Source of the DNA: a virus
Strand: one strand, 5' to 3'
DNA length: 57,193 nucleotides
Virus record (IMG/VR): IMGVR_UViG_3300032331_001351
Location: 1 to 57,193 of that record
Part shown: positions 1 through 57,193 of the stretch, one piece after another
Numbering within the stretch: position 1 is the stretch's first letter
How the letters are laid out: the number at the start of each line of letters is the position of its first letter
Program-made: the position numbers and the translations under genes
Notes under the pieces: model-generated
What the model was told of the DNA's origin: nothing
Databases searched by the model: none
The model's input: the letters and a program-made list of their open reading frames with translations, nothing else

Positions 1-123
1 CACTAAAATTTAAACCAGATGTAACAGGAGGGGTGATTAAGCTGTTGTAATTTTGTGTTATCTGCTCAGGGGTTTGACCATAGCGTGTAGCCAGTGTATT
101 GGCTAAGTTATCGTTCATTCCAC
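1..123. repeat. Terminal direct repeat, left copy (circular contig overlap)
   Basis: Bases 1-123 are identical to 57071-57193. The sequence lies inside an open reading frame that continues across the join, so the repeat is best explained as assembly overlap of a circular or circularly permuted genome rather than a biological long terminal repeat. The unique length is then 57070 bp. Confidence 0.95.
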
Positions 124-1405
124 CGTTGTCTTTAATTGTGTCTGCTACTTGTTGTGGTGTTGCATTTGGGTTCGCCGCAAACCATTTATCCACGCTGTTT
201 TGAAGAGGTGTAGGTTCAGGTGCAGGCGCAGGAGCACTTTCAGCTTCTTTGATTTTGGAAATAAGACTACGAATCGCACCGCCAAAACCGTAACCGACAG
301 GACCACCATCAGCATACTTTTCAGCAAGGTCGTGAACAGAGCCGCCATGGGCTCTTCCAATGAATATACCGCGTCTGTTAAACTGTGATACATCTGGGCT
401 TGACTCAGTAGTAACAGCGGTGGCGGCATCAGCGGCAGCTTTAGCGTCTGCTGCTGCTTTAGCGTCAGCCGCAGCTTTAGCCGCTTTCTCATTAGCCGCA
501 ATCTGTGCGAATGTAGAGTTAAGATCTTTAGGATTAAATTTGTTTGAGGAAAGTTGATCCATCCAATAGTTGTAACCGGGGGCGTCAATAGTCCCTGCGT
601 CCCAGCTACGACCGATACTCTTATAAGCGTCTACAATATTAGCGTTGTAATTGGGATAAGCCCTCGCTGTGAGTTGCGCCCAATCACCTTCATTTGGTTT
701 ACCAAAAGTAGAAGTTGAGGCGTTTCTCAAGTCAGCATCGGTATAACCAAGGTTACGCTGCTGAAGGTAGTAGTCAGACTTAGCTTGGGGCGCGTCATTA
801 ATCATTGACACCGGCACAGCGCCGTAAGTTGGGTTCTTAAGCTGATTACCGTAATAGCTACCTGTAGCGTTGTAAACGTCTTGATTGCTAATACCTTTGC
901 TTTTCATATAGTCTTGATTAGACTGAGTAGAAGCGTAAGGGTTTAGAGCTACGTAGTCTCTAGTGTTTGCATAAAACTTGTCAGCCCCCATACCTTGACC
1001 GGTTGTGTCATTTTTAGTGGTATTGGTTGCAAACTTCATAGCGTCTGACACCGGGCGATTGCCGACGTCAAACTGACTTTGTACATACATCGGCGTGTTT
1101 TGCAGGCGGTTTTGGTAATCAGTTTTGTAAGTATCATAAGACTTCTGATCAAGTCCGTACTTGCGCATTTGCTCGCCAAAGGCTACCGGGTCATACGCAG
1201 CGCGACCTTCTTTTTTACCGAAGTCAGTATAATGCTGCTGTAATTGCTCAGGAGTAGTTAACGAAGCCGCTGCCAAATCAGGATTCATTTTGGCATAATA
1301 AGCCGTATCAAGTTCCGTACTAGGAGCAGCCGTGCCAGTATAAGTAGCCATACCGGGCGTGCCCACCCCGTACTGCTTCATAATTCGATTGAGTTCAAAT
1401 CCCAT
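1..1405 (-). CDS. Large internal virion protein with DUF4214-like modules, N-terminal part (split by contig ends)
   Basis: The frame starts at the ATG at 1405-1403 behind a good ribosome site (AAGGAG, 5 nt spacing), has no stop down to base 1 and continues in the same frame in the second copy of the terminal repeat to 55101. The full protein is 1124 residues, of which about 468 lie here. Residues about 34-70 resemble the NPDLAAA...HY...G..EGR modules of bacterial surface proteins. A second module near residues 255-290 has a GR...YW signature like DUF4214. A repeated AAADAK linker lies near residues 320-345 and a GGSVHDLAEKYADGG peptide near 365. It is followed on the circle by another internal protein (53059-55101) and lies downstream of 1415-2860, so it is probably a structural or ejected protein. 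Exact role unknown. Confidence 0.85.
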   Translation of the reverse strand, partial: MGFELNRIMKQYGVGTPGMATYTGTAAPSTELDTAYYAKMNPDLAAASLTTPEQLQQHYTDFGKKEGRAAYDPVAFGEQMRKYGLDQKSYDTYKTDYQNRLQNTPMYVQSQFDVGNRPVSDAMKFATNTTKNDTTGQGMGADKFYANTRDYVALNPYASTQSNQDYMKSKGISNQDVYNATGSYYGNQLKNPTYGAVPVSMINDAPQAKSDYYLQQRNLGYTDADLRNASTSTFGKPNEGDWAQLTARAYPNYNANIVDAYKSIGRSWDAGTIDAPGYNYWMDQLSSNKFNPKDLNSTFAQIAANEKAAKAAADAKAAADAKAAADAATAVTTESSPDVSQFNRRGIFIGRAHGGSVHDLAEKYADGGPVGYGFGGAIRSLISKIKEAESAPAPAPEPTPLQNSVDKWFAANPNATPQQVADTIKDNGGMNDNLANTLATRYGQTPEQITQNYNSLITPPVTSGLNFS

Positions 1406-1414
1406 GTCTGCTCC

Positions 1415-2860
1415 TTAACCTAAAGCGTTCAAACCTTTAGCCGTGTATATTCCGGTCGCCAGTTGAGACAAAGGCGAAGCTGAATATGTGGCACCGGTTG
1501 AACCGCCAGACTGCGTTGTTGTTTGAGGTGTGATTGGAGCCATGCCGCGAACCTGCGTGCTGAGCCAATCCATTTGCTGTTTAGGATACAACTGCTCGTT
1601 CTGGAACTGCTGCTGTGCGGCGTTGAGTTGATTCTGCATTTGACCCTGTTGAGCAGCACCGGCGCTCTCAAGGGAGGCAACGTCAGCTGAACGCATAGCT
1701 TGTTCTTGCTGTTGCATATTAGCAAACTGACTGAGCGCCGACATCTGGCGCTGGTAGTCAGATGCTTGAGCCTGTTGAGCCGCTTGAGCCGCATTAAGAC
1801 CGAACTGCTGCTGGGCTTGACCCGCGCCGGTTTGAGTTTGTCCCAAATTAGCTAAGTTTTGCATTTGTTGAGAAGTCAACTGCCCTTGCGTCTGACCAAT
1901 GTTAGCAAGGTTCTGCTGCTGTTGGGCTGTCAATGAACCTGCGGCTTGTCCAAGGCTTTGATATTGACCCGCGCCCTGAAGCACGCGAGAAAGGTCTGCG
2001 CCGGAAATACTACCGACGGTACCAGCCAACTGCGCTTGACGTGCGAGATCAGCCTGAGAAGCGCCGAGAGCCTGACCGTAGCCTTGGTTAGCCAGTTGAG
2101 CTTGCTGGTTGAGGATAGCTTCCTGAGTGTCACGTACGGCGCGACTACCGAACTCACCCATACGGCTAGAACCAAACTGACCGGCTTTGATGAAGGCGTC
2201 AGACACGCCGGGCAGGATGTTTTCAGAAAGATTACGAGAACCCTGTTTAGCGATAGCGTCCATGACCCCCGTTTGATACGGGCTCATGTATTGGTTGATA
2301 TTAGCAGCGGATGATCCCGCAGCCGCCGTTAAATACGGGTTAGCCGCTGTCAACGCCTGTTTAGAAAGCGCCTGAGCTGTGGTAAGGTCGGCATTTTTTA
2401 AATACGGGTTAGCTGCCGCAACAGAGTCTAAACCGGCGGCTTTAGTCAAATTGCCTGAACCAGCACCAACAATGTCTAATTTACCAGCTTGATCAAAATA
2501 ACCTTGACCAGTTTGTAACTGACCTAAAGCCGTAGCGGGGGCTTGTAAATATTTATTTTGAGCTGCGGTTAAAGTATCAGCAGTACCTTTACTACCAAAC
2601 CCATACATGTCGCTTTGGGCTTTATCTAAGTCTTGTTGATAAAAACCTTGGTTAGCTTGTACATTTTTATACGCTTGCTGCTGTAGCGGAGAAAGCTCAG
2701 CGACAGTAGGCATGTCGTAAGCCTGATAAGGCTTATTGGCAATGTTCTGTGCAACCTGGATTTGATTGTAAATAGCATCTTGCATCCACTTTGGTGTCTC
2801 AGTGGATGAGCTAGCGTACGAAGTTGCGGTCTGTGGAGACCCTTGGAATAAACTACCCAT
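1415..2860 (-). CDS. Gln/Ala-rich virion protein, probable ejection or tail-needle-associated protein
   Basis: This 481-residue protein is rich in Gln, Ala and Gly and predicted to be mostly helical, with long runs such as QQQQNLANIGQTQGQLTSQQ. A YMSPYQTGVMDAI segment near residue 190 is a recurrent signature in phage internal and tail-associated proteins. Its start overlaps the stop of the upstream gene (TAATG at 2860), and 9 bases separate it from the next gene at 1405. It has no enzyme motif that I recognise. The position between two glycine-zipper or coiled internal proteins supports a role in the ejected protein set. Structural status is fairly safe, exact function is not. Confidence 0.75.
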   Translation of the reverse strand: MGSLFQGSPQTATSYASSSTETPKWMQDAIYNQIQVAQNIANKPYQAYDMPTVAELSPLQQQAYKNVQANQGFYQQDLDKAQSDMYGFGSKGTADTLTAAQNKYLQAPATALGQLQTGQGYFDQAGKLDIVGAGSGNLTKAAGLDSVAAANPYLKNADLTTAQALSKQALTAANPYLTAAAGSSAANINQYMSPYQTGVMDAIAKQGSRNLSENILPGVSDAFIKAGQFGSSRMGEFGSRAVRDTQEAILNQQAQLANQGYGQALGASQADLARQAQLAGTVGSISGADLSRVLQGAGQYQSLGQAAGSLTAQQQQNLANIGQTQGQLTSQQMQNLANLGQTQTGAGQAQQQFGLNAAQAAQQAQASDYQRQMSALSQFANMQQQEQAMRSADVASLESAGAAQQGQMQNQLNAAQQQFQNEQLYPKQQMDWLSTQVRGMAPITPQTTTQSGGSTGATYSASPLSQLATGIYTAKGLNALG

Positions 2861-4740
2861 TATGCAAACTCCTTCAAATAGGCTAAGGGAGACTTAGCAT
2901 TAGGGCTAATCTTACCCTTTGCTAAAGTCTTACCTTTGTGAGAACGAATGTTTTGGCGCATAGCGTCGAGGCGTTTAGCTCCCTCTTTATTAGAGCCGTC
3001 CCCTAACATTGCAACTGTTTCTGCATCAATCACGTATTCACCATCTGAAAGTTTAGCATCAATGGTGTCTGCTCGACCAGACCCAGCTCCTTGAGCGAAC
3101 CGGGCAACAGCTGACAGAGCGCCGCCCCTTGCTTTGTTTACGACAGGCGCTTGAGGAATATTATAAGCCCCTTGCTCGGCAGCGACTTGCCCCGGCTGGG
3201 TTTGTGCATAACCAGTGATTCGTGGCCAATTAGAAGCCATGAACTGGTCAAGACTCATGTTAGCCGCATTAGCATCGGTTTGCATTCTATTCCAATCCCA
3301 TGTGACTGAAGGACGGTTAAAATACTCTTGCTGCTGCGGAGACATTTTCGCTATAGCTTCTTGAGCTACAGGTGGTGGTTTCTGTAGAGCGCTCAGAATA
3401 GACAAACCGCCCAACACTTTAGTTCCTATACCCATGCCGGTATCAGCTTTAGCGTCGGTCGTAGTTGTTGGGGTTTTGGTTTCAAACGGGCTACCCTTGA
3501 GAGCTTTGTCCCAGAATCCAGGCTCAGCGGTTTTCCATGCCACTTTGCCATCCGGACCAACTTGATAAGAACCTGCATCAACTTTAAAAGCCATTTTTCC
3601 GGTCGCCGGGTCTAATACGTTTGTACCCGTTCTACCTTGAGCGTCTGTACCGGCTGTTCCTGGAGCGGGCGCAGTGCTACCGTCAGGCATAGTGATTGTT
3701 TTAGGCGCTGCAGCTTCACCGGTTTTAAGGTTATCAACCACCGCGTCAGAAGGTTTCATACCAACATTAACGCCTCGCATTAAACCTGAAGCCAGACCGA
3801 CGGTCGCAGCTGTTTTAGGATCATAGCCTGCGGTCAATGCGTTGCCAAAACTCTGTCCGGCACTAGTGACACCCTGCTCAAACGCAGTCGGACCACCAGC
3901 CAGATTACCAGCAAGTTGGCCGATTGCGCCACCGGCAACACCTTGCAAAGCGCCTTTAGCAAAACCCTGACCAGTGATTGCCCCTGCGGCACCACCAACT
4001 AAACCGCTACCTATGATATTTTGCGTGACGGCGCTAGCACCAGGAGCGACAAACTCACCCACAGCGCCACCTAGACCGCCACCTAGCCCGCCCATTAGAG
4101 CGCCTTTTTTCCAATCTCCACCGCCGAGCGCAGAGCTTGCGCCGCCAATAATGGCTCCGCCAAGCATTGACGCCCCGATACCTGAAGCGCCTAACGCGCT
4201 ACCTATAGCTGTGCCTAAACCGGGAACAAAGACAGCCAAGGCGATAGGTAAAACTGCAGATAAAAAGTCGCCGCCGTCTTTATATTCACGCAAGCCTGTG
4301 TTTGGGTTGATAGTACCCGCGCCGCCCATGCGCTTGAGCATCTCAGCTTCGCGGCTATTGATGTGCGCTAGTTCAGTATCACCGCCGCGACCCGCAGACG
4401 CAACGCGGCGAGCGGCGACCGCTAAACCGCCGCGAGCGTAACCTTGCTTTTTCAACCGGTCTTGCAAGCCGTAAAGCGCAATTAGCAAAGAAACAACAAA
4501 CACTTGATCAAACTGTTCAGGCACCATTCGCGCATCAATGATGCCGTCTTTGACTGCGGCGTCACGAACTTCTTGATACTTGTCAGGGTTTTGGAGAACA
4601 AACTCTAGCAGCTGAATAGATTTATCAAGATCTTCCGGCACGATAGGCATGCGCGCAACTTGCGCCTCCATCGCATCGACAGCTTGCGCATACTGAGGGT
4701 CTTGCTCAGCCATTTGCGTGATAGCGCTTCTAATTTCCAT
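2860..4740 (-). CDS. Glycine-zipper internal virion protein, probable DNA-ejection channel component
   Basis: The protein has 626 residues. The N-terminal 110 residues are acidic and helical. Residues about 160-300 are a long Gly/Ala-rich hydrophobic stretch with GxxxG zippers (for example GAIIGGASSALGGG), as in membrane-active ejection proteins of podoviruses. Near residue 560 there is a phage-typical LSDGEYVIDAETVAMLGDG segment followed by GAKRLDAMRQNIR. This is a widespread C-terminal signature of tail or internal proteins. A Gly-rich YARGG peptide near residue 100 and a KARGGALS peptide near 535 resemble the GG motif of neighbouring virion proteins. Membrane insertion is inferred from composition. 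Neighbours are the GNAT-like 4742-5176 and 1415-2860. Confidence 0.75.
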   Translation of the reverse strand: MEIRSAITQMAEQDPQYAQAVDAMEAQVARMPIVPEDLDKSIQLLEFVLQNPDKYQEVRDAAVKDGIIDARMVPEQFDQVFVVSLLIALYGLQDRLKKQGYARGGLAVAARRVASAGRGGDTELAHINSREAEMLKRMGGAGTINPNTGLREYKDGGDFLSAVLPIALAVFVPGLGTAIGSALGASGIGASMLGGAIIGGASSALGGGDWKKGALMGGLGGGLGGAVGEFVAPGASAVTQNIIGSGLVGGAAGAITGQGFAKGALQGVAGGAIGQLAGNLAGGPTAFEQGVTSAGQSFGNALTAGYDPKTAATVGLASGLMRGVNVGMKPSDAVVDNLKTGEAAAPKTITMPDGSTAPAPGTAGTDAQGRTGTNVLDPATGKMAFKVDAGSYQVGPDGKVAWKTAEPGFWDKALKGSPFETKTPTTTTDAKADTGMGIGTKVLGGLSILSALQKPPPVAQEAIAKMSPQQQEYFNRPSVTWDWNRMQTDANAANMSLDQFMASNWPRITGYAQTQPGQVAAEQGAYNIPQAPVVNKARGGALSAVARFAQGAGSGRADTIDAKLSDGEYVIDAETVAMLGDGSNKEGAKRLDAMRQNIRSHKGKTLAKGKISPNAKSPLAYLKEFA

Positions 4741-4741
4741 A

Positions 4742-5176
4742 TTAACCTCTGTACCAAACGTGTGAATGATAATCCTCAGCTAAAAAGCCGTAGATGTGTA
4801 AATCGTCGTCAGCCAACGCTTTACGCATCACGCCTTCTAACTTAAACCCAAAATGCTCATTGAGTTTTTTAGCTAGTTTGTTTTTACCGCGCAGCAAACC
4901 GGTAACCCGTGCCGCCCGCAGCTTGTCAAACACAAAACCAAAAACCTCATTAAACATCTCAATCGTGCCTTTCGGCGTTACTTTCCTGTTGTCAATGACA
5001 ATGCTGAGGTCAATGTTACGGGGCGTGAAATTAGTCATCACCACGACGCATACAAACTCATCATTCTCATCCACCGCCGACATCGTCCTGAAGAACGATG
5101 GCGCATTTTCAAGCTCTAGTTTTGCACGCGCCCAAGCCTCAGCTTCGTCTTCGCGTTCAAAACCAATAAACCGCAT
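4742..5176 (-). CDS. GNAT-fold acetyltransferase-like virion protein
   Basis: This 144-residue protein has the layout of GNAT-like proteins found in podovirus late operons (T7 internal protein A-like): an N-terminal helix pair, a central strand region (FVCVVVMTNF) and a terminal ...HFGFKLEGVMRKAL....IYGF segment, which matches the last helix-strand unit of the GNAT fold. The canonical acetyl-CoA Q/RxxGxG/A loop is not obvious (RAARVTGLLRGKN may replace it), so catalytic activity is uncertain. Its stop is 1 base from the next start at 4740, and its start overlaps the stop of 5176-5412. Confidence 0.65.
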   Translation of the reverse strand: MRFIGFEREDEAEAWARAKLELENAPSFFRTMSAVDENDEFVCVVVMTNFTPRNIDLSIVIDNRKVTPKGTIEMFNEVFGFVFDKLRAARVTGLLRGKNKLAKKLNEHFGFKLEGVMRKALADDDLHIYGFLAEDYHSHVWYRG

Positions 5177-5412
5177 TACTCAGCCGCCTGACAGAACCTT
5201 TCAGCCCACTCCCGCCAGTCACTAAACTGGTATGGGTTAGGGAAGTTCTCTTTCAACGTCAAATTGTTCAAAAACTGCATAGCCCAGTTCTGCCAGTTAT
5301 CCACCTCGTCTAACCGACCGAACGCACCGTAAGGGTCAAGGTCAAGCGTGACTTGGTCAGCCCAGTCACGCAGCTCCATGTACATTGGCAAAGTGATGCG
5401 AACACCGCTCAT
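5176..5412 (-). CDS. Small conserved phage protein of unknown function
   Basis: This 78-residue acidic protein is rich in Trp and Asn (DWADQVTLDL, WQNWAMQFLNNL, WREWAERFCQAAE). It overlaps both neighbours by a few bases, which argues for translational coupling in the late operon. No domain is recognised. Its place between the DNA-stabilisation protein and the GNAT-like protein suggests a structural or assembly role. Confidence 0.7.
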   Translation of the reverse strand: MSGVRITLPMYMELRDWADQVTLDLDPYGAFGRLDEVDNWQNWAMQFLNNLTLKENFPNPYQFSDWREWAERFCQAAE

Positions 5413-7256
5413 CCCAACACCGTCTTGTCGCCAGTGGACACGTGACCGATGATTTGACCCATCTGGTAGTCGCCATACACTTCATTTGATTCAAACCGCA
5501 CGCGGAGTTCGCGGCGCTGCTCTTTGAGCATAACGATTTCTTGAAACGGCTCGCTAATGTTGTTTGGATCAACAAAAGTGAAATTAGAACTGTAAACTTC
5601 AGGCGCTCTAGCATTAGCGCGTCCCGTAACCTGCACGGTCATGTCGCCGCTCTGTACAAAGTCAGGTTCAATACGGGTAATGCGCAAATACTCATTTTTA
5701 CCTTGAGTAAGTGAAGACAGGTCGGCGGTTTCAAAATAAGACGCTATCGGGTTTATAATTTGTCCGTCAATCTCATCAACGCCTTGCTCCTGAACCCAAA
5801 CGCGATAATCGCTACCCGTGCCGACAGCGCCAGCTAGGATAGGCGCGGCAAAAGCATTGTTGAAAGCCCCGGCAGCGCGACCATTAGCGGGCAGCTGAGT
5901 GTCATACCACGTGTTTTCACGCACATTATAAATTACTGCGTGAGTGCATTCGGTAGCGTCACCGCGAGGGTAGCACCACCAGATCTCGCCGTAACGAGGC
6001 ACTTTGAAAGCAAACACTTTATTGCGCTCGCGTTTGTTGAGACCGTCAAAAAAGTAATTCAAGTTCAAAGAGTTTGGCACCTCACGCACCACGCCGTTGA
6101 ACATTAAAAACCGGTCAACACCACACCAGAAAAACACGCCATCATAATCTACGACAGAGTTTTCAGAAATGATAGACGTGTCCGTAGCTACTACGTCAAA
6201 TTGAAAAACAGCAGAGCCGCCGGTGAACGTGGCGCGGATAACCGCGTCATAAGCCCAGAAGATACCGGCAGGAGCTGTGCCTGAACCAGCGCGTAAGGGT
6301 AAACCCTTGATAATCTTTTGACCCCACACCCGAGCGACCCCAGCGCCAGCGCCGGTTTCGGTCAAGTTGGTCGGCTCACCGGGCACAGACCAGCCGATGA
6401 TGCCGTCTGTTCCGTAATAGAACAAATAGGGGTGTAGAGAAACAACGCCGCCGGTGCAGTTTGTGTTCGCCGGCAAGTTTACCGATTGTAAAACACCTGT
6501 ACCTAACACTTCACCAAAGAAGATCTGCCCCCCGGTGCTGTTAGAGATACTATGTAGGTTCGGTGACACATGGGCGATTATGTAGTTCTGATTAGTAGAA
6601 GAATCATACTGGTAATCAAACATCCACATATTTTCAACGCTAGTGACTAGCGCGTCCGAACCGCCGGACATGTCCACTTTTGAAGTGGTGAGCGTCGTAG
6701 TGGTAGCGACTACTGCCAAGCCGTTGGGCGCAGAACCCGCAAGAGTTGCGGTGATATTGATCTGTGCTCCAACAGCAACAGCTGAGTAATTCGGGCTAGA
6801 CGTATAAGCGGTGATATTAGCCGCGACCGCCGTAGCAGTAGCTGCTAAGCTAGTTGCGTAAGCGACCGGAGCCGACATAATGTTGATACCGTTAACAGTT
6901 ATACTGTCAACCGAACCGGCAGCGCCGCCCGTCAGCGTAACGCTACCCGTTGCTTGAACCGCAGCCGGAGTTCTATTGCTAACTACTGAGCTGTTTCCGG
7001 TGATGTCTAAGGTAAAACGCTCAAGCGTGCTAGAGCCGCCAGAGTGGCAGTAAATATAATCTTGCTGTGTAAAGTTTGAGAACCCGCGACTGATTTGAGT
7101 CAAATACTTTTGCGTTGATTTATAACCGCCGATTTTACGGGGTAAACCCCGTTGCCAACGAACCCACTGCCCGTCAGTGTAAAAATTGCCGTCAAATTTA
7201 GTCCCGTCCCGTTTAATACCGGGTTCAGACCTGAGGACAACGGTCATTTCAGGCAT
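5409..7256 (-). CDS. P22 gp10-like packaged-DNA stabilisation / tail hub protein
   Basis: This is a 615-residue protein. Its N-terminus (LRSEPGIKRDGTKFDGNFYTDGQWVRWQRGLPRKIGG) and the following beta-rich body are characteristic of the P22 gp10 family, which closes the portal after packaging and joins the tail adaptor to the tip. The middle (about residues 90-190) holds an inserted Val/Thr/Ala-rich beta domain and the C-terminal third has repeated WCYPRG/VRFESNEVYG-type strands. It lies directly downstream of the connector (8455-9087) and a fibre (7256-8455), as expected for the short-tail module. Starts overlap the previous stop (7256). I assign the family from N-terminal pattern and length, not from a database search. 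Confidence 0.8.
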   Translation of the reverse strand: MPEMTVVLRSEPGIKRDGTKFDGNFYTDGQWVRWQRGLPRKIGGYKSTQKYLTQISRGFSNFTQQDYIYCHSGGSSTLERFTLDITGNSSVVSNRTPAAVQATGSVTLTGGAAGSVDSITVNGINIMSAPVAYATSLAATATAVAANITAYTSSPNYSAVAVGAQINITATLAGSAPNGLAVVATTTTLTTSKVDMSGGSDALVTSVENMWMFDYQYDSSTNQNYIIAHVSPNLHSISNSTGGQIFFGEVLGTGVLQSVNLPANTNCTGGVVSLHPYLFYYGTDGIIGWSVPGEPTNLTETGAGAGVARVWGQKIIKGLPLRAGSGTAPAGIFWAYDAVIRATFTGGSAVFQFDVVATDTSIISENSVVDYDGVFFWCGVDRFLMFNGVVREVPNSLNLNYFFDGLNKRERNKVFAFKVPRYGEIWWCYPRGDATECTHAVIYNVRENTWYDTQLPANGRAAGAFNNAFAAPILAGAVGTGSDYRVWVQEQGVDEIDGQIINPIASYFETADLSSLTQGKNEYLRITRIEPDFVQSGDMTVQVTGRANARAPEVYSSNFTFVDPNNISEPFQEIVMLKEQRRELRVRFESNEVYGDYQMGQIIGHVSTGDKTVLG

Positions 7257-8455
7257 TAGAACGTCCCGCCGTTAACAGCGCCCGCAGGCAACGCGCCCAA
7301 CGCAGCATAAGCCGCCGCCCCGTCTACGGCAGTAAACACGCCGATACCGACAGAAGTGCCGCCTAGGTTAATCAAAGCTGACCCAGCCGTAGTTGCTCCA
7401 GTTCCACCCTGAGCGACTGCAATTGGATAAGACACGCCGAAGGTGTCAGCGCGTAGCACGTTCGTGCCGTCGCTATACATGATGGCGCGTTCGCCACTAG
7501 CTAGGGCAACCCCTGTACCCGCCGGTGTTTTTACTGTGAACGTATAAGCGCCGGTAGTCTGGTTGTCAACCCAATACTGCTGTACTGTGGCGGGCACAAT
7601 AATATTGCGGTTACCCGTCAACACCCCAGTAAAGCGGTATGACACTCGGTTGAGTTCAGTACCGGTCAATGTGTAGTTACCTGTACCGCCCACTGCAATG
7701 ACCGTATAGTCAAACGCAAAAACAGCAGACTTACCGAAACCGATGGTGTAGAAATTAACGCCGTCACAGGCAATGATCGCTGACTCACCGGGTTGAAAGC
7801 TGAGGAACGATGTGCCGTCAATCAGCGTTGTACCGGGCGCATCTGCGGCAATAGCCCCGGTGCCTGAGTTGCGCAAATATATAAACCAGTTATTACCTAG
7901 GACTGTAGGGTCTGGTAGAGTTAGCGTGCCGCCCGCGCCTGTCCAGTTGAACATTTTAGCGCGGTCAGCTAGCGCCGACGTGTAGTTACTGTTGAAACCT
8001 GTGATTGGTACCGACTGAGAAAGCAGAGCACCTACAGCTACAATACCCGTTCCGGCGAGCGCAGAAGCGTTAGCAGTAGAAGTCGTAGCGCCGAACTGTA
8101 GCGTCTCCCATAGCCCGGCTACCGTAGAGTTGTTGGTCAAGTAGACTTGCCATACCGTGCCCGGAGCAATAGAAACGACTTGAACGCTGGCGGCGTCTCT
8201 AACTACGAAAGTTTGAGAACCTTGGTTGTTGAAAAGAATCGTATTACCCGTGCCCGTTTTAGAGGCATCGGGCAGCGTAATAAACAACCCCGCCGAGGAC
8301 GCCGTGACGTCCATGATGCGGGTCGCAAGGTTTATACTAGTTGAGGTTTCGGTTGGCCAGCTGAGAACGATGTTGGTGGACAGCGCCACCGAACTATAGC
8401 TAATCTCACTGGGGTAAATGTTCGCGCCACCAAAGACGTCATTATAGATAGGCAT
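7256..8455 (-). CDS. Tail fibre or tail appendage protein ending in NGGTF
   Basis: This 399-residue Ser/Thr/Gly/Val-rich protein is predicted all-beta, with a fibre-type repeat near residue 345 (AVAQGGTGATTAG) that is common in tail fibres. The last residues are AGAVNGGTF. The long fibre 18030-20666 ends in GGINGGTF, so the two share a C-terminal tip peptide. The start at 8455 overlaps the stop of the connector gene. It probably trimerises on the tail, but the receptor or substrate cannot be told. Confidence 0.75.
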   Translation of the reverse strand: MPIYNDVFGGANIYPSEISYSSVALSTNIVLSWPTETSTSINLATRIMDVTASSAGLFITLPDASKTGTGNTILFNNQGSQTFVVRDAASVQVVSIAPGTVWQVYLTNNSTVAGLWETLQFGATTSTANASALAGTGIVAVGALLSQSVPITGFNSNYTSALADRAKMFNWTGAGGTLTLPDPTVLGNNWFIYLRNSGTGAIAADAPGTTLIDGTSFLSFQPGESAIIACDGVNFYTIGFGKSAVFAFDYTVIAVGGTGNYTLTGTELNRVSYRFTGVLTGNRNIIVPATVQQYWVDNQTTGAYTFTVKTPAGTGVALASGERAIMYSDGTNVLRADTFGVSYPIAVAQGGTGATTAGSALINLGGTSVGIGVFTAVDGAAAYAALGALPAGAVNGGTF

Positions 8456-9087
8456 TACGCTTCACTCCTGTTTGCTGAGCGATCCATGATGCGCTTGAGG
8501 TCTTCCCCGTTGAGAGCCTGAGCAGCACGGTCGTACATTCCCTGCCACGTTTGAATACGCTCATCACTTTTGAGGAACGGGGTAGCTTCCAGCAGGGTTG
8601 CGTAAAGCAACACGTCAGGTGCGTATTCAGTGAGCCAGTTTGTTTGAAAATCATCACCCAGGAAACGCGGCTGCTCGTAGTATAAAATTTCAAGCGTCTT
8701 TGCGGTGGCTGGGGTCGGGGTTATAAGCCAGTGCTGAAAGTCGTAATCAGCATAGTACGCAGGGCTACCGGTTTGAGTTTCAACTGGCCAGTAGTTACGT
8801 AGATACTCGTATGAACGGGCAAAAATAGGAACGCCGTCAACAGTCATACTCACCGTATCGCGCCAGCGGTCAGGCTTCAAGTAAACAGCCACCCCCGCCG
8901 AGAGCGGCGTAGTTACTGCGCGAATAAAACCTTCAATTTTAAGTTCACGGGCGATACGGCGCTCACCTAGTGTAACTAGGCGAGGGAGCTGGTCATAAAC
9001 GATTTGGTCGCTCTCCTGCGTGAAACCACGTTCAAGATAGCGCCTCACGTCCACCAGCAGACTGTCGTACGTCATGCTATAGCTCAT
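8455..9087 (-). CDS. Head-to-tail adaptor/connector (P22 gp4-like)
   Basis: This 210-residue protein begins with a helical DVRRYLERG..ES...YDQLPRLVTLGERRIAREL segment and continues with a beta-sandwich (RDTVSMTVDGVPI, YYEQPRFLG) and C-terminal helices (LLYATLLEATPFLK). This is the arrangement of podovirus adaptor proteins that dock to the portal. It is the first gene after a strong promoter (9138-9167) and has a GGAG site 6 nt before the ATG. A second protein of similar design is encoded at 20966-21955. Confidence 0.75.
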   Translation of the reverse strand: MSYSMTYDSLLVDVRRYLERGFTQESDQIVYDQLPRLVTLGERRIARELKIEGFIRAVTTPLSAGVAVYLKPDRWRDTVSMTVDGVPIFARSYEYLRNYWPVETQTGSPAYYADYDFQHWLITPTPATAKTLEILYYEQPRFLGDDFQTNWLTEYAPDVLLYATLLEATPFLKSDERIQTWQGMYDRAAQALNGEDLKRIMDRSANRSEA

Positions 9088-9137
9088 AAATACTCCATGG
9101 GTATTAGCAGCTGATTCAGCATGCGCCGTTTTGATGA

Positions 9138-9167
9138 ATTATAACCTTGAAACAAGTTTCAAGGCAA
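9138..9167 (-). promoter_or_regulatory. Leftward phage promoter with internal operator-like dyad
   Basis: On the minus strand TTGCCT (9167-9162) and TATAAT (9143-9138) are separated by 18 bp. The spacer is almost entirely a perfect inverted repeat, CCTTGAAAC-TT-GTTTCAAGG (9164-9145), which covers the end of the -35 box. No T-run follows, so it is not a terminator. It would drive the tail and ejection operon starting with 8455-9087. The surrounding 9088-9192 holds no gene. Confidence 0.8.
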
Positions 9168-9192
9168 GTTGTTCTAGTTTTTAGCAGGGAGT

Positions 9193-9534
9193 TCACCCCA
9201 CGTTGCGCTCAAAGTGAGGACAATCTACCAATGATTTGAAATTACCACCCCACCTGTTTTTAGGGTGCAGCGTCTCCCAATAAGCACCCAGAGGAGCTAA
9301 CGCAGCTTTGTCCCAAATGATCTGCCCGCTTTTAAAGAAGTTCAGGTCTATCGCGCAGCGCTTCAGGTGTATCGAGTTTAGCGTTTTAGAGCGACCCGTT
9401 TTTACGTAAATGGCTTGTTGCTCAGGGGTGCGGGCGAGTTCCCCGCCGGTAACCATAAAGCCTTGAGCCGTAGCGTACTGGATGAGTTTGCAGGCATCTA
9501 GCAAAAACCCCGCCTGTTCATTACTTAAGCTCAT
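9193..9534 (-). CDS. Endolysin, M15-type zinc peptidase (VanY/L-Ala-D-Glu peptidase-like)
   Basis: This compact 113-residue enzyme has the M15 zinc signature: SIHLKRCAIDL gives His56 and Asp63, and CPHFE gives His107. An N-terminal helical segment and Arg/Tyr-rich region (LARTPEQQAIY) match the family. It would cut peptide cross-links of peptidoglycan at the end of infection. There is no signal peptide, so export depends on the holin (9531-10049), whose stop overlaps its start. Length is at the short end for the family but all three metal ligands are present. Confidence 0.9.
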   Translation of the reverse strand: MSLSNEQAGFLLDACKLIQYATAQGFMVTGGELARTPEQQAIYVKTGRSKTLNSIHLKRCAIDLNFFKSGQIIWDKAALAPLGAYWETLHPKNRWGGNFKSLVDCPHFERNVG

Positions 9535-10049
9535 TCTTTACCCCCTTTGCGCATTTCCATAACCTTCTCAACAGTACGACCCCCAAAGTAAGCGGTCATC
9601 ACCAGCATACCCCATTGACCGAGCAACGCTACGTAAGACTCCTGAACATTAATACCTGCGGCGCTCAATGCCGCAAACAGTAAGTACGCGGTCAATATAT
9701 ACACCAACGTCATAGGTCTGATGTTTTTAGACAGCCAAGAATCCGAGGTCATGTCGGCTTCCCAGCGCTTAGACACATTGTCTTCTTGATTAGCTTGAGC
9801 CGCTAGCAGGGCTTTAAGTTCTTCCTGCTCTAACCGGGCTTTTTCAATACCGAGTTCTAAGAGCCGTTCTTCGTGGTCATATTGAAGCTGGCGCAGTTTG
9901 CTGACCTCTTCAGGGCTTGGGTTATCAGAAATCTTTACGCCGAGCGCTTGCTCAACAACTTCTTTACCTTTAGCCTGAATAGCCGAAGACAAAAGACCCA
10001 AGCCGTTCTGGGCTAAGGTTCCGAGCAGTGATGCGACTATTGGAATCAT
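9531..10049 (-). CDS. Holin, GTA 3-TM family-like
   Basis: The protein has 172 residues. An N-terminal hydrophobic segment (IPIVASLLGTLAQNGLGLL) is followed by a charged coiled coil (about 50-90), then two hydrophobic segments (PMTLVYILTAYLLFAALSA and VALLGQWGMLVMTAYFGG) and a RTVEKVMEM tail. This is the layout of the three-TM holin family found in gene-transfer agents. It would form the membrane lesion that releases the endolysin encoded just downstream (overlap 9531-9534). Confidence 0.8.
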   Translation of the reverse strand: MIPIVASLLGTLAQNGLGLLSSAIQAKGKEVVEQALGVKISDNPSPEEVSKLRQLQYDHEERLLELGIEKARLEQEELKALLAAQANQEDNVSKRWEADMTSDSWLSKNIRPMTLVYILTAYLLFAALSAAGINVQESYVALLGQWGMLVMTAYFGGRTVEKVMEMRKGGKE

Positions 10050-10324
10050 TGTTTGTCCTTTTTCTCTAATTCTTTCAACATTTTCTCAATCCTGGCTTCT
10101 ATACGCTCTGCCTTCTTTTGTATTGTGAGGGTATCAAAATACATACTAGCCATCAACGGCAGCAGTAAACAAATAAAAACTATCAACAGCACGACAACAA
10201 CTACATATCCCGACTGCGATGGATCATGTACATCAATGCCCACATTTCCAAGATTACTATCAGGACTGCTCCGAAAATTAACGCTTCGTCCGCCAGTTTG
10301 TTGAGCCGATTTTGACGTTGCCAT
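10046..10324 (-). CDS. Single-TM coiled-coil protein of the lysis cassette
   Basis: This 92-residue protein has a hydrophilic N-terminus of about 39 residues, one strong membrane segment (YVVVVVLLIVFICLLLPLMASM, about 40-61) and a C-terminal charged coiled coil (about 66-92). Its stop overlaps the holin start (ATGA), so it is translated in the same operon. Its first 41 codons overlap the end of the gene 10201-10728 in another frame. The topology would suit an inner-membrane spanin or holin regulator, but no lipoprotein partner is visible. Confidence 0.65.
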   Translation of the reverse strand: MATSKSAQQTGGRSVNFRSSPDSNLGNVGIDVHDPSQSGYVVVVVLLIVFICLLLPLMASMYFDTLTIQKKAERIEARIEKMLKELEKKDKQ

Positions 10325-10728
10325 TTTCTTTTCCGTTCTGCAATTACTTCCTGTTTGATCTCTTCCTCATGCTTTTTTGCCAACTTTGCGTATTCTTGTT
10401 CATACCTTGACCAGACCGCGCCTAACGCCGGGTCTGTGTGGTAGATCAAGAACTCACGTAGTTCAACTGATTGCCGTTCAAGTTCAATCTGATTAAAAAC
10501 ATTTTCTAGCGCCTGTGCTTTAAGTGATTTCTCTTTAGGAGGGTTGATTTCTTGACGTTTGACTTCTTTCTTGACTTCTTCGTGCGCCTCAAAAAACTGT
10601 CCTATGAACCCTGAAATCTCCTTTGTTATTTTATAAAGGTCTGAGCCGGTAGCTTTAGCCTCTTTGTAAAGTGATATACCTTGCTTGATACCAGCAATTG
10701 CGGTGAGAGCAAGGGTGATCGGTTCAAT
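10201..10728 (-). CDS. Coiled-coil membrane protein, start codon probably ATT
   Basis: The frame is open from a stop at about 10743 down to 10201 and codes a coherent 175-residue helical protein. It begins IEPITLALTAIAGIKQGISLYKEAK, has coiled coils in the middle and a C-terminal TM segment (LIFGAVLIVILEMWALMYMI). There is no ATG, GTG or TTG before 10449, which would discard half the protein. An ATT at 10728-10726 lies 5 nt after GAGG and just behind the stop of the upstream gene, so initiation at ATT is the best explanation. A frameshift from the upstream gene would need +1 or -2 slippage at an A6G run. Function unknown; it sits in the lysis cassette. Confidence 0.55.
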   Translation of the reverse strand: MEPITLALTAIAGIKQGISLYKEAKATGSDLYKITKEISGFIGQFFEAHEEVKKEVKRQEINPPKEKSLKAQALENVFNQIELERQSVELREFLIYHTDPALGAVWSRYEQEYAKLAKKHEEEIKQEVIAERKRKWQRQNRLNKLADEALIFGAVLIVILEMWALMYMIHRSRDM

Positions 10729-10735
10729 TTTGTCC

Positions 10736-11008
10736 TCACTTTTTTGTCATTTTTTCACGCTCTTCGAGTAACTGCACTTTGACCTGAAGCTGATGAATGT
10801 CTTTGTAAATCTCTTCTTTCATAGCATGGCGCTTTTCGGCTGAAAGTGGAGAATCTGTTGGCACACCTTCTCTGGTAATCAAAGCGGGCATTGCGCCTTC
10901 AATTCGTGTCAAACGGGTAGAGAAATCATTGACCTGCCCGAGCAGCCAAGCAAGAGATGCCACAATGATCGGTATGACTGCCTTGAGTACATCTGCCCAG
11001 TTCATCAC
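10736..11008 (-). CDS. Small TM plus coiled-coil protein of the lysis cassette
   Basis: This 90-residue protein has an N-terminal membrane segment (VLKAVIPIIVASLAWLLGQV, about 8-27) followed by a soluble helical region that ends in a coiled coil (IHQLQVKVQLLEEREKM). The layout resembles small phage membrane proteins of the hemolysin XhlA or i-spanin type. The start overlaps the stop of 11005-11238. The gene ends in ACA AAA AAG TGA, an A-rich tract discussed for the next gene. Confidence 0.65.
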   Translation of the reverse strand: MMNWADVLKAVIPIIVASLAWLLGQVNDFSTRLTRIEGAMPALITREGVPTDSPLSAEKRHAMKEEIYKDIHQLQVKVQLLEEREKMTKK

Positions 11009-11238
11009 TTAACCCCGTGAAAATAATTAGCTACATAGCCAACAGCTGAAGAAATGGCAGAGATTAGAGCCATACCCGCCCAAAAGCCTCCACGACCCTG
11101 GTTAGCAAGACCTACCAACTGTTCAAGTTGGCTTTCCATCTTGTCCATCTTCTTTGACATATCGTCAAAGCGGCGTTCATAGTCTTCGACTTTCTGCCAA
11201 AGCACACCGTATTTCACTGGGTCGATCTCGATAGCCAT
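11005..11238 (-). CDS. Small coiled-coil protein with C-terminal membrane segment
   Basis: The protein has 77 residues. An N-terminal heptad-rich helix (YERRFDDMSKKMDKMESQLEQL) is followed by GRGGFWAGMALISAISSAVGYVANYF, a probable C-terminal membrane anchor. It is the first gene of the lysis cassette, 9 bases after the last tip gene (11248-13605). The arrangement is like hemolysin XhlA-type proteins that partner holins. The role is inferred from layout and context only. Confidence 0.65.
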   Translation of the reverse strand: MAIEIDPVKYGVLWQKVEDYERRFDDMSKKMDKMESQLEQLVGLANQGRGGFWAGMALISAISSAVGYVANYFHGVK

Positions 11239-11247
11239 TTCTTGTCC

Positions 11248-13605
11248 TTATGCGATGGCGAGGAAAATATAAGAACCGCCAGATACGTTAACTGTACCAG
11301 AAGCAGCAGCCGTGACTTGGAAACCAACACCAGTATTGTCAATATAGTTTGTGCTTGTGACTTGAGCAGCTGAACTGTCAAGTAGTAAGTAAGGGTCATT
11401 GCCTGAAATAATGCCGCGTGCTGAATCCCACACATACGTATCATTATTTCCAACAACACCAACTCGTGTAATCAGCACAAATCTTGCACCTGATGCAAAA
11501 CCGCAATTGATAGTCTGAAGTGCGCCTGTGCCAGTATATGTACCGACCTTAGAAACGCCAGCACAAGTTGCCCACATCCATAAAACAGAGTCATACCCAG
11601 ACACGTTGAGGGCAGAGTTATTGTCTAAAGTAACTGTAGTTGAAGTTGGTTGTGCGCCAAAACTTAATCCACCAGAATAAGATGAGCTTGTGGATGAATC
11701 ATTTGCACCCCAAGCATTTTTATACCAGTAGGTTGATGCACCAAAGTTTCCACCAAGAATCCAGTAGCTTCCACCTGTTCTGCGCTTGCCGATAATCAAT
11801 TCAGGGGCGACTGTCAAGTTATGGTTTAACACAAGCGTTGAACCTGTTCCTGTATAACAAACAACGTCCATGAATGATGAAGCGCGTTGGAAGAAATACG
11901 CTGTATCAAAATTACCGTTTGCAATAACAGCGGTATCTCCGTTGTACCAAGTACCTGCCTGACCAATTGACCTAGCAATGCCAAGACCACCAACACGACC
12001 GCTAGCTGATGATTCAGCAGCCGTGCTATTTGTAATCAAGTATGGGTTTGTAGTGGTATTACCGACTGTATTTGACGTAAAGCCATCAACAATTCCGCGC
12101 AGCCTGTCAACAATTTGCCATCCAGGTGTGGCCAAAGCAAAGTTAAATACTACATCTTTAACAGGAACGCTTGCTCCCAAAGTACCATTAGAAGTTGTAG
12201 CTGGCTCAAACACAGTTGTTGCATCCGTAGGCGTTTTCATTGGTCTACGAATGGCTATGTAAATGTAAGTTCCGCCGCTTGTATTGAAATTTCCTGTACT
12301 AGTTTGGATTTGAAAACCGGTAGCTTGTGGAGTGGCTAAATTTAGACCTGCGCCCTCAGCAATAGCTAAATCTGCATATGACTCATTGTCAGTGTTATTA
12401 CTAAAACCGCGGATGGTATCTAACATTACCCAGTTTCCTGAGCCAGATGATTTTTTAACCATTAACCACTGAGGCTCATAACCAATATTGATTATTGGTC
12501 CTGTAGCAGAGCCATTGCCTGTATAAGACCCGCAGGTAATCACGCTATCTGCACCGCTAGCTCCAAATCCACCTGCGTTACTTGCAAAAATGTAAGCTAC
12601 GTATGTGACGCCTGAAGAATTAACATATCCACCACCAGACACAGTAAATTGCGTTGAGGTTGGTAAAGTGCTAAAGTAGCCGTTTGCGTATGGACCTCCG
12701 CCAGTTGTATCAAGTTGCAAGTTTTGGCCACTTGTAAATGCGTTATGCCACACAATCCAGTTTTCAGTATCATTTGTAGCTTTCACCATGATACACCCAG
12801 GTGTACTTTGCAAATTGTGTGAAAGTGTTTGGCTACCGCCATTACCAGTATAAGTTACAATATCGAAGAATTTTGGCTGTTTACGGAATGTCCAGCTAGT
12901 ATAAGCAACCGAAGCCGTGTTCTGTCTAACGCTCACACCAAGTTGAAAGCCGTTTGAATTAAATGCTTCCAAGTTTGTACCAACCGTATAGGCAGGTCCA
13001 TTTGTGTTTGTCATCATCCAATTATTAACACCCCTAGCGGTGTCATAAATCATATTATCTTGATACGTGGTTGATGTTCTTGATTTGCACCAAACCATAC
13101 CACCTTTACCAGCTAGATCAATGTTGTTAACAATAGTGTTGGTTAAATACGTTGTCGGTGCTCCATTACCTACATAAAGTGTGGTGGAGAAAACTTCTTC
13201 AACGAAGTTTGAAGCCGGAGTTACGCTATTACTTGCAGAGCTAGAAGGACCAGTTCCAGCACCATTAGTTGCGGTCACCGTAAAAGTATAAGCTGTACCA
13301 TTAGTCAAGCCTGAAACCGTCACAGGAGAAGATGCACCAGTTCCGGTGAAACCGCCAGGACTTGACGTGGCTGTGTAGCTAGTGATTGCTGAACTGCCAA
13401 TATCTGAAGGCGCGGTAAACGCAACGCTAGCATTACCGCTACCCGCAGTAGCCGTGCCAATTGTAGGCGCTCCAGGGATAGTTGGCCACAAACCCTGCTT
13501 ACGGTAACCGGCAGCTTGGCTCAAAGTCCACATACCTTTAGCTGTGCTACCATCTACCGTAGGATTGGTCTTAGTTATAAACCCGCCAGGATATTGTTCG
13601 CTCAT
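11248..13605 (-). CDS. Receptor-binding tail tip protein with fibronectin III domain (paralogue 1)
   Basis: The protein has 785 residues. After a 40-residue N-terminus with a GMWTLSQAAGYR segment there is one fibronectin III domain (about 45-135; VSGLTNGTAYTFTV, then SNSVTP). The remaining 640 residues are beta-rich repeats of about 100-200 residues, each built from NIDLAGKGG, FFDIVTYTGNG and GYEPQWLMVKKS-type strands and ending in ...SGGTYIYIAIR. The protein ends SGGSYIFLAIA. The next gene upstream (13615-15864) has the same architecture and is a clear paralogue. It most likely binds or degrades a surface receptor, but no glycosidase motif is visible. Confidence 0.8.
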   Translation of the reverse strand: MSEQYPGGFITKTNPTVDGSTAKGMWTLSQAAGYRKQGLWPTIPGAPTIGTATAGSGNASVAFTAPSDIGSSAITSYTATSSPGGFTGTGASSPVTVSGLTNGTAYTFTVTATNGAGTGPSSSASNSVTPASNFVEEVFSTTLYVGNGAPTTYLTNTIVNNIDLAGKGGMVWCKSRTSTTYQDNMIYDTARGVNNWMMTNTNGPAYTVGTNLEAFNSNGFQLGVSVRQNTASVAYTSWTFRKQPKFFDIVTYTGNGGSQTLSHNLQSTPGCIMVKATNDTENWIVWHNAFTSGQNLQLDTTGGGPYANGYFSTLPTSTQFTVSGGGYVNSSGVTYVAYIFASNAGGFGASGADSVITCGSYTGNGSATGPIINIGYEPQWLMVKKSSGSGNWVMLDTIRGFSNNTDNESYADLAIAEGAGLNLATPQATGFQIQTSTGNFNTSGGTYIYIAIRRPMKTPTDATTVFEPATTSNGTLGASVPVKDVVFNFALATPGWQIVDRLRGIVDGFTSNTVGNTTTNPYLITNSTAAESSASGRVGGLGIARSIGQAGTWYNGDTAVIANGNFDTAYFFQRASSFMDVVCYTGTGSTLVLNHNLTVAPELIIGKRRTGGSYWILGGNFGASTYWYKNAWGANDSSTSSSYSGGLSFGAQPTSTTVTLDNNSALNVSGYDSVLWMWATCAGVSKVGTYTGTGALQTINCGFASGARFVLITRVGVVGNNDTYVWDSARGIISGNDPYLLLDSSAAQVTSTNYIDNTGVGFQVTAAASGTVNVSGGSYIFLAIA

Positions 13606-13614
13606 GTCTTGTCC

Positions 13615-15864
13615 TTACGCAATCGCTAAGAAAATGTACGTGCCGCCTGAAGCATTGATACCTGCCGCAGTGCTGACGATCTGGAACCCGGTGGTGATAG
13701 TATAAATACTATTAGCGTTAACTTCAGCAGCGTTACTGTTAAGTAACAATGATGGGTCGGTGCCGGACACCATACCACGAACCGTATCCCAGACATACCA
13801 GTCGCCTGTAGAGTCGGTACGCTTGATTAAGACGAACCGCGCTCCTGCCGCAAAGCCGCAAGCAATCGTTTGCGTTGCACCTGTGCCAGTATAACTGCCG
13901 ACTTTACTTATACCAGCGCAAGTAGCGAACAAATAATTAACTATGCTATCATTTACAGCGCCGAAGTTTGCACCGATTCTAAAAACAGAAGAGGTTGGTT
14001 GCGCGTTAATGTAATTGTCATACCCCCCGGTCGTTCCGGCACTAGTTGCAAAATATAATCCGGTATACGTTGAAGCTGTAAAGTTTGTTGCAATGTACCA
14101 ACCCTGCGCACTGGTTCTGTCTTTCAGTATCATCATTTCAGGAGCAACCCCTAAATTATGAGTAAGGTTTTGAGCGCTTCCTGTCGCTTTAAAAACAACC
14201 TCATCAAAAAATCCAGGGGCGCGTTGGAAGTTCCAAGTTGTAAACCCCCCAGAAGCGTTACCGTTGGCTCCGTAAGTAAAACCCGTGTTCCAATAATTGT
14301 ACGTGAATGGACCGTAATCTGCTGTAGATTCAGCACTTGATGATGGTGTAAACAAAAGCGTTTGATACCCGCTATTTGCGATTGGCACGCCTCTTAATCT
14401 GTCCGCTGCTGCGCCAACAATACCTTGCGAATTGTAAGACATCAAAGACATATCAACTCTAAACCCTGTTGTTTGAACAGTTCCTGCAGAAGCCGAAACA
14501 ACCTTTGCCGGAGCAAACACTTTAGTCCCGTCTGTGGGCACAGCCATTGGTCCACGGCGAACAGCTATGTAAATGAAGTTGTTTGATGTGGCGGTATTAT
14601 TAACAGTAAACCCTGTTGATGTAGGACCAACAGTTGAATTTTCTTCTGCATTTGTAGTGTTTGCTGTTAATTGCCTGCTATAAAGGACACCGTTATTCCA
14701 TGTAACCATCCCCCTCAGGTCATCTGTTACAATCCAAGAGTAACCGGTGGAGCTGCTATTTTTAATCATCACCCACTGCGGCTCATATCCAAGGCTCACC
14801 GTCGCATTACCACTTCCATCAGTAGTAAAAGACCCACAACTGATCACATTATCCGAACCGGTTAAGCCAAAGCCTCCTGCATTGCTAGCGAACAAGTACG
14901 CTACGTAATCAACACCCGCGTCAAGCGCACTGCCCGGAAAACTTATTGTGGTTGATGAGACATTTATCCAATTAGTTGAGGCAGTTGGCGCGGTTGTATC
15001 ATTTAATTGAAGGTATCTATTTATTGCGTAAAAGCCACCGCCGTCAAGACCAACATGATAAACTTTCCAGTCTTGAGAGCCGCTCGTGCTTTTTATCATT
15101 ACACACGCGGGAGTTGAACCTAGATTGTGAGAAATGTTTCCAGTATTAGGTGGCTTGCTTCCGTCGGTTGTAAAAGTCACAATATCAAAAAACTTAGCTT
15201 GTTCTCTGAATACCCATGAGGCATAGTTGTAAGGGCTTAGGTTTACGTTTGAGTTTGAACCAATTGTAAAACCATTTGAGTTGTAAGCGGTAACGCCTGT
15301 TGAAACTGTTGTTTGTGCGGCTGAACTAGAACTTTCTAAAACTTTGGTCACACCTCGTACTGTGTCATACCATTGAAACGGTCCACCAGCCGTGTTACGA
15401 ATTTTGCCAATAACTAACCCACCTTTGCCCGCCAAATCAATGCCGTTGGTGATGGTCTGTGTAGAGCTGTTACCTGTATAAAGCCAAGTCGAGAACACAT
15501 CTTCTACGTAACTAGGCAATACCGGCGTCACGCTGTTAGAAGCCGCGCTCTCAGGACCGTAGCCGTTCACGTTCTGAGCAGCTACGGTAAATGTGTAAGC
15601 CGTGCCGTTGGTCAAGCCTGAGACCGTAACCGGTGAGGTCAAACCCGTACCGGTAAAACCGCCGGGGGTTGAAGTCACGCGGTAGCCGGTAATTGCATTA
15701 GCAGGGAAGCCCGTGTCAGCAGGAGCAGTAAAAGCAACCGAAGCTGAAGCATTACCGGCAGTAGCCACAGGGCTCGTAGGAGCACCGGGCACAGATGGCC
15801 AAGTGTTACCCCCACGGGCTTGCATTTGTTGTCTTGAGGTCCACAGACCGTTAAAATTAGGCAT
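13615..15864 (-). CDS. Receptor-binding tail tip protein with fibronectin III domain (paralogue 2)
   Basis: I start this 749-residue protein at the ATG at 15864, which overlaps the previous stop (TAATG) and follows a GGGGA site. A longer in-frame start at 15912 would run into the upstream gene. Its MPNFNGLWTSRQQMQARGG start is like that of fibre tip proteins and is followed by a fibronectin III domain (about 30-115) and repeated beta modules with IDLAGKGGLVIGK, EQAKFFDIVTF and GYEPQWVMIKNSS strands. The C-terminus SGGTYIFLAIA nearly matches that of 11248-13605. Such duplication is typical of host-range variation. Confidence 0.8.
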   Translation of the reverse strand: MPNFNGLWTSRQQMQARGGNTWPSVPGAPTSPVATAGNASASVAFTAPADTGFPANAITGYRVTSTPGGFTGTGLTSPVTVSGLTNGTAYTFTVAAQNVNGYGPESAASNSVTPVLPSYVEDVFSTWLYTGNSSTQTITNGIDLAGKGGLVIGKIRNTAGGPFQWYDTVRGVTKVLESSSSAAQTTVSTGVTAYNSNGFTIGSNSNVNLSPYNYASWVFREQAKFFDIVTFTTDGSKPPNTGNISHNLGSTPACVMIKSTSGSQDWKVYHVGLDGGGFYAINRYLQLNDTTAPTASTNWINVSSTTISFPGSALDAGVDYVAYLFASNAGGFGLTGSDNVISCGSFTTDGSGNATVSLGYEPQWVMIKNSSSTGYSWIVTDDLRGMVTWNNGVLYSRQLTANTTNAEENSTVGPTSTGFTVNNTATSNNFIYIAVRRGPMAVPTDGTKVFAPAKVVSASAGTVQTTGFRVDMSLMSYNSQGIVGAAADRLRGVPIANSGYQTLLFTPSSSAESTADYGPFTYNYWNTGFTYGANGNASGGFTTWNFQRAPGFFDEVVFKATGSAQNLTHNLGVAPEMMILKDRTSAQGWYIATNFTASTYTGLYFATSAGTTGGYDNYINAQPTSSVFRIGANFGAVNDSIVNYLFATCAGISKVGSYTGTGATQTIACGFAAGARFVLIKRTDSTGDWYVWDTVRGMVSGTDPSLLLNSNAAEVNANSIYTITTGFQIVSTAAGINASGGTYIFLAIA

Positions 15865-16973
15865 TACAAATCCCCTGTATTCGTCGACGGGAAGGCTCTG
15901 CCAGATCCCCAAATAATGCGGACTGCGCCACCGCCGCCAGCGCCGTCAGAATAGCCACCACCGCCACCACCGCCGTAAACTCCACCGCCGCCCACTTTAG
16001 CAGGGCTTCCCGTACCGCCGCCTGAACCGCCACCACCGCCGTTAGTTCCGGCTCCTGGGTTACCGCCTACGCCGCCGGTTCCATTGGTTCCTTGTCCAAG
16101 AATACCAACTCCACCGCCACCTGAGTAGCCGCCATACCAAGCGCCCGCACCGCCACCGCCACCGCCTGAACCATCTGAACCAGAACCCTGCCCATCACCA
16201 CTAGCTCCAGCGCCGCCAGTACCGGCGTATCCGCCAGCCCCGCCACCGCCACCATAGTAAGCTCCACCACCGGTGCTACCGCCAACGCCGCCGTTACCGC
16301 CACCGTCACCAGTACCGCCAGATCCCCCAGCACCGCCTGTTTTTGGGAAAGTGCCGTTACCTTTTATACCGCCGTTGGCTACAACAATTGTAGAGCTAAA
16401 TGTTGAACTGGTTCCGTTAGAACCTGTACCGTCATAATTTTGAGCGCCGCCGGAACCGACGACAACTTGATATGAATTGCCAGGAGTAACAGATATGTTG
16501 TTTTTATATCTTACCTCACCGCCACCGCCACCACAAGCGTATCCACCACCACCCCCGCCTCCGACAGCAACAACGCAAATACTTGTAACCCCCGTTGGGC
16601 AAACCCAAGGGGTAGTTCCTACGGTTGTAAAGGCTTGCTGACCGATAGCTAAAGGCGTAACCACATTGCTTGATGCGCTGGCTGGGCTATTGCCGTAAGC
16701 GTTGTTAGCGAAAACTTGAAAAGAATAAGCTGTACCCGTAGTTAAACCCGCCACTGTTACCGGCGAAGACGCACCTGTGCCGATAATATTACCGGGGGAA
16801 GATACTACGGTGTAACTTGAAATAGCACCGCCGCCGATGTCAGTCGGGGCTGTAAACGTCACAGAAACAGACGTGCTGGAGGCTTGCGTAGCTGTACCGA
16901 TAGTAGGTGCGCTCGGAGCTTTCAACGGGAAATAGGAAGCGGTCAATATTGCCGCCTGATAGCGCATTGACAT
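15864..16973 (-). CDS. Glycine-rich tail tip protein with fibronectin III domain
   Basis: The protein has 369 residues. Residues about 18-110 form a fibronectin III domain close to those of the two downstream tip proteins (SSPVTVAGLTTGTAYSFQV). The rest is a glycine-rich domain that starts with a VCPTGVTSICVVAVGGGGGGG signature and carries long Gly/Ala/Asn/Thr runs. Such Gly-rich tips form polyglycine sandwiches that recognise receptors in other phages. It closes with WGSGRAFPSTNTGDL. The DNA is strongly G-biased on the coding strand because of Gly codons. Confidence 0.8.
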   Translation of the reverse strand: MSMRYQAAILTASYFPLKAPSAPTIGTATQASSTSVSVTFTAPTDIGGGAISSYTVVSSPGNIIGTGASSPVTVAGLTTGTAYSFQVFANNAYGNSPASASSNVVTPLAIGQQAFTTVGTTPWVCPTGVTSICVVAVGGGGGGGYACGGGGGEVRYKNNISVTPGNSYQVVVGSGGAQNYDGTGSNGTSSTFSSTIVVANGGIKGNGTFPKTGGAGGSGGTGDGGGNGGVGGSTGGGAYYGGGGGAGGYAGTGGAGASGDGQGSGSDGSGGGGGGAGAWYGGYSGGGGVGILGQGTNGTGGVGGNPGAGTNGGGGGSGGGTGSPAKVGGGGVYGGGGGGGYSDGAGGGGAVRIIWGSGRAFPSTNTGDL

Positions 16974-16986
16974 AAGTCGCTCCTAT

Positions 16987-17358
16987 TTAAGTGATTGCTT
17001 CGTAGCTGGCGGTGAGTTCTATTGCGTTACTGGTTGCGACTGTCACGACGATAGATTGGGCTTCGCCAATGTAAATCGCAGTGGTTTTATCAACAATGAT
17101 CAGCGAAGCGTTAGCCGGTACGCTAATCTGGTAAGCAATACGATACGCCGTACCACCACCGCTAATCGCGCTGTTGATCGAGACCGTCACAGCAACAGCA
17201 GAAGCAGTCACGTTAGAAGCAACTAAGTTGTCTAGTTTGTTGACCGTGCCAACCGCCGGAGTCAATGCTGTCCAAGTTGTGACGCTGGTCGTGCTCGGGA
17301 TTAAATAAGACGTATTGCCGTAGATCGACGTTACGTTAACGATATTGGGGTTTGCCAT
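16987..17358 (-). CDS. Small beta-rich virion protein, fibre-associated
   Basis: This 123-residue protein is predicted to be a beta sandwich (Val/Ser/Thr/Ala-rich, for example AVAVTVSINSAISGGG and SIVVTVATSNAIELTASY). It has no Cys. Ten to fifteen bases separate it from its neighbours in the fibre operon, each with its own ribosome site. It could be a decoration or fibre-joining protein. No family is recognised with certainty. Confidence 0.65.
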   Translation of the reverse strand: MANPNIVNVTSIYGNTSYLIPSTTSVTTWTALTPAVGTVNKLDNLVASNVTASAVAVTVSINSAISGGGTAYRIAYQISVPANASLIIVDKTTAIYIGEAQSIVVTVATSNAIELTASYEAIT

Positions 17359-17368
17359 TTATAGCTCC

Positions 17369-17680
17369 TTAGAATCCGAAAATCATCGCCATGGCGATAG
17401 CTTTGCCTGTTGAAACGCCAGCGGAACCGAATGACAGGTTCCCGGCTCCATCGGTAACGACCGCTTGACCGCTAGCACCGTCAGCTGTAGGGTACTTCAA
17501 ACCCACAGGGTTGTTGATGATACGCTTCACCGTGCCGGTGTTGTTCTTAGCGTAAAGCGCCATGTCCGCATCTGCGATGTTGAAACCTAATTCACCCGGG
17601 TTCAAATTACCGGACGTGGGGGCAGCGCCCGCTGTGGTCGTACGGTAAAGCTGAATTGGGGTGTAGCCTGTTTGTGCCAT
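17369..17680 (-). CDS. Small fibre-type protein
   Basis: The protein has 103 residues. The first half (PIQLYRTTTAGAAPTSGNLNPGELGFNIADADMALYAKN) is a common phage fibre N-terminal module in which a short beta domain leads with ...P.PGELG.N..D..LY.... The rest is Gly/Ala-rich and ends KAIAMAMIFGF. It probably is a structural part of the receptor-binding assembly. It lies directly downstream of the ferritin-like gene. Confidence 0.65.
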   Translation of the reverse strand: MAQTGYTPIQLYRTTTAGAAPTSGNLNPGELGFNIADADMALYAKNNTGTVKRIINNPVGLKYPTADGASGQAVVTDGAGNLSFGSAGVSTGKAIAMAMIFGF

Positions 17681-17685
17681 GTCTG

Positions 17686-18030
17686 TTACCTCAAGTTTTC
17701 AAGTTTGTAAAGGGTCTTCATATGCATTCCTGTGAGATCATCAACGATGTTCTCTAAGGCTGGAACACCCTTAGCGACCTTGTTTCGGTTTTCATTCAGC
17801 CAAATTATATCATCATGAATGAGTTTTGCAATGCTTTTCTCTTGATCTTCAACGCTACCAATGATACCGAACGTGCCTTGATAGGCTTCTATCAAATCAT
17901 CAAGCTGCTCAATCACATCCTCATAATAATGCCCGAGGGCTTTATGTTCAGCGTATGATTTCGTTTTCCAGTGCGCAATATGAGCAGCGTTTCTAGCGTG
18001 GAATAGGCGCTCAATTAGTTCTTCAATCAT
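17686..18030 (-). CDS. Ferritin-like small protein (DUF5856-like)
   Basis: The protein has 114 residues, entirely helical. The pattern FHARNAAHIAHWKTKSYAEHKALGHYYEDVIEQLDDLIEAYQG, with His/Glu/Asp at helix positions, matches the four-helix ferritin/Dps-like phage family DUF5856. A metal site is therefore possible, but the family has no proven role in phage that I know. It sits between the long fibre and the small fibre proteins and overlaps the long-fibre stop at 18030. Confidence 0.65.
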   Translation of the reverse strand: MIEELIERLFHARNAAHIAHWKTKSYAEHKALGHYYEDVIEQLDDLIEAYQGTFGIIGSVEDQEKSIAKLIHDDIIWLNENRNKVAKGVPALENIVDDLTGMHMKTLYKLENLR

Positions 18031-20666
18031 CAGAATGTGCCCCCGTTAATACCACCCCAAGCCGGGGCGCTTGCTCCAGCAGAAGTCAATACCTGCCCGG
18101 CGGTTCCATTAGCGAGGAAAGTCGTCGCGCCCGAACCGCTTTGGTACGGGATTTGGCTAGCTGCACCGCCCGCGAGGTTAGTTGCTGTGGTTGCCGTAGT
18201 TGCTGTGGTTGCCGTAGTTGCACTACCCACCGTAACCGAAGCCGGGTTGGTCCATCCAGGAGCAGACCCGCTTGAAGTCAACAGGTACGTACTTGCGCCA
18301 ATACCTAACTTACTCAGCGCAGTGCCTGAAGCGTAATACGGTAAGTCACCCGCCGTAAAGCTGGTCAAACCTGTTCCGCCAGTAGCCGTGGTCACAGTAT
18401 TTAAAGAAATTACTGTACCAGAGATATTGATTGGCGCAGTCCCACTGTAAACTTGTGAAGTGCTAAATTCAGTAAAAGTTATGGCGGTTGTACCGAAAAC
18501 AATTGTTCCGGTAGTTGTAACTACAAACGCAACACCTTTATTTACAGTACCGTTCTGAGTAAAGAAATAATCATTAAGGCTCAGGTCACCCGTACCCGTG
18601 CCGTAACTATCTGTGTCAGTAGACCGAGTTAAAACTGTACCGCCGGTAGCCCAAGTGTAAACGCCGTTGTATGCTTGGTTGACTTCATCTTTTACCAAAA
18701 TACGGTTCGTATTTGCAAGAGAATAACCGTCAAGCGTAGTTAATGCGACTGAGAGCGTAAGTGTTGCACCGACGCCTAACACGCCGTTGTCGTAAGTTAC
18801 TGTGCCGCCAGTTTGAGCCGCAAGGCTTTGAGTGGTTGCTACTTGAACTGGAGCATGATAAGTCAAGCCGGTAGTAACTAAACCATCTACGTATTGTTTT
18901 GTCGTTAGCTGTAAATCGCTAACGGGGTTTTGCGTCACCGCAACCGAAGTCAAACCACCCAGCGTCAGAGACGATGCGCCCAATGAGATTGCGGTTGTAC
19001 CTACTGTTACCGCGCTGTTTGTTAACGCGCTGTTAGGAATAGCGCTAAAGTTTGTGCCAGTCAAAGTCGGCGTGGTGCTATAGCTCGGGGTTGAACCGCC
19101 GACTAGAACCCCTGTGCCCGCAGCGAGTAATGAAGTCGCACCTGCGCCGGTTTGATAAGGCACAGAACCCGCCGCACCCCCGGCAATGTTTGTAGAAGTA
19201 CCTACGGCGAGGGTGGATTGCGCCACATACTGAGGAGCCGAAGCCCCGGCTGTCAATACGTAGTTAGTTGTACCGTTTGCTAAAAATGTTGTAACGCCTG
19301 AAGCCGTGTTATAGGGTAAAGAACCTGCCGCACCGCCAGCAATATTAGTAGCTGTTGTTGCAGTAGTGGCGGTTGTCGCGGTTGTAGCTGTAGCCGCATT
19401 ACCTCCTATAGACAATGACGTAGCTGTTCCGGTCAAACCCGTTCCCGGACCAGTAAACTGCGTGGTTGCTGTAACCGTCGTGCCGGTAACCGTAGAAGCC
19501 GTAGTAGCGCCGATAGGTGTGCTGTTGATAGTGCTCGTAGCTATCGTTTTACCTGACAGAGAAGACGGGATGTCTTGATTTGTCAAAGCTCGGAAAGTCG
19601 GAGTAGCGTCAATACCGCTAGTAGGACCTGAAAATATTTGATTAGCGGGTTGAGCTAACCATGCGGCAGTCAATACGCCGCTCGCCGTAACAGGTGAGTT
19701 TGAAATAGCAAACTCAGCGCTCGGTAACGCTAATCCGACTGAGGTGACTGTACCTGTGCCGGGTACTGAACCCCAAACGAGGTTAGTACCGTTCCAATAT
19801 AAAATCGTGTTAGCGCTCGTAGGGGCGGGTACAAACCCGGTAGTTCCCGCGCCGGTTTGGTAAAGTACTTGATTAGCTGTGCCGCCGTTGATGTTGTTAG
19901 CTTGACCTACATTGAGCCCACTTTGATTAGACCATGTATACTGGCTCGTACCGCCTGAAAGCAAAACCTGCCCGGCAGTCCCGGCGGGACCAACGTACAA
20001 TCCATCAGCACCAGACCAAATGACAGCCCCCGGCTGCATGACTAAACTGCGAGCCGTGCCGCCGTTGTTCAAGCCGAGAATATTGTCTACTTGATCATCA
20101 GCTGACAGATCAACTGCGGGGTGTTTGTGGTCGCCGCGAGACAGCGTGTTTGCGACCCCCGCCGAGCCGCTTTGAAAACCCGCCTGTGGCAAGGCAGAGC
20201 TGAAGTTAGCCGTCAGGGTGACGTTACCGCTCAAAGCCCCGCCGCCGGTCAAGCCGTTACCCGCGATTACTTGCGTGCTCGTAGGAACGTAACCGGAAAT
20301 AGTTGCCGGGATAGTAGTAGCTGCGGTCACGCGTCCGGTACTGTCAACGGTAAACACCGGAATATTTGTAGCGTTACCGTACACACCAGCCGTAACACCG
20401 GTGTCTGAGAGCAGCGTGCCGTTGATACCTTTAGAGGCAACGCTTAGGGTCACATTACCCGTCAGCTGACCGCCCCCGGTCATACCCGTACCGGCAATTA
20501 CTTGCGTGCTGGTTGGCACGCCCGCTACGCTCAGCAGGTCACCCACGCGGATTTGATAATTATTGCCTTGATAGACAATCATCATCAAACTGTTTTCGCT
20601 AGCGACCGGCGCTACGGGCAGCTGCGTGATTCGCGTTGGTATTAGATTACTTGGGACGTTAGACAT
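18030..20666 (-). CDS. Long tail fibre with internal repeats
   Basis: This 878-residue protein has at least two copies of an STQVIAG.G.TGGG.L.GNVTL unit in the first 150 residues, low-complexity TATTATTATTATN linkers (about 430 and 840) and repeated NLAGGAAGS.PYQTG.G.T.LA-type units (about 450-560 and 850). A middle domain near residue 610 (QYVDGLVTTGLTYHAPVQVAT) is common in phage fibres. It ends GGINGGTF, like the fibre 7256-8455. The protein would be a trimeric beta fibre. The repeats are visible at DNA level (for example alternating gttgccgtagttgctgtggt at 18180-18220). Confidence 0.8.
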   Translation of the reverse strand: MSNVPSNLIPTRITQLPVAPVASENSLMMIVYQGNNYQIRVGDLLSVAGVPTSTQVIAGTGMTGGGQLTGNVTLSVASKGINGTLLSDTGVTAGVYGNATNIPVFTVDSTGRVTAATTIPATISGYVPTSTQVIAGNGLTGGGALSGNVTLTANFSSALPQAGFQSGSAGVANTLSRGDHKHPAVDLSADDQVDNILGLNNGGTARSLVMQPGAVIWSGADGLYVGPAGTAGQVLLSGGTSQYTWSNQSGLNVGQANNINGGTANQVLYQTGAGTTGFVPAPTSANTILYWNGTNLVWGSVPGTGTVTSVGLALPSAEFAISNSPVTASGVLTAAWLAQPANQIFSGPTSGIDATPTFRALTNQDIPSSLSGKTIATSTINSTPIGATTASTVTGTTVTATTQFTGPGTGLTGTATSLSIGGNAATATTATTATTATTATNIAGGAAGSLPYNTASGVTTFLANGTTNYVLTAGASAPQYVAQSTLAVGTSTNIAGGAAGSVPYQTGAGATSLLAAGTGVLVGGSTPSYSTTPTLTGTNFSAIPNSALTNSAVTVGTTAISLGASSLTLGGLTSVAVTQNPVSDLQLTTKQYVDGLVTTGLTYHAPVQVATTQSLAAQTGGTVTYDNGVLGVGATLTLSVALTTLDGYSLANTNRILVKDEVNQAYNGVYTWATGGTVLTRSTDTDSYGTGTGDLSLNDYFFTQNGTVNKGVAFVVTTTGTIVFGTTAITFTEFSTSQVYSGTAPINISGTVISLNTVTTATGGTGLTSFTAGDLPYYASGTALSKLGIGASTYLLTSSGSAPGWTNPASVTVGSATTATTATTATTATNLAGGAASQIPYQSGSGATTFLANGTAGQVLTSAGASAPAWGGINGGTF

Positions 20667-20969
20667 TTAGAACTCCAGGTAGCCGTTGCCGTCTTCAGTG
20701 GTGAAGAACTCGTCACCGGCTTCTTGAATTACACCAGCCGGGTGAGTGTTGATCGGTGTGTCCGGGCGGTTGAAAGGAAGGACAATCTGGTCAGGACGAC
20801 GAGGCGCGAGACGGTACGGGTCGTACTCGTCGCGGTCTTCTTCACAAACCATCAAGCCGGGGTAATTTGGGTCGGGAGACAAATCAGAGAGCAACATCTT
20901 ACGCGAGCAACGACCGCAAATGGCGATGCCATAAGTCGGTTGGCCACTCGGGTCAAGAAACACGCTCAT
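20667..20969 (-). CDS. Small zinc-ribbon-like protein in the virion operon
   Basis: The protein has 100 residues. A CGRC knuckle near residue 18 and a MVCEED Cys near residue 41 suggest a partial zinc-binding site. The rest is Pro/Asp-rich and acidic. It overlaps the start of the upstream connector by a few bases (20966-20969) and is one base from the fibre. Small head-completion proteins in related phages look like this. Role not known. Confidence 0.65.
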   Translation of the reverse strand: MSVFLDPSGQPTYGIAICGRCSRKMLLSDLSPDPNYPGLMVCEEDRDEYDPYRLAPRRPDQIVLPFNRPDTPINTHPAGVIQEAGDEFFTTEDGNGYLEF

Positions 20970-21955
20970 TTAGTGTAAACTCCGATACCGGGGTTAATCT
21001 GAATTGGTGAGCCGTCATTGTCACCGTCCCAAGCACGTTGCAAGCTCATAGCGGCTTTCTGCTCGAGAACTGCCATAATTTGCGGGTCAACTTGTGGGGT
21101 TTCAGCAGCAACCTCAGCTGACAAGCCGTCAATAATCGCGTTAAGCCACCGCTGAGGCACTTCTACGTCTTGTTGTAGGTTTGCTGTGTCCATTATCTGA
21201 CGATGCCGCCAGAGGACTAACTGAGCCTGTTCAGCCGCTACGAAGGGCGCTGGCCACAGGTTTACCACAGGGCGCGGCAAATCGCGCTGAAAGTAGTAAT
21301 TGCTAGGACGCCCAGGAAACACTTTATTGCTCTGGTTGACGTAACTGTCGCGGTTCAACTGCCCGAGCGGAATCTCTTGAGGCATGTTGCCGAGGCTTAC
21401 CGTTGTGTATCTGAAAACAGCGTTAGGGTCTTGCGTATAAATACGGAAGTACGGATACGCGAGAGCGCCAGAAATGTCAGTCCAGGTGATTTCACCTGCA
21501 ACTGCGACATCATCAAAGCTACCCACAGTAACCCAGACTGTGCCGTTAGTGCTCACTTGAAAGTAAAGCGGAGTAGACGCGCCGGACCACTCGATGCCAA
21601 CCGTATCAACTACGGTCTGAGTAGTGAAGTTGACTTGATATAAATTACCCGCTGTCGTATTCACGCCGGTGACCGGTTGAATAGTGCGGTAATTCAAATT
21701 GAGGACTTCTACCGTGCCGTTGGGCAGGGTAACGATAGGCTGGTTCTCATACATAGGTAGAACCATTTTCTCAATACACCAGCTCGGTGTTTTGATGCTA
21801 GCCAGCTCTGACAAAAACAAATAAAGGGATTCTAGGGCATAAACCTGCATCTCGGCTGTGATAGCCTGAGCGGGCAGACGGCAACGCCTGAAGGCGTGGT
21901 CTACCACCTTCAGCGCGTTAAACGTCGTTGTACTCACCGTGCCTGAATATGCCAT
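20966..21955 (-). CDS. Head-tail connector protein with inserted beta domain
   Basis: The protein has 329 residues. N-terminal helices (NALKVVDHAFRRCRLPAQAITAEMQVYALESLYLFLSEL) and C-terminal segments (LPRPVVNLWPAP, QLVLWRHRQIMD, QRWLNAIIDGLSAEVA) match podovirus connector proteins of the P22 gp4 type. The centre (about residues 85-185) is an extra beta-sandwich, possibly carbohydrate-binding, with DTVGIEWSGAST and YPYFRIYTQDPNA strands. A leftward promoter (22013-22040) lies directly upstream. It differs from the shorter connector at 8455-9087. Confidence 0.75.
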   Translation of the reverse strand: MAYSGTVSTTTFNALKVVDHAFRRCRLPAQAITAEMQVYALESLYLFLSELASIKTPSWCIEKMVLPMYENQPIVTLPNGTVEVLNLNYRTIQPVTGVNTTAGNLYQVNFTTQTVVDTVGIEWSGASTPLYFQVSTNGTVWVTVGSFDDVAVAGEITWTDISGALAYPYFRIYTQDPNAVFRYTTVSLGNMPQEIPLGQLNRDSYVNQSNKVFPGRPSNYYFQRDLPRPVVNLWPAPFVAAEQAQLVLWRHRQIMDTANLQQDVEVPQRWLNAIIDGLSAEVAAETPQVDPQIMAVLEQKAAMSLQRAWDGDNDGSPIQINPGIGVYTK

Positions 21956-22012
21956 GCTAACCCCGTGTTGTAGTCAGATGGCAGCTGTCCTAGCACGCCC
22001 TATATTGACAAA

Positions 22013-22040
22013 ATTATAATTCAACCCTGCTAAAAAGCAA
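22013..22040 (-). promoter_or_regulatory. Leftward phage promoter
   Basis: On the minus strand TTGCTT (22040-22035) followed by a TTTAGC tract is 16 bp from TATAAT (22018-22013). It would drive the connector 20966-21955, the zinc-ribbon protein and the long-fibre operon. The gap 21956-22046 holds no gene. Confidence 0.65.
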
Positions 22041-22046
22041 AGGGAA

Positions 22047-22541
22047 TTAGCAATTACTCTTACCCATTTTGCCGCCCTTGCTCATCATCTTACCGCCTTT
22101 GCTCATCATCATTTTCTCGCCGGGCAAATTAGGCGCGGTGTTCATGCGGGTTTCACCGGGGTTTTTATTGGCAATAACCCCCAACGCGCCTCGGTTCTTC
22201 AACATACCTTGCGGAGCTGATGGGGCTTTCACAGTTTCACTCATCATGACTTCTTTACGCTGCATGCGGGGGGTCTCCATGGATTCATGCTTTTCCATAG
22301 CGCGACGGCTAGGATAGTTTTCTCCGGTGGCTTTCTCCATCACTTTACCGCCTTTAGCCATAGGGGTCATTTTCTGACCGACTAAGGTTTTTTGAACGGC
22401 GTTAGACTTAGCCATCTGAACGCTTTGACCCGCTTTAGCGGAACCACCCATAGCATAACCTTTAGCCATACCGCCTCCGCAGTAGCCTACAGCTTTACCT
22501 GCCGATGAGAAATTAAAATCTTTAACTTTTCCGACTGTCAT
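22047..22541 (-). CDS. Basic Met/Lys/Gly-rich virion protein
   Basis: The ATG at 22541 is preceded by AAGGGG (7 nt spacing) and gives 164 residues. An upstream in-frame ATG at 22586 overlaps the preceding gene and lacks a ribosome site. The protein is very basic and rich in Met, Lys and Gly with repeated MAKGYAMGGSA, MAKGGKV and MSKGGKMMSKGGKM motifs. These resemble the GG peptide of other virion proteins here. A DNA-contacting internal head peptide is plausible, but no family is recognised. Confidence 0.7.
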   Translation of the reverse strand: MTVGKVKDFNFSSAGKAVGYCGGGMAKGYAMGGSAKAGQSVQMAKSNAVQKTLVGQKMTPMAKGGKVMEKATGENYPSRRAMEKHESMETPRMQRKEVMMSETVKAPSAPQGMLKNRGALGVIANKNPGETRMNTAPNLPGEKMMMSKGGKMMSKGGKMGKSNC

Positions 22542-22551
22542 GTTTATCCCC

Positions 22552-22965
22552 TTAGTTGGTACTAGCGTAGGTTTTAAGGCACTCAAGCACGATAGTGTAC
22601 ATATCGCCCGCTGAAGTATCTACTGTTGTGAACAACAAATTGCCATTACTACCTGCGCCCGCGTTATTTGGGATACCGCCAAACGATTCAAAACTCATGT
22701 TGTAAGTGGTGTTTTGCGGAATCATCCAAGCAAACTGGTCAGTTGTTGCATCCCAAAGGATACGAACTTCCATACCATGAGTGTTAGCCCAAATACGATT
22801 AATTTTGACGCCGTTGCAAGCCAAATTAAAAGAATTACGAGCAAGCGTTGTTACGTCAATTTTGGTAACAGCGGTTTCACCCGTGCCGTCAGAAATGTTT
22901 GTAAACTTGGCAATGAACAAGCGCTCACCGTCAAGAATTGTTTGCGAGGTTACTGCATCTGCCAT
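22552..22965 (-). CDS. Beta-rich virion protein, probable decoration or head-fibre component
   Basis: The protein has 137 residues with alternating strands (RLFIAKFTNISDGTGETAVTKIDVTTL, VEIRILW-like MEVRILWDATTDQFAW) and one Cys. The N-terminus MADAVTSQTILDG suits a virion protein. It lies directly downstream of a strong terminator (22995-23010), so it is transcribed by read-through or from a weaker signal. No family assigned. Confidence 0.65.
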   Translation of the reverse strand: MADAVTSQTILDGERLFIAKFTNISDGTGETAVTKIDVTTLARNSFNLACNGVKINRIWANTHGMEVRILWDATTDQFAWMIPQNTTYNMSFESFGGIPNNAGAGSNGNLLFTTVDTSAGDMYTIVLECLKTYASTN

Positions 22966-22994
22966 GTTTATCTCCTAAGCGTTAAGTTAAAAAC

Positions 22995-23010
22995 CGGGGG
23001 CGAACCCCCG
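22995..23010 (-). terminator. Rho-independent terminator (leftward)
   Basis: On the minus strand CGGGGG-TTCG-CCCCCG is followed by GTTTTTAAC. The 6-bp GC stem with a UUCG loop and a U-run is a textbook terminator. It follows the small virion gene 23018-23506. Confidence 0.85.
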
Positions 23011-23017
23011 ATGAATA

Positions 23018-23506
23018 TTAAGACGCTTGGGTAAACGTAACGCCAGCTGCAACTGCGCAGAAAGCATAAGCAAACCAAGAAGTTCCATCGCTAATCATAA
23101 AGACGCGGTCGCCTGCAACAGATTGAGCATCCACAAAAGAGATAGTGTCATCTGCTGTACCAGTATCACCAGCCGCGCCAGAAGCGGGATACGCCTGACC
23201 TTTGATGATGTTTGCGCTTGCGCTCGTTACCACTGTGTAGCTAGCGCCAGAGGGCGCGGCTCCCACGATGAATGTGTAATTTACACCAGCCGCAGGTAGA
23301 GGCAAAGTGGTTACAAATTCAGTAGCTGAACTCAAGAAAAATGTTGTGCCTGACTGAGCGGCTGTCAAAGTTGAAGCTGCTGTCAGAGTTGTTACAGACG
23401 CTAAGCCTGTGATTGAACCGGTTACGTTGCCAGTTACGTTACCAGTCAAATTGCCAATAAAGCCATTAGTTGACGTTACTGGTCCGGAAAAGGTAGTTGA
23501 AGCCAT
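23018..23506 (-). CDS. Decoration or head-fibre protein
   Basis: This 162-residue protein starts with a repeat-like FSGPVTSTNGFIGNLTGNVTGNVTGSITG linker, as in head fibres. A compact beta domain follows (LPLPAAGVNYTFIVGAAPSGASYTVVTSA, GDRVFMISDGTSWFAYAF). Terminators flank it on both sides (22995-23010 and 23603-23620), so it sits in a short transcript behind the capsid gene. Abundance in virions is likely. Family not certain. Confidence 0.7.
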   Translation of the reverse strand: MASTTFSGPVTSTNGFIGNLTGNVTGNVTGSITGLASVTTLTAASTLTAAQSGTTFFLSSATEFVTTLPLPAAGVNYTFIVGAAPSGASYTVVTSASANIIKGQAYPASGAAGDTGTADDTISFVDAQSVAGDRVFMISDGTSWFAYAFCAVAAGVTFTQAS

Positions 23507-23602
23507 TTTAAATTCCTCTCATGCGAGTTGGTGGGTATCTGTCTGCATGACGTCAGCCGGGGCTGTCAGATACACCGGAAAATCCCGGAAAAAGCAAAAA
23601 GA

Positions 23603-23620
23603 GGGGGACCGAAGCCCCCC
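23603..23620 (-). terminator. Rho-independent terminator behind the major capsid gene (leftward)
   Basis: On the minus strand GGGGGGC-TTCG-GTCCCCC is followed by TCTTTTTGC. The stem has 7 pairs, including one G-U, with a UUCG loop. It lies 8 bases behind the stop of the major capsid gene. Confidence 0.9.
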
Positions 23621-23627
23621 GCCTTTA

Positions 23628-24542
23628 TTAAACGCCAGCTGTACCGTAAACACCACGTGGGTCAGTCCAACCCACTGTGTAACGCTCAGTAGCCTTGTAG
23701 CGCATTGAGTCGGTCTCGAAGTCACCTTCCATAGACTTCTCCAAGCCACGACGCATCAACAACTTCAAGCCTTCAGGCGCGTCGGTCTGCACCCACCATG
23801 CGGTAGATGAAGTGATACGCGACAAGTTAGCTTGACCTTCAGCCAGCAAGCCCATGGACTTAACTGGGTTGATGTCGTTGTCGGCTGTGCCGGTACGCAA
23901 CACGCTCTTCAACAGGACTTCTGCTTGGAACACGTTAGAAGGACCGGAAACGATCTTCTTAGGTGTCAAACGGATACGCTTACCGTTGTTGTCAACGGCG
24001 TTGCGGATCTGAATAAGCATCTGCTCAAGTGAGGTTTGTGACAAGTTAGCGGGTGTGCTCAGCTGGTTGCTGAACGTACCGTTAACGATGGGGTGCGAAG
24101 TGCTGACCAAAGACACGCCATCACCGCCAACATACGCGCTGTTGAAAGCACGATTAAGAATGTTAGCCGAGAGGGTCTCTTTCGTTTCAATCAAAGACTG
24201 TGCCAAGTGTTTGGCATAGGTTTGACCGATACGGATGTGGTCGCCGTCTTCTACGAGAACTTTGGTCAAGCTGAATGCCAAACCATAGACTTTGTAGAGG
24301 TAACGCTGCAAGAACAACACGCCGCCAGATTGGTAAGTAACAGCCATACCGTCGGGCAGTTCAGGCGCAGCGCCAAAACCATAAAGAACGGGTTCTTCGT
24401 GGTAGTTGCGTGGGATGCCTTTTTGCTCGCGGAAGACCATCTTCCACTCGTCAGCTCGTTGGTCATAAACACCATCGAACACTTCGTTGAGGATAGGCTC
24501 AACAACGGATCTAAAGTCCGTACTACGCATTGGGGTAGCCAT
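23628..24542 (-). CDS. Major capsid protein (Mu gpT/HK97-fold type)
   Basis: The protein has 304 residues. An N-arm (MRSTDFRSVVEPILNEVFDGVYDQ) precedes the body, where GLAFSLTKVLVEDGD.IRI.Q..AKHLAQSL..TKETLSANILN and FNSAYVGGDGVSLVSTSHP fit the Mu-like head subunit group. In this group the sequence ...H...G....N...TPA...L leads into the A-domain. Upstream are scaffold and decoration genes, downstream a terminator, which is the classic order. The unit from the promoter at 25741-25769 to the terminator would give strong separate expression. Confidence 0.9.
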   Translation of the reverse strand: MATPMRSTDFRSVVEPILNEVFDGVYDQRADEWKMVFREQKGIPRNYHEEPVLYGFGAAPELPDGMAVTYQSGGVLFLQRYLYKVYGLAFSLTKVLVEDGDHIRIGQTYAKHLAQSLIETKETLSANILNRAFNSAYVGGDGVSLVSTSHPIVNGTFSNQLSTPANLSQTSLEQMLIQIRNAVDNNGKRIRLTPKKIVSGPSNVFQAEVLLKSVLRTGTADNDINPVKSMGLLAEGQANLSRITSSTAWWVQTDAPEGLKLLMRRGLEKSMEGDFETDSMRYKATERYTVGWTDPRGVYGTAGV

Positions 24543-24555
24543 GTTTTAGCCCTCC

Positions 24556-25149
24556 TTAGATTGAGTTCACTGCGGCTTTGTAGTGGTGTTCGTTAATGCG
24601 AACAGTCACAACGGCATACGCGTCAGTGAGGGAATCGTTGATCTCATATCCTAAACCGGTGATCTGGAATTGACCAGAAGTGGCTTGGATGGCGGTTAGG
24701 TAAGTGTTTGACAAACCCGTTGATGTTGAGCCGCCGGGAGAGGCGACTGTCCAATCACACTCTTCGCCGACAGCCGTTTGAATGGTTGTGCCAGCAGAAG
24801 GGTTGTTGTATTGAACATCAAACAGCGTTTCAGGATCGTCATATACCCATGCTGTAATCTCAGTACCAGTCGTGCCAGATGGCCAGAAAGGAGAGATTGT
24901 AGGCTTGCCGGTGGCGTCTAAATATTGAACACCAGCAAAGATGCCCAACAGGGAGATACCATCAACAGTGCCTGAACGAGTACCGTCAGACGTGCCGAGT
25001 TGAATTACACCAGCGTCAGTCAGTTTAACGGGGTCACCGCTAAAAATGTTAGCCGCATAGGTGCTCGCGATTACATAGGCTTTTGGGCGCATCTGACCAC
25101 TGTTGTGGAAAGAAGCACGAAAGCCAAATGGTGCACTTATCGAAGACAT
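24556..25149 (-). CDS. Capsid decoration/head protein
   Basis: The protein has 197 residues and is predicted to be beta-rich. It starts MSSISAPFGFRASFHNSGQMRP, a common opening of proteins encoded just before Mu-like capsid genes. A TVDGISLLGIFAGVQYLDATGKPT block and a conserved C-terminal ...VRINEHHYKAA follow. It lies 13 bases upstream of the capsid gene. It probably decorates or stabilises the capsid. No catalytic motif. Confidence 0.75.
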   Translation of the reverse strand: MSSISAPFGFRASFHNSGQMRPKAYVIASTYAANIFSGDPVKLTDAGVIQLGTSDGTRSGTVDGISLLGIFAGVQYLDATGKPTISPFWPSGTTGTEITAWVYDDPETLFDVQYNNPSAGTTIQTAVGEECDWTVASPGGSTSTGLSNTYLTAIQATSGQFQITGLGYEINDSLTDAYAVVTVRINEHHYKAAVNSI

Positions 25150-25179
25150 AGTTGCTCCTAAATGGATTAAAAGGTTGCG

Positions 25180-25710
25180 TCAGGAAAGATCAAAACGAGC
25201 TTCCCGGTGTTGTCCTATTTCCATATTACCGTCTCCCATGGTCAGTCGCGACTTAGATGAACGCGCTTGCTCCTCGAGGAAATCAGCCGTATCGGTGAGT
25301 TTTTCCTCTTCACGAAGCGGGGCATCATGATGAGCCTCCTTCATGTATTTCTCATAAAGAGAAATAGGTAGCTTAAAAGCCAACATCTCATTCACCCCAA
25401 TGAGCCCTGCCCAATCACCCGTTTTAAGGGTTGCGTATTCCCAGCCAGGAACATCTTCTGACTTTACTGGTTCGTAGCCCAGTCGTATCCGCATTTGGAT
25501 AGAGTCACGAGGGTTAGTCGTGGTCAGCCAGCAACAATGCCAGCCGGGAAGTTTCGGTAAGTCCGGTAAAGAGGACTGAAAAAACTGCTGACGGAACATT
25601 TCAACCCGCTCGTCTTCGGTAACCTCTCGGTTTTGAGTGACTGCGCGATCTACCATCGCACGACTTTCACGACCTTCTCCTGCGGATTTCTTTAAGCGTT
25701 CGTCTGTCAT
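25180..25710 (-). CDS. Conserved head-region protein, function unknown
   Basis: The protein has 176 residues. The N-terminal half is charged and helical; the centre has LPGWHCCWLTTTNPRDSIQMRIRLGYEPVKSEDVPGWEYATLKTG. The Cys pair and Trp residues are of unknown meaning. It is the first gene after the promoter at 25741-25769 and has a GGAG site near the ATG. It sits between scaffold and decoration gene, a place held by short conserved proteins of unknown role in podovirus genomes. Confidence 0.75.
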   Translation of the reverse strand: MTDERLKKSAGEGRESRAMVDRAVTQNREVTEDERVEMFRQQFFQSSLPDLPKLPGWHCCWLTTTNPRDSIQMRIRLGYEPVKSEDVPGWEYATLKTGDWAGLIGVNEMLAFKLPISLYEKYMKEAHHDAPLREEEKLTDTADFLEEQARSSKSRLTMGDGNMEIGQHREARFDLS

Positions 25711-25740
25711 AATACTCGCTCCTTTCAGCGATTGAAACCA

Positions 25741-25769
25741 ATTATAGGTTAAGAAAAATAAAAAGGCAA
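25741..25769 (-). promoter_or_regulatory. Leftward phage promoter of the capsid unit
   Basis: On the minus strand TTGCCT (25769-25764), immediately followed by TTTTATTTTT, is 17 bp from TATAAT (25746-25741). It would drive 25180-25710, the decoration gene and the major capsid gene, and transcription would stop at 23603-23620. Confidence 0.85.
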
Positions 25770-25783
25770 CTCATTCAAGTTAT

Positions 25784-26749
25784 TCATGCTTTGTTAGCAC
25801 GATCGTACTCGGAATAACGCTTGGCGTATTTCATGCGTAAGACCGGATCATCCCAAACGCCCGCCTCAATCAATGCTTGCTTACGTTCAGGACTGAGGTA
25901 GATTTCCTTACGTGTTGACGCGGGTGCGTGTTCACGTCCGGAGCCTACAGCAGGACCACCGCGAGGAGTTCGTTCCTCACGAGCGGGCTGGCGCTCATTC
26001 TTGAATTTTTCAGGTAGGCGGCGAGCCGTGCGCTTACGCAATTCATCCCAGTATTCTTCTGACTGTGGATTGAATCCATCTTTAGCTAGGGCTTGGTCAA
26101 TCGCAATAACAACAGCTGAAGCCTCATCACGTCCTTGCGAATCGTACCATGGATTTTCAGCCATGAACTCCTTAGCGTAATGCATCGTCATGTCGTCAAG
26201 CTGCTGACCCGCCGGTTGCGGACGCTGCTGGGCGGCTTGGTTCTTAGCGAACTGGAGCTGCTGCATTTTCTGCATAGCTTGATCGCGGTAACGCATAGCC
26301 TGAGTTACGTCAGCGCCGTTGCCCGCCTCCACCGCCTTAGCAATGACGCGGTCTGCCATTTCGGCTTCCTTAGCCGCTTCAGCAATTGCGTTGTCGTAAC
26401 TGCCGAGGTCTACTTGATGGGCGCGTTGTTCTTGAGCAGATACGCGGCGCTCAAGGTCATCATTACGCTTACGTAAGAAGTCAAGCTCGAGTTTGTCGCG
26501 CTTGATGGCTTGGTCTCTACGGTCTTTACGCTCGACTTTTTCAAGTCTACGTCGCTCGCGGATTGCTGCACGCTCATCATCATTACCATCACCCTCGTCT
26601 TCTGTAGCGGAAGACGCGGTGCGTTCATCCTCTTGGTCTTCTTGTTCTTCGTGATCAGCTTCCTGATCGGTCAGATCTTTTTTATCTTCAACAATAACGA
26701 TTTCTTCGTTACCGTCTTTTTCGTCGTCTTCTCTCAATACTTCAGCCAT
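25784..26749 (-). CDS. Scaffolding protein
   Basis: This 321-residue protein has a very acidic N-terminus (residues 1-60) and an Arg/Lys/Glu/Gln-rich coiled-coil centre (about 60-190, including AKNQAAQQRPQPAGQQ). Its C-terminal part (about 190-321) is helical and basic (TARRLPEKFKNERQPAREERTPRGG). High charge, lack of Cys and location between portal-side genes and the capsid gene are typical of scaffolds that direct capsid assembly and then leave or are cleaved. No protease gene is visible nearby. Confidence 0.8.
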   Translation of the reverse strand: MAEVLREDDEKDGNEEIVIVEDKKDLTDQEADHEEQEDQEDERTASSATEDEGDGNDDERAAIRERRRLEKVERKDRRDQAIKRDKLELDFLRKRNDDLERRVSAQEQRAHQVDLGSYDNAIAEAAKEAEMADRVIAKAVEAGNGADVTQAMRYRDQAMQKMQQLQFAKNQAAQQRPQPAGQQLDDMTMHYAKEFMAENPWYDSQGRDEASAVVIAIDQALAKDGFNPQSEEYWDELRKRTARRLPEKFKNERQPAREERTPRGGPAVGSGREHAPASTRKEIYLSPERKQALIEAGVWDDPVLRMKYAKRYSEYDRANKA

Positions 26750-26762
26750 AACTCATCTCCTT

Positions 26763-27176
26763 TCAGATGAATGCTCGAATTGCCAACGGGTCGCCAGTTA
26801 CCTGCCCGATGATATCCAAGTCATTGAAAATAACAAACATTGCAGATTCGTCTTTGCCCGGGAGCTTAACTTCCCAGCGATCACCACCATACTTAGCCAC
26901 GCGAACATGTTCACCAGCTTTGCACCAGTCACCTTCTGGCCAAGGTTTCATTGTGTCTCGGTTCTTAAACGCCAGCGGACCAAGGGCAATTACCTTGCCG
27001 ATTTGGGTGTTCCACTTTTCGGTTTCATTAGAACCATGGATGTCAATGATGATACCCCCAGCAGATTTCTTTTTAGGTGTACGGATCTGAATCAGAACAC
27101 GGCTCCCGAAAGGCTGAATTCCGGCATCTACTGCCGGGAAAGCCTCCGCTATTGCGTCCTCATAGGTCATTGTCAA
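26763..27176 (-). CDS. GroES-like co-chaperonin
   Basis: The protein has 137 residues. After 20 residues it follows the Cpn10 order: PFGSRVLIQIRTPKKKSAGGIII (start strand and mobile loop), a longer insert, IGKVIALGPLAFKNR, a GEHVRVAKYGGDRWEV strand, and FVIFNDLDIIGQV at the end. It would work as a GroES replacement with host GroEL, as T4 gp31 does, probably to fold the capsid protein (23628-24542). The position just upstream of the scaffold is consistent. It starts at 27176 or two codons later. Confidence 0.8.
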   Translation of the reverse strand: MTMTYEDAIAEAFPAVDAGIQPFGSRVLIQIRTPKKKSAGGIIIDIHGSNETEKWNTQIGKVIALGPLAFKNRDTMKPWPEGDWCKAGEHVRVAKYGGDRWEVKLPGKDESAMFVIFNDLDIIGQVTGDPLAIRAFI

Positions 27177-27357
27177 AGTTTTTCTCCTCGTCTAGAAGGT
27201 TCAATAGTACGTTGATTGCCGCCTCATAACCAGCAACCATTCCCACGCGATACCCGTACTCGAAAGTGTCGCGAGTCTGAGGACGCATCAAGGCTTCAAC
27301 AGCAAATGACTGCTGCTCTGCCTTGAGGCGATTCAAAAGTTGAGACTCAACATTCAT
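27160..27357 (-). CDS. Small helical protein of unknown function
   Basis: The protein has 65 residues: MNVESQLLNRLKAEQQSFAVEAL and a central YGYRVGMVAGYEAAINVLLNLL segment. It overlaps the co-chaperonin by 17 bases and shares an ATGA overlap with the mini-gene upstream. Similar small proteins lie in head operons of many podoviruses, but no role is known. Confidence 0.65.
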   Translation of the reverse strand: MNVESQLLNRLKAEQQSFAVEALMRPQTRDTFEYGYRVGMVAGYEAAINVLLNLLDEEKNFDNDL

Positions 27358-27491
27358 GCAGGAATCTTAGGCGTCGCGGGGGCAGCTGGCAAGGTTTGAC
27401 CGTTCAGCTTTTCGCCCGCCGCTAGGCGGTGTTTCTGTTTCACAAATGCACCAGTCATAGGGACTGTGCCGGGGGTGGGTTTGTCGCTCAT
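27354..27491 (-). CDS. Mini-gene behind the portal, 45 residues
   Basis: The ATG at 27491 follows AAGGAG (6 nt spacing) and the reading frame ends at 27354 with TGA, overlapping the next ATG. The product is hydrophilic and proline-rich (KPTPGTVPMTGAFVKQKHRLAAGEKL, then LPAAPATPKIPA). It fills the gap between portal and 27160-27357. No homology is recognised. Good ribosome site and tight coupling support it as a gene. Confidence 0.7.
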   Translation of the reverse strand: MSDKPTPGTVPMTGAFVKQKHRLAAGEKLNGQTLPAAPATPKIPA

Positions 27492-27501
27492 AGCGTTCTC
27501 C

Positions 27502-29985
27502 TTAGGGGTTGGGGTTAATTCCGGTTCCGGTACTCACTGCGACCTTCTCGCCCGTGGCCATTTCGGCAGCGGCTAGCAGTTTCGCGGTGTCGTTGTCAGC
27601 CGTGTTCATACGTTCACGGGTCTGTAGGTCTGCGGCGAGGCGCTGATCTTCAGCCATTTGACGCATCTGCTCGGCTTGTAGGCGCTCAGAGCTGGCTTGT
27701 TGATCAGCGGCGAGCTTAGCCTGCAACGCCTGTGCGTCTTGCGCCAAGCGGGCTTGGTTGTACTTCGAGTTCTCAGCCAACTTAGCCTGTTCAACTTGAG
27801 TACGAGACTGGGCGTTGATCTGCGCAACCTGTAGGCTGCTATCAGGGGGCATAGGTGGCTGGGGTTTGAACTGCTGAGCGGCTTCATCAATCTGTGCCAA
27901 CTCTTGAGCAAACCCGCCGAGCTGTTGCTCGATGAATTTCTGCACTTCCAAGATGACTTTGACCTGATCTTGAGCTTCTTCAGGGATCAACTCCTCAGTT
28001 TGCGCCTTGTCAACTGCGTTATGTGCTTCAACTAGGTAGTAATTGAGCAAATGATCACGCAAATGTGTGGCGATTGGGTACAAAAACGTCTTTGCGATAG
28101 CCGGGTTAGAGCCAAACAGCGGAGACTTGAGAAACGGTATGTGCGTCATCAAGTGCGCCATGTGATCTTGCGACGGGAGCACGTAAAGCGGGCGACCCAT
28201 AGCGGCGGCGACGTTCTCAGACACCGGATCCATGTCCTCGCTACCCGGCAACGGCTGCAACACCTCATTCGCAGGCACTTTCATGTTGCGGAGGAACATT
28301 TCCTCTACTTTGCGCGCATCATACATCTGCGGCATAGCCTGAGCACGCTGCATGATTGCTTGAGTTTGCGCAAAACGCTGCGTCTCACTGAAAATTGCGG
28401 GGTCGCTGACGGGAATGATGTCCATTGGACCGTCAAAATCAGACGGGTCAATCTCAATACCAGCGGCTTGTGCCTCGATGTCCTCGGTCGTCAAGTACGC
28501 GCTGTTGATACGGTGCAAAATCTTGAAGCAACGCGCCATCGAGCCATGCAACCGGCTGTGAATTGAACTAAACACCACCATACCCTGCTCAATGAGCGCC
28601 ATGGTTGTGCCTACAGGCTGGTTAGGGTTTTGGTCAGAGAGCTTCTCAAACGAGGTTTGCACCACGCCCTTACCCGCGTCCACCAGGAAGCCTAAGAGCT
28701 GAAACAGCGTGGGGCTGGGACCATTAAACGGGATAGGCATCGCCAGCTTGCGCACGTCATCGATGAGCGCCCCACCTTCCATCTCAACCACTTCGGTCGG
28801 TTGGACGTTGAGGGTTTGCCCGCCGGGACCACCTTTCAGCTTGAGCAGCGTGGGGACGTTCTGAATGTGCGCCGAATCCAACAGGGCGCGGAGTGCGCCG
28901 GTGGCTGCACCGCTCAGACCGCCAATCATATGCGTCAGACCGATTGGGTAAGCCCCGCGCCAAGGCACAAAGGGGAACTCTACAATCCAGTCTAGCTCTT
29001 GCTGGCGCTCGTCGTCAGGTTCCCAGTTACGGTACAACCCTAAGCCGAGGTTAGTCGACTTGTCAATGCTGAGGATATACGGCTCGGGACCATCGCCAAA
29101 GTCTAGGTAGGTGTAAACCTCGTAGATTGTACGCAGTCCGTCTTCGTTGTAGCTCAGGTCTTTGCGCCCCTCAATCTTGTCGTTAGCTTGAGTGGACTTG
29201 CTGAACTCGGGATCATCCGGGATGCCCAAGTCAACGTCAATGTACATACCCGACTTGACGCGCCGGGTGTACTCAAACTTCGTAATATACTGCACGTGCG
29301 TTTTACGCTCGGCGGTGTAGAAGTTGGTCGCTGCGAACGGCAGGTAGATGTCATCAATAGCGATGAACTCTGAGCAGGGACGGCGGTGCAACGGGTTCCA
29401 CATGAACTTCATGTACTGACCGCCGCCCAGCGGGAGTTGCGTGCTCAGCTGTTCAAGCTCGCCCCGGAACTCGACCATCTGCTCAGTAGTCTGCCAGTTC
29501 ATGAACTCAGTCTTGCGCTCGGCTTTCTGAATCTTGGACTTGTCGCGCTCGCCGTGGATCTTGCTTTTGACCGGACCATTGGGCGGGAACACTTCCTTCA
29601 TGAACCGGGCTGAGAAGTCCACGCATGCTTCAACGAGCATCGGATGCACGACCTTGTTTGCGCCGGTAAACTGAGCGCCACCGGGCGCGTCGTCACCTAG
29701 ACCGGTGCGGCGTAAGCCCTCCTCGTACTGCTTGTCGCGCTTCTCACGTGCCTCTTTGTCGTTGCCGATCTTTTCAAGCAGGTCGCTAATAGCGGTCTTG
29801 AGTAGGTCTTGCTCCACCTCGTCAACGATGTTGGCAAAGTGCTCGAGCTTGGCGGCATGGTCAACGTCGTTCTTCTCACGAATGATTGCGCCACCGTCCT
29901 CGGTGTCTTCAACTTCGTTGTCAACGTCCTCGAGTTCTACGGTCTCGCCCTCTGGCAGCACGTCTTCTATTCTTTTAGTCGCCAT
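27502..29985 (-). CDS. Portal protein (large podovirus type)
   Basis: This 827-residue protein forms the dodecameric ring through which DNA enters and leaves. The N-terminal 90 residues are acidic. A core follows with RTGLGDDAPGGAQFTGANKVVHPMLVEACVDFSARFMKEVFPPNGPVK, a conserved portal segment, then WNPLHRRPCSEFIAIDDIYLP, and a stem near residue 430 (VDAGKGVVQTSFEKLSDQNPNQPVGTTMALIEQG). The C-terminal 120 residues form a long Gln/Ala coiled coil (barrel helix). Length is large, as in the big portals of N4-like and aquatic podoviruses. It lies downstream of terminase and 29994-32588. Confidence 0.88.
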   Translation of the reverse strand: MATKRIEDVLPEGETVELEDVDNEVEDTEDGGAIIREKNDVDHAAKLEHFANIVDEVEQDLLKTAISDLLEKIGNDKEAREKRDKQYEEGLRRTGLGDDAPGGAQFTGANKVVHPMLVEACVDFSARFMKEVFPPNGPVKSKIHGERDKSKIQKAERKTEFMNWQTTEQMVEFRGELEQLSTQLPLGGGQYMKFMWNPLHRRPCSEFIAIDDIYLPFAATNFYTAERKTHVQYITKFEYTRRVKSGMYIDVDLGIPDDPEFSKSTQANDKIEGRKDLSYNEDGLRTIYEVYTYLDFGDGPEPYILSIDKSTNLGLGLYRNWEPDDERQQELDWIVEFPFVPWRGAYPIGLTHMIGGLSGAATGALRALLDSAHIQNVPTLLKLKGGPGGQTLNVQPTEVVEMEGGALIDDVRKLAMPIPFNGPSPTLFQLLGFLVDAGKGVVQTSFEKLSDQNPNQPVGTTMALIEQGMVVFSSIHSRLHGSMARCFKILHRINSAYLTTEDIEAQAAGIEIDPSDFDGPMDIIPVSDPAIFSETQRFAQTQAIMQRAQAMPQMYDARKVEEMFLRNMKVPANEVLQPLPGSEDMDPVSENVAAAMGRPLYVLPSQDHMAHLMTHIPFLKSPLFGSNPAIAKTFLYPIATHLRDHLLNYYLVEAHNAVDKAQTEELIPEEAQDQVKVILEVQKFIEQQLGGFAQELAQIDEAAQQFKPQPPMPPDSSLQVAQINAQSRTQVEQAKLAENSKYNQARLAQDAQALQAKLAADQQASSERLQAEQMRQMAEDQRLAADLQTRERMNTADNDTAKLLAAAEMATGEKVAVSTGTGINPNP

Positions 29986-29993
29986 TAATTACC

Positions 29994-32588
29994 TCACATA
30001 AATTGGTTAAGTATCGCATCCACGCGACTAGGGTCATAGGCTGAGACGCTGCCGCCGTCAGCAAAAGGTATTTGATACTGCACTTGACCTGAAGGGCTAC
30101 CCCGTTTAGGTTTGTTCACATTGACGCTCAAATGTCCTGGACCAACTTTGCCAGAGTATCCTGCGTTGTAACCCATTACTTCGCTACCGTAAGGTGTCTT
30201 CATTCCCTGCACGCCGAGCATTGCTTGCCCCGCGCCGAGCGGGATTGACCCGTTGAGCATTCCGATGTAAACATCTTTTGCGTCAAGCGGCTTCTGTACT
30301 CTGGCGTTCAGGTTCAAGTCGCCAAGGTTGACGTTGTAGTTGGCGGCGAGGTTCTTCATCAGCTGATCGCGCTCACCTTGCGTCATGCGGTTCATGTCAA
30401 TACCCGCGCTGAAGTCACCACCGCCCACGCGGGCGCGGATACCGGTGCCGACGTTAGAGGCGGTTTCCTCGCGGTTGACTCCGGTCTGCTTCATAGCGTG
30501 CTTGTAAAGGCGCAACGCTTCTGGGTCCTCAGTGAACTCCATGTCTGGTCCGCGAACGCTGCCGCCTTCTTCGTACCCACGGGGAGCATCAATCGTGTTC
30601 ATAATATCGTCCACTTGAAATGGGTCGTATGTGGTGAGCGGGTCTCCCACCAAACCGCCCTCGGCGTAACCGGGTGCGGCTTGACCTTCACCCTTGAGGA
30701 TGAACTCCTTAGCCTCCGGGGTGAAGTTGATCTCGTAATAGGCGTCGCCAATCTTGCGTGAGTCAACGCCGGGTATCTTGAGCAGGGGCTTGAGACCTTC
30801 CTTCAAAATTTGTTGATCGTAAATAGGCGCGTAAGCTGAACTCTCTTTGAGCCGCACAGCGCTAATCGGTTTTGCGGTCGGGTAGTATACGGTGTCCGCG
30901 CCGTTCTCAAGCGCATGCTGAATGGCGGCTTTGAAAACAGTACCGTGCGCTTGACGCAATGCGCCGCTCTGCGCTTTACCTTTCTGTGCGTCGGACTGAA
31001 TCTCTTCAATTACCATGCTGTTAGGTTTAGCGAATATTTTCTCATCGCTTGACAGTCTCGGTTGAATCAACTGCCGCGCCTCGTCTGGTGCGTCAGCAGG
31101 AATAAACGTCCCGCGTACATGACCGATGAGACCTTCTTCACCCTCGTGACCGGGGTAATGTTTGTACCCGCTCATCTGGTTAGGGTGAGACACGCCGATT
31201 TCAAAATACCCGTTTGCGGTTTTGTCTGGGTCTGCAAGTAGACGTTGAAAGTCTTGATAAGCGTAGCCTCCAGGTTCCACCCCCATGAACCCGTAATCTT
31301 GCTCGCGCAAGGTTTCAAAGGTGTTGTTGACCGCGTTCTGACGCTCTTCATCAAACAGGTCATCTATCGCCGCACGACCGTCCGGCGTGTCCATACCGGC
31401 TCGCCTCAAACTTTGTTGCAGTTCAGGAGACAACGCCCCAAACTCTGAATAGCCGTTGTGGTAGTCGTCCAACATCCTGAGGTTTTCGCGGTTGTGTCGC
31501 GTTCCTAGGCGGTCAAGCATACCCTCGTAGATGTTCCAGCGGTCTTCCATGACCAGCTCTTCAGCTTGCTGCAACAAGTGCGCATCGGCGCTCTCAGCTG
31601 AGTTAACGAGGTCTACTTTGTTGTACTGTGACGGGGGGATGCGCTGCTCGAACTCAGCCTTCGTCATACGGGTGTTTGGTTCAAGACCTTGGTACTGCTT
31701 GACGAGGTCGTCAAACCCCTCTTGCGTCATACCGGGCTTGCCGCGCAATTGATTCAAAAAATTTTCAGGGGTCTGTGCCTCTGGTCCTTTGAGGATCTCA
31801 GCCCGAGCCATGGGCTTCAGGTTCAGGTTACCTTGTGGCTGCACAACGTACATCGGCTTAGCCGCCTGTGGCACCAGCTTAGCGAGTGCTCCGCTGTTGT
31901 CAAGAACGGCGCGGTTGAGTTCCTCGCCGACCACCCGTGCTCCGGCTTTACCAGCTTTACCCGCGACCTTGCCGAGTGCGCCGACCACGGGCACAGCATC
32001 AGCACCGAGCAAGACCGTATCCGCAAACGACTCAGCACGACCGGTCTTGAACTGCGGTATACGGCTCATCGCGGGAACTTGCATCGGGTAGTTACCGTAC
32101 GACCAGTTCTCAACTTCCTCCGGCGCTTTACCCATCAGCATATCACCCACGCCTGCACCGCCGAGCAGGGGAACCCATGGCTTGACTTCGTACTGGTTGG
32201 TGTAATCTTTTGCGGACTTGAGGGCTTGGGCTATCTTACCCAACGCTGCGTTCTGCGGAATGGCGCGGACTGAGTCACCCTCAGCGTAATGCGTCCTGAC
32301 TGAACCGCCGTCTGCCCACTTGACCTTGTCAGCCCAATACGCTGCGCTGCTCGGTCCCTTGGCGATGTTCTTTGCGTGACGTGACTTGAACGAGGCTCGC
32401 TTAGCCTTCATGCGGTCGGACTCGCCCGCCTTGGGCTTACCCGCCGTGCTCGCCCCTTGCTCACCAAACCGGATGATCTTCTCTTTGCCATCTACCTTGG
32501 TCTTCACGATGTGAGACTTGGTCGGATGGCTCGGAGTTCGCCGTGGCTGGTTGAGCGGCAAGCTGTCCTTGTCGATGCGGTCGGTCAT
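29994..32588 (-). CDS. Multidomain virion-associated protein with DUF5872-like N-terminus and polyvalent-type domain
   Basis: The protein has 864 residues. Residues about 28-95 match DUF5872-type modules (VDGKEKIIRFGEQG ... KRASFKSRHAKNIAK ... AAYWADKVKW). Residues about 130-240 are Gly/Ala-rich with a hydrophobic segment (LLGADAVPVVGALGKVAGKAG). Residues about 270-640 hold the segment MVIEEIQSDAQKGKAQ followed by FKAAIQHALENGADTVYYPTA, a signature I associate with polyvalent proteins delivered with DNA. The C-terminal third is a beta-rich barrel-like region. GG peptides (WADGGSV, YAEGGLV, YEEGGSV, FADGGSV) occur four times or more. It is encoded between TerL and the portal. It may enter the cell, but that is inference. 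Confidence 0.65.
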   Translation of the reverse strand: MTDRIDKDSLPLNQPRRTPSHPTKSHIVKTKVDGKEKIIRFGEQGASTAGKPKAGESDRMKAKRASFKSRHAKNIAKGPSSAAYWADKVKWADGGSVRTHYAEGDSVRAIPQNAALGKIAQALKSAKDYTNQYEVKPWVPLLGGAGVGDMLMGKAPEEVENWSYGNYPMQVPAMSRIPQFKTGRAESFADTVLLGADAVPVVGALGKVAGKAGKAGARVVGEELNRAVLDNSGALAKLVPQAAKPMYVVQPQGNLNLKPMARAEILKGPEAQTPENFLNQLRGKPGMTQEGFDDLVKQYQGLEPNTRMTKAEFEQRIPPSQYNKVDLVNSAESADAHLLQQAEELVMEDRWNIYEGMLDRLGTRHNRENLRMLDDYHNGYSEFGALSPELQQSLRRAGMDTPDGRAAIDDLFDEERQNAVNNTFETLREQDYGFMGVEPGGYAYQDFQRLLADPDKTANGYFEIGVSHPNQMSGYKHYPGHEGEEGLIGHVRGTFIPADAPDEARQLIQPRLSSDEKIFAKPNSMVIEEIQSDAQKGKAQSGALRQAHGTVFKAAIQHALENGADTVYYPTAKPISAVRLKESSAYAPIYDQQILKEGLKPLLKIPGVDSRKIGDAYYEINFTPEAKEFILKGEGQAAPGYAEGGLVGDPLTTYDPFQVDDIMNTIDAPRGYEEGGSVRGPDMEFTEDPEALRLYKHAMKQTGVNREETASNVGTGIRARVGGGDFSAGIDMNRMTQGERDQLMKNLAANYNVNLGDLNLNARVQKPLDAKDVYIGMLNGSIPLGAGQAMLGVQGMKTPYGSEVMGYNAGYSGKVGPGHLSVNVNKPKRGSPSGQVQYQIPFADGGSVSAYDPSRVDAILNQFM

Positions 32589-32749
32589 TTCTTCCTCGCC
32601 GCTCTCATGTTGTCTACCATGTTGGGGTAGGGTCTACCCGCGCTCTTAGCTGCCGCCTTGGCAGACGACTTAGCCGCTGGTGACAGCGCTTTGCTCTCGC
32701 CGAGGCTCTTGGGTCGGGCTTTGTCCCAGATAGGCTTCTTAGGCTGCAT
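32585..32749 (-). CDS. Small basic protein overlapping the terminase end, 54 residues
   Basis: The frame starts at the ATG at 32749, inside the last codons of the large terminase, and ends at 32585 with TGA, overlapping the next start (ATGA). The product is Lys/Ala/Ser-rich and very basic (KKPIWDKARPKSLGES, KSSAKAAAKSAGRPYP). The overlaps on both sides argue for translation coupling. Function unknown; a nucleic-acid or terminase partner is possible. Confidence 0.7.
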   Translation of the reverse strand: MQPKKPIWDKARPKSLGESKALSPAAKSSAKAAAKSAGRPYPNMVDNMRAARKK

Positions 32750-34310
32750 ACGGGTTTACCCTCGGTTTGTTAGAGATGCGAGGCTCGTCGATATCTTTTG
32801 CTTGAGGTAAATCAAACCATCTATCATTTTTGAGATAAATGATAGCTTGCGTAAACGTGTCAACATAATCATCATGCTCCGCTACTGGGAACTTGCCCAG
32901 TTGTTTGAGGAAAGCCGCTGCCCAACTCACCGGGTGTCCGGGGTTCTTTCCTGATTCCGGTACCCACAACAACCCCAACTCCAAGGTGGGCGCGGCTTGA
33001 TGTGCCCTTGATACCTTGTCAGCCTGACCTGGATTATAGCCCACGGCGGGCACTTTCGCCAAGCGCAAGTCTTGCAACAATGATTGACCGCTGGCTTTCG
33101 CTTCCACCAATATCCTGTCCGGGCGGCGGGCGCGTGAGTACGGAGAGTCCTTCGTCATGCCGCCGTATTCCGTCGTCCAGTCTTTCACGGCTCGTGCCCG
33201 CAAGTCTGGATAGCTCAGGTGTTCGTCCCACGCATCAATGAGCATTGCATTGCGCTCCCCCTTGTGCGTGAACATCGCCCAGACCGAGCAGGCAGTCGGG
33301 TCACCCGTTGTCTTCTCAGTGAACGCACAGTCGTAGGACTGCAGTATGTACTCAAACGGGGGCAGCGGTGACGTCGATGGCCAGAGTTTGAAGTGCGAGG
33401 TCTTGAGGATACCGCCCTCGCTCGGTGTGGGGTCTTGCTGTAGCTGACCGGCGGTTCCGTATGTACCCAACAGCTGCTTCAGCATCGTGATCTCGGCTGC
33501 ACCGAACCGCTCTGGGCAGATCAGCTCGCCTTTCGTCTTACGGGGGTCGTAGGGTCCGAGCACAGTCTTACGTGACTTACCGTCCCACTCTGCCGGAATG
33601 CAAATATGCTCCCAGCCCTTGATGTCCTCAAGGATGTGTCCGCTGATGTCACGCTCGTGTAGGCGCTGCATGACGGTCACCATCGCATCGGTCTTCGGGT
33701 TGTTGAGTCGCGTTGACCACACCATGTCAAACCACTCAAGGTCTGACTCACGCATGACCTCTGACTGCGCGGCTTGAGCGCCGTGCGGGTCGTCAAGTAT
33801 CAAGCGTGAGCCGCCTTCACCCGTGGCTGTACCGCCGACCGAGGTCGCGAGCCGGTAACCGGTCTTGTCGTTCTCAAACCGCTGCTTGGCGTTCTGGTCG
33901 CCGGCAAAGGCAAACATGTAGCCCCATCGTTCCTGATACCACGGTGACTGCAACAGTCGCCGGGTCTTCAAGTTGTCGCGTGTGCTCAGGTTGCCAGAGT
34001 ACGACGCGCACAGGAACTTCTGAGCAGGGTCAGTAATCCACTCCCACGCTGGCCACATGACGCTGACGATGGTCGACTTTGAATGCCGGGGTGGGATGTT
34101 AATGAGCAGCCGGTGTATCTCACCCGCGCTCACTGCCTCAAGATGTTCGCAGATCGCCTCAATGTGCCAACTCGCAATGAACGGTATACCCGGCTCAACC
34201 ACGTGCCAGCTCTGCTTGACGAACTCGTACAGCGAACCCGAAGCAGAGCGGCGCTCTTGCTCTCGCTTGACGAGGTCAAGCATGACAGCCGGGTTCATGG
34301 GCGCGTTCAC
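32739..34310 (-). CDS. terL: Terminase large subunit
   Basis: This 523-residue motor packages DNA into the head. The ATPase half has a Walker A-like loop INIPPRHSKST (residues 71-80; a deviant A motif with PRHSKS, known in several terminases), an adenine/coupling WPAWEW segment, and a Walker B RLILDDP near 168. The nuclease half has YDCAFTEKTTGDPTACSVW (RNase H fold strand with Asp), DRILVEAKASGQSL and HDDYVDTFTQAI (acidic metal ligands). Its stop overlaps the mini-gene 32585-32749 and its start overlaps the small subunit by 4 bases. Confidence 0.93.
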   Translation of the reverse strand: MNAPMNPAVMLDLVKREQERRSASGSLYEFVKQSWHVVEPGIPFIASWHIEAICEHLEAVSAGEIHRLLINIPPRHSKSTIVSVMWPAWEWITDPAQKFLCASYSGNLSTRDNLKTRRLLQSPWYQERWGYMFAFAGDQNAKQRFENDKTGYRLATSVGGTATGEGGSRLILDDPHGAQAAQSEVMRESDLEWFDMVWSTRLNNPKTDAMVTVMQRLHERDISGHILEDIKGWEHICIPAEWDGKSRKTVLGPYDPRKTKGELICPERFGAAEITMLKQLLGTYGTAGQLQQDPTPSEGGILKTSHFKLWPSTSPLPPFEYILQSYDCAFTEKTTGDPTACSVWAMFTHKGERNAMLIDAWDEHLSYPDLRARAVKDWTTEYGGMTKDSPYSRARRPDRILVEAKASGQSLLQDLRLAKVPAVGYNPGQADKVSRAHQAAPTLELGLLWVPESGKNPGHPVSWAAAFLKQLGKFPVAEHDDYVDTFTQAIIYLKNDRWFDLPQAKDIDEPRISNKPRVNPYAA

Positions 34311-34897
34311 TTCTGCCCAGCCTTGGCGAGCAAGCGGCTCATGTTCTCAAGCTCGTCATCGCTCAGGTTCTTCAGGTCGACCGCCGCGAGTGCGATTGGA
34401 CCGCCGTTTGAGCCGGTGTGCTCCTGGGTGATCTTGTCGCCGTAGACCTTGGGCAGCATCTTGCTGAGCATCCACTTGCGGGTGTCAATCTGAACCCGCT
34501 TGTGCGCAATGACGTCGCTGTTGAGCGGTAGCAGCATCTGCTTGAGCTTGGGCTTACCGTCCGGTTCAAACAGGGGGTCGCCGTCCGGGGACAGCTCCTG
34601 CACCGTCACCCACTCGTGCGTCTTGTCGCTCAGCGCGACGATCTCATCAGCGAGCAGCAGGTAGCCGATCTCGCGGGCGTGCGCGTAGTCCTTGCCTATC
34701 CCCTCCGGGTCTGTCTGAATCCAAGCCAGAAAACCCGCCACAGTTGGCATACCGGGGTCAGTCGAGCAGATGTTTTCAAGCGAGCGCCCCTTCTGCAGCT
34801 CCGCGCAGACATGAGCAGAGACCTGCTCCCGGTCGTACTTCCGGGCGGTAGGACGCGGTACACCTTTGCTGGTGCGAACTGGGGTTGTGTTATTCAT
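34307..34897 (-). CDS. terS: Terminase small subunit
   Basis: I take the start at the ATG at 34897 (196 residues, MNNTTPVRTSKGVPRPTARKYDREQVSAHV). A longer frame that would begin with TTG at 34939 runs through a promoter and is not credible. The N-terminal half (HVCAELQKGRSLENICSTDPGMPTVAGFLAWIQTD) is a helix-turn-helix of the small-terminase/Sf6-like kind; the rest is helical (RVQIDTRKWMLSKMLPKVYGDK, a typical small-terminase segment). It recognises the packaging site and activates TerL. Transcription from the promoter 34905-34933 would begin only a base or so before the ATG, so a leaderless message is possible. Confidence 0.88.
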   Translation of the reverse strand: MNNTTPVRTSKGVPRPTARKYDREQVSAHVCAELQKGRSLENICSTDPGMPTVAGFLAWIQTDPEGIGKDYAHAREIGYLLLADEIVALSDKTHEWVTVQELSPDGDPLFEPDGKPKLKQMLLPLNSDVIAHKRVQIDTRKWMLSKMLPKVYGDKITQEHTGSNGGPIALAAVDLKNLSDDELENMSRLLAKAGQK

Positions 34898-34904
34898 GAT
34901 TGAG

Positions 34905-34933
34905 ATTATACCTTCCTGAGTCAAAAAAGACAA
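34905..34933 (-). promoter_or_regulatory. Leftward phage promoter of the terminase genes
   Basis: On the minus strand TTGTCT (34933-34928), followed by TTTTTGACTCAGG, is 17 bp from TATAAT (34910-34905). Only 7 bases separate TATAAT from the ATG of terS (34897), so the start point would coincide with the start codon. An AGGAAGG lies between the boxes and would serve as a ribosome site only in longer transcripts. Confidence 0.75.
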
Positions 34934-34949
34934 GCACAAAAGTGATCGG

Positions 34950-35195
34950 TCGTTCGTCTATATAGAGGACACCCGAACGAACGATTACTTTCACCTACAA
35001 AACATACGTTCCGTAAAAACCACCGAACGATTAAACCGAACGATTACCCTCAAACCTTCTGATCGGCTACGGAGAGAGGACGAATGTCCCTCTCCTCCGG
35101 CGTTCCGAACGTAATTAGAAGAGGCAAAACAGCTAATCGTTCGTTCGGCGCTATCGTTCGAACGATTACCCGAACGATCAAACCGAACGATTACT
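34950..35195. repeat. Array of CCGAACGATTA repeats (iteron-like; candidate packaging or origin site)
   Basis: The core CGAACGATTA occurs exactly at 34978, 35024, 35037, 35159 and 35184. A near copy (CGAACGATCA) starts at 35171, an inverted copy (TAATCGTTCG) at 35134, a variant at 35106, and a partial inverted copy near 34950. CCGAACGAACGATTA (34973-34987) is repeated exactly inverted at 35134-35148. ATCGTTCGAACGAT (35153-35166) is a perfect palindrome. Two pairs are spaced by 13 bp. The array lies directly upstream of terS and its promoter, between terS and the mini-gene cluster. It could be a small-terminase binding (pac/cosB-like) site, a replication origin with iterons or an operator. Confidence 0.8.
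35071..35095. other. Stem-loop inside the repeat array
   Basis: GGAGAGAGGAC (35071-35081), loop GAAT, and GTCCCTCTCC (35086-35095) pair over 10 positions with one bulged A. The structure sits at the centre of the CGAACGATTA array between its left and right halves. It lacks a T-run on either strand, so it is not a plain terminator. Confidence 0.6.
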
Positions 35196-35203
35196 TTTTT
35201 CAT

Positions 35204-35305
35204 TTAATCTATCTCACTCAACATGAGTATAGAAACGGCAATAATCGCTACGGTCGCACCGCCAGAGCAGAACAGTATGACAGCCCATGCAAACATTTCA
35301 AGCAT
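35204..35305 (-). CDS. Mini-gene for a 33-residue single-TM protein
   Basis: The ATG at 35305 follows AAGGAG (7 nt spacing). The product is MLEMFAWAVILFC then SGGATVAIIAVSILML and SEID, an almost entirely hydrophobic single-pass peptide. The start overlaps the stop of 35298-35480. The size is too small for domain recognition. The strong ribosome site and coupling support it as a real gene. Confidence 0.65.
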   Translation of the reverse strand: MLEMFAWAVILFCSGGATVAIIAVSILMLSEID

Positions 35306-35480
35306 TCTTTTTCTCCTTCAAGTTACTGAACCCGATCCGGTTCTTGAGGTCGGCGCAGGTTTGGCATCGCCACATCTTACGACCCGCGATGGTGCGCACC
35401 TGTTTGACCGCAGGTTGCGTGCGACACACCTGACACGTCGGGGGTCGGTGTGGTACCGAAATGCCGATGGGTCTGGTCAT
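35298..35480 (-). CDS. Small zinc-ribbon protein, 60 residues
   Basis: I choose the ATG at 35480, which overlaps the preceding stop in ATGA; the longer frame from 35504 lacks a ribosome site. Two CxxC knuckles (CQVC and CQTC, about 19 residues apart) form a probable zinc ribbon, with basic flanks. Such proteins may bind nucleic acid or host polymerase. It is coupled to both neighbours. Confidence 0.7.
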   Translation of the reverse strand: MTRPIGISVPHRPPTCQVCRTQPAVKQVRTIAGRKMWRCQTCADLKNRIGFSNLKEKKNA

Positions 35481-35692
35481 GCTTTCATATCCCTCACAAA
35501 ACACGCAAAGCTCGCGGCAGTATCGCCAAAAGGCATACGGTCAAACTTTTGCGCTACTTCCTCAAGCACCTCGTTGCGGTGTGCTGAGTTGTAGCACTCA
35601 CCGGGGGTGGGGCACTGGGCGTGATAACAGCCGGGGCAGACAAAGTCGAGCTTCATCTGAGCGGATTCTTTTTTACTTTTGAACCCGGTCAT
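35477..35692 (-). CDS. Small Cys-rich protein, 71 residues
   Basis: The ATG at 35692 overlaps the stop of the mini-gene 35689-35802 (ATGA), which decides against a longer frame from 35749. The sequence has a Cys cluster FVCPGCYHAQCPTPGEC, possibly a zinc site, and a helical C-terminal half (EVLEEVAQKFDRM). Function unknown. Confidence 0.7.
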   Translation of the reverse strand: MTGFKSKKESAQMKLDFVCPGCYHAQCPTPGECYNSAHRNEVLEEVAQKFDRMPFGDTAASFACFVRDMKA

Positions 35693-35802
35693 GATGCTAT
35701 CCAAGCCGCCAGCGCGTAGCCCGCATAAACCAACCCGACCGCCGCGCACAGTATTGACAGCAGTACGCAGAATATTACAACCAGTTTGTCTTCATTAGTC
35801 AT
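35689..35802 (-). CDS. Mini-gene for a 37-residue single-TM protein
   Basis: The frame from the ATG at 35802 encodes MTNEDKLVVIFCVLLSIL, then CAAVGLVYAGYALAAWIAS: a short polar start and one membrane helix. It overlaps the upstream gene by 8 bases and the downstream gene by 4. It is one of two such mini membrane proteins in this cluster. Confidence 0.65.
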   Translation of the reverse strand: MTNEDKLVVIFCVLLSILCAAVGLVYAGYALAAWIAS

Positions 35803-35953
35803 GTGAGTCGCTCCCTTTTCTTAACCATGCGTTGAATTTACCTTTCACCTCGCCCTCGGTGTATCCGAAAAAGACCCGGCGCACCTGTGGGTCTACGTAG
35901 GTGAGCTTCCACCAGTTCTCAGTTATACGTTCTATCACGATATTGTTCTCCAT
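35795..35953 (-). CDS. Small protein of unknown function, 52 residues
   Basis: I start it at the ATG at 35953 (MENNIVIERITENWWKLTYVD), 5 bases behind the primase stop; the longer frame from 36028 lies inside the primase gene. It is charged and beta/alpha with RVFFGYTEGEVKGKFNAWLRKG, a fold like small phage proteins that end in a basic helix. No function recognised. Confidence 0.65.
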   Translation of the reverse strand: MENNIVIERITENWWKLTYVDPQVRRVFFGYTEGEVKGKFNAWLRKGSDSHD

Positions 35954-35957
35954 TTGT

Positions 35958-38096
35958 TTATATCCCAAATTTACCACGTTCAATGGCTTCAACAACTTCC
36001 TCATTGACACGTAGGTAGTGGTTGGCACGACCTTGCGGTTTCTCTAGCTCGACGCGCTCAAGCGAGCCGTCGTTCAGGAGACTGGTTACGGCGCGTTCCT
36101 TGCGCTCTTGACTGGCTTTGACGCCGCCTTGTGCCACGGGCAAGCGCTCATAGTAGGAGCGGGACTTGCCGGGGTCTTTGCGTACAAGGTCAAGCACCTC
36201 GTTACAGATGCGTGCCCATTGGTCTTGCTCTTTTTGTTCCTTGCGGTCTTCCTTCATCTGAGTGCGTTCGCCCTGCTTGAGTGGGCGGGCGACCGAGTGA
36301 CTGAACCAGATCTCTTTGTCGTAGCCCAGCACGTCTTTATGGCGCTCTTTGTTTGACACGAGGTCAAAGGTGAGTTCCGGAAAGGCGGTAGGGAACCTGA
36401 CCTTGACCGCTTTGAGCACGCGGGGGGCGTCCTCGTAATCGCCGTCTTTGAACACGGTATACACGCCTTGTGCGTCCCCGGTCCAAGCCGACGCACCCCT
36501 CGGGGACAGGAAGTCAGACTCGGTCATCCCAGCGATCTTTGACGTGTGGCTGACGATGACGATTGGGAACAGCGCAAAGGACTGTTTGATGTACGCCATT
36601 GCGCGCCCCACCTCCGCGTTGTCGTTCTCGTTTTCTAAATCAAACACCGCGTTAGCTGTATCAAAGATGACCAGCGGAAGCGCCGAGTGCATTGAGCCGT
36701 CGGCTTTCTCGTTGTCCACTGTCCATTCTTTGTACTCCTCAGCGACTTGAGACACGACCTTGGGGTCGAGCCGTTGAGCACTGATGACCCGTACCCGCTC
36801 GTCAAAGTCAGAGACCTTCATCCCGGTGTAGCCCCAGGAGTACAGCGAGTAAATGACCCGTTGAACCTGCACCACTGACTCAGTAATGATGATGACGTTA
36901 CGGCGCACTGCCGGTTTTAAAGCATAGTCATGCGGGCACAAGTGAGCGGAAGCTAACGCCATGGGCACGATGAGGGTCGTTTTACCGACTCCGGGAGCAC
37001 CAGCGACTACGTTCACCCCGGTTGACATGAAGTCATCGTACAAGTATTCAAAGACGTTGACCTGACCCGCGCCGCTGTCGGTTGCCCGCTTCAGGCTCAG
37101 CGGGTGCACTTCAGGTGTCCCGTCAGGTTTGTCAGCTTGTTGTTGATGCACATCATTTTTGTTCCCCACCCACCCGTTATCAATCGCCATGCGGAAAATT
37201 GAGCGGTAAGTGATTGAGTGCGGAGTGCTGATGTCTCGCTCCCATTTACGCCGTTGCGCCGAGGCATCAAATTTGTCGCTGGTTGCCGCCCATTCGGTCC
37301 AAATTTTGTAGCCGTTCTCGCCGTAAGGCTTGAGCACCATACCGACGTTGACCCACGTCGTATAGTCATCAGCGTCAACGTGTTTGAGCGCAGAGCGCAA
37401 ATCGTCAAACGTCTGAGCCGTGGCTACCGGAACCCCACCGCGCTCAGTCAGGCTATAGTTCACTGGAGGTCGTGCCTTACTCGCTATAAGCTGAGGTAAG
37501 GGGGAGGGCTTTGCCGGACGGGTTTGACTCAGCGGCGAGCGCCCTTGTTGCCATTTGTAATCTCCTGAGGGTCCGAGCGTAGGAGCGACGCAGATATAGC
37601 CGTGATGCTTGAGGTCAAGCCCCTTGCCCAGCGTGCCGGGGTAAGTCATGTCCTCATCAGCTGTAAACAACCTATGCTCCCCGCCGCCTTGAGTCACCGC
37701 CGTACAGTCGGAGTGCATGACGCCGTGTTCAGCTTCAAGTTGCGCTAGTGACTCAACACCGCCGTTCTGCGGGTCAATGTCCAGCGCCAGCAGTCCCGAG
37801 TCGGCTAGGGAAATACCTATACCCGCATCAGGATCCGTCGCCCACCAATCTCTGATGACTTGTTCATTTGTAGTTGAATCCTGATGCCCATGCGGAACCA
37901 GTTCAGACTGAGGATGCTTGCCCGCCTTGTGACCCTTTTCAGTATTAGGACGACCGCACCGGCACTGCCCGTTCTCGTCTACTGACCACACCGGCAACAC
38001 GTGCCAACCGAGCTTTGCGTAAGCCAGTGCGTAATCTAATGTCGCTGGTCCTTTAGTGTCTACCGCCCAAATGTGCTTGGGAGTCTTGCTGGTCAT
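35958..38096 (-). CDS. Bifunctional primase-polymerase with RepA/AAA_25 helicase domain
   Basis: The protein has 712 residues. Residues about 15-205 are a prim-pol (AEP) domain: GWHVLPVW start, GIGISLADSGLLALDID (acidic catalytic DxD), TQGGGEHRLF (His motif), GKGLDLKHHGYICVAP. Residues about 220-300 match a PriCT-like domain (FDDLRSALKHVDADDYTTWVNVGMVLK). Residues about 350-600 are a RecA-fold helicase with Walker A GAPGVGKTT and a LVIFDTANAVFD B motif. The C-terminal 90 residues look like a winged helix. It would make primers and unwind DNA at the fork. It overlaps the SF2 helicase by 4 bases. Confidence 0.88.
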   Translation of the reverse strand: MTSKTPKHIWAVDTKGPATLDYALAYAKLGWHVLPVWSVDENGQCRCGRPNTEKGHKAGKHPQSELVPHGHQDSTTNEQVIRDWWATDPDAGIGISLADSGLLALDIDPQNGGVESLAQLEAEHGVMHSDCTAVTQGGGEHRLFTADEDMTYPGTLGKGLDLKHHGYICVAPTLGPSGDYKWQQGRSPLSQTRPAKPSPLPQLIASKARPPVNYSLTERGGVPVATAQTFDDLRSALKHVDADDYTTWVNVGMVLKPYGENGYKIWTEWAATSDKFDASAQRRKWERDISTPHSITYRSIFRMAIDNGWVGNKNDVHQQQADKPDGTPEVHPLSLKRATDSGAGQVNVFEYLYDDFMSTGVNVVAGAPGVGKTTLIVPMALASAHLCPHDYALKPAVRRNVIIITESVVQVQRVIYSLYSWGYTGMKVSDFDERVRVISAQRLDPKVVSQVAEEYKEWTVDNEKADGSMHSALPLVIFDTANAVFDLENENDNAEVGRAMAYIKQSFALFPIVIVSHTSKIAGMTESDFLSPRGASAWTGDAQGVYTVFKDGDYEDAPRVLKAVKVRFPTAFPELTFDLVSNKERHKDVLGYDKEIWFSHSVARPLKQGERTQMKEDRKEQKEQDQWARICNEVLDLVRKDPGKSRSYYERLPVAQGGVKASQERKERAVTSLLNDGSLERVELEKPQGRANHYLRVNEEVVEAIERGKFGI

Positions 38097-39643
38097 TGTT
38101 CTGTGTCTCCGTAAAAGAATTCCTCAAGCACGTTCCAGTATTGACCAGACCGACGGACGTACACTTCATCAGGTACGCGAGCGCCTTTCATTTGCCACGT
38201 TAAAGTGTCTGCGGGGGATGGTAAGTTTACCGCAAGCTGCCGCGAACCAAAAAACTTTAAGGTCTTCCGGTCGGGAACTTCGGTGTTGATGAAATTGGTT
38301 CCGCGAATCTTGATGCCTTCCTCGCTCACGCAGTTGTAGTTGACAAGCAGTATCGGCACCTGGGGGTTGCGCTTAGTGCGGATAGCGACCGTATTAGTTG
38401 ATTCAACTTGCATTTTGAGAACCGAGCCGTCCTTGGCCATTTGCCCGGTCATGGGGTCAATGGGTAACAGTTTGTGAGCGCCAATTACTTTTTCCCGCTC
38501 ACGCAACGCTCGCTGCTTAGCGGGGATGGCTTCAACTTTTTCAAGAGTTTCTTCGGTGTAGAAGGTTTCATACATGTCAACCCCGCCCAGCCGTTGCAGG
38601 TTGCCAACGAAGTCCAGTATCAGACAGTTCTTTTTGTCATCAGCTAGGCGTGTGCCCCGACCCTGGATTTGAACCCACAGAGAGGAGGAGAGAGTTGGTC
38701 TCAGGCACACAATGCAGTCAAGCGCCGGGAAGTCAAAGCCGGTGGTAATCATATCCACAGAGCAAAGCACGCGGGACTCACCTGATTTGAATTTGCGTAA
38801 TGAATCGCTGCGCTCGTCGCGGGTGATTGCGCCAGCCATCACGTCCGTCACCCAACCCGTCTCAACCGCAATCACTTCCGCTGCACGTTCAGCTGCGTCA
38901 ATAGTTGGGCAGTACACCGCAATATGCTTACGGTTGCCGGCGAGTTGCGGTAGTGAACGCGCCACGGCACGCAGCCATACCACGTCCTCCCGCTTGTCAA
39001 CGTCAGTCATCACGTAGTCGCCATTGGCTTTACGCGCCCCGTCAAGGTCAAGCTGTACGGTGGTTTCAACTCCTACTAGCGGGCAGAGGTAGCCGTCGCC
39101 TACAGCTTGTGGTACGGTATAGCTATAGGCGAGTTGATCAAACCAGAACTGGTCACCTTCCCCGTGAATGACCCCGTTGTCCATTCGCCACGGCGTTGCG
39201 GTCATAGCCACGCGCCCCGCGTCACGGTAGCGGTGTAGCACCGACTCATAGAGCGAACGCTCGCCCTTGTTATGCGGTACGCGGTGAGCCTCGTCAATAA
39301 TGATGAGGTCAGGCGGTTGCATTTCAGCCTGAACGCCCAGTATGCTTTGAATGGTGCCAAAGGTGACCGGCTCAAAACGGTCTTTACGTTTGAGTCCTGC
39401 GCAAACTATTCCGGGGTTGACTCCACTATAGCGCTTATAGGCGGCGGCGTTTTGCTCAACCAGCTGTTGAACGTGGGTGAGCGCCCAAACGCGGCGGTTG
39501 GTTTTCTTATAGTGATCCGCTAGGGCGGCAATGATGAGCGATTTGCCCGTACCGGTAGCAAGTTGAAGCACCGGATGGTGTGCTCCCCCTAGGGACGCTA
39601 TAGCGGCGTCGTAGGCTTCTTGCTGGTAAAATCTGAGTTGCAT
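38093..39643 (-). CDS. Superfamily II DNA/RNA helicase (DEAH, SSL2/RadD-like)
   Basis: The protein has 516 residues. Motifs: Q-like RFYQQEAYDAA, Walker A ATGTGKS (residues 29-35), Ia LTHVQQLV, DEAH (117-120), III MTATPWR (about 155), V TTGFDFPALDCIVCL and VI QIQGRGTRLA. It is a translocase or helicase of the type that accompanies phage replication genes. It is the first gene of the leftward early operon and has a promoter at 39675-39703. The C-terminal 130 residues (after about 385) are not recognised. Confidence 0.88.
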   Translation of the reverse strand: MQLRFYQQEAYDAAIASLGGAHHPVLQLATGTGKSLIIAALADHYKKTNRRVWALTHVQQLVEQNAAAYKRYSGVNPGIVCAGLKRKDRFEPVTFGTIQSILGVQAEMQPPDLIIIDEAHRVPHNKGERSLYESVLHRYRDAGRVAMTATPWRMDNGVIHGEGDQFWFDQLAYSYTVPQAVGDGYLCPLVGVETTVQLDLDGARKANGDYVMTDVDKREDVVWLRAVARSLPQLAGNRKHIAVYCPTIDAAERAAEVIAVETGWVTDVMAGAITRDERSDSLRKFKSGESRVLCSVDMITTGFDFPALDCIVCLRPTLSSSLWVQIQGRGTRLADDKKNCLILDFVGNLQRLGGVDMYETFYTEETLEKVEAIPAKQRALREREKVIGAHKLLPIDPMTGQMAKDGSVLKMQVESTNTVAIRTKRNPQVPILLVNYNCVSEEGIKIRGTNFINTEVPDRKTLKFFGSRQLAVNLPSPADTLTWQMKGARVPDEVYVRRSGQYWNVLEEFFYGDTEQ

Positions 39644-39674
39644 TCAAGCTCCAAGTTATACGTTATCACCGCGA

Positions 39675-39703
39675 ATTATGCCTGAGAATTTTAAAAAAGG
39701 CAA
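39675..39703 (-). promoter_or_regulatory. Leftward early promoter (divergent pair, left arm)
   Basis: On the minus strand TTGCCT (39703-39698), followed by TTTTTAAAATTCTCAGG, is 17 bp from CATAAT (39680-39675). It fires into the helicase 38093-39643. A GGCAAA (39699) and a TTTGCC (39724) form a hyphenated inverted repeat around the -35 region and may be an operator. The interval 39644-39903 holds this promoter and the rightward one but no gene. Confidence 0.75.
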
Positions 39704-39817
39704 ATTATTTTGAAAATTTATTTTTTGCCGACGTTGAATTACGTGCCGCGCAAACTTCATTCTCATAGGGGGAAACACCAATACCCAACTGCGGTGAAGG
39801 GTTTTAAAAAATAACGC

Positions 39818-39847
39818 TTGCCTTCTTCAAAACTTTCATGCTATAAT
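39818..39847 (+). promoter_or_regulatory. Rightward early promoter (divergent pair, right arm)
   Basis: TTGCCT (39818-39823) is 18 bp from TATAAT (39842-39847). TGGTTA (39856-39861) and TAACCA (39871-39876) form a dyad just downstream, near the expected start point. The transcript leader runs AACTGAATAACTGGAGAACT to the ATG at 39904. It would drive the small early genes and probably the modification cassette. Confidence 0.8.
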
Positions 39848-39903
39848 TCATTCATTGGTTAGCGCAGTGTTAACCATGATAACTGAATAACTGGAGAACT
39901 GAC

Positions 39904-40203
39904 ATGAACATCATCGCATCCCTTACCGCCCGCATCGAAGAATACCGCGCTACTAACAAGCAGCCGTGCAAAAACTACGCCACTGAAGCCGCCGCTGAAA
40001 AAGCTACTGCTCAAATGGCGCAAGACGCAGCCAACTACTTCCACAAAGAGCGCGGTGTTGAGGCTCGTCCCGCTCAGTACGTTGTGTTTTACAATGAGGC
40101 TTGGGGTCGTTGGGTTGGCGGTATCAACATGAGCGAGCTGATTCAGCGCTCATCAAGCACCGGCGGCTACCTTGGTTACTGCACAGGTTTCTTCGTTTTC
40201 TAA
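39904..40203 (+). CDS. Small early protein, function unknown
   Basis: This 99-residue protein is the first of the rightward early genes, behind CTGGAGAACTGAC. The first half is helical and Ala/Glu-rich (TEAAAEKATAQMAQDAANYFHKE); the second half holds YVVFYNEAWGRWVGGINMSELI. It has no membrane segment and no known motif. Position first behind an early promoter suggests a host-takeover or regulatory role, without further proof. Confidence 0.75.
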   Translation: MNIIASLTARIEEYRATNKQPCKNYATEAAAEKATAQMAQDAANYFHKERGVEARPAQYVVFYNEAWGRWVGGINMSELIQRSSSTGGYLGYCTGFFVF

Positions 40204-40208
40204 ACAAC

Positions 40209-40222
40209 GGGGCGCAAGCCCC
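40209..40222. other. Small GC hairpin between early genes
   Basis: GGGGC-GCAA-GCCCC is a 5-bp stem with a GCAA tetraloop just behind the stop of 39904-40203. No T-run follows, so it is more likely a transcript-stabilising or attenuating element than a full terminator. Confidence 0.5.
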
Positions 40223-40252
40223 TCCTAATAACTCAATAACTGGAGAACTCAC

Positions 40253-40498
40253 ATGACACAAACCATCACCATCCGCGTTACTAAGAATTACGGCACCACA
40301 GTCGTTTACCCCGTCTGTGACACCGCTAAGAAGCTCGCCGAGCTTATCGGCACTAAGACGTTCACTAACGCCGCCTTGCATAAGCTCGTTGACTTAGGCT
40401 ACGAGATGACTGTTGAGCAGCCGAAGTTTTCTTTCAACGCGCCCTACAACGATCAGTTTTTGGGTGCACAGCCAGCCCGCGCTGGTCAAGACTACTAA
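40253..40498 (+). CDS. Small early protein, function unknown
   Basis: The protein has 81 residues: MTQTITIRVTKNYGTTVVYPVCDTAKKLAELIGTKTFTNAALHKLVDLGYEMT. A short beta segment is followed by helices. The leader AACTCAATAACTGGAGAACT lies directly before it. No domain recognised. Confidence 0.75.
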   Translation: MTQTITIRVTKNYGTTVVYPVCDTAKKLAELIGTKTFTNAALHKLVDLGYEMTVEQPKFSFNAPYNDQFLGAQPARAGQDY

Positions 40499-40521
40499 CT
40501 CAATAACTAGGATAACTAATC

Positions 40522-40734
40522 ATGAAAAACAACTCTTGGAAAAAAGACTATTTGGTCGTGTTGCATAGCGACTATGACAACACTTGGTCAGACAAGACTA
40601 TCCCTTGCACGTTCCTGCAAGCGATTCGTTTTGTTCGCGCTAAGCATTGGAATCATGCAATGGACAAAGGTACTGTGCGTATCGTTACTCTCGCTGAGTT
40701 CGCGACCCTCCCTAAAGCTGAGGTGAAAGCATGA
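40522..40734 (+). CDS. Small early protein, function unknown
   Basis: The protein has 70 residues, basic and aromatic (SWKKDYLVVLHSDYDNTWSDKTIPCTFLQAIRFVRAKHW). A leader copy AACTCAATAACTAGGATAAC precedes it. It ends with TGA overlapping the ATG of the next gene. Confidence 0.7.
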   Translation: MKNNSWKKDYLVVLHSDYDNTWSDKTIPCTFLQAIRFVRAKHWNHAMDKGTVRIVTLAEFATLPKAEVKA

Positions 40735-40910
40735 TCTCACGTATAGTTTTCTTACTCATCATACTGCTCGCTTTTGGTGTGGTTGGCACGTTTGATTACG
40801 AGGACGCGCTGATGGAAGAAGCCGCCTACTGCGACCGTCTTCAAAACAAAGTGCACACCGATTACAACAACCTCAAAGCCACCTGCGTTGCGGGTCATTG
40901 GACTAAATAA
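40731..40910 (+). CDS. Small membrane or exported early protein, 59 residues
   Basis: The frame from the ATG at 40731 overlaps the previous stop (ATGA). An N-terminal hydrophobic segment (RIVFLLIILLAFGVVG) is followed by a polar C-terminal domain with two Cys residues (YCDRLQ, ATCVAG), which could form a disulphide if the C-terminus is periplasmic. A small early envelope protein, for example for superinfection exclusion, is possible but unproven. Confidence 0.65.
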   Translation: MISRIVFLLIILLAFGVVGTFDYEDALMEEAAYCDRLQNKVHTDYNNLKATCVAGHWTK

Positions 40911-40928
40911 ATTCCTTGGAGATTTGAA

Positions 40929-41357
40929 ATGAATACAGTAAACTTTTCCAGCATGACGACCCCACAATTGGTTTCGTTCTACAATAGGCACAGCACCACT
41001 CCGGTCAAGCGGTTCAGCGACCGTAAGACCGCCGAGCGGCGCTGTATTGAACTCTTTGAGAGTTTGCTCTCACCTGTATCTAGTAGCAAAGTGATTAAAC
41101 AAGTGGCTGATACTTCTAACCGCCCCGTTATGAAAGACTCTCTCAAGCTCGACCGCACAATCATCTGTGTGAACCTCGGTCAGACTTGGAAGAACGCATA
41201 CCAGATGTGGCGCGACAACCCTGACTGGATGACTAGCGCTCAGCAAGACCGCCTGACCGCCCAGCTCTACGCCGCTGCTAAGACCGGTGAGCAGAAGATT
41301 ATTGAAATCAATGGACGCAGTTTCATGCTCGTCAACATTAAAAGGGTAAAGAAATGA
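40929..41357 (+). CDS. Early protein with YN..KPVKRF.DR-like N-terminal motif
   Basis: The protein has 142 residues. The N-terminus TTPQLVSFYNRHSTTPVKRFSDRKTAERRCIELF is a recurrent motif (YN....PVKRFxDRxTAxRR) seen in small phage and bacterial proteins. The central and C-terminal parts are helical (WKNAYQMWRDNPDWMT). It carries a GGAGATT site before the ATG. Role unknown. Confidence 0.7.
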   Translation: MNTVNFSSMTTPQLVSFYNRHSTTPVKRFSDRKTAERRCIELFESLLSPVSSSKVIKQVADTSNRPVMKDSLKLDRTIICVNLGQTWKNAYQMWRDNPDWMTSAQQDRLTAQLYAAAKTGEQKIIEINGRSFMLVNIKRVKK

Positions 41358-41581
41358 CTGAGAACGCACCTGAGTTGTTAGACGTGCTGTGGTTCAACAG
41401 CGGTAAAGGGATTGTAGGCGTTGCTGCCGTACAAACTGAGCCGACTGTCATCAAGTTTTACATCTGCCCGGTTGATGGTTTTAATGAAGTCATTGACGCT
41501 AATTTGGTCATGTCACATGGCGCAGCTTTCCCTGAAGTTGCCGGTTACGCATTATTTGGTATTACGGAGACAACAATATGA
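41354..41581 (+). CDS. Small protein of unknown function ahead of the modification cassette
   Basis: The protein has 75 residues. It is beta-rich: LDVLWFNSGKGIVGVAAV, VIKFYICPVDGFNEVIDANLVMSHGAAFP. It overlaps both neighbours (ATGA at both ends), so it belongs to the same transcript as the PLP enzyme. No domain recognised. Confidence 0.7.
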   Translation: MTENAPELLDVLWFNSGKGIVGVAAVQTEPTVIKFYICPVDGFNEVIDANLVMSHGAAFPEVAGYALFGITETTI

Positions 41582-42534
41582 ACACAGTATTCCCAGAGTT
41601 GGCGCTTGACCGCAACGTAGTCAAGTGGGAGCAACACCTCGGCACGCAGACACCATGGGAGAACCGCAAGGGTCTCTGGTTCAAACGTGATGACTACTTT
41701 GCCCCGCTCGGCTACAGCGGTCCTAACGGCTCAAAGATGCGCCAGCTGATTTGGTACGTAAACAAGTTCCGCGCAGGTAAGACCCACATTGTCACTGGCG
41801 CAAGTATTCAATCCCCTCAGCTGAGCATGAGCGCCATCGTTGGTGCACATTACGGGTTACGCGCCCGTCAAATCGTATACAGCAAACCTGAAACCGTATT
41901 ACGTCACGAGAACCCGCGCATCGCCTACGGCTTTGATGCTGAGTTTGAATACGCTTCTGGTCCGTACAATCCTATTTTACAGCGTAAGGTGGTTGACCTG
42001 ACGCAGCCCACCTCGCTCGTAGTTGAGTACGGTATCACTGTGCCGCATGACCGCTACTCTGAGGATGACGTGCGTAAGTTTCACGAGGTCGGCGCTCATC
42101 AGACCTCTAACGTCCCGCCTGAAGTCAAGCGCCTTATCGCTCCTGCCGGGTCTTGTAATTCGTTGACGAGCATCATGCTCGGCTTGAGCCGTGATCCGCA
42201 CAATATTGATGAACTGTTCACTATAGGAATCGGTCCCGACAAGCGCGGCTGGATGCGTCAGCGCCTTGCGTACATCGGTATTGACGTCGACAAGCTGCCG
42301 TTCAGATGGAAGCATTACAGTCTGCACGACAACGGCTACAGCAAGTATAGCGATCACTTCACCGGTGAGAGTTTTGATGGCATCAAGTTTCATCCGACCT
42401 ACGAGGCTAAGATGTGGCGCTGGTTGACACACCATAACCAGTTGGAGTATGATGACAGCACCGCATTTTGGATTGTAGGCAGCGCCCCCGACACAAAAAT
42501 TGTTGAACCCTTTTACACTAGGAGACCCGTATGA
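41578..42534 (+). CDS. PLP-dependent enzyme, fold-type II (ACC deaminase/D-cysteine desulfhydrase-like), putative DNA base hypermodification enzyme
   Basis: The protein has 318 residues. LWFKRDDYFAPLGYSGPNGSKMRQL (residues 33-57) corresponds to the KR(E/D)D...GGNKxRKL signature of fold-type II PLP enzymes; Lys53 is the expected Schiff-base lysine. APAGSCNSLTSIMLGL (about 188-203) fits the phosphate-binding loop (GTGGTxAGL in relatives). A THIVTGASIQSPQLSMSAIVGAHYG stretch corresponds to the Asn/Gln substrate-binding loop. A PLP enzyme in a thymine modification operon would decarboxylate, eliminate or otherwise edit the amino acid attached to the base. Known phage sets usually have different PLP enzymes. 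It is coupled upstream and downstream (ATGA). Confidence 0.72.
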   Translation: MNTVFPELALDRNVVKWEQHLGTQTPWENRKGLWFKRDDYFAPLGYSGPNGSKMRQLIWYVNKFRAGKTHIVTGASIQSPQLSMSAIVGAHYGLRARQIVYSKPETVLRHENPRIAYGFDAEFEYASGPYNPILQRKVVDLTQPTSLVVEYGITVPHDRYSEDDVRKFHEVGAHQTSNVPPEVKRLIAPAGSCNSLTSIMLGLSRDPHNIDELFTIGIGPDKRGWMRQRLAYIGIDVDKLPFRWKHYSLHDNGYSKYSDHFTGESFDGIKFHPTYEAKMWRWLTHHNQLEYDDSTAFWIVGSAPDTKIVEPFYTRRPV

Positions 42535-42734
42535 AGAACCCTGACAACAAAGACTATCAACCCTGGCTAGAGAAGACCGGCGGTTTTGCCCGTGACATGA
42601 CCATGCTTGAGCGAGTAGCGCTTGAGGTGTTACCGTTTATGGTTTCAAATGACGAGACTGATTTTGCGGAAGACGTTGACGCTGCTTTTTCAGTCGCCAA
42701 GCATTTCTTAGCTGAGAGAGCAAAACACATATGA
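42531..42734 (+). CDS. Small helical protein inside the modification cassette
   Basis: The protein has 67 residues, acidic (DETDFAEDVDAAFSVAKHFLAERAKHI), and overlaps both neighbours by 4 bases. The helical segments MTMLERVALEVLPFM suggest a partner or regulatory role for the flanking enzymes. No domain is recognised; conserved linkage would be the best evidence. Confidence 0.7.
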   Translation: MKNPDNKDYQPWLEKTGGFARDMTMLERVALEVLPFMVSNDETDFAEDVDAAFSVAKHFLAERAKHI

Positions 42735-43729
42735 AAGACTACCGCCTACCGGAAAACCGGGAAGAGTACTTCACGGCGCTCTATAAGATGAATCTTGATT
42801 ACGGGGTTATGCCCGGTCTGGTTTATTTGTACATGCCTGAACTCGCTCGCCGCTATGAGTGGGACGCTGAGCAGAAGCTCTGGTTCGCATTTTTGAACGG
42901 CATGACGCAGAACCCTATAACTTCGCTGCGCTTGTTCACCCGTCTACCTAGCGTTCCCCCTGCGGGCGCTCAGCTGACACATTTCAACGACTGGTTTAAC
43001 GATCAATGGGATACGCTCCAGTTTGACACCGACCGCCGGTATCAGAAACGCGACACCCTTGAAGCTATCAAGACCTACGCTAAGTTGGTTGAGGAGTTTG
43101 GCTCTCAAGAGGCGATGTTGACCGGCAAACCGTACTCAGAGCTTTGGGATCTCGTGCGCAACCGCTACTACAGCTTTGGTCGCCTGTCATCGTTCAGCTA
43201 CCTCGAGTATGTCTACTTGAACGGCTACGGCGCTGACTGTGATGACCTGCTGTTCAGCGATAAGTCGGGCAGCAAATCACACCGTAACGGGATGTTGTTT
43301 TTGATCGGTAAAGATGAGTTGGTTTGGGATAAGCGACTACCTAACGGGCAAGACGGTAACTACCCTAAATTCAAATTAATGTGCGGGTTTTTAGCTTCCG
43401 GTGCCGACACTTTAATTGATGCGTTCAAATTGAATTACCCTAGCGTGCCTAACGTGGGTCGGTTCACTATGGAGTCAAACCTTTGCACGTTCAAGAATCA
43501 TTTCTTCGGTCGGCGCTACCCCGGTGTTTACGCTGACATGGCTCAAGAAAGAATTGACTGGGCTGACGCACGTGACCAGAGCGCCTACACCGAGGTGTTC
43601 AAAGACATGCGGTCACAGCTGCTGCCTGACTGGTTACGGGCTGAATGCGGTGGTAGCTCAGCAATTAAAGTGAACGCGGCGGTTTTCCCTGAGACGGGTA
43701 TGCCTTTCAGAGCGGAGCATTTTCTATGA
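42731..43729 (+). CDS. Amino acid:DNA transferase / alpha-glutamyl-putrescinyl-thymine pyrophosphorylase-like protein
   Basis: The protein has 332 residues and is predicted helical. The N-terminal block YFTALYKMNLDYGVMPGLVYLYMPELARRY and the following EQKLWFAFLNGMTQNPITSLRLF resemble the DNA-hypermodification helical family (aGPT-Pplase/amino acid:DNA transferase) that replaces the pyrophosphate on 5-pyrophosphoryloxymethyl-dU in DNA with an amino acid. C-terminal blocks are GCDDLLFSDKSGSKSHRNGML (near 185) and SNLCTFKNHFFGRRYPGVY. Its operon partners are the kinase (43726-44304), helical-domain protein (44297-45217) and TS homologue. The assignment is from pattern memory, not a profile search. 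Confidence 0.7.
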   Translation: MKDYRLPENREEYFTALYKMNLDYGVMPGLVYLYMPELARRYEWDAEQKLWFAFLNGMTQNPITSLRLFTRLPSVPPAGAQLTHFNDWFNDQWDTLQFDTDRRYQKRDTLEAIKTYAKLVEEFGSQEAMLTGKPYSELWDLVRNRYYSFGRLSSFSYLEYVYLNGYGADCDDLLFSDKSGSKSHRNGMLFLIGKDELVWDKRLPNGQDGNYPKFKLMCGFLASGADTLIDAFKLNYPSVPNVGRFTMESNLCTFKNHFFGRRYPGVYADMAQERIDWADARDQSAYTEVFKDMRSQLLPDWLRAECGGSSAIKVNAAVFPETGMPFRAEHFL

Positions 43730-44304
43730 AACACGTCATCCTTAGAATCGCTGGCACGTTCGGCTCGGGCAAGACCACCGCTATGCGGGGATTCTTTGAT
43801 TACCCGACTGAGACTTTAATGAGCGGTAAAAAGATCGCCGGATACAAGGTTGACGCTAGCGCTGCCGGAATCACGCAGCCGATCTACGTGGTTGGTAAGT
43901 ATGACAACACGTGCGGTGGCACCGATGCCATCAAGACTCAGGCTGAGATTGCCGAGAAGATCCTGAAAGCGCACCCCCTAGGGCACGTGTTATATGAAGG
44001 CGCTTTGGTGTCTGCGAGCGGACTCGCCGGGCAGGTGACGCAAGCGATTCACCCTACCGGTTGTGACGTGTACGCATTCCTCGATACGCCGCAAGACCTC
44101 TGCGTTGAGCGGGTAAAGGGACGCCGCCTCGCCGCTGGTAATGAGAAAGAGTTCGACCCGAAGAACCTGATTGACAAGTTTGATTCAGTCGTCAACTGTT
44201 ATAAGAACCTGCGCAACGAGGGTACGTATGACGTCCGTAGGATTGACCACACCAACCCGCACCCACAATTAGTAGAAATTATAAAGGAGTACGAAAATGA
44301 TTGA
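43726..44304 (+). CDS. P-loop 5-hydroxymethyl-dU DNA kinase-like protein
   Basis: The protein has 192 residues. Walker A GTFGSGKTT (residues 10-18) is followed by a VGKYDNTCGGTDAIKTQ segment (near 60), typical of the nucleotide-kinase-like P-loop proteins linked to DNA base modification, then HVLYEGALVSAS, a possible Walker B/substrate region, and a LID-like CVERVKGRRLAAGN. In known pathways this enzyme phosphorylates 5-hydroxymethyl-dU in DNA to give the pyrophosphoryl leaving group. It overlaps its two neighbours by 4-8 bases. Confidence 0.75.
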   Translation: MKHVILRIAGTFGSGKTTAMRGFFDYPTETLMSGKKIAGYKVDASAAGITQPIYVVGKYDNTCGGTDAIKTQAEIAEKILKAHPLGHVLYEGALVSASGLAGQVTQAIHPTGCDVYAFLDTPQDLCVERVKGRRLAAGNEKEFDPKNLIDKFDSVVNCYKNLRNEGTYDVRRIDHTNPHPQLVEIIKEYEND

Positions 44305-45217
44305 CGAATGCCCATACCCGATGCCGACGGCTGAGACGGTATGCTCGATGGAGGGGTTGCTTTACTTCATTTGGGAACGCGAAGCTATTCGTCTTGCCCG
44401 TGAAAACGGTCACGCCGCGCCCTGGACTAAAGACCCGGTGCTCGCCAAGTACAAGTTTACTAACATTCACCGCAGCGATGATCGAGGCTCACAATGGATC
44501 ATTGATCACTTGATAGAACCAGCAGCGGCTAACGGCGATGAGCACTTGTGGTTTACGTTGTTGATCGCTCGCCTCATCAACTGGCCACCTACGCTACAGG
44601 TGTTGATTGACAAAAAAGTCATACCTTGCGCTCCTGAAAACTTTGATGCTGAGATGTTTGAGCACGCGCTTGAGCGCCTCAAAAAAGACGGTAAGAAGGT
44701 TTACTCGGGCGCGTATATGCTTTACCCTACAAAGATGGAGCCGGGGGGTAACAAGTCCAAGGCGGTCGCTAAGTACATCATCGGCAGCGCTATTGAGAAC
44801 GCTGACAACATCAGCGCCTCACTGTGGAACAACGAGCGGGGAATGTCTATTGAGCGGTTTGTAACTGAGCTGAGTAAGTGCTTCGGCATCAGTACTTTTA
44901 TTGCCGGGCAAGTAGCCGCAGACCTGACCTACACGGGTATGGACGTTGAAGATCTTTACACTTTTGCGCCTATTGGTCCCGGTAGCTCTCGGGGTTTGAA
45001 CTACTTACTAGGTAAACCGCCGTTCGCAACTTGGAAACAGAAAGAGTTCAACGCTGAGCTGAGTAACATCTTTGCCCACGCTGCTGACCGGCTTGACATC
45101 ATTGACATGACGCTGCATGATGTTCAGAACTGCATGTGCGAGTACAGCAAATACTGCCGCGCAGTCCTGGGCGAAGGTAAACCAAAAACAATTTATAAAA
45201 CAGAAACGGAGTTTTAA
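44297..45217 (+). CDS. 5hmdU DNA kinase-type helical-domain protein (DNA base hypermodification protein)
   Basis: The protein has 306 residues. FIWEREAIRLARENGHAAPWTKDPVLAKYKFTNIHRSDDRGSQWII (about 24-70) is the hallmark of the helical domain family associated with 5-hydroxymethyl-dU DNA kinases (eR..I.....G...PWT.DP.L..Y.F.N..R..DR...W). The C-terminal block HDVQNCMCEYSKYCRAVLGEG has a Cys pattern consistent with DNA contact in this family. In several phages this domain is fused to the kinase; here it is separate, next to the P-loop gene (43726-44304). It overlaps that gene by 8 bases and is 2 bases from the TS homologue. Confidence 0.75.
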   Translation: MIDECPYPMPTAETVCSMEGLLYFIWEREAIRLARENGHAAPWTKDPVLAKYKFTNIHRSDDRGSQWIIDHLIEPAAANGDEHLWFTLLIARLINWPPTLQVLIDKKVIPCAPENFDAEMFEHALERLKKDGKKVYSGAYMLYPTKMEPGGNKSKAVAKYIIGSAIENADNISASLWNNERGMSIERFVTELSKCFGISTFIAGQVAADLTYTGMDVEDLYTFAPIGPGSSRGLNYLLGKPPFATWKQKEFNAELSNIFAHAADRLDIIDMTLHDVQNCMCEYSKYCRAVLGEGKPKTIYKTETEF

Positions 45218-45218
45218 G

Positions 45219-46256
45219 ATGGAACTGTTAGTAAGAAATGTCAATCAAGCGTTTAGCGAAATCTTCTGGAAAATGAAGGTGCTCAATCTCCAGCCAGAAC
45301 AGACCCGTAACGGTCTCGCTATGGTTTACCCTGAGCCGGTGATCACAGTTTATAAATATCCGTACGAGCGCGTCCTGTTTGACAAAAAGCGCGACGCTAA
45401 CCCTATCTTTCATCTGATGGAGTCAATCTGGATGCTCGCAGGGCGCAATGACGTTGCGTTCCTACAGCAGTTCAACAAGCGCATGGTCGAGTTCAGCGAC
45501 GACGGTAAGACGTTTAACGCCGCCTATGGTCACCGCTGGCGTAAGCATTTCGGTCGTGACCAGCTTGATGAAGTTATCAGGTTGTTGCGCCGCGACCCTA
45601 CTACCCGTCAGGCTGTTGTTCAGATTTGGGACGATGCAGACTTGGCTAAGAAGACTAAAGACAAAGCATGCAATACGCAGATCATTTTTGATACGCGTAA
45701 CAACCGCCTGAACATGACGGTGTTCAACCGGTCAAATGATATCTGGTGGGGTGCTTACGGCGCTAACGCGGTGCACTTTAGTTTCTTGCAGGAGTTTGTC
45801 GCCTCCGCTATAGCTATGCACTTAGGCGTGTACCGTCAGGTCAGTAACAACTTACACCTTTACACAGAGCTTTATAACGCTAAAGATTACCTGTTTGCGC
45901 CGCCTGACGCAGACAGCTATGACCTTTACCGTAAAGGTGAAGTGCGCCCCCTGCCAATCATGTTGAACGGCGAGTACAAGTTGTTCCTAGCTGAATGTGA
46001 GATGTTCTGCCACGATCCTTTTAACGAGCGTATACACTACGCTAACCCGTTCTTTGAGCACGTGGCTCACCCAATGGCTATGGTCAGCAAGGTACGTAAT
46101 ATACACGCCGGTGACGGGCGTAGCTACGCGGCTAAAATCCGCGCTGCCGATTGGAAACGCGCCACTTTCGATTGGATTGACCGCCGCGAACACGCTCGTA
46201 AAATGAAAGAGGAAGATGACGAGATAAACGAGTTGCGTAAAGCTGTGAAAAAATAA
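45219..46256 (+). CDS. Thymidylate synthase homologue, probable dUMP hydroxymethylase
   Basis: The ATG at 45219 is chosen over longer in-frame starts because it follows ACGGAG (7 nt) and lies 2 bases behind the previous stop. The protein has 345 residues. HLMESIWMLAG gives the folate/active-site Glu68-Trp71 pair, KACNTQI holds the nucleophile Cys151, FNRSNDIWWG supplies the Arg171/Asp174 pair, and GANAVHFSFLQE places an Asn (183) near the position that selects dUMP in thymidylate synthase (Asp there marks dCMP enzymes). Alignment needs one residue insertion, so this is not decisive. In this cassette it would convert dUMP to 5-hydroxymethyl-dUMP. Plain TS remains possible. Confidence 0.78.
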   Translation: MELLVRNVNQAFSEIFWKMKVLNLQPEQTRNGLAMVYPEPVITVYKYPYERVLFDKKRDANPIFHLMESIWMLAGRNDVAFLQQFNKRMVEFSDDGKTFNAAYGHRWRKHFGRDQLDEVIRLLRRDPTTRQAVVQIWDDADLAKKTKDKACNTQIIFDTRNNRLNMTVFNRSNDIWWGAYGANAVHFSFLQEFVASAIAMHLGVYRQVSNNLHLYTELYNAKDYLFAPPDADSYDLYRKGEVRPLPIMLNGEYKLFLAECEMFCHDPFNERIHYANPFFEHVAHPMAMVSKVRNIHAGDGRSYAAKIRAADWKRATFDWIDRREHARKMKEEDDEINELRKAVKK

Positions 46257-46257
46257 C

Positions 46258-46294
46258 TTTACTTTTGTTAAAAATGTGAGCTATAATTTTTAAC
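46258..46294 (+). promoter_or_regulatory. Rightward promoter with -10-flanking dyad, ahead of the HD hydrolase
   Basis: TTTACT (46258-46263) is 18 bp from TATAAT (46282-46287). GTTAAAAAT (46267-46275) and ATTTTTAAC (46286-46294) form a perfect 9-bp inverted repeat around it, which could be an operator. The -35 departs from TTGCCT. The interval 46257-46319 is otherwise empty except for the leader with CTGGAGAAC before the GTG at 46320. Confidence 0.65.
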
Positions 46295-46319
46295 ATAACT
46301 GCTAACTGGAGAACTTTTT

Positions 46320-46808
46320 GTGAAACAAACCCTTGATTTTATTCTGGCTGGAAGCGAAGTAAAGCGGTATCATACCGTGACTACGCTCGTGTCTGAGACC
46401 GTCGGTCATCATTCACACGGCGTGGCTATGCTTTGCCTTCTTTTCGACCCTATGGCGAGCCGTCAGGTGCTGATGGCTGCGATGTTTCATGACCTCGCGG
46501 AGTTTCAAACCGGGGACATCCCCTCACCGGCAAAGCGTGAGTTTGGCATCGGCGGTAAGGTAGACGAATTGGAACTGCGTCTGATGACCGCTGCCGGAAT
46601 CATAATGCCTCACCTCACCCCCGAAGACAAGCGCACTCTCAAACTCTCTGACGTAGCTCAGGGGGCGTTGTTTTGCGCCCGAGAGCTTTCCCTCGGTAAT
46701 AAGCGTATGCGCCGCGTCTTCGATCGTTACATGAGCTACGCTGACGAGATGATGCTCGTCGGACGTGAGCGTGAAATTTTCAACATGATAAAGGACTACG
46801 CAGCATGA
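46320..46808 (+). CDS. HD-domain nucleotide phosphohydrolase (YfbR/DatZ-like)
   Basis: The protein starts with GTG and has 162 residues. HHSHGVAM (His31/His33), MFHDLAE (HD at 57-58, Glu61) and TGDIPSPAKREFG make the HD-type nucleotidase/triphosphohydrolase signature of YfbR and DatZ. The substrate could be dTMP, dTTP or another nucleotide. In a phage with modified thymine it could remove the ordinary T precursors. DatZ acts with PurZ in 2-aminoadenine phages, but there is no PurZ here. It has its own promoter and GGAG site. Confidence 0.78.
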   Translation: MKQTLDFILAGSEVKRYHTVTTLVSETVGHHSHGVAMLCLLFDPMASRQVLMAAMFHDLAEFQTGDIPSPAKREFGIGGKVDELELRLMTAAGIIMPHLTPEDKRTLKLSDVAQGALFCARELSLGNKRMRRVFDRYMSYADEMMLVGREREIFNMIKDYAA

Positions 46809-47089
46809 GCGCGGCTAATCAAAAACAAATCGGCGGTAATCACTACAAGCACGGCGGTGAGGAACACTGGGACCGCGTGCATCGTTTGAATTTGAATTAC
46901 TTTCAAGCAGCCACCACTAAGTATGTTGAGCGTTGCTACCTGAAAGGTAATCCGATTCAAGACTTACAGAAAGCCGTTCATTTCCTTGAGAAGTTGATCG
47001 AGATCGAGCAGCGTAAAGCTGATGAAAAATGCGTCGCGGTTCTAAGTGATGGCAGCGAGCCGACCTCCGGTTATGTTAACCAAGACTGA
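46805..47089 (+). CDS. DUF3310 protein (T7 gp1.7 nucleotide kinase-like)
   Basis: The protein has 94 residues. KQIGGNHYKHGGEEHWDRVHRLNLNYFQAATTKYVERCYLKGNPIQDLQKAVHFLEKLIEIE is the full DUF3310 pattern (GGxHY...WD...YF....KY..R...K.....DL.KA..YL..LIE). In T7 the gp1.7 protein with this domain is a nucleotide kinase for dTMP/dGMP. It could phosphorylate the hydroxymethylated nucleotide here, which is inference. It overlaps the HD gene by 4 bases and the polymerase by 44. Confidence 0.8.
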   Translation: MSAANQKQIGGNHYKHGGEEHWDRVHRLNLNYFQAATTKYVERCYLKGNPIQDLQKAVHFLEKLIEIEQRKADEKCVAVLSDGSEPTSGYVNQD

Positions 47090-48932
47090 CATGGGGACTT
47101 GGGTGTTTGATACTGAAACTCTACCTAATCGTACTTTGTTCTGCGCTAAGAACATTGAGACGGGGGAGTGGTTTGACTTGTGGCGTCACACTGACGACGC
47201 CCCGGCTCGTCTTACCCGTTTCGTACAGCAGCCCGACACGACATTGATCGGCTTCAACAGTAAGTCGTTTGACAACGCGGTCGTGGCGGCTTTCTGCCTC
47301 GGCAGGAGTGAGATAGAGATCAAGCGTATTGCTGATGACATCATCACCAATCGTCTTGCGCCGTGGAATTCGATGCGCAAGCACAATTTACGTGACATCA
47401 TTCTTGATGACATTGACTTGATTGAGGTCGCCCCGTCATTTGTAGGTTTGAAAGCCTACGGCGCTCGCATGCACATGCCTAAGTTGCAGGACATGCCTAT
47501 CGCCCATGACGCGATGATCACCCCCGAGCAAGAGCCCATGCTTTTGGAGTACTGCCACAACGACGTAGATACGACCGCCGAGCTGTTGAATCAGCTCGAA
47601 GGTGAGTTATTACTGCGCGTTGAGATGAGCCGCCGGTACGGAGCAGACATGCGTAGCAAGTCTGATTCGCAGATGGCTGAACAGGCTTACATCACTAGCA
47701 TGGGTCTCAAGCGTCAAGATAATGAGATACCTAAAACTGTTAAATATACCCCTCCGGCATTTTTAAAGTTTATGGACGCAGAGCTACAGGGGCTGCTTGA
47801 CCGCGTCTCTAAGCACGTGTTCAATATGAACTCGGTCACTGGGCACGTGCAGCTTCCAGATTTCCTCGGTGAACAAGCAATCGTTTTTGGCAGCGGTCAA
47901 TATCAACTCGGCGTGGGCGGTATACACAGCGTGCATGATAAGCAGGTTTGTTACGTTGCCGGTGATGATTACATTTGTGATATTGATGCAGCGTCGTTCT
48001 ACCCAAGTATCATCCTTGAGTGCGGCTTTGTGCCGGTTGCATTGGGTAAGCGGTTTGTTGAAGAGTATCGCAAGATTTACGAGCGCCGCCTCGAGGCAAA
48101 GCGCAACGGCGACAAGATAACTGACGCAACGCTGAAGATTTCCCTGAACGGCACGTTCGGTAAGCTGGCTAGCCGTTACTCAGTGTTGTACTCGCCGGAC
48201 TTGATGTTGGCGGTTACGTTGACTGGCCAGTTCACTCTGCTCATGTTGATTGAGTGGCTTGAGCGAGCTGGGGCTGTGACGCTATCAGCTAATACTGATG
48301 GCATCGCAATTCATTTCAACAAGGAGAAAAAAGAGCTGATTGAAAAAGTAGTTAACAAATTTAGTGAGGTGTCTGGGTTCGCGTTTGAATACACGTATTA
48401 CCGCGCCCTCGCTATGAAAGACGTCAACAACTATATTGCGGTCAAACCCGACCGTAAGCTGAAAGTGAAAGGCATTTATGCGCCACTCTCTCTTAAGAAA
48501 AACCCGACGGCACAAGTTGCAGCGGATGCGGTTGGAGCATGGTTGGCAAGCGGTATACCGTTTGAAACAACTATCAAAAATGCTCCATTCACTGACTTCA
48601 TCAGCGCCCGGAACGTCACTGGTGGCGGTCAGCAGAATAGCTTCTACTTGGGTAAAGTTGTACGATGGTATCAGTCGACCGACGCTGCTCTTGAACCGAT
48701 TAAGTATGCTTCGAACGGTAATAAAGTACCGAAGACAGAAGGCGCTAGAGCCTGCATGACCCTGCTTGATAAACAGATTCACCCACTTGATCTTGACTAT
48801 AACTGGTATAACAAAGAGGCGATCAAAATCGCCATCGCGGTTGGCTGCGCACATTATTTGACCTCGGAGCAACTCGCTCTAGTGGCACCACCACCAAAGA
48901 AAACTAGGAAAGTTAAAAATGGAACAAGGTAA
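47046..48932 (+). CDS. Family B DNA polymerase with 3'-5' exonuclease
   Basis: The protein is up to 628 residues (GTG ATG start at 47046/47049; a later ATG at 47073 or 47091 is possible because no clear ribosome site is seen). The exonuclease has FDTE (21-24), FNSKSFDN and the YCHNDVDTT motif III. The polymerase has motif A DIDAASFYPSII (about 311-322), motif B LKISLNGTFGK (about 360-371) and motif C NTDG (about 415). This is a family B enzyme, unusual next to a prim-pol/helicase set. It would have to accept the modified thymidine triphosphate if 5hmdUTP is used. Confidence 0.92.
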   Translation: MMAASRPPVMLTKTDMGTWVFDTETLPNRTLFCAKNIETGEWFDLWRHTDDAPARLTRFVQQPDTTLIGFNSKSFDNAVVAAFCLGRSEIEIKRIADDIITNRLAPWNSMRKHNLRDIILDDIDLIEVAPSFVGLKAYGARMHMPKLQDMPIAHDAMITPEQEPMLLEYCHNDVDTTAELLNQLEGELLLRVEMSRRYGADMRSKSDSQMAEQAYITSMGLKRQDNEIPKTVKYTPPAFLKFMDAELQGLLDRVSKHVFNMNSVTGHVQLPDFLGEQAIVFGSGQYQLGVGGIHSVHDKQVCYVAGDDYICDIDAASFYPSIILECGFVPVALGKRFVEEYRKIYERRLEAKRNGDKITDATLKISLNGTFGKLASRYSVLYSPDLMLAVTLTGQFTLLMLIEWLERAGAVTLSANTDGIAIHFNKEKKELIEKVVNKFSEVSGFAFEYTYYRALAMKDVNNYIAVKPDRKLKVKGIYAPLSLKKNPTAQVAADAVGAWLASGIPFETTIKNAPFTDFISARNVTGGGQQNSFYLGKVVRWYQSTDAALEPIKYASNGNKVPKTEGARACMTLLDKQIHPLDLDYNWYNKEAIKIAIAVGCAHYLTSEQLALVAPPPKKTRKVKNGTR

Positions 48933-49287
48933 TCAACGCACTGTCTATGTGGTTCAAGTAGACAACCATAAAGATCTTTCAGATGCGAAAAAGTATGGTT
49001 CACTACGGGCTGTGTTTGGCAACCCGCGTAAGCCGTACGACACGACGAGTATGATAGCTAAGGCGCGTCGCGTCATGGCTGAATGGCAAGCGGGCGACCA
49101 CCTGCTGATGATTGGCGACCCCACGCTCTGCGCGGTGTGTATGTCAGTGGTTAATGAGAAAGATGACATCATCAATATTTTGAGCTGGGACCGGAACTCG
49201 TTTTCGTACCTACCTCAGCGTTGGGACTTTGGTCAAATGGGTCTCGACTATGACGATTTTGAAGCAGCGGACGACAAACCGCTTTAA
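48919..49287 (+). CDS. Conserved small protein of unknown function
   Basis: The protein has 122 residues: TVYVVQVDNHKDLSDAKKYGSLRAVFGNPRKPYDTTSMIAKARRVMAEWQAGDHLLMIGDP. The mixed alpha/beta pattern and the conserved GDPTLCAVC resemble small phage proteins encoded beside polymerases. It overlaps the polymerase stop by 14 bases. Function unknown. Confidence 0.7.
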   Translation: MEQGNQRTVYVVQVDNHKDLSDAKKYGSLRAVFGNPRKPYDTTSMIAKARRVMAEWQAGDHLLMIGDPTLCAVCMSVVNEKDDIINILSWDRNSFSYLPQRWDFGQMGLDYDDFEAADDKPL

Positions 49288-49306
49288 CCCACGAAAGGAG
49301 AACAAA

Positions 49307-50047
49307 ATGTCAAACTGGCAAGATGCCTTGAGAAAAGGTAAACAAGATGTACCGCCCCGTATCTGCATTTACGGGGGTCACGGTATCGGTAAGTCCACCT
49401 TGGCTAGTAAGTTTCCAGCGCCGATTTTTATCAGCACTGAGGACGGTCTAGACTCGTTGGATGTTACCAGCTTCCCGCGTGCAGCTAAGGTTGAGGACGT
49501 GGTCGAGAACATCAAGACTCTCATCAAAGAGGATCATGCGTTCAAGACCGTGGTGATCGACTCGGTTGATTGGCTCATTGAGCCGCTCATCGTGAGCAAC
49601 GTGGAGTCTTCGCATGATGCTAAAGACCTTGCCTATGGCAAAGGTCAGATGCTCGTTGCTGAGGAGTTCCGCGAGATACTGCAAGGACTGGACGTGCTGC
49701 GCGTAAAGCGCCGTATGAACGTCGTGCTGATCGCTCACGCTGCGGTGGTGAAGTTTGAAGACCCGCGCACCGAACCCTACGACCGCTATCAGCCAAAGCT
49801 ACCTAATCGTTGCAATGCGCTGTTGCAGGAGTGGGCTGATGTGCTTGCGTTTGCCGCGTTCAAGGTGATCATTCGCAAGTCTGACTCCGGTTTCAATAAC
49901 CAGAAGAACCGAGGCGTAACAACCGGTGAGCGTTTGCTTCACTTTGTTGAGAACCCCGCTTTTGCTGCAAAGAACCGGTATACCTGTCCTGATGAGATTG
50001 AGATGACAATCGAAAATCTCGAGAAATTGATTCCCATTACTAAATAA
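49307..50047 (+). CDS. Sak4-like RecA-fold ATPase (AAA_24)
   Basis: I choose the ATG at 49307, preceded by AAAGGAG (8 nt spacing); the in-frame extension from 49229 overlaps the previous gene. The protein has 246 residues with Walker A YGGHGIGKST (22-31), a Walker B-like TVVIDSVDW (about 83-91) and a conserved ISTEDGLDSL loop near 45. Sak4-type proteins bind ssDNA and aid annealing or recombination. Its neighbours are a DUF669 protein, a nuclease and a resolvase. Confidence 0.85.
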   Translation: MSNWQDALRKGKQDVPPRICIYGGHGIGKSTLASKFPAPIFISTEDGLDSLDVTSFPRAAKVEDVVENIKTLIKEDHAFKTVVIDSVDWLIEPLIVSNVESSHDAKDLAYGKGQMLVAEEFREILQGLDVLRVKRRMNVVLIAHAAVVKFEDPRTEPYDRYQPKLPNRCNALLQEWADVLAFAAFKVIIRKSDSGFNNQKNRGVTTGERLLHFVENPAFAAKNRYTCPDEIEMTIENLEKLIPITK

Positions 50048-50064
50048 CTGAAGGAGTAATTAAC

Positions 50065-50568
50065 ATGGCTAAATTTGGCTTCGACGTCTCTGACGTCACC
50101 CCTGACACCGGTGCTACCGGTGGTTCTTATGACCCTATCCCTGAGGGCGAGTACATTCTGAAAGCTGTTGAAGCTGAAGAAAAAACAACTAGTGCCGGTA
50201 CAGGTTCTTACATCAAAGTGAAGTTTGAAGTTGTTAAGGGCGAGTTCGCCACCCGCCTGTTGTGGCAAAACTTCAACGTCAACAACCCGTCTGAGAAAGC
50301 TCAGCGTATCGGTCGTCAGCAGATGGTGGCTTGGGCTACTGCTTGCGGTAAGCCGGATGCCGATGATACTGACAAGCTGCTTGACAAGCCTTTCAGCGCG
50401 GCGGTGAGTATTGAGAAAGGTACTGGCGGCTATGCTGACAGCAACCGCATCAAAGCGTTCCTGTTCAACCAAGAAGCCGCCCCCGCCAAGGCAGCGCCTA
50501 AAGCCGCAGCTAAACCTGCCGCCGCAGCCGCGCCCGCCGCAGGTAAGTCAGCTAACCCTTGGGATTGA
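50065..50568 (+). CDS. DUF669 ssDNA-binding-type protein
   Basis: The protein has 167 residues. GFDVSDVTPDTGATGGSYDPIPEGEYILKAVEAEEKTTSAGTGSYIKVKFEVV and RLLWQNFNVNNPSEKAQRIGRQQM are the DUF669 pattern, a family that partners phage recombinases and probably has an OB-like fold. The C-terminus is an Ala/Pro/Lys-rich tail ending in NPWD, like the acidic tip of SSB proteins. It would protect ssDNA at forks. It has a GGAG-like AAGGAG leader. Confidence 0.85.
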   Translation: MAKFGFDVSDVTPDTGATGGSYDPIPEGEYILKAVEAEEKTTSAGTGSYIKVKFEVVKGEFATRLLWQNFNVNNPSEKAQRIGRQQMVAWATACGKPDADDTDKLLDKPFSAAVSIEKGTGGYADSNRIKAFLFNQEAAPAKAAPKAAAKPAAAAAPAAGKSANPWD

Positions 50569-50683
50569 TTTTAGGGGTGGTTAAGCCAGCGACTGAGGAT
50601 GTCAATGTGGGGGGTTTTCTGGCTTTCTACCTCACCTCGTTAACGACCAAATCAGCACCCCGCCTTATAACAGGAGAACTTAA
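50569..50683 (+). other. Intergenic gap with weak inverted repeats
   Basis: No gene is visible. AGCCAG (50584) and CTGGCT (50619) could form a stem with a 29-base loop, and the leader ends in AACAGGAGAACTT. I see no clear promoter or terminator. Confidence 0.4.
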
Positions 50684-51523
50684 ATGGTAGCTATACCGCC
50701 TAGACCAGAGCAGGAGATCATTAACCGGGTCTACGCTGCTATTGAGAAAGAGAAGTCGTCAACTGACCTCTACCTTGGGCGGCTTGGCTCGTCTTTTATA
50801 GGCGAAGAATGTATACGGCACATCTGGCTTGACTGGCGCGGGTTTGCCCGTGAAGGTTTTGACGGACGTATGCTTCGCCTGTTTGAGACGGGGCACTTGC
50901 AGGAGGAACGTATCGTGGCTGATTTGCGCCGCGCAGGGTTAGCCGTCTGGGACAAACAGGAAGATGGTAAGCAGTTTGAGTTCATTGACGAGACCGGGCA
51001 CTTCATCACTAAAGTGGACGGCGTTACTAAGGACGTACCGGATTCTGAAAAGACTCCGCATATTCTTGAGGTCAAGACGCACAATAAGAACAGCTTTAGC
51101 GGTGTCGTAAAGAAGGGTATTCAAGAGTCTAAACCGCTACACTATGCTCAGGTTCAAATCAGCATGGCGTTGGGCGGGTTTACTCGCGCACTTTACGTCG
51201 CTGTCTGCAAAGACGATGAACAGTTCTACGTTGAGCGCGTCAAGGAAGACAAAGAAGCGCAAGCAAAGTTGAAACAGAAAATCATCAAACTGACCGAGGC
51301 GCGTCTGCGCCCCGCCGGTATTAGTGATGACGGTAGCAGCTTCGGGTGTAAGTTTTGTAGTATGAAAGCGGTCTGCGTTCGTGAGGCTGAACCCTTACGT
51401 CACTGCCGTACTTGTTCTATGGCCACGCCTACCCCGGCAGGAACGTGGACATGCGAACTCAACAAAGAAACTCTCAGCATGGACGCCCAGCGTGCGGGCT
51501 GTGAGAATTACGAGGCATTATGA
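50684..51523 (+). CDS. PD-(D/E)XK nuclease with C-terminal Cys cluster (Cas4/RecB-like)
   Basis: The protein has 279 residues. HFITKVDGV gives Asp112 and HILEVKT gives Glu129 and Lys131, the PD-(D/E)XK catalytic set; an ETGHLQEERIVADL helix precedes it. The C-terminus has CKFCSMKAVC and CRTC, suggestive of a metal cluster such as the Fe-S site of Cas4-like nucleases. It would resect DNA ends during recombination or replication. Confidence 0.85.
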   Translation: MVAIPPRPEQEIINRVYAAIEKEKSSTDLYLGRLGSSFIGEECIRHIWLDWRGFAREGFDGRMLRLFETGHLQEERIVADLRRAGLAVWDKQEDGKQFEFIDETGHFITKVDGVTKDVPDSEKTPHILEVKTHNKNSFSGVVKKGIQESKPLHYAQVQISMALGGFTRALYVAVCKDDEQFYVERVKEDKEAQAKLKQKIIKLTEARLRPAGISDDGSSFGCKFCSMKAVCVREAEPLRHCRTCSMATPTPAGTWTCELNKETLSMDAQRAGCENYEAL

Positions 51524-51996
51524 TTACAATCGGTATTGATCCAGGACTCAGCGGCGCTATCGGCGTTCTACGTGACGGCGTTTTTGTAGCCGTGGAAGAT
51601 ATGCCGATCGTAGCTAAAGGCTCGGGTGCTGTAAAGAATGAAGTAGACCCTGCCGGGCTAATCACTATGCTCAGGAGGCACGCCCCCGCTGAGGAGGCGG
51701 TGTGCGTTGCACTTGAGCGGGTGAACGCTATGCCCGGTCAGGGGTCATCTTCTATTTTTAGTCTCGGGGATAGCTTCGGCTCTGCCCGAGCTTCTATTGC
51801 GGGGTGTCGTTTTGAAACAGTTTACATGACCCCGACGCAATGGAAGAAACATTTCAAACTAACTAGCGACAAAGAAATGAGCAGGGCGCTCGCGATTCGC
51901 ATGTTCCCTGAAGCGCCGCTCAACTTGAAGAAACACTCTGACCGTGCGGAGGCGTTGCTCATGGCTCGCTGGCTTTACGAGACGAGGTACAAATGA
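51520..51996 (+). CDS. RuvC-like Holliday junction resolvase
   Basis: The protein has 158 residues. GIDPGLSGAIG gives Asp7, VALERVN gives Glu66 and HSDRAEALLMA (Asp141, Glu144) completes the RNase H-fold acidic set. TPTQWKKHFKL and the C-terminal helices are typical of phage RuvC-like proteins. It overlaps the nuclease stop by 4 bases. It would resolve branched replication DNA before packaging. Confidence 0.88.
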   Translation: MITIGIDPGLSGAIGVLRDGVFVAVEDMPIVAKGSGAVKNEVDPAGLITMLRRHAPAEEAVCVALERVNAMPGQGSSSIFSLGDSFGSARASIAGCRFETVYMTPTQWKKHFKLTSDKEMSRALAIRMFPEAPLNLKKHSDRAEALLMARWLYETRYK

Positions 51997-52229
51997 TTGA
52001 CACGCGTATAAGCGGCATACCCTGCAAGGCAGAGATGGTCGGCGGGTATTACCAAAAGCCAGACTATGGCACATGGGCTAGCGACGTAGACTACTACGGA
52101 GGCTGGTTTGACGTAGAGTTTGAAATCTATGACCGTAAAGGCTATCGAGCAAAATGGCTTGAGAACAAAATGACCGCTAAAGATGAAGAGCGGATTGTCA
52201 ATGAACTAATTGAACAAGAAGGACGATAA
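51993..52229 (+). CDS. Conserved small phage protein of unknown function
   Basis: The protein has 78 residues. GYYQKPDYGTWASDVDYYGGWFDVEFEIYDRKGYRAKWLENKMT and a helical tail (DEERIVNELIEQE) recur in phage replication regions, but no role is known. It overlaps the resolvase by 4 bases. Confidence 0.7.
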   Translation: MIDTRISGIPCKAEMVGGYYQKPDYGTWASDVDYYGGWFDVEFEIYDRKGYRAKWLENKMTAKDEERIVNELIEQEGR

Positions 52230-52411
52230 TGGAAACTTTTGAACCTAAATGCCCTTGGCATATTCAAGTCGGTGATTTGTTTATCTCCCCCGGTCGGGTG
52301 CCTAACACGGGTACGGTCTGGATCGGCGAAGTGAAAAGCGCCGAAGGTGGTGAATTCAAAACTGAAGAATTAGCCGAAGTAATACGCAAGTTTTATAACG
52401 AAAAGTTCTGA
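52229..52411 (+). CDS. Small protein of unknown function, 60 residues
   Basis: The protein has 60 residues. WHIQVGDLFISPGRVPNTGTVWIGEVKSAEGGEF reads as a small beta barrel, and the tail KTEELAEVIRKFYNEKF is a helix. It shares single-base overlaps with both neighbours. No family recognised. Confidence 0.65.
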   Translation: METFEPKCPWHIQVGDLFISPGRVPNTGTVWIGEVKSAEGGEFKTEELAEVIRKFYNEKF

Positions 52412-52818
52412 TGCCAAAAATAGCCCCTACAAGGGTTAAGAAGCAGGTCGGGTTGAACCCGATAGCTCAGGCTGTTGCACGTGAAAACATGCGTAAAACT
52501 ATTCTTGATCAAAAAATTCAACTGTATACGACGCAAGAGGGTGAGTCGTGTGTTGAATTCTGTGTGCCTATGTTTACTTTGTTTTCGGCTTTGCTCTCAA
52601 CAGCTGAAGCCGACCCGAAAGTGGGCACTGACAATTACGAAGTACGGATCATGCGCGGGACACTTTCTGCGCTTGATCAAATGATAGCTGATAACTCATA
52701 CCGCCGCATAAATATTGTTTCACTTGAAACTGGGTTGGACTGTGCTCAGGCGCTGATCGCTAAGATCAACCCTGTGCTGTTCAATCAAGAGTGGAACAAA
52801 ATTGCGGGCGGTGTGTGA
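52411..52818 (+). CDS. Protein of unknown function at the end of the rightward operon
   Basis: The protein has 135 residues, mostly helical: PIAQAVARENMRKTILDQKIQLYTTQEGESCVEFCVPMFTLFSALLSTAEAD. The Cys pair has no clear partner. Its stop overlaps the next start (TGATG). Confidence 0.65.
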   Translation: MPKIAPTRVKKQVGLNPIAQAVARENMRKTILDQKIQLYTTQEGESCVEFCVPMFTLFSALLSTAEADPKVGTDNYEVRIMRGTLSALDQMIADNSYRRINIVSLETGLDCAQALIAKINPVLFNQEWNKIAGGV

Positions 52819-53018
52819 TGCCGTGGGCGTATATTCGCTCACTGCTCGGACCCGGACTTCATTGGGACAGGACTCAACAAGAACTGTTGAACGCGATAGC
52901 TCGGGCAGACCGCGAGGGTCAACACGATGCCGCTGACCATATTCGCATCATATTGCGTCTACGCAACAAAGTGTTGATGGACGTTGAGCAAAAAGAAACC
53001 CCGCCGGAGCGGGGTTAA
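52818..53018 (+). CDS. Last rightward gene, small helical protein, 66 residues
   Basis: I take the ATG at 52818 that overlaps the previous stop; an in-frame extension from 52791 overlaps the gene before it. The product, MPWAYIRSLLGPGLHWDRTQ with a helical body (QQELLNAIARADREGQHDAADHIRIIL), has no recognised domain. The last codons form the terminator 52997-53016. Confidence 0.65.
   Translation: MPWAYIRSLLGPGLHWDRTQQELLNAIARADREGQHDAADHIRIILRLRNKVLMDVEQKETPPERG
52997..53016 (-). terminator. Terminator at the convergent end of both operons
   Basis: AACCCCGC-CGGA-GCGGGGTT is a perfect 8-bp stem. On the minus strand it is followed by TCTTTTTGC, a good terminator for leftward transcription that ends behind 53059-55101. 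On the plus strand there is no T-run. It overlaps the last codons of 52818-53018. Confidence 0.85.
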
Positions 53019-53058
53019 AGGTTGGCAACTGCTCGTGAAGGAGACAGTGTAGAGAATT

Positions 53059-55101
53059 TTACTTCATTTTCTCTTTCTCAGCCGCGATGTCCGCATCAAT
53101 GTCAGGACCGATCATTTTGGTTCCTGGGATGTTAGAATCAAGTTGAATGTCAGTCTCAACGTCTTCAGGCGCGGCTTTAGTGTCGATAGGTGAAGGCGGG
53201 AACGCTGCCGTGGTGCCCATGATAGCGCCGGTTTCGCCTTTACCAAGGCGTTTAGCCCCCGCAGCGGCTTTAACCTCATACTGCTCGATCAATTTGACCG
53301 CAGCCGCAACTTCATGCGGATCGCTGGACATGAGCAACTTGCCGACTTTCTCAGCAACTTCATCAGTCATCGTAGCGCCGCGTGCTAAGCGTGCTGCCAT
53401 GTTGGTCAGAGACCCCCAAAATCCTCCCGAGACGGCGTCCGCAACCGCAGCCCCCACACCTGGACCTTCTTCAAAGCGTTCGCGTGCCTGAGTGCGTCTT
53501 CCGGTAGCCGCGCCGCCTAAGATACGATTGGATTGTTGGAACAACTGCGCTTCACGTTCAAGCGCTGACTTGAACATTTCAAATTTAGCAGGGCTATCAA
53601 ATAATGGCTGTAACTTAGCTTGCATTTCAGGCGAACCGATGATGCGTTGGGCGGCGTTGATATTGCCTGACGGATCCATGATCTTGCTGTAAAGATCACG
53701 CACCACACCTGTACGGAACGCATCTTTTTCAGCCGCGCCCATTTTGCCGATCATGTCAATAACCTGCTCGTGATCGAGTTTGTTAAAATCATTCATACCT
53801 GCGCGCATTGCGTCAAGCACTTCCATGTCACCAGAATATGCTTGACGAGCCTTGAGGTAAGGCGAGTTCGCGCCGCCTGTAGCTTCATCAATCGCGTTAA
53901 CATATACGTTACGCAATTGTTTGAGAGCGTTAGCTTCGGCGCTGCTCATACCTTTAGCGCTAGTGTAACCGGCTTCAATAGTAGCGTCGATACCGCGCTT
54001 GACGTAATCAAGAGTGCGGACATCAGGTAGTTTTGTCAACTCAAGAATCTCATTCCCGTTAGCGTCAAATTTACCGCTAGGTTTATAGATTTCGGGCAAA
54101 GCAAACTTACTGGGGTCTTCTCCACGCAATTTAGCAGCTTGAGCCTCGGTATCAGCAATACTACGCGCTTTGCCCCAGAATTCTTGAAAGCGCGGGTTTT
54201 TCAACGCTTCAATAATACGCGGGTCATCTACGTCACCAAAAGCGTACGCGTCATCATAAAGCGTACCGGCTTGCTTACGCAAGTCAGCAACCATTTTTTG
54301 TTCATCAGCGTAGAAGTTACCAGACTTGATCCCTTTACGAGTTTGCGCATAAGTACGCTCACGTGCGCCAGCGGTTTGCTCGCCGAGTTTCTTTTCAACT
54401 AGACGACCGCTAGGACCGCTACGTTGGGCAACAGTCTCAGCTAAGTCAACTAGCGCCGGGTCAGCATTAGCTATAGTTGAAGGAATGTTACGGGCGCGGT
54501 CTTGAATAACTTTCTGCTCAATCTGTTGAGGAGTCATGCCTGACTCATTGATGGCACGAGACACTTTACCTGCCGCAGCGTTCGTGACAGTAGCTTCGCT
54601 CGGAGCAAGGCGGTCACGCAACCACCTAGCACCCGCACCACCGGCACGAATGACGGCAGGAGCGCCGCCCCCTACGACCCCGCCAACTACTGTACCGGTC
54701 GCGGCACCAGTACCCCGTTCACCGGGTTGAGCCGAACCAGCACCAGAAACCGCGCCGGTGGTCATACCCGTCACCATACCACGCGCATACGGGTTAGCAG
54801 CTAAACGAGCTAACGCGCTCGCAGCAACCGGTGCGGCAGTGCCACCTGTAGCCGGGGTAGCTAACATCGCGGCTAAAGCCGGAGCAGCGCCGCCACCGAA
54901 CTCAAGAGCCGGGGCTACAAACGGGTTCTCTTTAGAATACTGCGCGTATTCTTGGTTGATCTTAGCGAGTTCAGTCTCATAACCTTTACTACCGGCGAGT
55001 TTAGAGCGAAGCCATGCCTCAGCTTCATCACCCCAACCCATGCCGAGACCCTGCCCAACGGCGGCTCGCGCCGCGCCCACGTACGGATTAGCTGTAGCCA
55101 T
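53059..55101 (-). CDS. Internal virion protein, glycine-zipper ejection-protein candidate
   Basis: The protein has 680 residues. After a charged N-terminus (GDEAEAWLRSKL) the segment about 65-165 is strongly hydrophobic and Gly/Ala-rich (FGGGAAPALAAMLATPATGG, GMVTGMTTGAVSGAGS), as expected of a membrane-active ejection protein. The rest is helical with many Ala/Gln/Lys (KQLRNVYVNAIDEATGG). It starts with an ATG overlapping the stop of the 1124-residue protein. It closes the leftward operon that began at 9087 and crosses the circle join. Confidence 0.75.
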   Translation of the reverse strand: MATANPYVGAARAAVGQGLGMGWGDEAEAWLRSKLAGSKGYETELAKINQEYAQYSKENPFVAPALEFGGGAAPALAAMLATPATGGTAAPVAASALARLAANPYARGMVTGMTTGAVSGAGSAQPGERGTGAATGTVVGGVVGGGAPAVIRAGGAGARWLRDRLAPSEATVTNAAAGKVSRAINESGMTPQQIEQKVIQDRARNIPSTIANADPALVDLAETVAQRSGPSGRLVEKKLGEQTAGARERTYAQTRKGIKSGNFYADEQKMVADLRKQAGTLYDDAYAFGDVDDPRIIEALKNPRFQEFWGKARSIADTEAQAAKLRGEDPSKFALPEIYKPSGKFDANGNEILELTKLPDVRTLDYVKRGIDATIEAGYTSAKGMSSAEANALKQLRNVYVNAIDEATGGANSPYLKARQAYSGDMEVLDAMRAGMNDFNKLDHEQVIDMIGKMGAAEKDAFRTGVVRDLYSKIMDPSGNINAAQRIIGSPEMQAKLQPLFDSPAKFEMFKSALEREAQLFQQSNRILGGAATGRRTQARERFEEGPGVGAAVADAVSGGFWGSLTNMAARLARGATMTDEVAEKVGKLLMSSDPHEVAAAVKLIEQYEVKAAAGAKRLGKGETGAIMGTTAAFPPSPIDTKAAPEDVETDIQLDSNIPGTKMIGPDIDADIAAEKEKMK

Positions 55102-57193
55102 TACTCATTCCCTCCCTCAAGCGGAGTCGTTGTACGGTAAGCGCCAGAAGTGATTTGATCCAGGCGACCTTGTTCCCGAGCCATGCGGTCTTGCAGCACT
55201 TTGTAAGTGCGCTTGATGATCGCGCCGCGCTCTTCTTTAGTCTTAGCGCCGATACCTTCAAGCTCGAGCAAAATTGAGCGTTCACCCTCAGTCGGGTTAC
55301 CGCCGAACGTAGCGCGAAGTTTAGCGAGACCTTGAGAACCGAGCAGGTTATTAAGGATACGGGTGTTGACGATTGTAGGATCTTTAGAACCCGCTGCCTC
55401 AGACAACCACTGCTGACCTTTGTCCATCCAGCCACCGGCTAGTGAGTTCGGGTTCAGCGCGTAAGCCTGTTTCAAGTCAGCTAGAGATTGTTTGCTAGAA
55501 GCAATCATGTCCTCAGCTTCTTTTTTCATATTGACTTCGGTGGGGCTTAATTTAGCCTGTTGAACTTTCTGATTTTCAAACTTGTTCTGCGCAAGCGCTA
55601 AATTAGCTTGAGCCAAAGAAACCCCGGCAAGAGACGCATTAATCTGCGCCAGTTTACCTTCGACGTTCAGATTACCGATCTCAGCAACCCGTTTCTGATA
55701 AGCAGGTGTACCGGGTTTGAGACCCTCATCAAGTGCCTGCTTGCCCGCAGTAGACTGAGGCTCACCGGACTTGATGTAATCTTTGATGAGTTCAGTAGCG
55801 ATAGCTCGCTTGTCTTTCATCTCTTCACCGGTCAACGCACGCAACGTGTTCAAGTCTTCTTTTGCTGAGGTCATCTTCATTTTCTGACCTTCAAGCGCGA
55901 GAGCAAGTTTCTGCTGACCTGCGGCGCGTTTGTTTTTAGCAAACTCACCTAGCTCTTTACCGACCATGCTGAGGTTCTCACTGAACTGACCGGTTTTAGT
56001 CGGTGCGCCAAACGCTGAGGCTAAGCGGAAATACATTTCGGCTTTAGAACTCTGTGCATCTTCAGGTGAGTTCATAGCGCCGGTGAGCATTTTAGCAAAT
56101 GCATCGCTCTCAGCTTTTGCGCTTTCTCGAGCAGTTTTCAAGTCTGCAGAATACGCGCTGTCTTTTGGACCATACGTGGCGAGAAGGGCTTGAATGTTAC
56201 CCATGCGCTCATCACCGAAAGGCGCTGGCGCTTTAGGCGGCACAGGGGCAACTTGCGCTACCGGCTGAGGAGCAGTTTTAGCATTGTTCACAGCGATCTC
56301 AGTCAATACTGATTTCGGCGGTGCGGCAACGACGGGCGGCTCAGTAGTTACCGGCGCTGGACGCGCAGCCATATCTACAGGAGAAGTTACGGCTTCAGAA
56401 GTAGGTGTGAAAAACCGATTCTTAAAATCTTGTTCTTCTTCAGGGTTTGCATAGTCATGTTTATACCTGACAGGACCAGCTGTTTGGTAATGAGTTTTCA
56501 CCGGACCACCTTGTGCGTACTTGTCGGCGAGGTCATGAACCGAACCACCATCTGCCCACTTGAACACTTTTGATATTCCGCCAGTTAAACCAGACACAAG
56601 GCTAGTTGCAGCGCTCGGGATATTTCCTTGTATAAACTGACGCCCAGCATTGACATAGTCATACGTTGGACCTATAGCGCTTGATAACACTGTATTTAAA
56701 CCCAATCTAGCTAGTTTATTAGTAGTATCATTGCCTCCACCACTATTGCCACCACTAACATTATTACTTACTACAACATTGCGATTGAAAGGGCTGCTAG
56801 TATAACGGGTTGCTATTTCAGGTTGAGCGGCTTGTATAAACTCCTCCATCTTATCAGCATTAATTTCATTACCAAATCGGTTTGCCCAATATTCAATGCC
56901 ACCCTGATCAGGAGCACGACCTAAAACCTCTTGATACAAATTTGCAATATCAGCACGAGCTTCCGGCATGTCGGCAAGTTTAGACACAGGTACACCCGGA
57001 CCCGGCGCAACATAATCGGCAGGTTTAGGAGGTCCATAATCAGCAGCTTTGAATAAAGGGCTACGGTACCCACTAAAATTTAAACCAGATGTAACAGGAG
57101 GGGTGATTAAGCTGTTGTAATTTTGTGTTATCTGCTCAGGGGTTTGACCATAGCGTGTAGCCAGTGTATTGGCTAAGTTATCGTTCATTCCAC
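55101..57193 (-). CDS. Large internal virion protein, C-terminal part (continues from base 1)
   Basis: This is the C-terminal part of the 1124-residue protein that starts at 1405. The methionine at 57188 is residue 430 of the true protein and not a start: the frame is open upstream through the circle join. Residues about 510-535 of the full protein carry a DUF4214-like signature (LYQEVLGRAPDQGG then YW). A hydrophobic segment and a second GGSVHDLADKYAQGG peptide follow. The C-terminal half is alpha-helical, with a long Ala/Gln/Lys coiled region. The stop codon TAA overlaps the start of the next leftward gene (TAATG). Such proteins sit in internal or ejection-protein operons of podoviruses, and a DNA-ejection or head-internal role is inferred. 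Confidence 0.85.
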   Translation of the reverse strand, partial: GMNDNLANTLATRYGQTPEQITQNYNSLITPPVTSGLNFSGYRSPLFKAADYGPPKPADYVAPGPGVPVSKLADMPEARADIANLYQEVLGRAPDQGGIEYWANRFGNEINADKMEEFIQAAQPEIATRYTSSPFNRNVVVSNNVSGGNSGGGNDTTNKLARLGLNTVLSSAIGPTYDYVNAGRQFIQGNIPSAATSLVSGLTGGISKVFKWADGGSVHDLADKYAQGGPVKTHYQTAGPVRYKHDYANPEEEQDFKNRFFTPTSEAVTSPVDMAARPAPVTTEPPVVAAPPKSVLTEIAVNNAKTAPQPVAQVAPVPPKAPAPFGDERMGNIQALLATYGPKDSAYSADLKTARESAKAESDAFAKMLTGAMNSPEDAQSSKAEMYFRLASAFGAPTKTGQFSENLSMVGKELGEFAKNKRAAGQQKLALALEGQKMKMTSAKEDLNTLRALTGEEMKDKRAIATELIKDYIKSGEPQSTAGKQALDEGLKPGTPAYQKRVAEIGNLNVEGKLAQINASLAGVSLAQANLALAQNKFENQKVQQAKLSPTEVNMKKEAEDMIASSKQSLADLKQAYALNPNSLAGGWMDKGQQWLSEAAGSKDPTIVNTRILNNLLGSQGLAKLRATFGGNPTEGERSILLELEGIGAKTKEERGAIIKRTYKVLQDRMAREQGRLDQITSGAYRTTTPLEGGNE
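57071..57193. repeat. Terminal direct repeat, right copy (circular contig overlap)
   Basis: This is the exact copy of 1-123. Removing one copy closes the circle and joins the two halves of the gene read leftward from 1405 to 1 and from 57070 to 55101. Confidence 0.95.

Follow-up and report, generated by a model that had tools for sequence, protein, structure and literature searches.

A non-coding gap directly upstream of the small terminase gene terS of an uncultured tailed phage holds an array of short repeats, and the question arises whether the packaging machinery or the replication machinery makes use of them. A previous sequence-only reading had offered both, a terminase binding site of the cosB/pac type and an iteron origin. 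The window analyzed here is the whole stretch of DNA, a viral record of 57,193 bases, in which the array lies between terS and the small ORFs behind a Prim-Pol gene (Table 1). The record is classed as linear; because its first 123 bp recur perfectly as a direct repeat at the other end (1-123 = 57071-57193), we regard it as a circular assembly with a length of 57,070 bp. The contig ends fall among the tail genes and are remote from the array.

Table 1. Features of the window that bear on the repeat array (positions refer to the 57,193-base stretch).
Feature	Position	Strand	Basis
Entire iteron array with central hairpin, candidate replication origin	34943..35193		Repeat counts; kept in relatives
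Iteron cluster A, terS-distal	35134..35193		CGAACGAT at 35136(-), 35153(-), 35159(+), 35171(+), 35184(+); palindrome ATCGTTCGAACGAT 35153-35166
Central bulged hairpin	35053..35112	-	Covariance model, 65.9 bits, E 7e-16
Iteron cluster B, proximal	35023..35046	+	Two CCGAACGATTA copies, 13 bp apart
terS-proximal inverted iteron pair	34943..34987		Encloses short palindrome TCTATATAGA (34957-34966)
terS, Sf6-type small terminase	34307..34897	-	PF20901, phrog_1482
terL, large terminase	32739..34310	-	phrog_38
Prim-Pol, proposed initiator	35958..38096	-	Prim-Pol PF09250 + PriCT_2 PF08707 + AAA_25 helicase domain PF13481 + C-terminal winged helix; co-segregation with array
DNA helicase, same replication module as Prim-Pol	38093..39643	-	phrog_16
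Sigma-70-like promoter of terS, TTGTCT-17-TATAAT	34905..34933	-	10/12 consensus matches

Elsewhere in the window, the region 43726-47089 encodes a thymidylate synthase-like protein (phrog_5131, E 7e-106), nucleotide phosphatases/kinases and a protein resembling a 5-hmdU DNA kinase (PF18748, E 4e-5, below the cut-off); from this gene set a hypermodified thymine in the phage DNA is possible. A GroES/Cpn10-like gene (26763-27176, minus strand, PF00166, E 5e-9) adjoins the portal gene, and low-complexity repeats (CCACCGCC/CCGCCACC) occur within an ORF at about 15850-16350.

To describe the array we counted the exact core CGAACGAT. It occurs eight times in the 57,193 bases, six times forward (34978, 35024, 35037, 35159, 35171, 35184) and twice in reverse (35136, 35153), with every copy inside 34978-35191. 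Shuffled windows contained 1.5 copies on average, and none of 100 shuffles had eight. The 10-mer CGAACGATTA is present six times, each time within the array. Taken together with two degenerate copies (34943-34952, minus strand; about 35105-35114, plus strand) this agrees with the "about ten" cores in both orientations of the sequence-only reading. The architecture it had described was recovered as well: a perfect 15-bp inverted pair (CCGAACGAACGATTA at 34973-34987 and 35134-35148), the 14-bp palindrome of cluster A, a 13-bp spacing in two pairs (35024/35037 and 35171/35184), a bulged hairpin at the center and a location immediately upstream of terS. The iterons thus form two sets, 35134-35193 and 34943-35046, which flank the hairpin. 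Neither a DnaA box nor a strongly AT-rich stretch was found in the array of the window, the hairpin interval containing only about 40-55% A+T.

Relatives were taken from IMG/VR by means of the large terminase TerL. The same core stands near terS in 16 TerL relatives, mostly with near-identical spacing, and a pattern search independent of TerL yielded the same arrays in front of TerS genes of phages whose TerL aligns only partially, with 40% identity. The sequence-only reading had suggested looking for the array upstream of terS in related phages, and had counted a lack of conserved repeats against its own proposal; array and hairpin are in fact widely kept. Read in terS orientation the anatomy is constant and consists of cluster A (mostly with its palindrome), the bulged hairpin, cluster B, the inverted pair around a short palindrome (CTCTCGAAGAG in relatives where the window has TCTATATAGA) and the promoter. 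The hairpin is located 88-772 bp from terS, always upstream and co-oriented (32 out of 32 loci). Its distance to the Prim-Pol gene varies from 57 to 8406 bp: it lies 57-250 bp behind this gene in nine loci, and in the window 0.85 kb with small ORFs separate the array from it. In 29 out of 32 loci the hairpin is 3' of Prim-Pol and co-oriented, and in three Prim-Pol is inverted and 5-8 kb away. The nearest isolates, the Roseobacter phages CRP-901/902 (TerL 44-45%), have no array upstream of terS.

Six loci on bacterial contigs with at least four cores, obtained in a paired-core scan (L220, L249, L253, L264, L302, L316), gave no TerS, TerL or Prim-Pol match and were taken as chance or unrelated repeats. 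Contig IMGVR_UViG_3300047121_000347 (101,830 bp) carries two Prim-Pol regions and two arrays (L370, L378); it is a fusion of two phages or an assembly chimera. An ORF that by eye reads like a GIY-YIG homing endonuclease is situated between array and terS in L396.

For the hairpin a covariance model (R1) was built from ten seeds. It matches nearly all array-bearing TerL-related loci searched, with E-values down to 7e-21, and has zero matches in 23 whole array-less records. The score is only 21 bits in L105, L135, L185 and L195; no match was obtained in L031, the contig of which begins within the array, nor a significant one in L356 and L386, where the arrays have a changed core. Among 35 distinct sequences 17 of the 22 pairs exhibit compensatory change, with an alignment that was fitted to the model and thereby leans towards structure. 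The same caveat of a model-fitted alignment applies to the covariation score of 0.372, compared to 0.143 ± 0.011 for shuffled and 0.08-0.15 for slid controls. Members of the window's clade keep an intact inner stem, but have weakened or partly lost middle and outer stems. Folding z-scores of single copies are -1.95 for the window, -3.8 for L017 and -6.0 for L361. The array possesses one strongly conserved hairpin in a single orientation, and a second, short palindrome that is variable. An excess of G-T pairs over A-C pairs in the hairpin alignment (24 versus 11 cells) hints weakly at folding of the terS-sense strand.

Which gene does the array follow? Among records of at least 20 kb, Prim-Pol is encoded in 8 out of 8 that bear the array and in 0 out of 15 array-less TerL relatives (Fisher p 2e-6, with relatedness not corrected for); array-bearing fragments below 20 kb often stop before the Prim-Pol gene. 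An independent search that started from Prim-Pol led to arrays in front of terS that are built alike, some of them with other cores, and in L081/L082, with 55-59% Prim-Pol, the array is degenerate and the hairpin present.

The terminase behaves differently. TerS is modular, its C-terminus (residues 150-195) being well conserved and its N-terminal DNA-binding part being swapped. In L004 and L018 the TerS DNA-binding domain is 71-75% identical to that of the window and TerL 96-97%, yet the core is absent and unrelated AGCCCCCT iterons are found; in L067, L069, L075 and L128 the TerS N-terminus is only 31-34% identical, yet the window's exact core is present. Because of this dissociation in both directions TerS is rejected as the source of the core specificity. 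Two further contigs with 81% identical TerS and no array seen (L019/L020) are not decisive, as they hold 1.7-2.9 kb upstream of terL. Mosaic TerS proteins with several exchangeable N-terminal DNA-binding parts were noted in L067, L069, L128, L402 and L022-L027. Contig ends were also considered as indicators of packaged genome ends; many of the contig ends lie near terS, mostly in array-less relatives with mosaic TerS, and were attributed to assembly breaks.

What takes the place of the array in the array-less TerL relatives gives a further hint. Their primase-helicases are of other kinds, Toprim + AAA_25 (L018, L034) or PriCT_2 + DUF5906 (L026, L073), and directly behind the replacing primase we found unrelated iterons with a hairpin, namely AGCCCCCT in L018, ACGCCCTA in L034 and AGGTTCGA/CCTCGAACC in L026. 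An SprT-like gene precedes the GGTGAGGA repeats of L048. We scanned 7,800 windows of relatives without the array; among the best three windows listed per locus, each of the 11 with at least six copies of one 8-mer was at this location (L026, L068 and L048). The hairpins of the replacing modules mostly beat shuffled sequences (z -4.7 to -7.4; only -1.7 in L018), and a perfect DnaA box (TTATCCACA) lies beside the iterons in L004 and L018. Since a gene separates array and terS in the replacing modules, the common factor is closeness to the primase and not to terS.

These observations argue that the array serves the Prim-Pol replication module in cis and is probably an iteron-type replication origin. 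In relatives it tracks the primase-helicase gene and not the packaging genes, and for this reason the most likely role of the array is that of a start of genome copying. Of the two options of the sequence-only reading, the iteron origin is favored by co-segregation with Prim-Pol and by module exchange.

The proposed initiator has a Prim-Pol domain (PF09250, E 6.5e-28). Its N-terminus weakly matches prim-pol structures of pRN1 ORF904 (best PDB folds 1rni/3m1m, E about 1e-3), and its middle part shows a weak fold match to RSF1010 RepA (1g8y). An AlphaFold2 model computed with 30 relatives reached a mean pLDDT of 72, with a poor ATPase part; the C-terminal domain modeled alone reached 89 and has a winged-helix topology. 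As no fold match fell below E 0.001, the fold was assigned from the topology and from the agreement of many matches. Searching PDB sequences with a Prim-Pol profile gave no match. An SF3 helicase domain was not found in the initiator, Pfam giving AAA_25 (PF13481), and there is no full-length homologue in cultured phages among 50,697 phage records.

The core itself is not uniform across the Prim-Pol family (GAACGTT, TAATCGTGT, TAACCGTGTG, TAATCAAGTG, AACGGGT and others), and hairpin and layout are kept. In L344, L356, L358, L362 and L402 a changed core occurs together with a small gene, located between array and terS, for a stand-alone copy of the winged helix, the fused domain being 66-83% identical to the window's. 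In L361, L386, L389, L395 and L396 the changed core goes along with a diverged fused winged helix (41-62%), and a stand-alone gene was not seen. Among loci with the standard core a stand-alone winged-helix gene occurs in L367 only; in L362 and L367 these genes are doubled. The core switches, which are few and come from related, not independent, sequences, point to the winged-helix family as the potential reader of the iterons. The fused winged helix alone hardly explains the specificity, because L357 and L358 have different cores with 91% identical Prim-Pol. Residues of the recognition helix were tried as a simple predictor of the core and discarded: the helix barely differs between L357 and L358 and the core does, and L353 and L358 share KGSQERKER. 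A wider reading would be that of a new class of origins in a large lineage of uncultured phages, where the winged helix is fused to a prim-pol/RepA-type helicase or separate, and where an acquired stand-alone copy rewrites the iteron specificity with prim-pol and covarying hairpin nearly unchanged. We put this forward tentatively, and as a whole it is rather doubtful.

How might such a site work? The C-terminal winged helix of the initiator, or the stand-alone copy in some relatives, may bind the iterons, after which the helicase domain would be loaded and open the DNA. The exposed hairpin could then offer a start site to the prim-pol, in the way of the RSF1010 ssi hairpins and, as has been proposed, of the pRN1 stem-loop. 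The binder of the iterons could also be another protein of the module, e.g. the helicase, as those genes travel with Prim-Pol. Several observations do not fit the origin smoothly, among them the missing DnaA box and strongly AT-rich stretch in the window's array and the partial loss of the outer hairpin stem in its clade. The array keeps to terS rather than to the initiator gene, given the much narrower range of distances to terS reported above. In addition, a turning point of the GC skew at the array, which the sequence-only reading had proposed as a check, was not seen: the cumulative skew turns at the divergent gene boundary at 41.3 kb instead of 35 kb, and skews by codon position are mixed.

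The strict anchoring upstream of terS suggests looking at transcription. The -35/-10 pair of the terS promoter is a good one and begins some 10 bp beyond the last iteron; because its -10 box is placed 7 bases ahead of the ATG, transcripts that it drives (window 34895-34911) would be leaderless or nearly so, and TATAAT precedes terS in relatives too. The array could accordingly be imagined as an operator or enhancer of this late promoter, with a winged-helix regulator of the replication module binding the iterons and switching the late operon. Its invariable position upstream of and co-oriented with terS (32/32), at the boundary of early and late genes, is in line with such a function, as are the stand-alone winged-helix genes that adjoin the array in some relatives. 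However, a gene intervenes between array and terS in L344, L358, L362, L367 and L402 as well as in the replacing modules, where the analogous array is behind the primase, and an operator does not need a covarying hairpin of 22 pairs. We consider this explanation unlikely; it may coexist with an origin. Since the site is immediately upstream of the terS promoter, binding of the initiator may also affect late transcription, and such a second role of the array is quite possible. That the hairpin acts as RNA, forming a leader structure or an attenuator when transcription proceeds from the replication genes into terS, would account for covariation on one strand, for more G-T than A-C cells and for the constant co-orientation with terS. 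Yet the hairpin sits upstream of the terS promoter and lacks a U-tract terminator, and Rfam returned nothing above the gathering threshold (three sub-threshold matches were due to chance). The flanking iterons would be left unexplained, and tolerance of G-T suits single-stranded DNA equally, which makes an RNA element extremely improbable.

The cosB/pac-like option of the sequence-only reading, in which TerS would bind the CGAACGATTA repeats and start packaging, fared hardly better. Known cos layouts likewise have inverted repeats near terS, the position and orientation beside terS are the same in all relatives, and in L398/L402 the TerS N-terminus and the array have changed jointly. Against this stand the double dissociation, with a similar TerS DNA-binding domain lacking the array and a dissimilar one next to an identical core, the tracking of Prim-Pol by the array, and the assembly of the window as a circle with its ends elsewhere, so that a fixed end at the array is not seen. 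A terminase recognition site is very unlikely on these grounds.

Returning to the replication origin, the array resembles the iteron origins of PICI and P4 combined with a hairpin of the pRN1/RSF1010 type. In the pri-rep-ori of PICI/SaPI the origin lies directly 3' of the primase/initiator gene, has two iteron sets and may be followed by terS; the iterons differ between elements and flank an AT-rich region (PMC6092414). The window shares the two sets, the position 3' of the putative initiator gene and terS beyond, and in its relatives, too, the iterons vary. It differs in having a G+C-rich covarying hairpin instead of an AT-rich region between the iterons, in being an apparently complete phage and in the archaeo-eukaryotic prim-pol of its initiator. 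The stem-loop of pRN1 is located behind the rep gene, is conserved in structure and not in sequence, and is required for replication (PMC4234260). ORF904 of pRN1 likewise unites prim-pol, helicase and C-terminal winged helix with a stem-loop behind its gene (PMC4234260); its helicase is of the SF3 type and iterons are missing, whereas the window has an AAA_25/RepA-type helicase domain and a hairpin of about 60 nt with a small loop. The oriV of RSF1010 (RepA/RepB'/RepC) contains iterons and the hairpins ssiA/ssiB, which are recognized by an AEP primase (PMC4234260, PMC4434180). Iterons with a hairpin, an AEP-type primase, a RepA-type hexameric helicase and, as predicted for the window, a separate iteron-binding function are common to both systems. 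In RSF1010 the functions are distributed over three separate proteins and the two ssi hairpins lie on opposite strands, in contrast to the fused domains and the one strongly conserved hairpin of the window. The P4 alpha protein, as summarized in PMC4234260, is a multifunctional primase-helicase whose winged helix binds origin repeats. This corresponds to the domains of the window's initiator and the repeats at its candidate origin, where binding is predicted; P4 alpha has a Toprim primase and the summary describes no hairpin, as opposed to prim-pol and hairpin here. CosB/pac sites share inverted repeats beside terS with the array, which does not follow TerS or TerL. The window unites traits of PICI, pRN1 and RSF1010; without an AT-rich melting zone, an SF3 domain and a second conserved ssi hairpin it is a formal member of none of the three.

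A practical consequence is that repeats beside terS should not be named cos or pac from their position alone. Iterons and a structured start site are usually treated as alternatives; in the candidate site they occur together and are accompanied by a fused initiator that matches them, and the specificity between initiator and origin can be studied by means of natural swaps of the core. For a widespread phage lineage without a close cultured member (best TerL 45% identity) the array represents a defined candidate origin.

Follow-up and report, generated by a model that had tools for sequence, protein, structure and literature searches.

The complete virus record of 57,193 bases analysed here (the window) carries a thymine hypermodification cassette and is probably a new carrier of the known pathway of phage ViI, with 5-(2-aminoethoxy)methyl-dU (5-NeOmdU) as the final base. 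The analysis shows the families and subfamilies of the genes, the conservation of catalytic residues, synteny and the recurrence of the cassette, and from these we infer the reactions, the amino acid and the base. The novelty most likely lies in the mosaic build of the operon and in a branch of relatives without the PLP gene, not in the chemistry; a new base is possible, not indicated.

Six tightly packed ORFs occupy positions 41578-46256 of the plus strand, with junctions that either overlap by 4-8 nt or nearly abut. They had been described as one operon in an earlier note made from the sequence letters; all six are present at this place, and the operon is confirmed as real and correctly read, apart from a minor correction of one start. 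The ORFs were assigned to families by profile searches against Pfam and PHROG, with E values well past anything expected by chance. The operon begins with a fold-type II PLP enzyme of ViI type (41578..42534; phrog_3650, E 9e-74), a homologue of Vi01_182/orf226. It is followed by an ORF for a 67-aa protein (42531..42734), the small helical protein of the earlier note, which overlaps each neighbour by 4 nt and is left as an ORF only, with no Pfam or PHROG family match; a similar ORF is found in a few relatives (L009, L010, L083, L099, L100, L109 and L121). The third gene encodes an amino acid:DNA transferase of ViI type (ADDT, aGPT-Pplase2; 42731..43729; PF18724, E 1.4e-17), homologous to Vi01_199/orf247. 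A P-loop kinase of the 5-hmdU DNA kinase type (43726..44304; phrog_800, E 9e-17), homologous to M6 gp54 and Vi01_061c, a 5-hmdU DNA kinase helical domain protein (HMUDK_hel, aGPT-Pplase1; 44297..45217; PF18723, E 3.1e-45) and a thymidylate synthase (TS) homologue (45219..46256; phrog_5131, E 5.5e-106; PF00303, E 5.5e-21) complete the operon. The TS homologue most likely begins at 45219 and not at 45117; the ATG at 45219 stands behind GGAG, one base past the preceding stop. On the same strand follow an HD-domain 5'-deoxynucleotidase-like protein (46320..46808; PF12917, E 8.2e-10), a 94-aa DUF3310-like protein (46805..47089; 43% identity over 63 aa to M6 gp61) and a DNA polymerase (47046..48932; phrog_1252, E 6.6e-159), the last in the conserved gene order. 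A scan for promoter-like sites yielded 14 compared with 7.1 in shuffles and nothing clear, the count in a terminator scan was at chance level, and a 12-kb part of the window had no megablast match among phages.

Five of the six genes match known families of thymine hypermodification pathways, in agreement with the cassette proposed in the earlier note. The transferase and the helical-domain protein were placed by the profile searches in the families it had named (PF18724 and PF18723) and not in unrelated ones, so that the proposal was not refuted. In the pathway suggested by these families, the likely dUMP hydroxymethylase, the TS homologue, would convert dUMP to hydroxymethyl-dUMP, which would enter the DNA as 5-hmdU, and the P-loop kinase and the helical-domain protein together would phosphorylate some of the 5-hmdU in DNA. 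The ADDT, the predicted enzyme for loading phosphomethyl-dU in DNA with an amino acid, would then displace the phosphate with the side chain of the amino acid, by analogy with ViI probably an O-linked serine, and the PLP enzyme would remove the carboxylate on the DNA to give 5-NeOmdU. A PLP aldimine needs a free amino group, and an N-joined amino acid could not readily form the Schiff base; since linkage through the side chain leaves the amino group free, the PLP enzyme could act directly, without a radical SAM isomerase. The amino acid in ViI was reportedly identified as serine by Lee et al. in 2022. The 5-NeOmdU in virion DNA would shield it from nucleases, and such protection is likely the benefit, judged by analogy, because ViI DNA is resistant to most of the type II restriction enzymes tested (71% of >200; PMC6449724).

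Two modified thymine bases are established for comparison, 5-(2-aminoethyl)-dU (5-NedU) in M6 and 5-NeOmdU in ViI, the DNA of the latter containing 43% 5-NeOmdU, 7% 5-hmdU and 50% T (PMC6449724); the genes of the modification have been reported to be conserved throughout the Ackermannviridae (PMC11721090). The enzyme set of the window had been judged to fit no known pathway. The same five families are, however, present in ViI, with homologues of all five in Vi01: the TS Vi01_060c, the kinase 061c, the helical domain 130c, the PLP enzyme 182 and the ADDT 199. ViI likewise has no radical SAM gene, and its PLP enzyme and ADDT belong to the same subfamilies as those of the window. The lack of a radical SAM gene, noticed earlier, was borne out: no match to PF04055 was found in the six frames of the window, nor in the whole Vi01 record, whereas M6 has one. 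This absence is expected because the PLP enzyme and the ADDT are of the ViI type and not of the M6 type that works with radical SAM. Nor is a decarboxylase missing, although the earlier note had seen no second one, since the fold-type II PLP enzyme itself is likely the decarboxylase of the DNA-attached amino acid. With both tailoring enzymes in the ViI subfamilies, the possibly new base that had been derived from these two gaps is not indicated. The systems differ in that the genes of Vi01 are scattered over 157 kb, while the window, with a genome of 57 kb, has them packed into a single operon; the window proteins are only 22-40% identical to those of Vi01, and the window ADDT stands outside the ViI clade.

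The PLP gene product matches Vi01_182 with 31% identity over 382 columns (BLAST, E 4e-59). Its AlphaFold model (pLDDT 88.5) resembles two fold-type II enzymes, D-cysteine desulfhydrase and ACC deaminase (E 2.7e-11), and the same likeness was obtained by profile search, so that the label fold-type II given in the earlier note is right. The predicted Schiff-base lysine is K53 in PNGSKMRQ. This residue does not vary among the sequences of 43 relatives, and the ViI-, M6- and DCyD-type enzymes have their lysine at the aligned position. The motifs G.NGSK[ML]RQ.IW and PAGSCNS.TS are common to the window and the ViI-type PLP enzymes, the GSCNS loop being shared with Vi01, and the M6 PLP enzyme is without them. 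A 100/100 split divides the window from the M6 type in the PLP enzyme tree. In BLAST searches with the PLP and ADDT proteins of the window, M6 gp51 was not matched and M6 gp52 was matched over 32 residues only.

The ADDT has 26% identity to Vi01_199 (BLAST, E 2e-29). In profile-profile comparison the window-type ADDT scored 99.9% (E 4.9e-33) against the ViI type and 3.8% against the M6 type, from which it is separated in the tree by a 100/100 split. Its AlphaFold model (pLDDT 91.6) has as best PDB match the PaMx11 gp46 5-phosphomethyl-dU glycinyltransferase (8z2n), with a TM of about 0.5 and a probability of 1.00, though with an E value no better than 0.07. In a viral structure library the model matches ADDT-domain proteins, one of them from Salmonella phage 38. 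Sequence searches of the PDB with the ADDT and helical-domain proteins and with the ADDT profile gave nothing, 8z2n being reached by fold search only. Homologue records of the PLP enzyme (346) and of the ADDT (374) come from nearly the same kinds of phages, the surplus consisting mainly of 27 mycobacteriophages.

In the ADDT tree mycobacteriophage Zemanar and Glutamicibacter phage Montesquieu lie nearer to the clade of the window than ViI does (91/84), and for this reason the amino acid could differ from that of ViI. The same pathway logic with threonine, cysteine or a diamine-type residue, leading to a base related to 5-NeOmdU, is the foremost alternative, although we consider it unlikely. 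The low identity of the ADDT to that of ViI and its grouping speak for it, as does the fact that transferase subfamilies differ in product, PaMx11 gp46 being a glycinyltransferase; against it, the PLP enzyme that accompanies the ADDT belongs to the ViI type and shares its active-site motifs, and the two enzymes co-occur as in ViI. Such pairing was also seen among the cultured phages inspected. The ViI-type ADDT is accompanied by a ViI-type PLP enzyme in Vi01, LIMEstone1, Vibrio 1.244.A and K469 and by a divergent one in Montesquieu. Zemanar departs from this pattern and is also without the 5-hmdU kinase helical domain. The M6-type ADDT is accompanied by radical SAM in M6, YuA, Clover, CN1 and RHph_I72, and in PaMx11 by FAD and acetyltransferase genes instead. 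This suggests a gene-to-base rule in which the M6-type ADDT goes with radical SAM, FAD or acetyltransferase genes and the ViI-type ADDT with the ViI-type PLP enzyme. Montesquieu resembles the window in having a ViI-type ADDT (38%) beside a related PLP enzyme, together with helical-domain and TS genes, but its kinases match Ploopntkinase3 and not HMUDK_HMUD1, and its PLP enzyme is divergent.

Several of the other genes point towards M6. The TS homologue is 44% identical to M6 gp58 and 40% to the Vi01 TS (over 191 aa). It keeps the catalytic Cys and the uracil-selecting Asn; because MilA, a CMP enzyme, has Asp at this site, dUMP is the expected substrate. The Epa5 row, taken from the wrong reading frame, was disregarded in the TS tree, the conclusion being independent of it. 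The helical-domain protein is 31% identical to M6 gp55 and 22% to Vi01_130c. The kinase, with the P-loop GTFGSGKTT, is 30% identical to M6 gp54 and 28% to Vi01_061c, and its match to PF18748 (5-hmdU DNA kinase; E 3.9e-5) is below the Pfam cut-off. Homologues of this kinase are frequently labelled 'terminase small subunit'. The HD-domain protein, with a possible role in the nucleotide pool, is syntenic with M6 gp59 (36% identity) and stands beside the TS gene in relatives too; the DUF3310-like protein is syntenic with M6 gp61, and Rhizobium phage RHph_I72 has a homologue that bears the annotation DUF3310.

The 5-NedU cassette of M6/YuA thus resembles that of the window in its operon form and in the order PLP, kinase, helical domain, TS, HD, DUF3310-like, polymerase, and for the TS, helical-domain, HD and DUF3310-like proteins, as for the order of their genes, M6 is the closer match and ViI the more distant one. 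Since the tailoring pair of ADDT and PLP enzyme is ViI-like and these genes and their order are M6-like, the cassette is a mosaic. The M6-type pathway itself, in which glycine would be attached, isomerised and decarboxylated to 5-NedU, was rejected and is very improbable in spite of the M6-like genes. The window is without the radical SAM enzyme, the M6-type ADDT and the M6-type PLP enzyme, no homologue of M6 gp53 was found in it or in 17 IMG/VR contigs of relatives, each searched whole, and the polymerase gave no blastp match to M6 gp62 and belongs to a different family.

The PaMx11/Epa5 cassette (gp46/PUGT, PDB 8z2n) shares the ADDT fold and homologues of the kinase, helical-domain, TS and HD genes with the window, but its ADDT is of M6 type, and an FAD oxidoreductase and an acetyltransferase stand where the window has the PLP enzyme; neither of these two genes of the acetylaminomethyl-dU pathway is among the cassette ORFs of the window. 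The sole GNAT-like gene detected lies at 4742-5176 (phrog_4470; weak PF13302), and with the PaMx11 acetyltransferase as precedent its product might N-acetylate the base to an acetylated aminoethoxymethyl-dU. This is scarcely to be expected, as the gene is located in the structural module about 36 kb from the cassette, occurs in only 6 of the 17 contigs of relatives and has no match in PaMx11. An inactive cassette, or one yielding only 5-hmdU or the phosphorylated base, has nothing specific in its favour and is highly unlikely, given that all five ORFs are intact, key residues are invariant and the set is kept with 55 distinct transferase sequences.

Two scans of IMG/VR detected relatives with 79 distinct ADDT sequences, and for 55 of these all five genes are present in the fetched stretch, so that no fewer than 55 different transferase sequences come from cassettes of this composition; an M6-type radical SAM gene was not found in the fetched stretches. 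The ViI-type chemistry favoured here would thereby reach beyond the Ackermannviridae, whose genomes are large (about 140-165 kb), into phages that are widespread and small (57 kb), and the mosaic supports the ADDT and PLP tailoring pair as a module exchanged on a shared hydroxymethylase-kinase core.

In two near-complete contigs, of 60.8 and 57.5 kb, the ADDT, kinase, helical-domain and TS genes are retained at 57-73% identity, and no PLP homologue is present (one of them was read save for 781 bases, yet was searched whole). Decarboxylation is therefore not obligatory in the group. Should the PLP enzyme indeed act as the decarboxylase, the pathway of these relatives would be expected to end at the amino acid adduct, and these phages are a natural experiment on the stability of the carboxylated intermediate as a DNA base. 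It is conceivable, though unlikely, that the transferase of this uncultured group takes some other amino acid than serine, giving a new thymine base, and that the relatives without the PLP gene keep an undecarboxylated, zwitterionic second new base.

The head proteins of the window resemble those of Caulobacter phages such as RW (capsid identity 83.5%); phages with a capsid protein this similar have Caulobacter vibrioides as host. RW has no annotated cassette and is absent among the ADDT or PLP matches listed. One IMG/VR contig of 101.8 kb (G007), in which the PLP gene seemed to lie far from the ADDT gene, was set aside; it holds two full polymerase-linked cassettes and thus probably joins two phages.

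The gene for the PLP enzyme, the predicted decarboxylase of the DNA-attached amino acid, is absent from two near-complete relatives in IMG/VR, G001 (60.8 kb, the contig behind locus stretch L103) and G002 (57.5 kb, behind L121), in which the amino acid:DNA transferase (ADDT), kinase, helical-domain and TS genes are present. For this reason, an undecarboxylated amino acid is predicted on the DNA of both phages. The locus of Rhizobium phage RHph_I72 (L141:428-5343) encodes an M6-type ADDT and a radical SAM protein, and no PLP enzyme of the M6 or ViI type was detectable in the fetched stretch, a combination that would predict a carboxylated, glycine-derived base. Furthermore, two complete cassettes, one with and one without the PLP gene, are located on a single 101.8 kb IMG/VR contig (behind L056 and L106), which looks like two phage genomes joined together.

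The cluster at L124:1787-5208 contains two transferases, a window-type ADDT and a distant M6-type ADDT, as well as a window-type PLP enzyme and, located between these genes, a 252-aa protein without a Pfam match; the base made by this cluster is possibly a different one. In L125 (2436-4203) and L128 (7241-9008), the window-type ADDT is preceded by a 257-aa protein. These two proteins are related, and the one compared with Pfam gave no match. PLP, kinase and TS genes were not detected in the fetched stretch of either locus.

In Mycobacterium phage Zemanar (L137:785-2826), the ADDT-family gp3 adjoins gp2, which is annotated as queuine tRNA-ribosyltransferase and weakly matches the Tet_JBP oxygenase (E 5.5e-6). 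The helical-domain protein HMUDK_hel was not found in the Zemanar genome. The gp2-gp3 pair suggests a hypermodification route fed by an oxygenase.

A GNAT-like acyltransferase gene (phrog_4470) lies on the minus strand in the structural module of the window (4742-5176) and was found in the contigs of 6 of 17 relatives; by search, its product is not homologous to the PaMx11 acetyltransferase.

Members of the 5-hmdU kinase family (window 43726-44304, M6 gp54, Vi01_061c) widely carry the label "terminase small subunit" (phrog_800). This annotation appears to be wrong; the small terminase of the window is encoded separately at 34307-34939.
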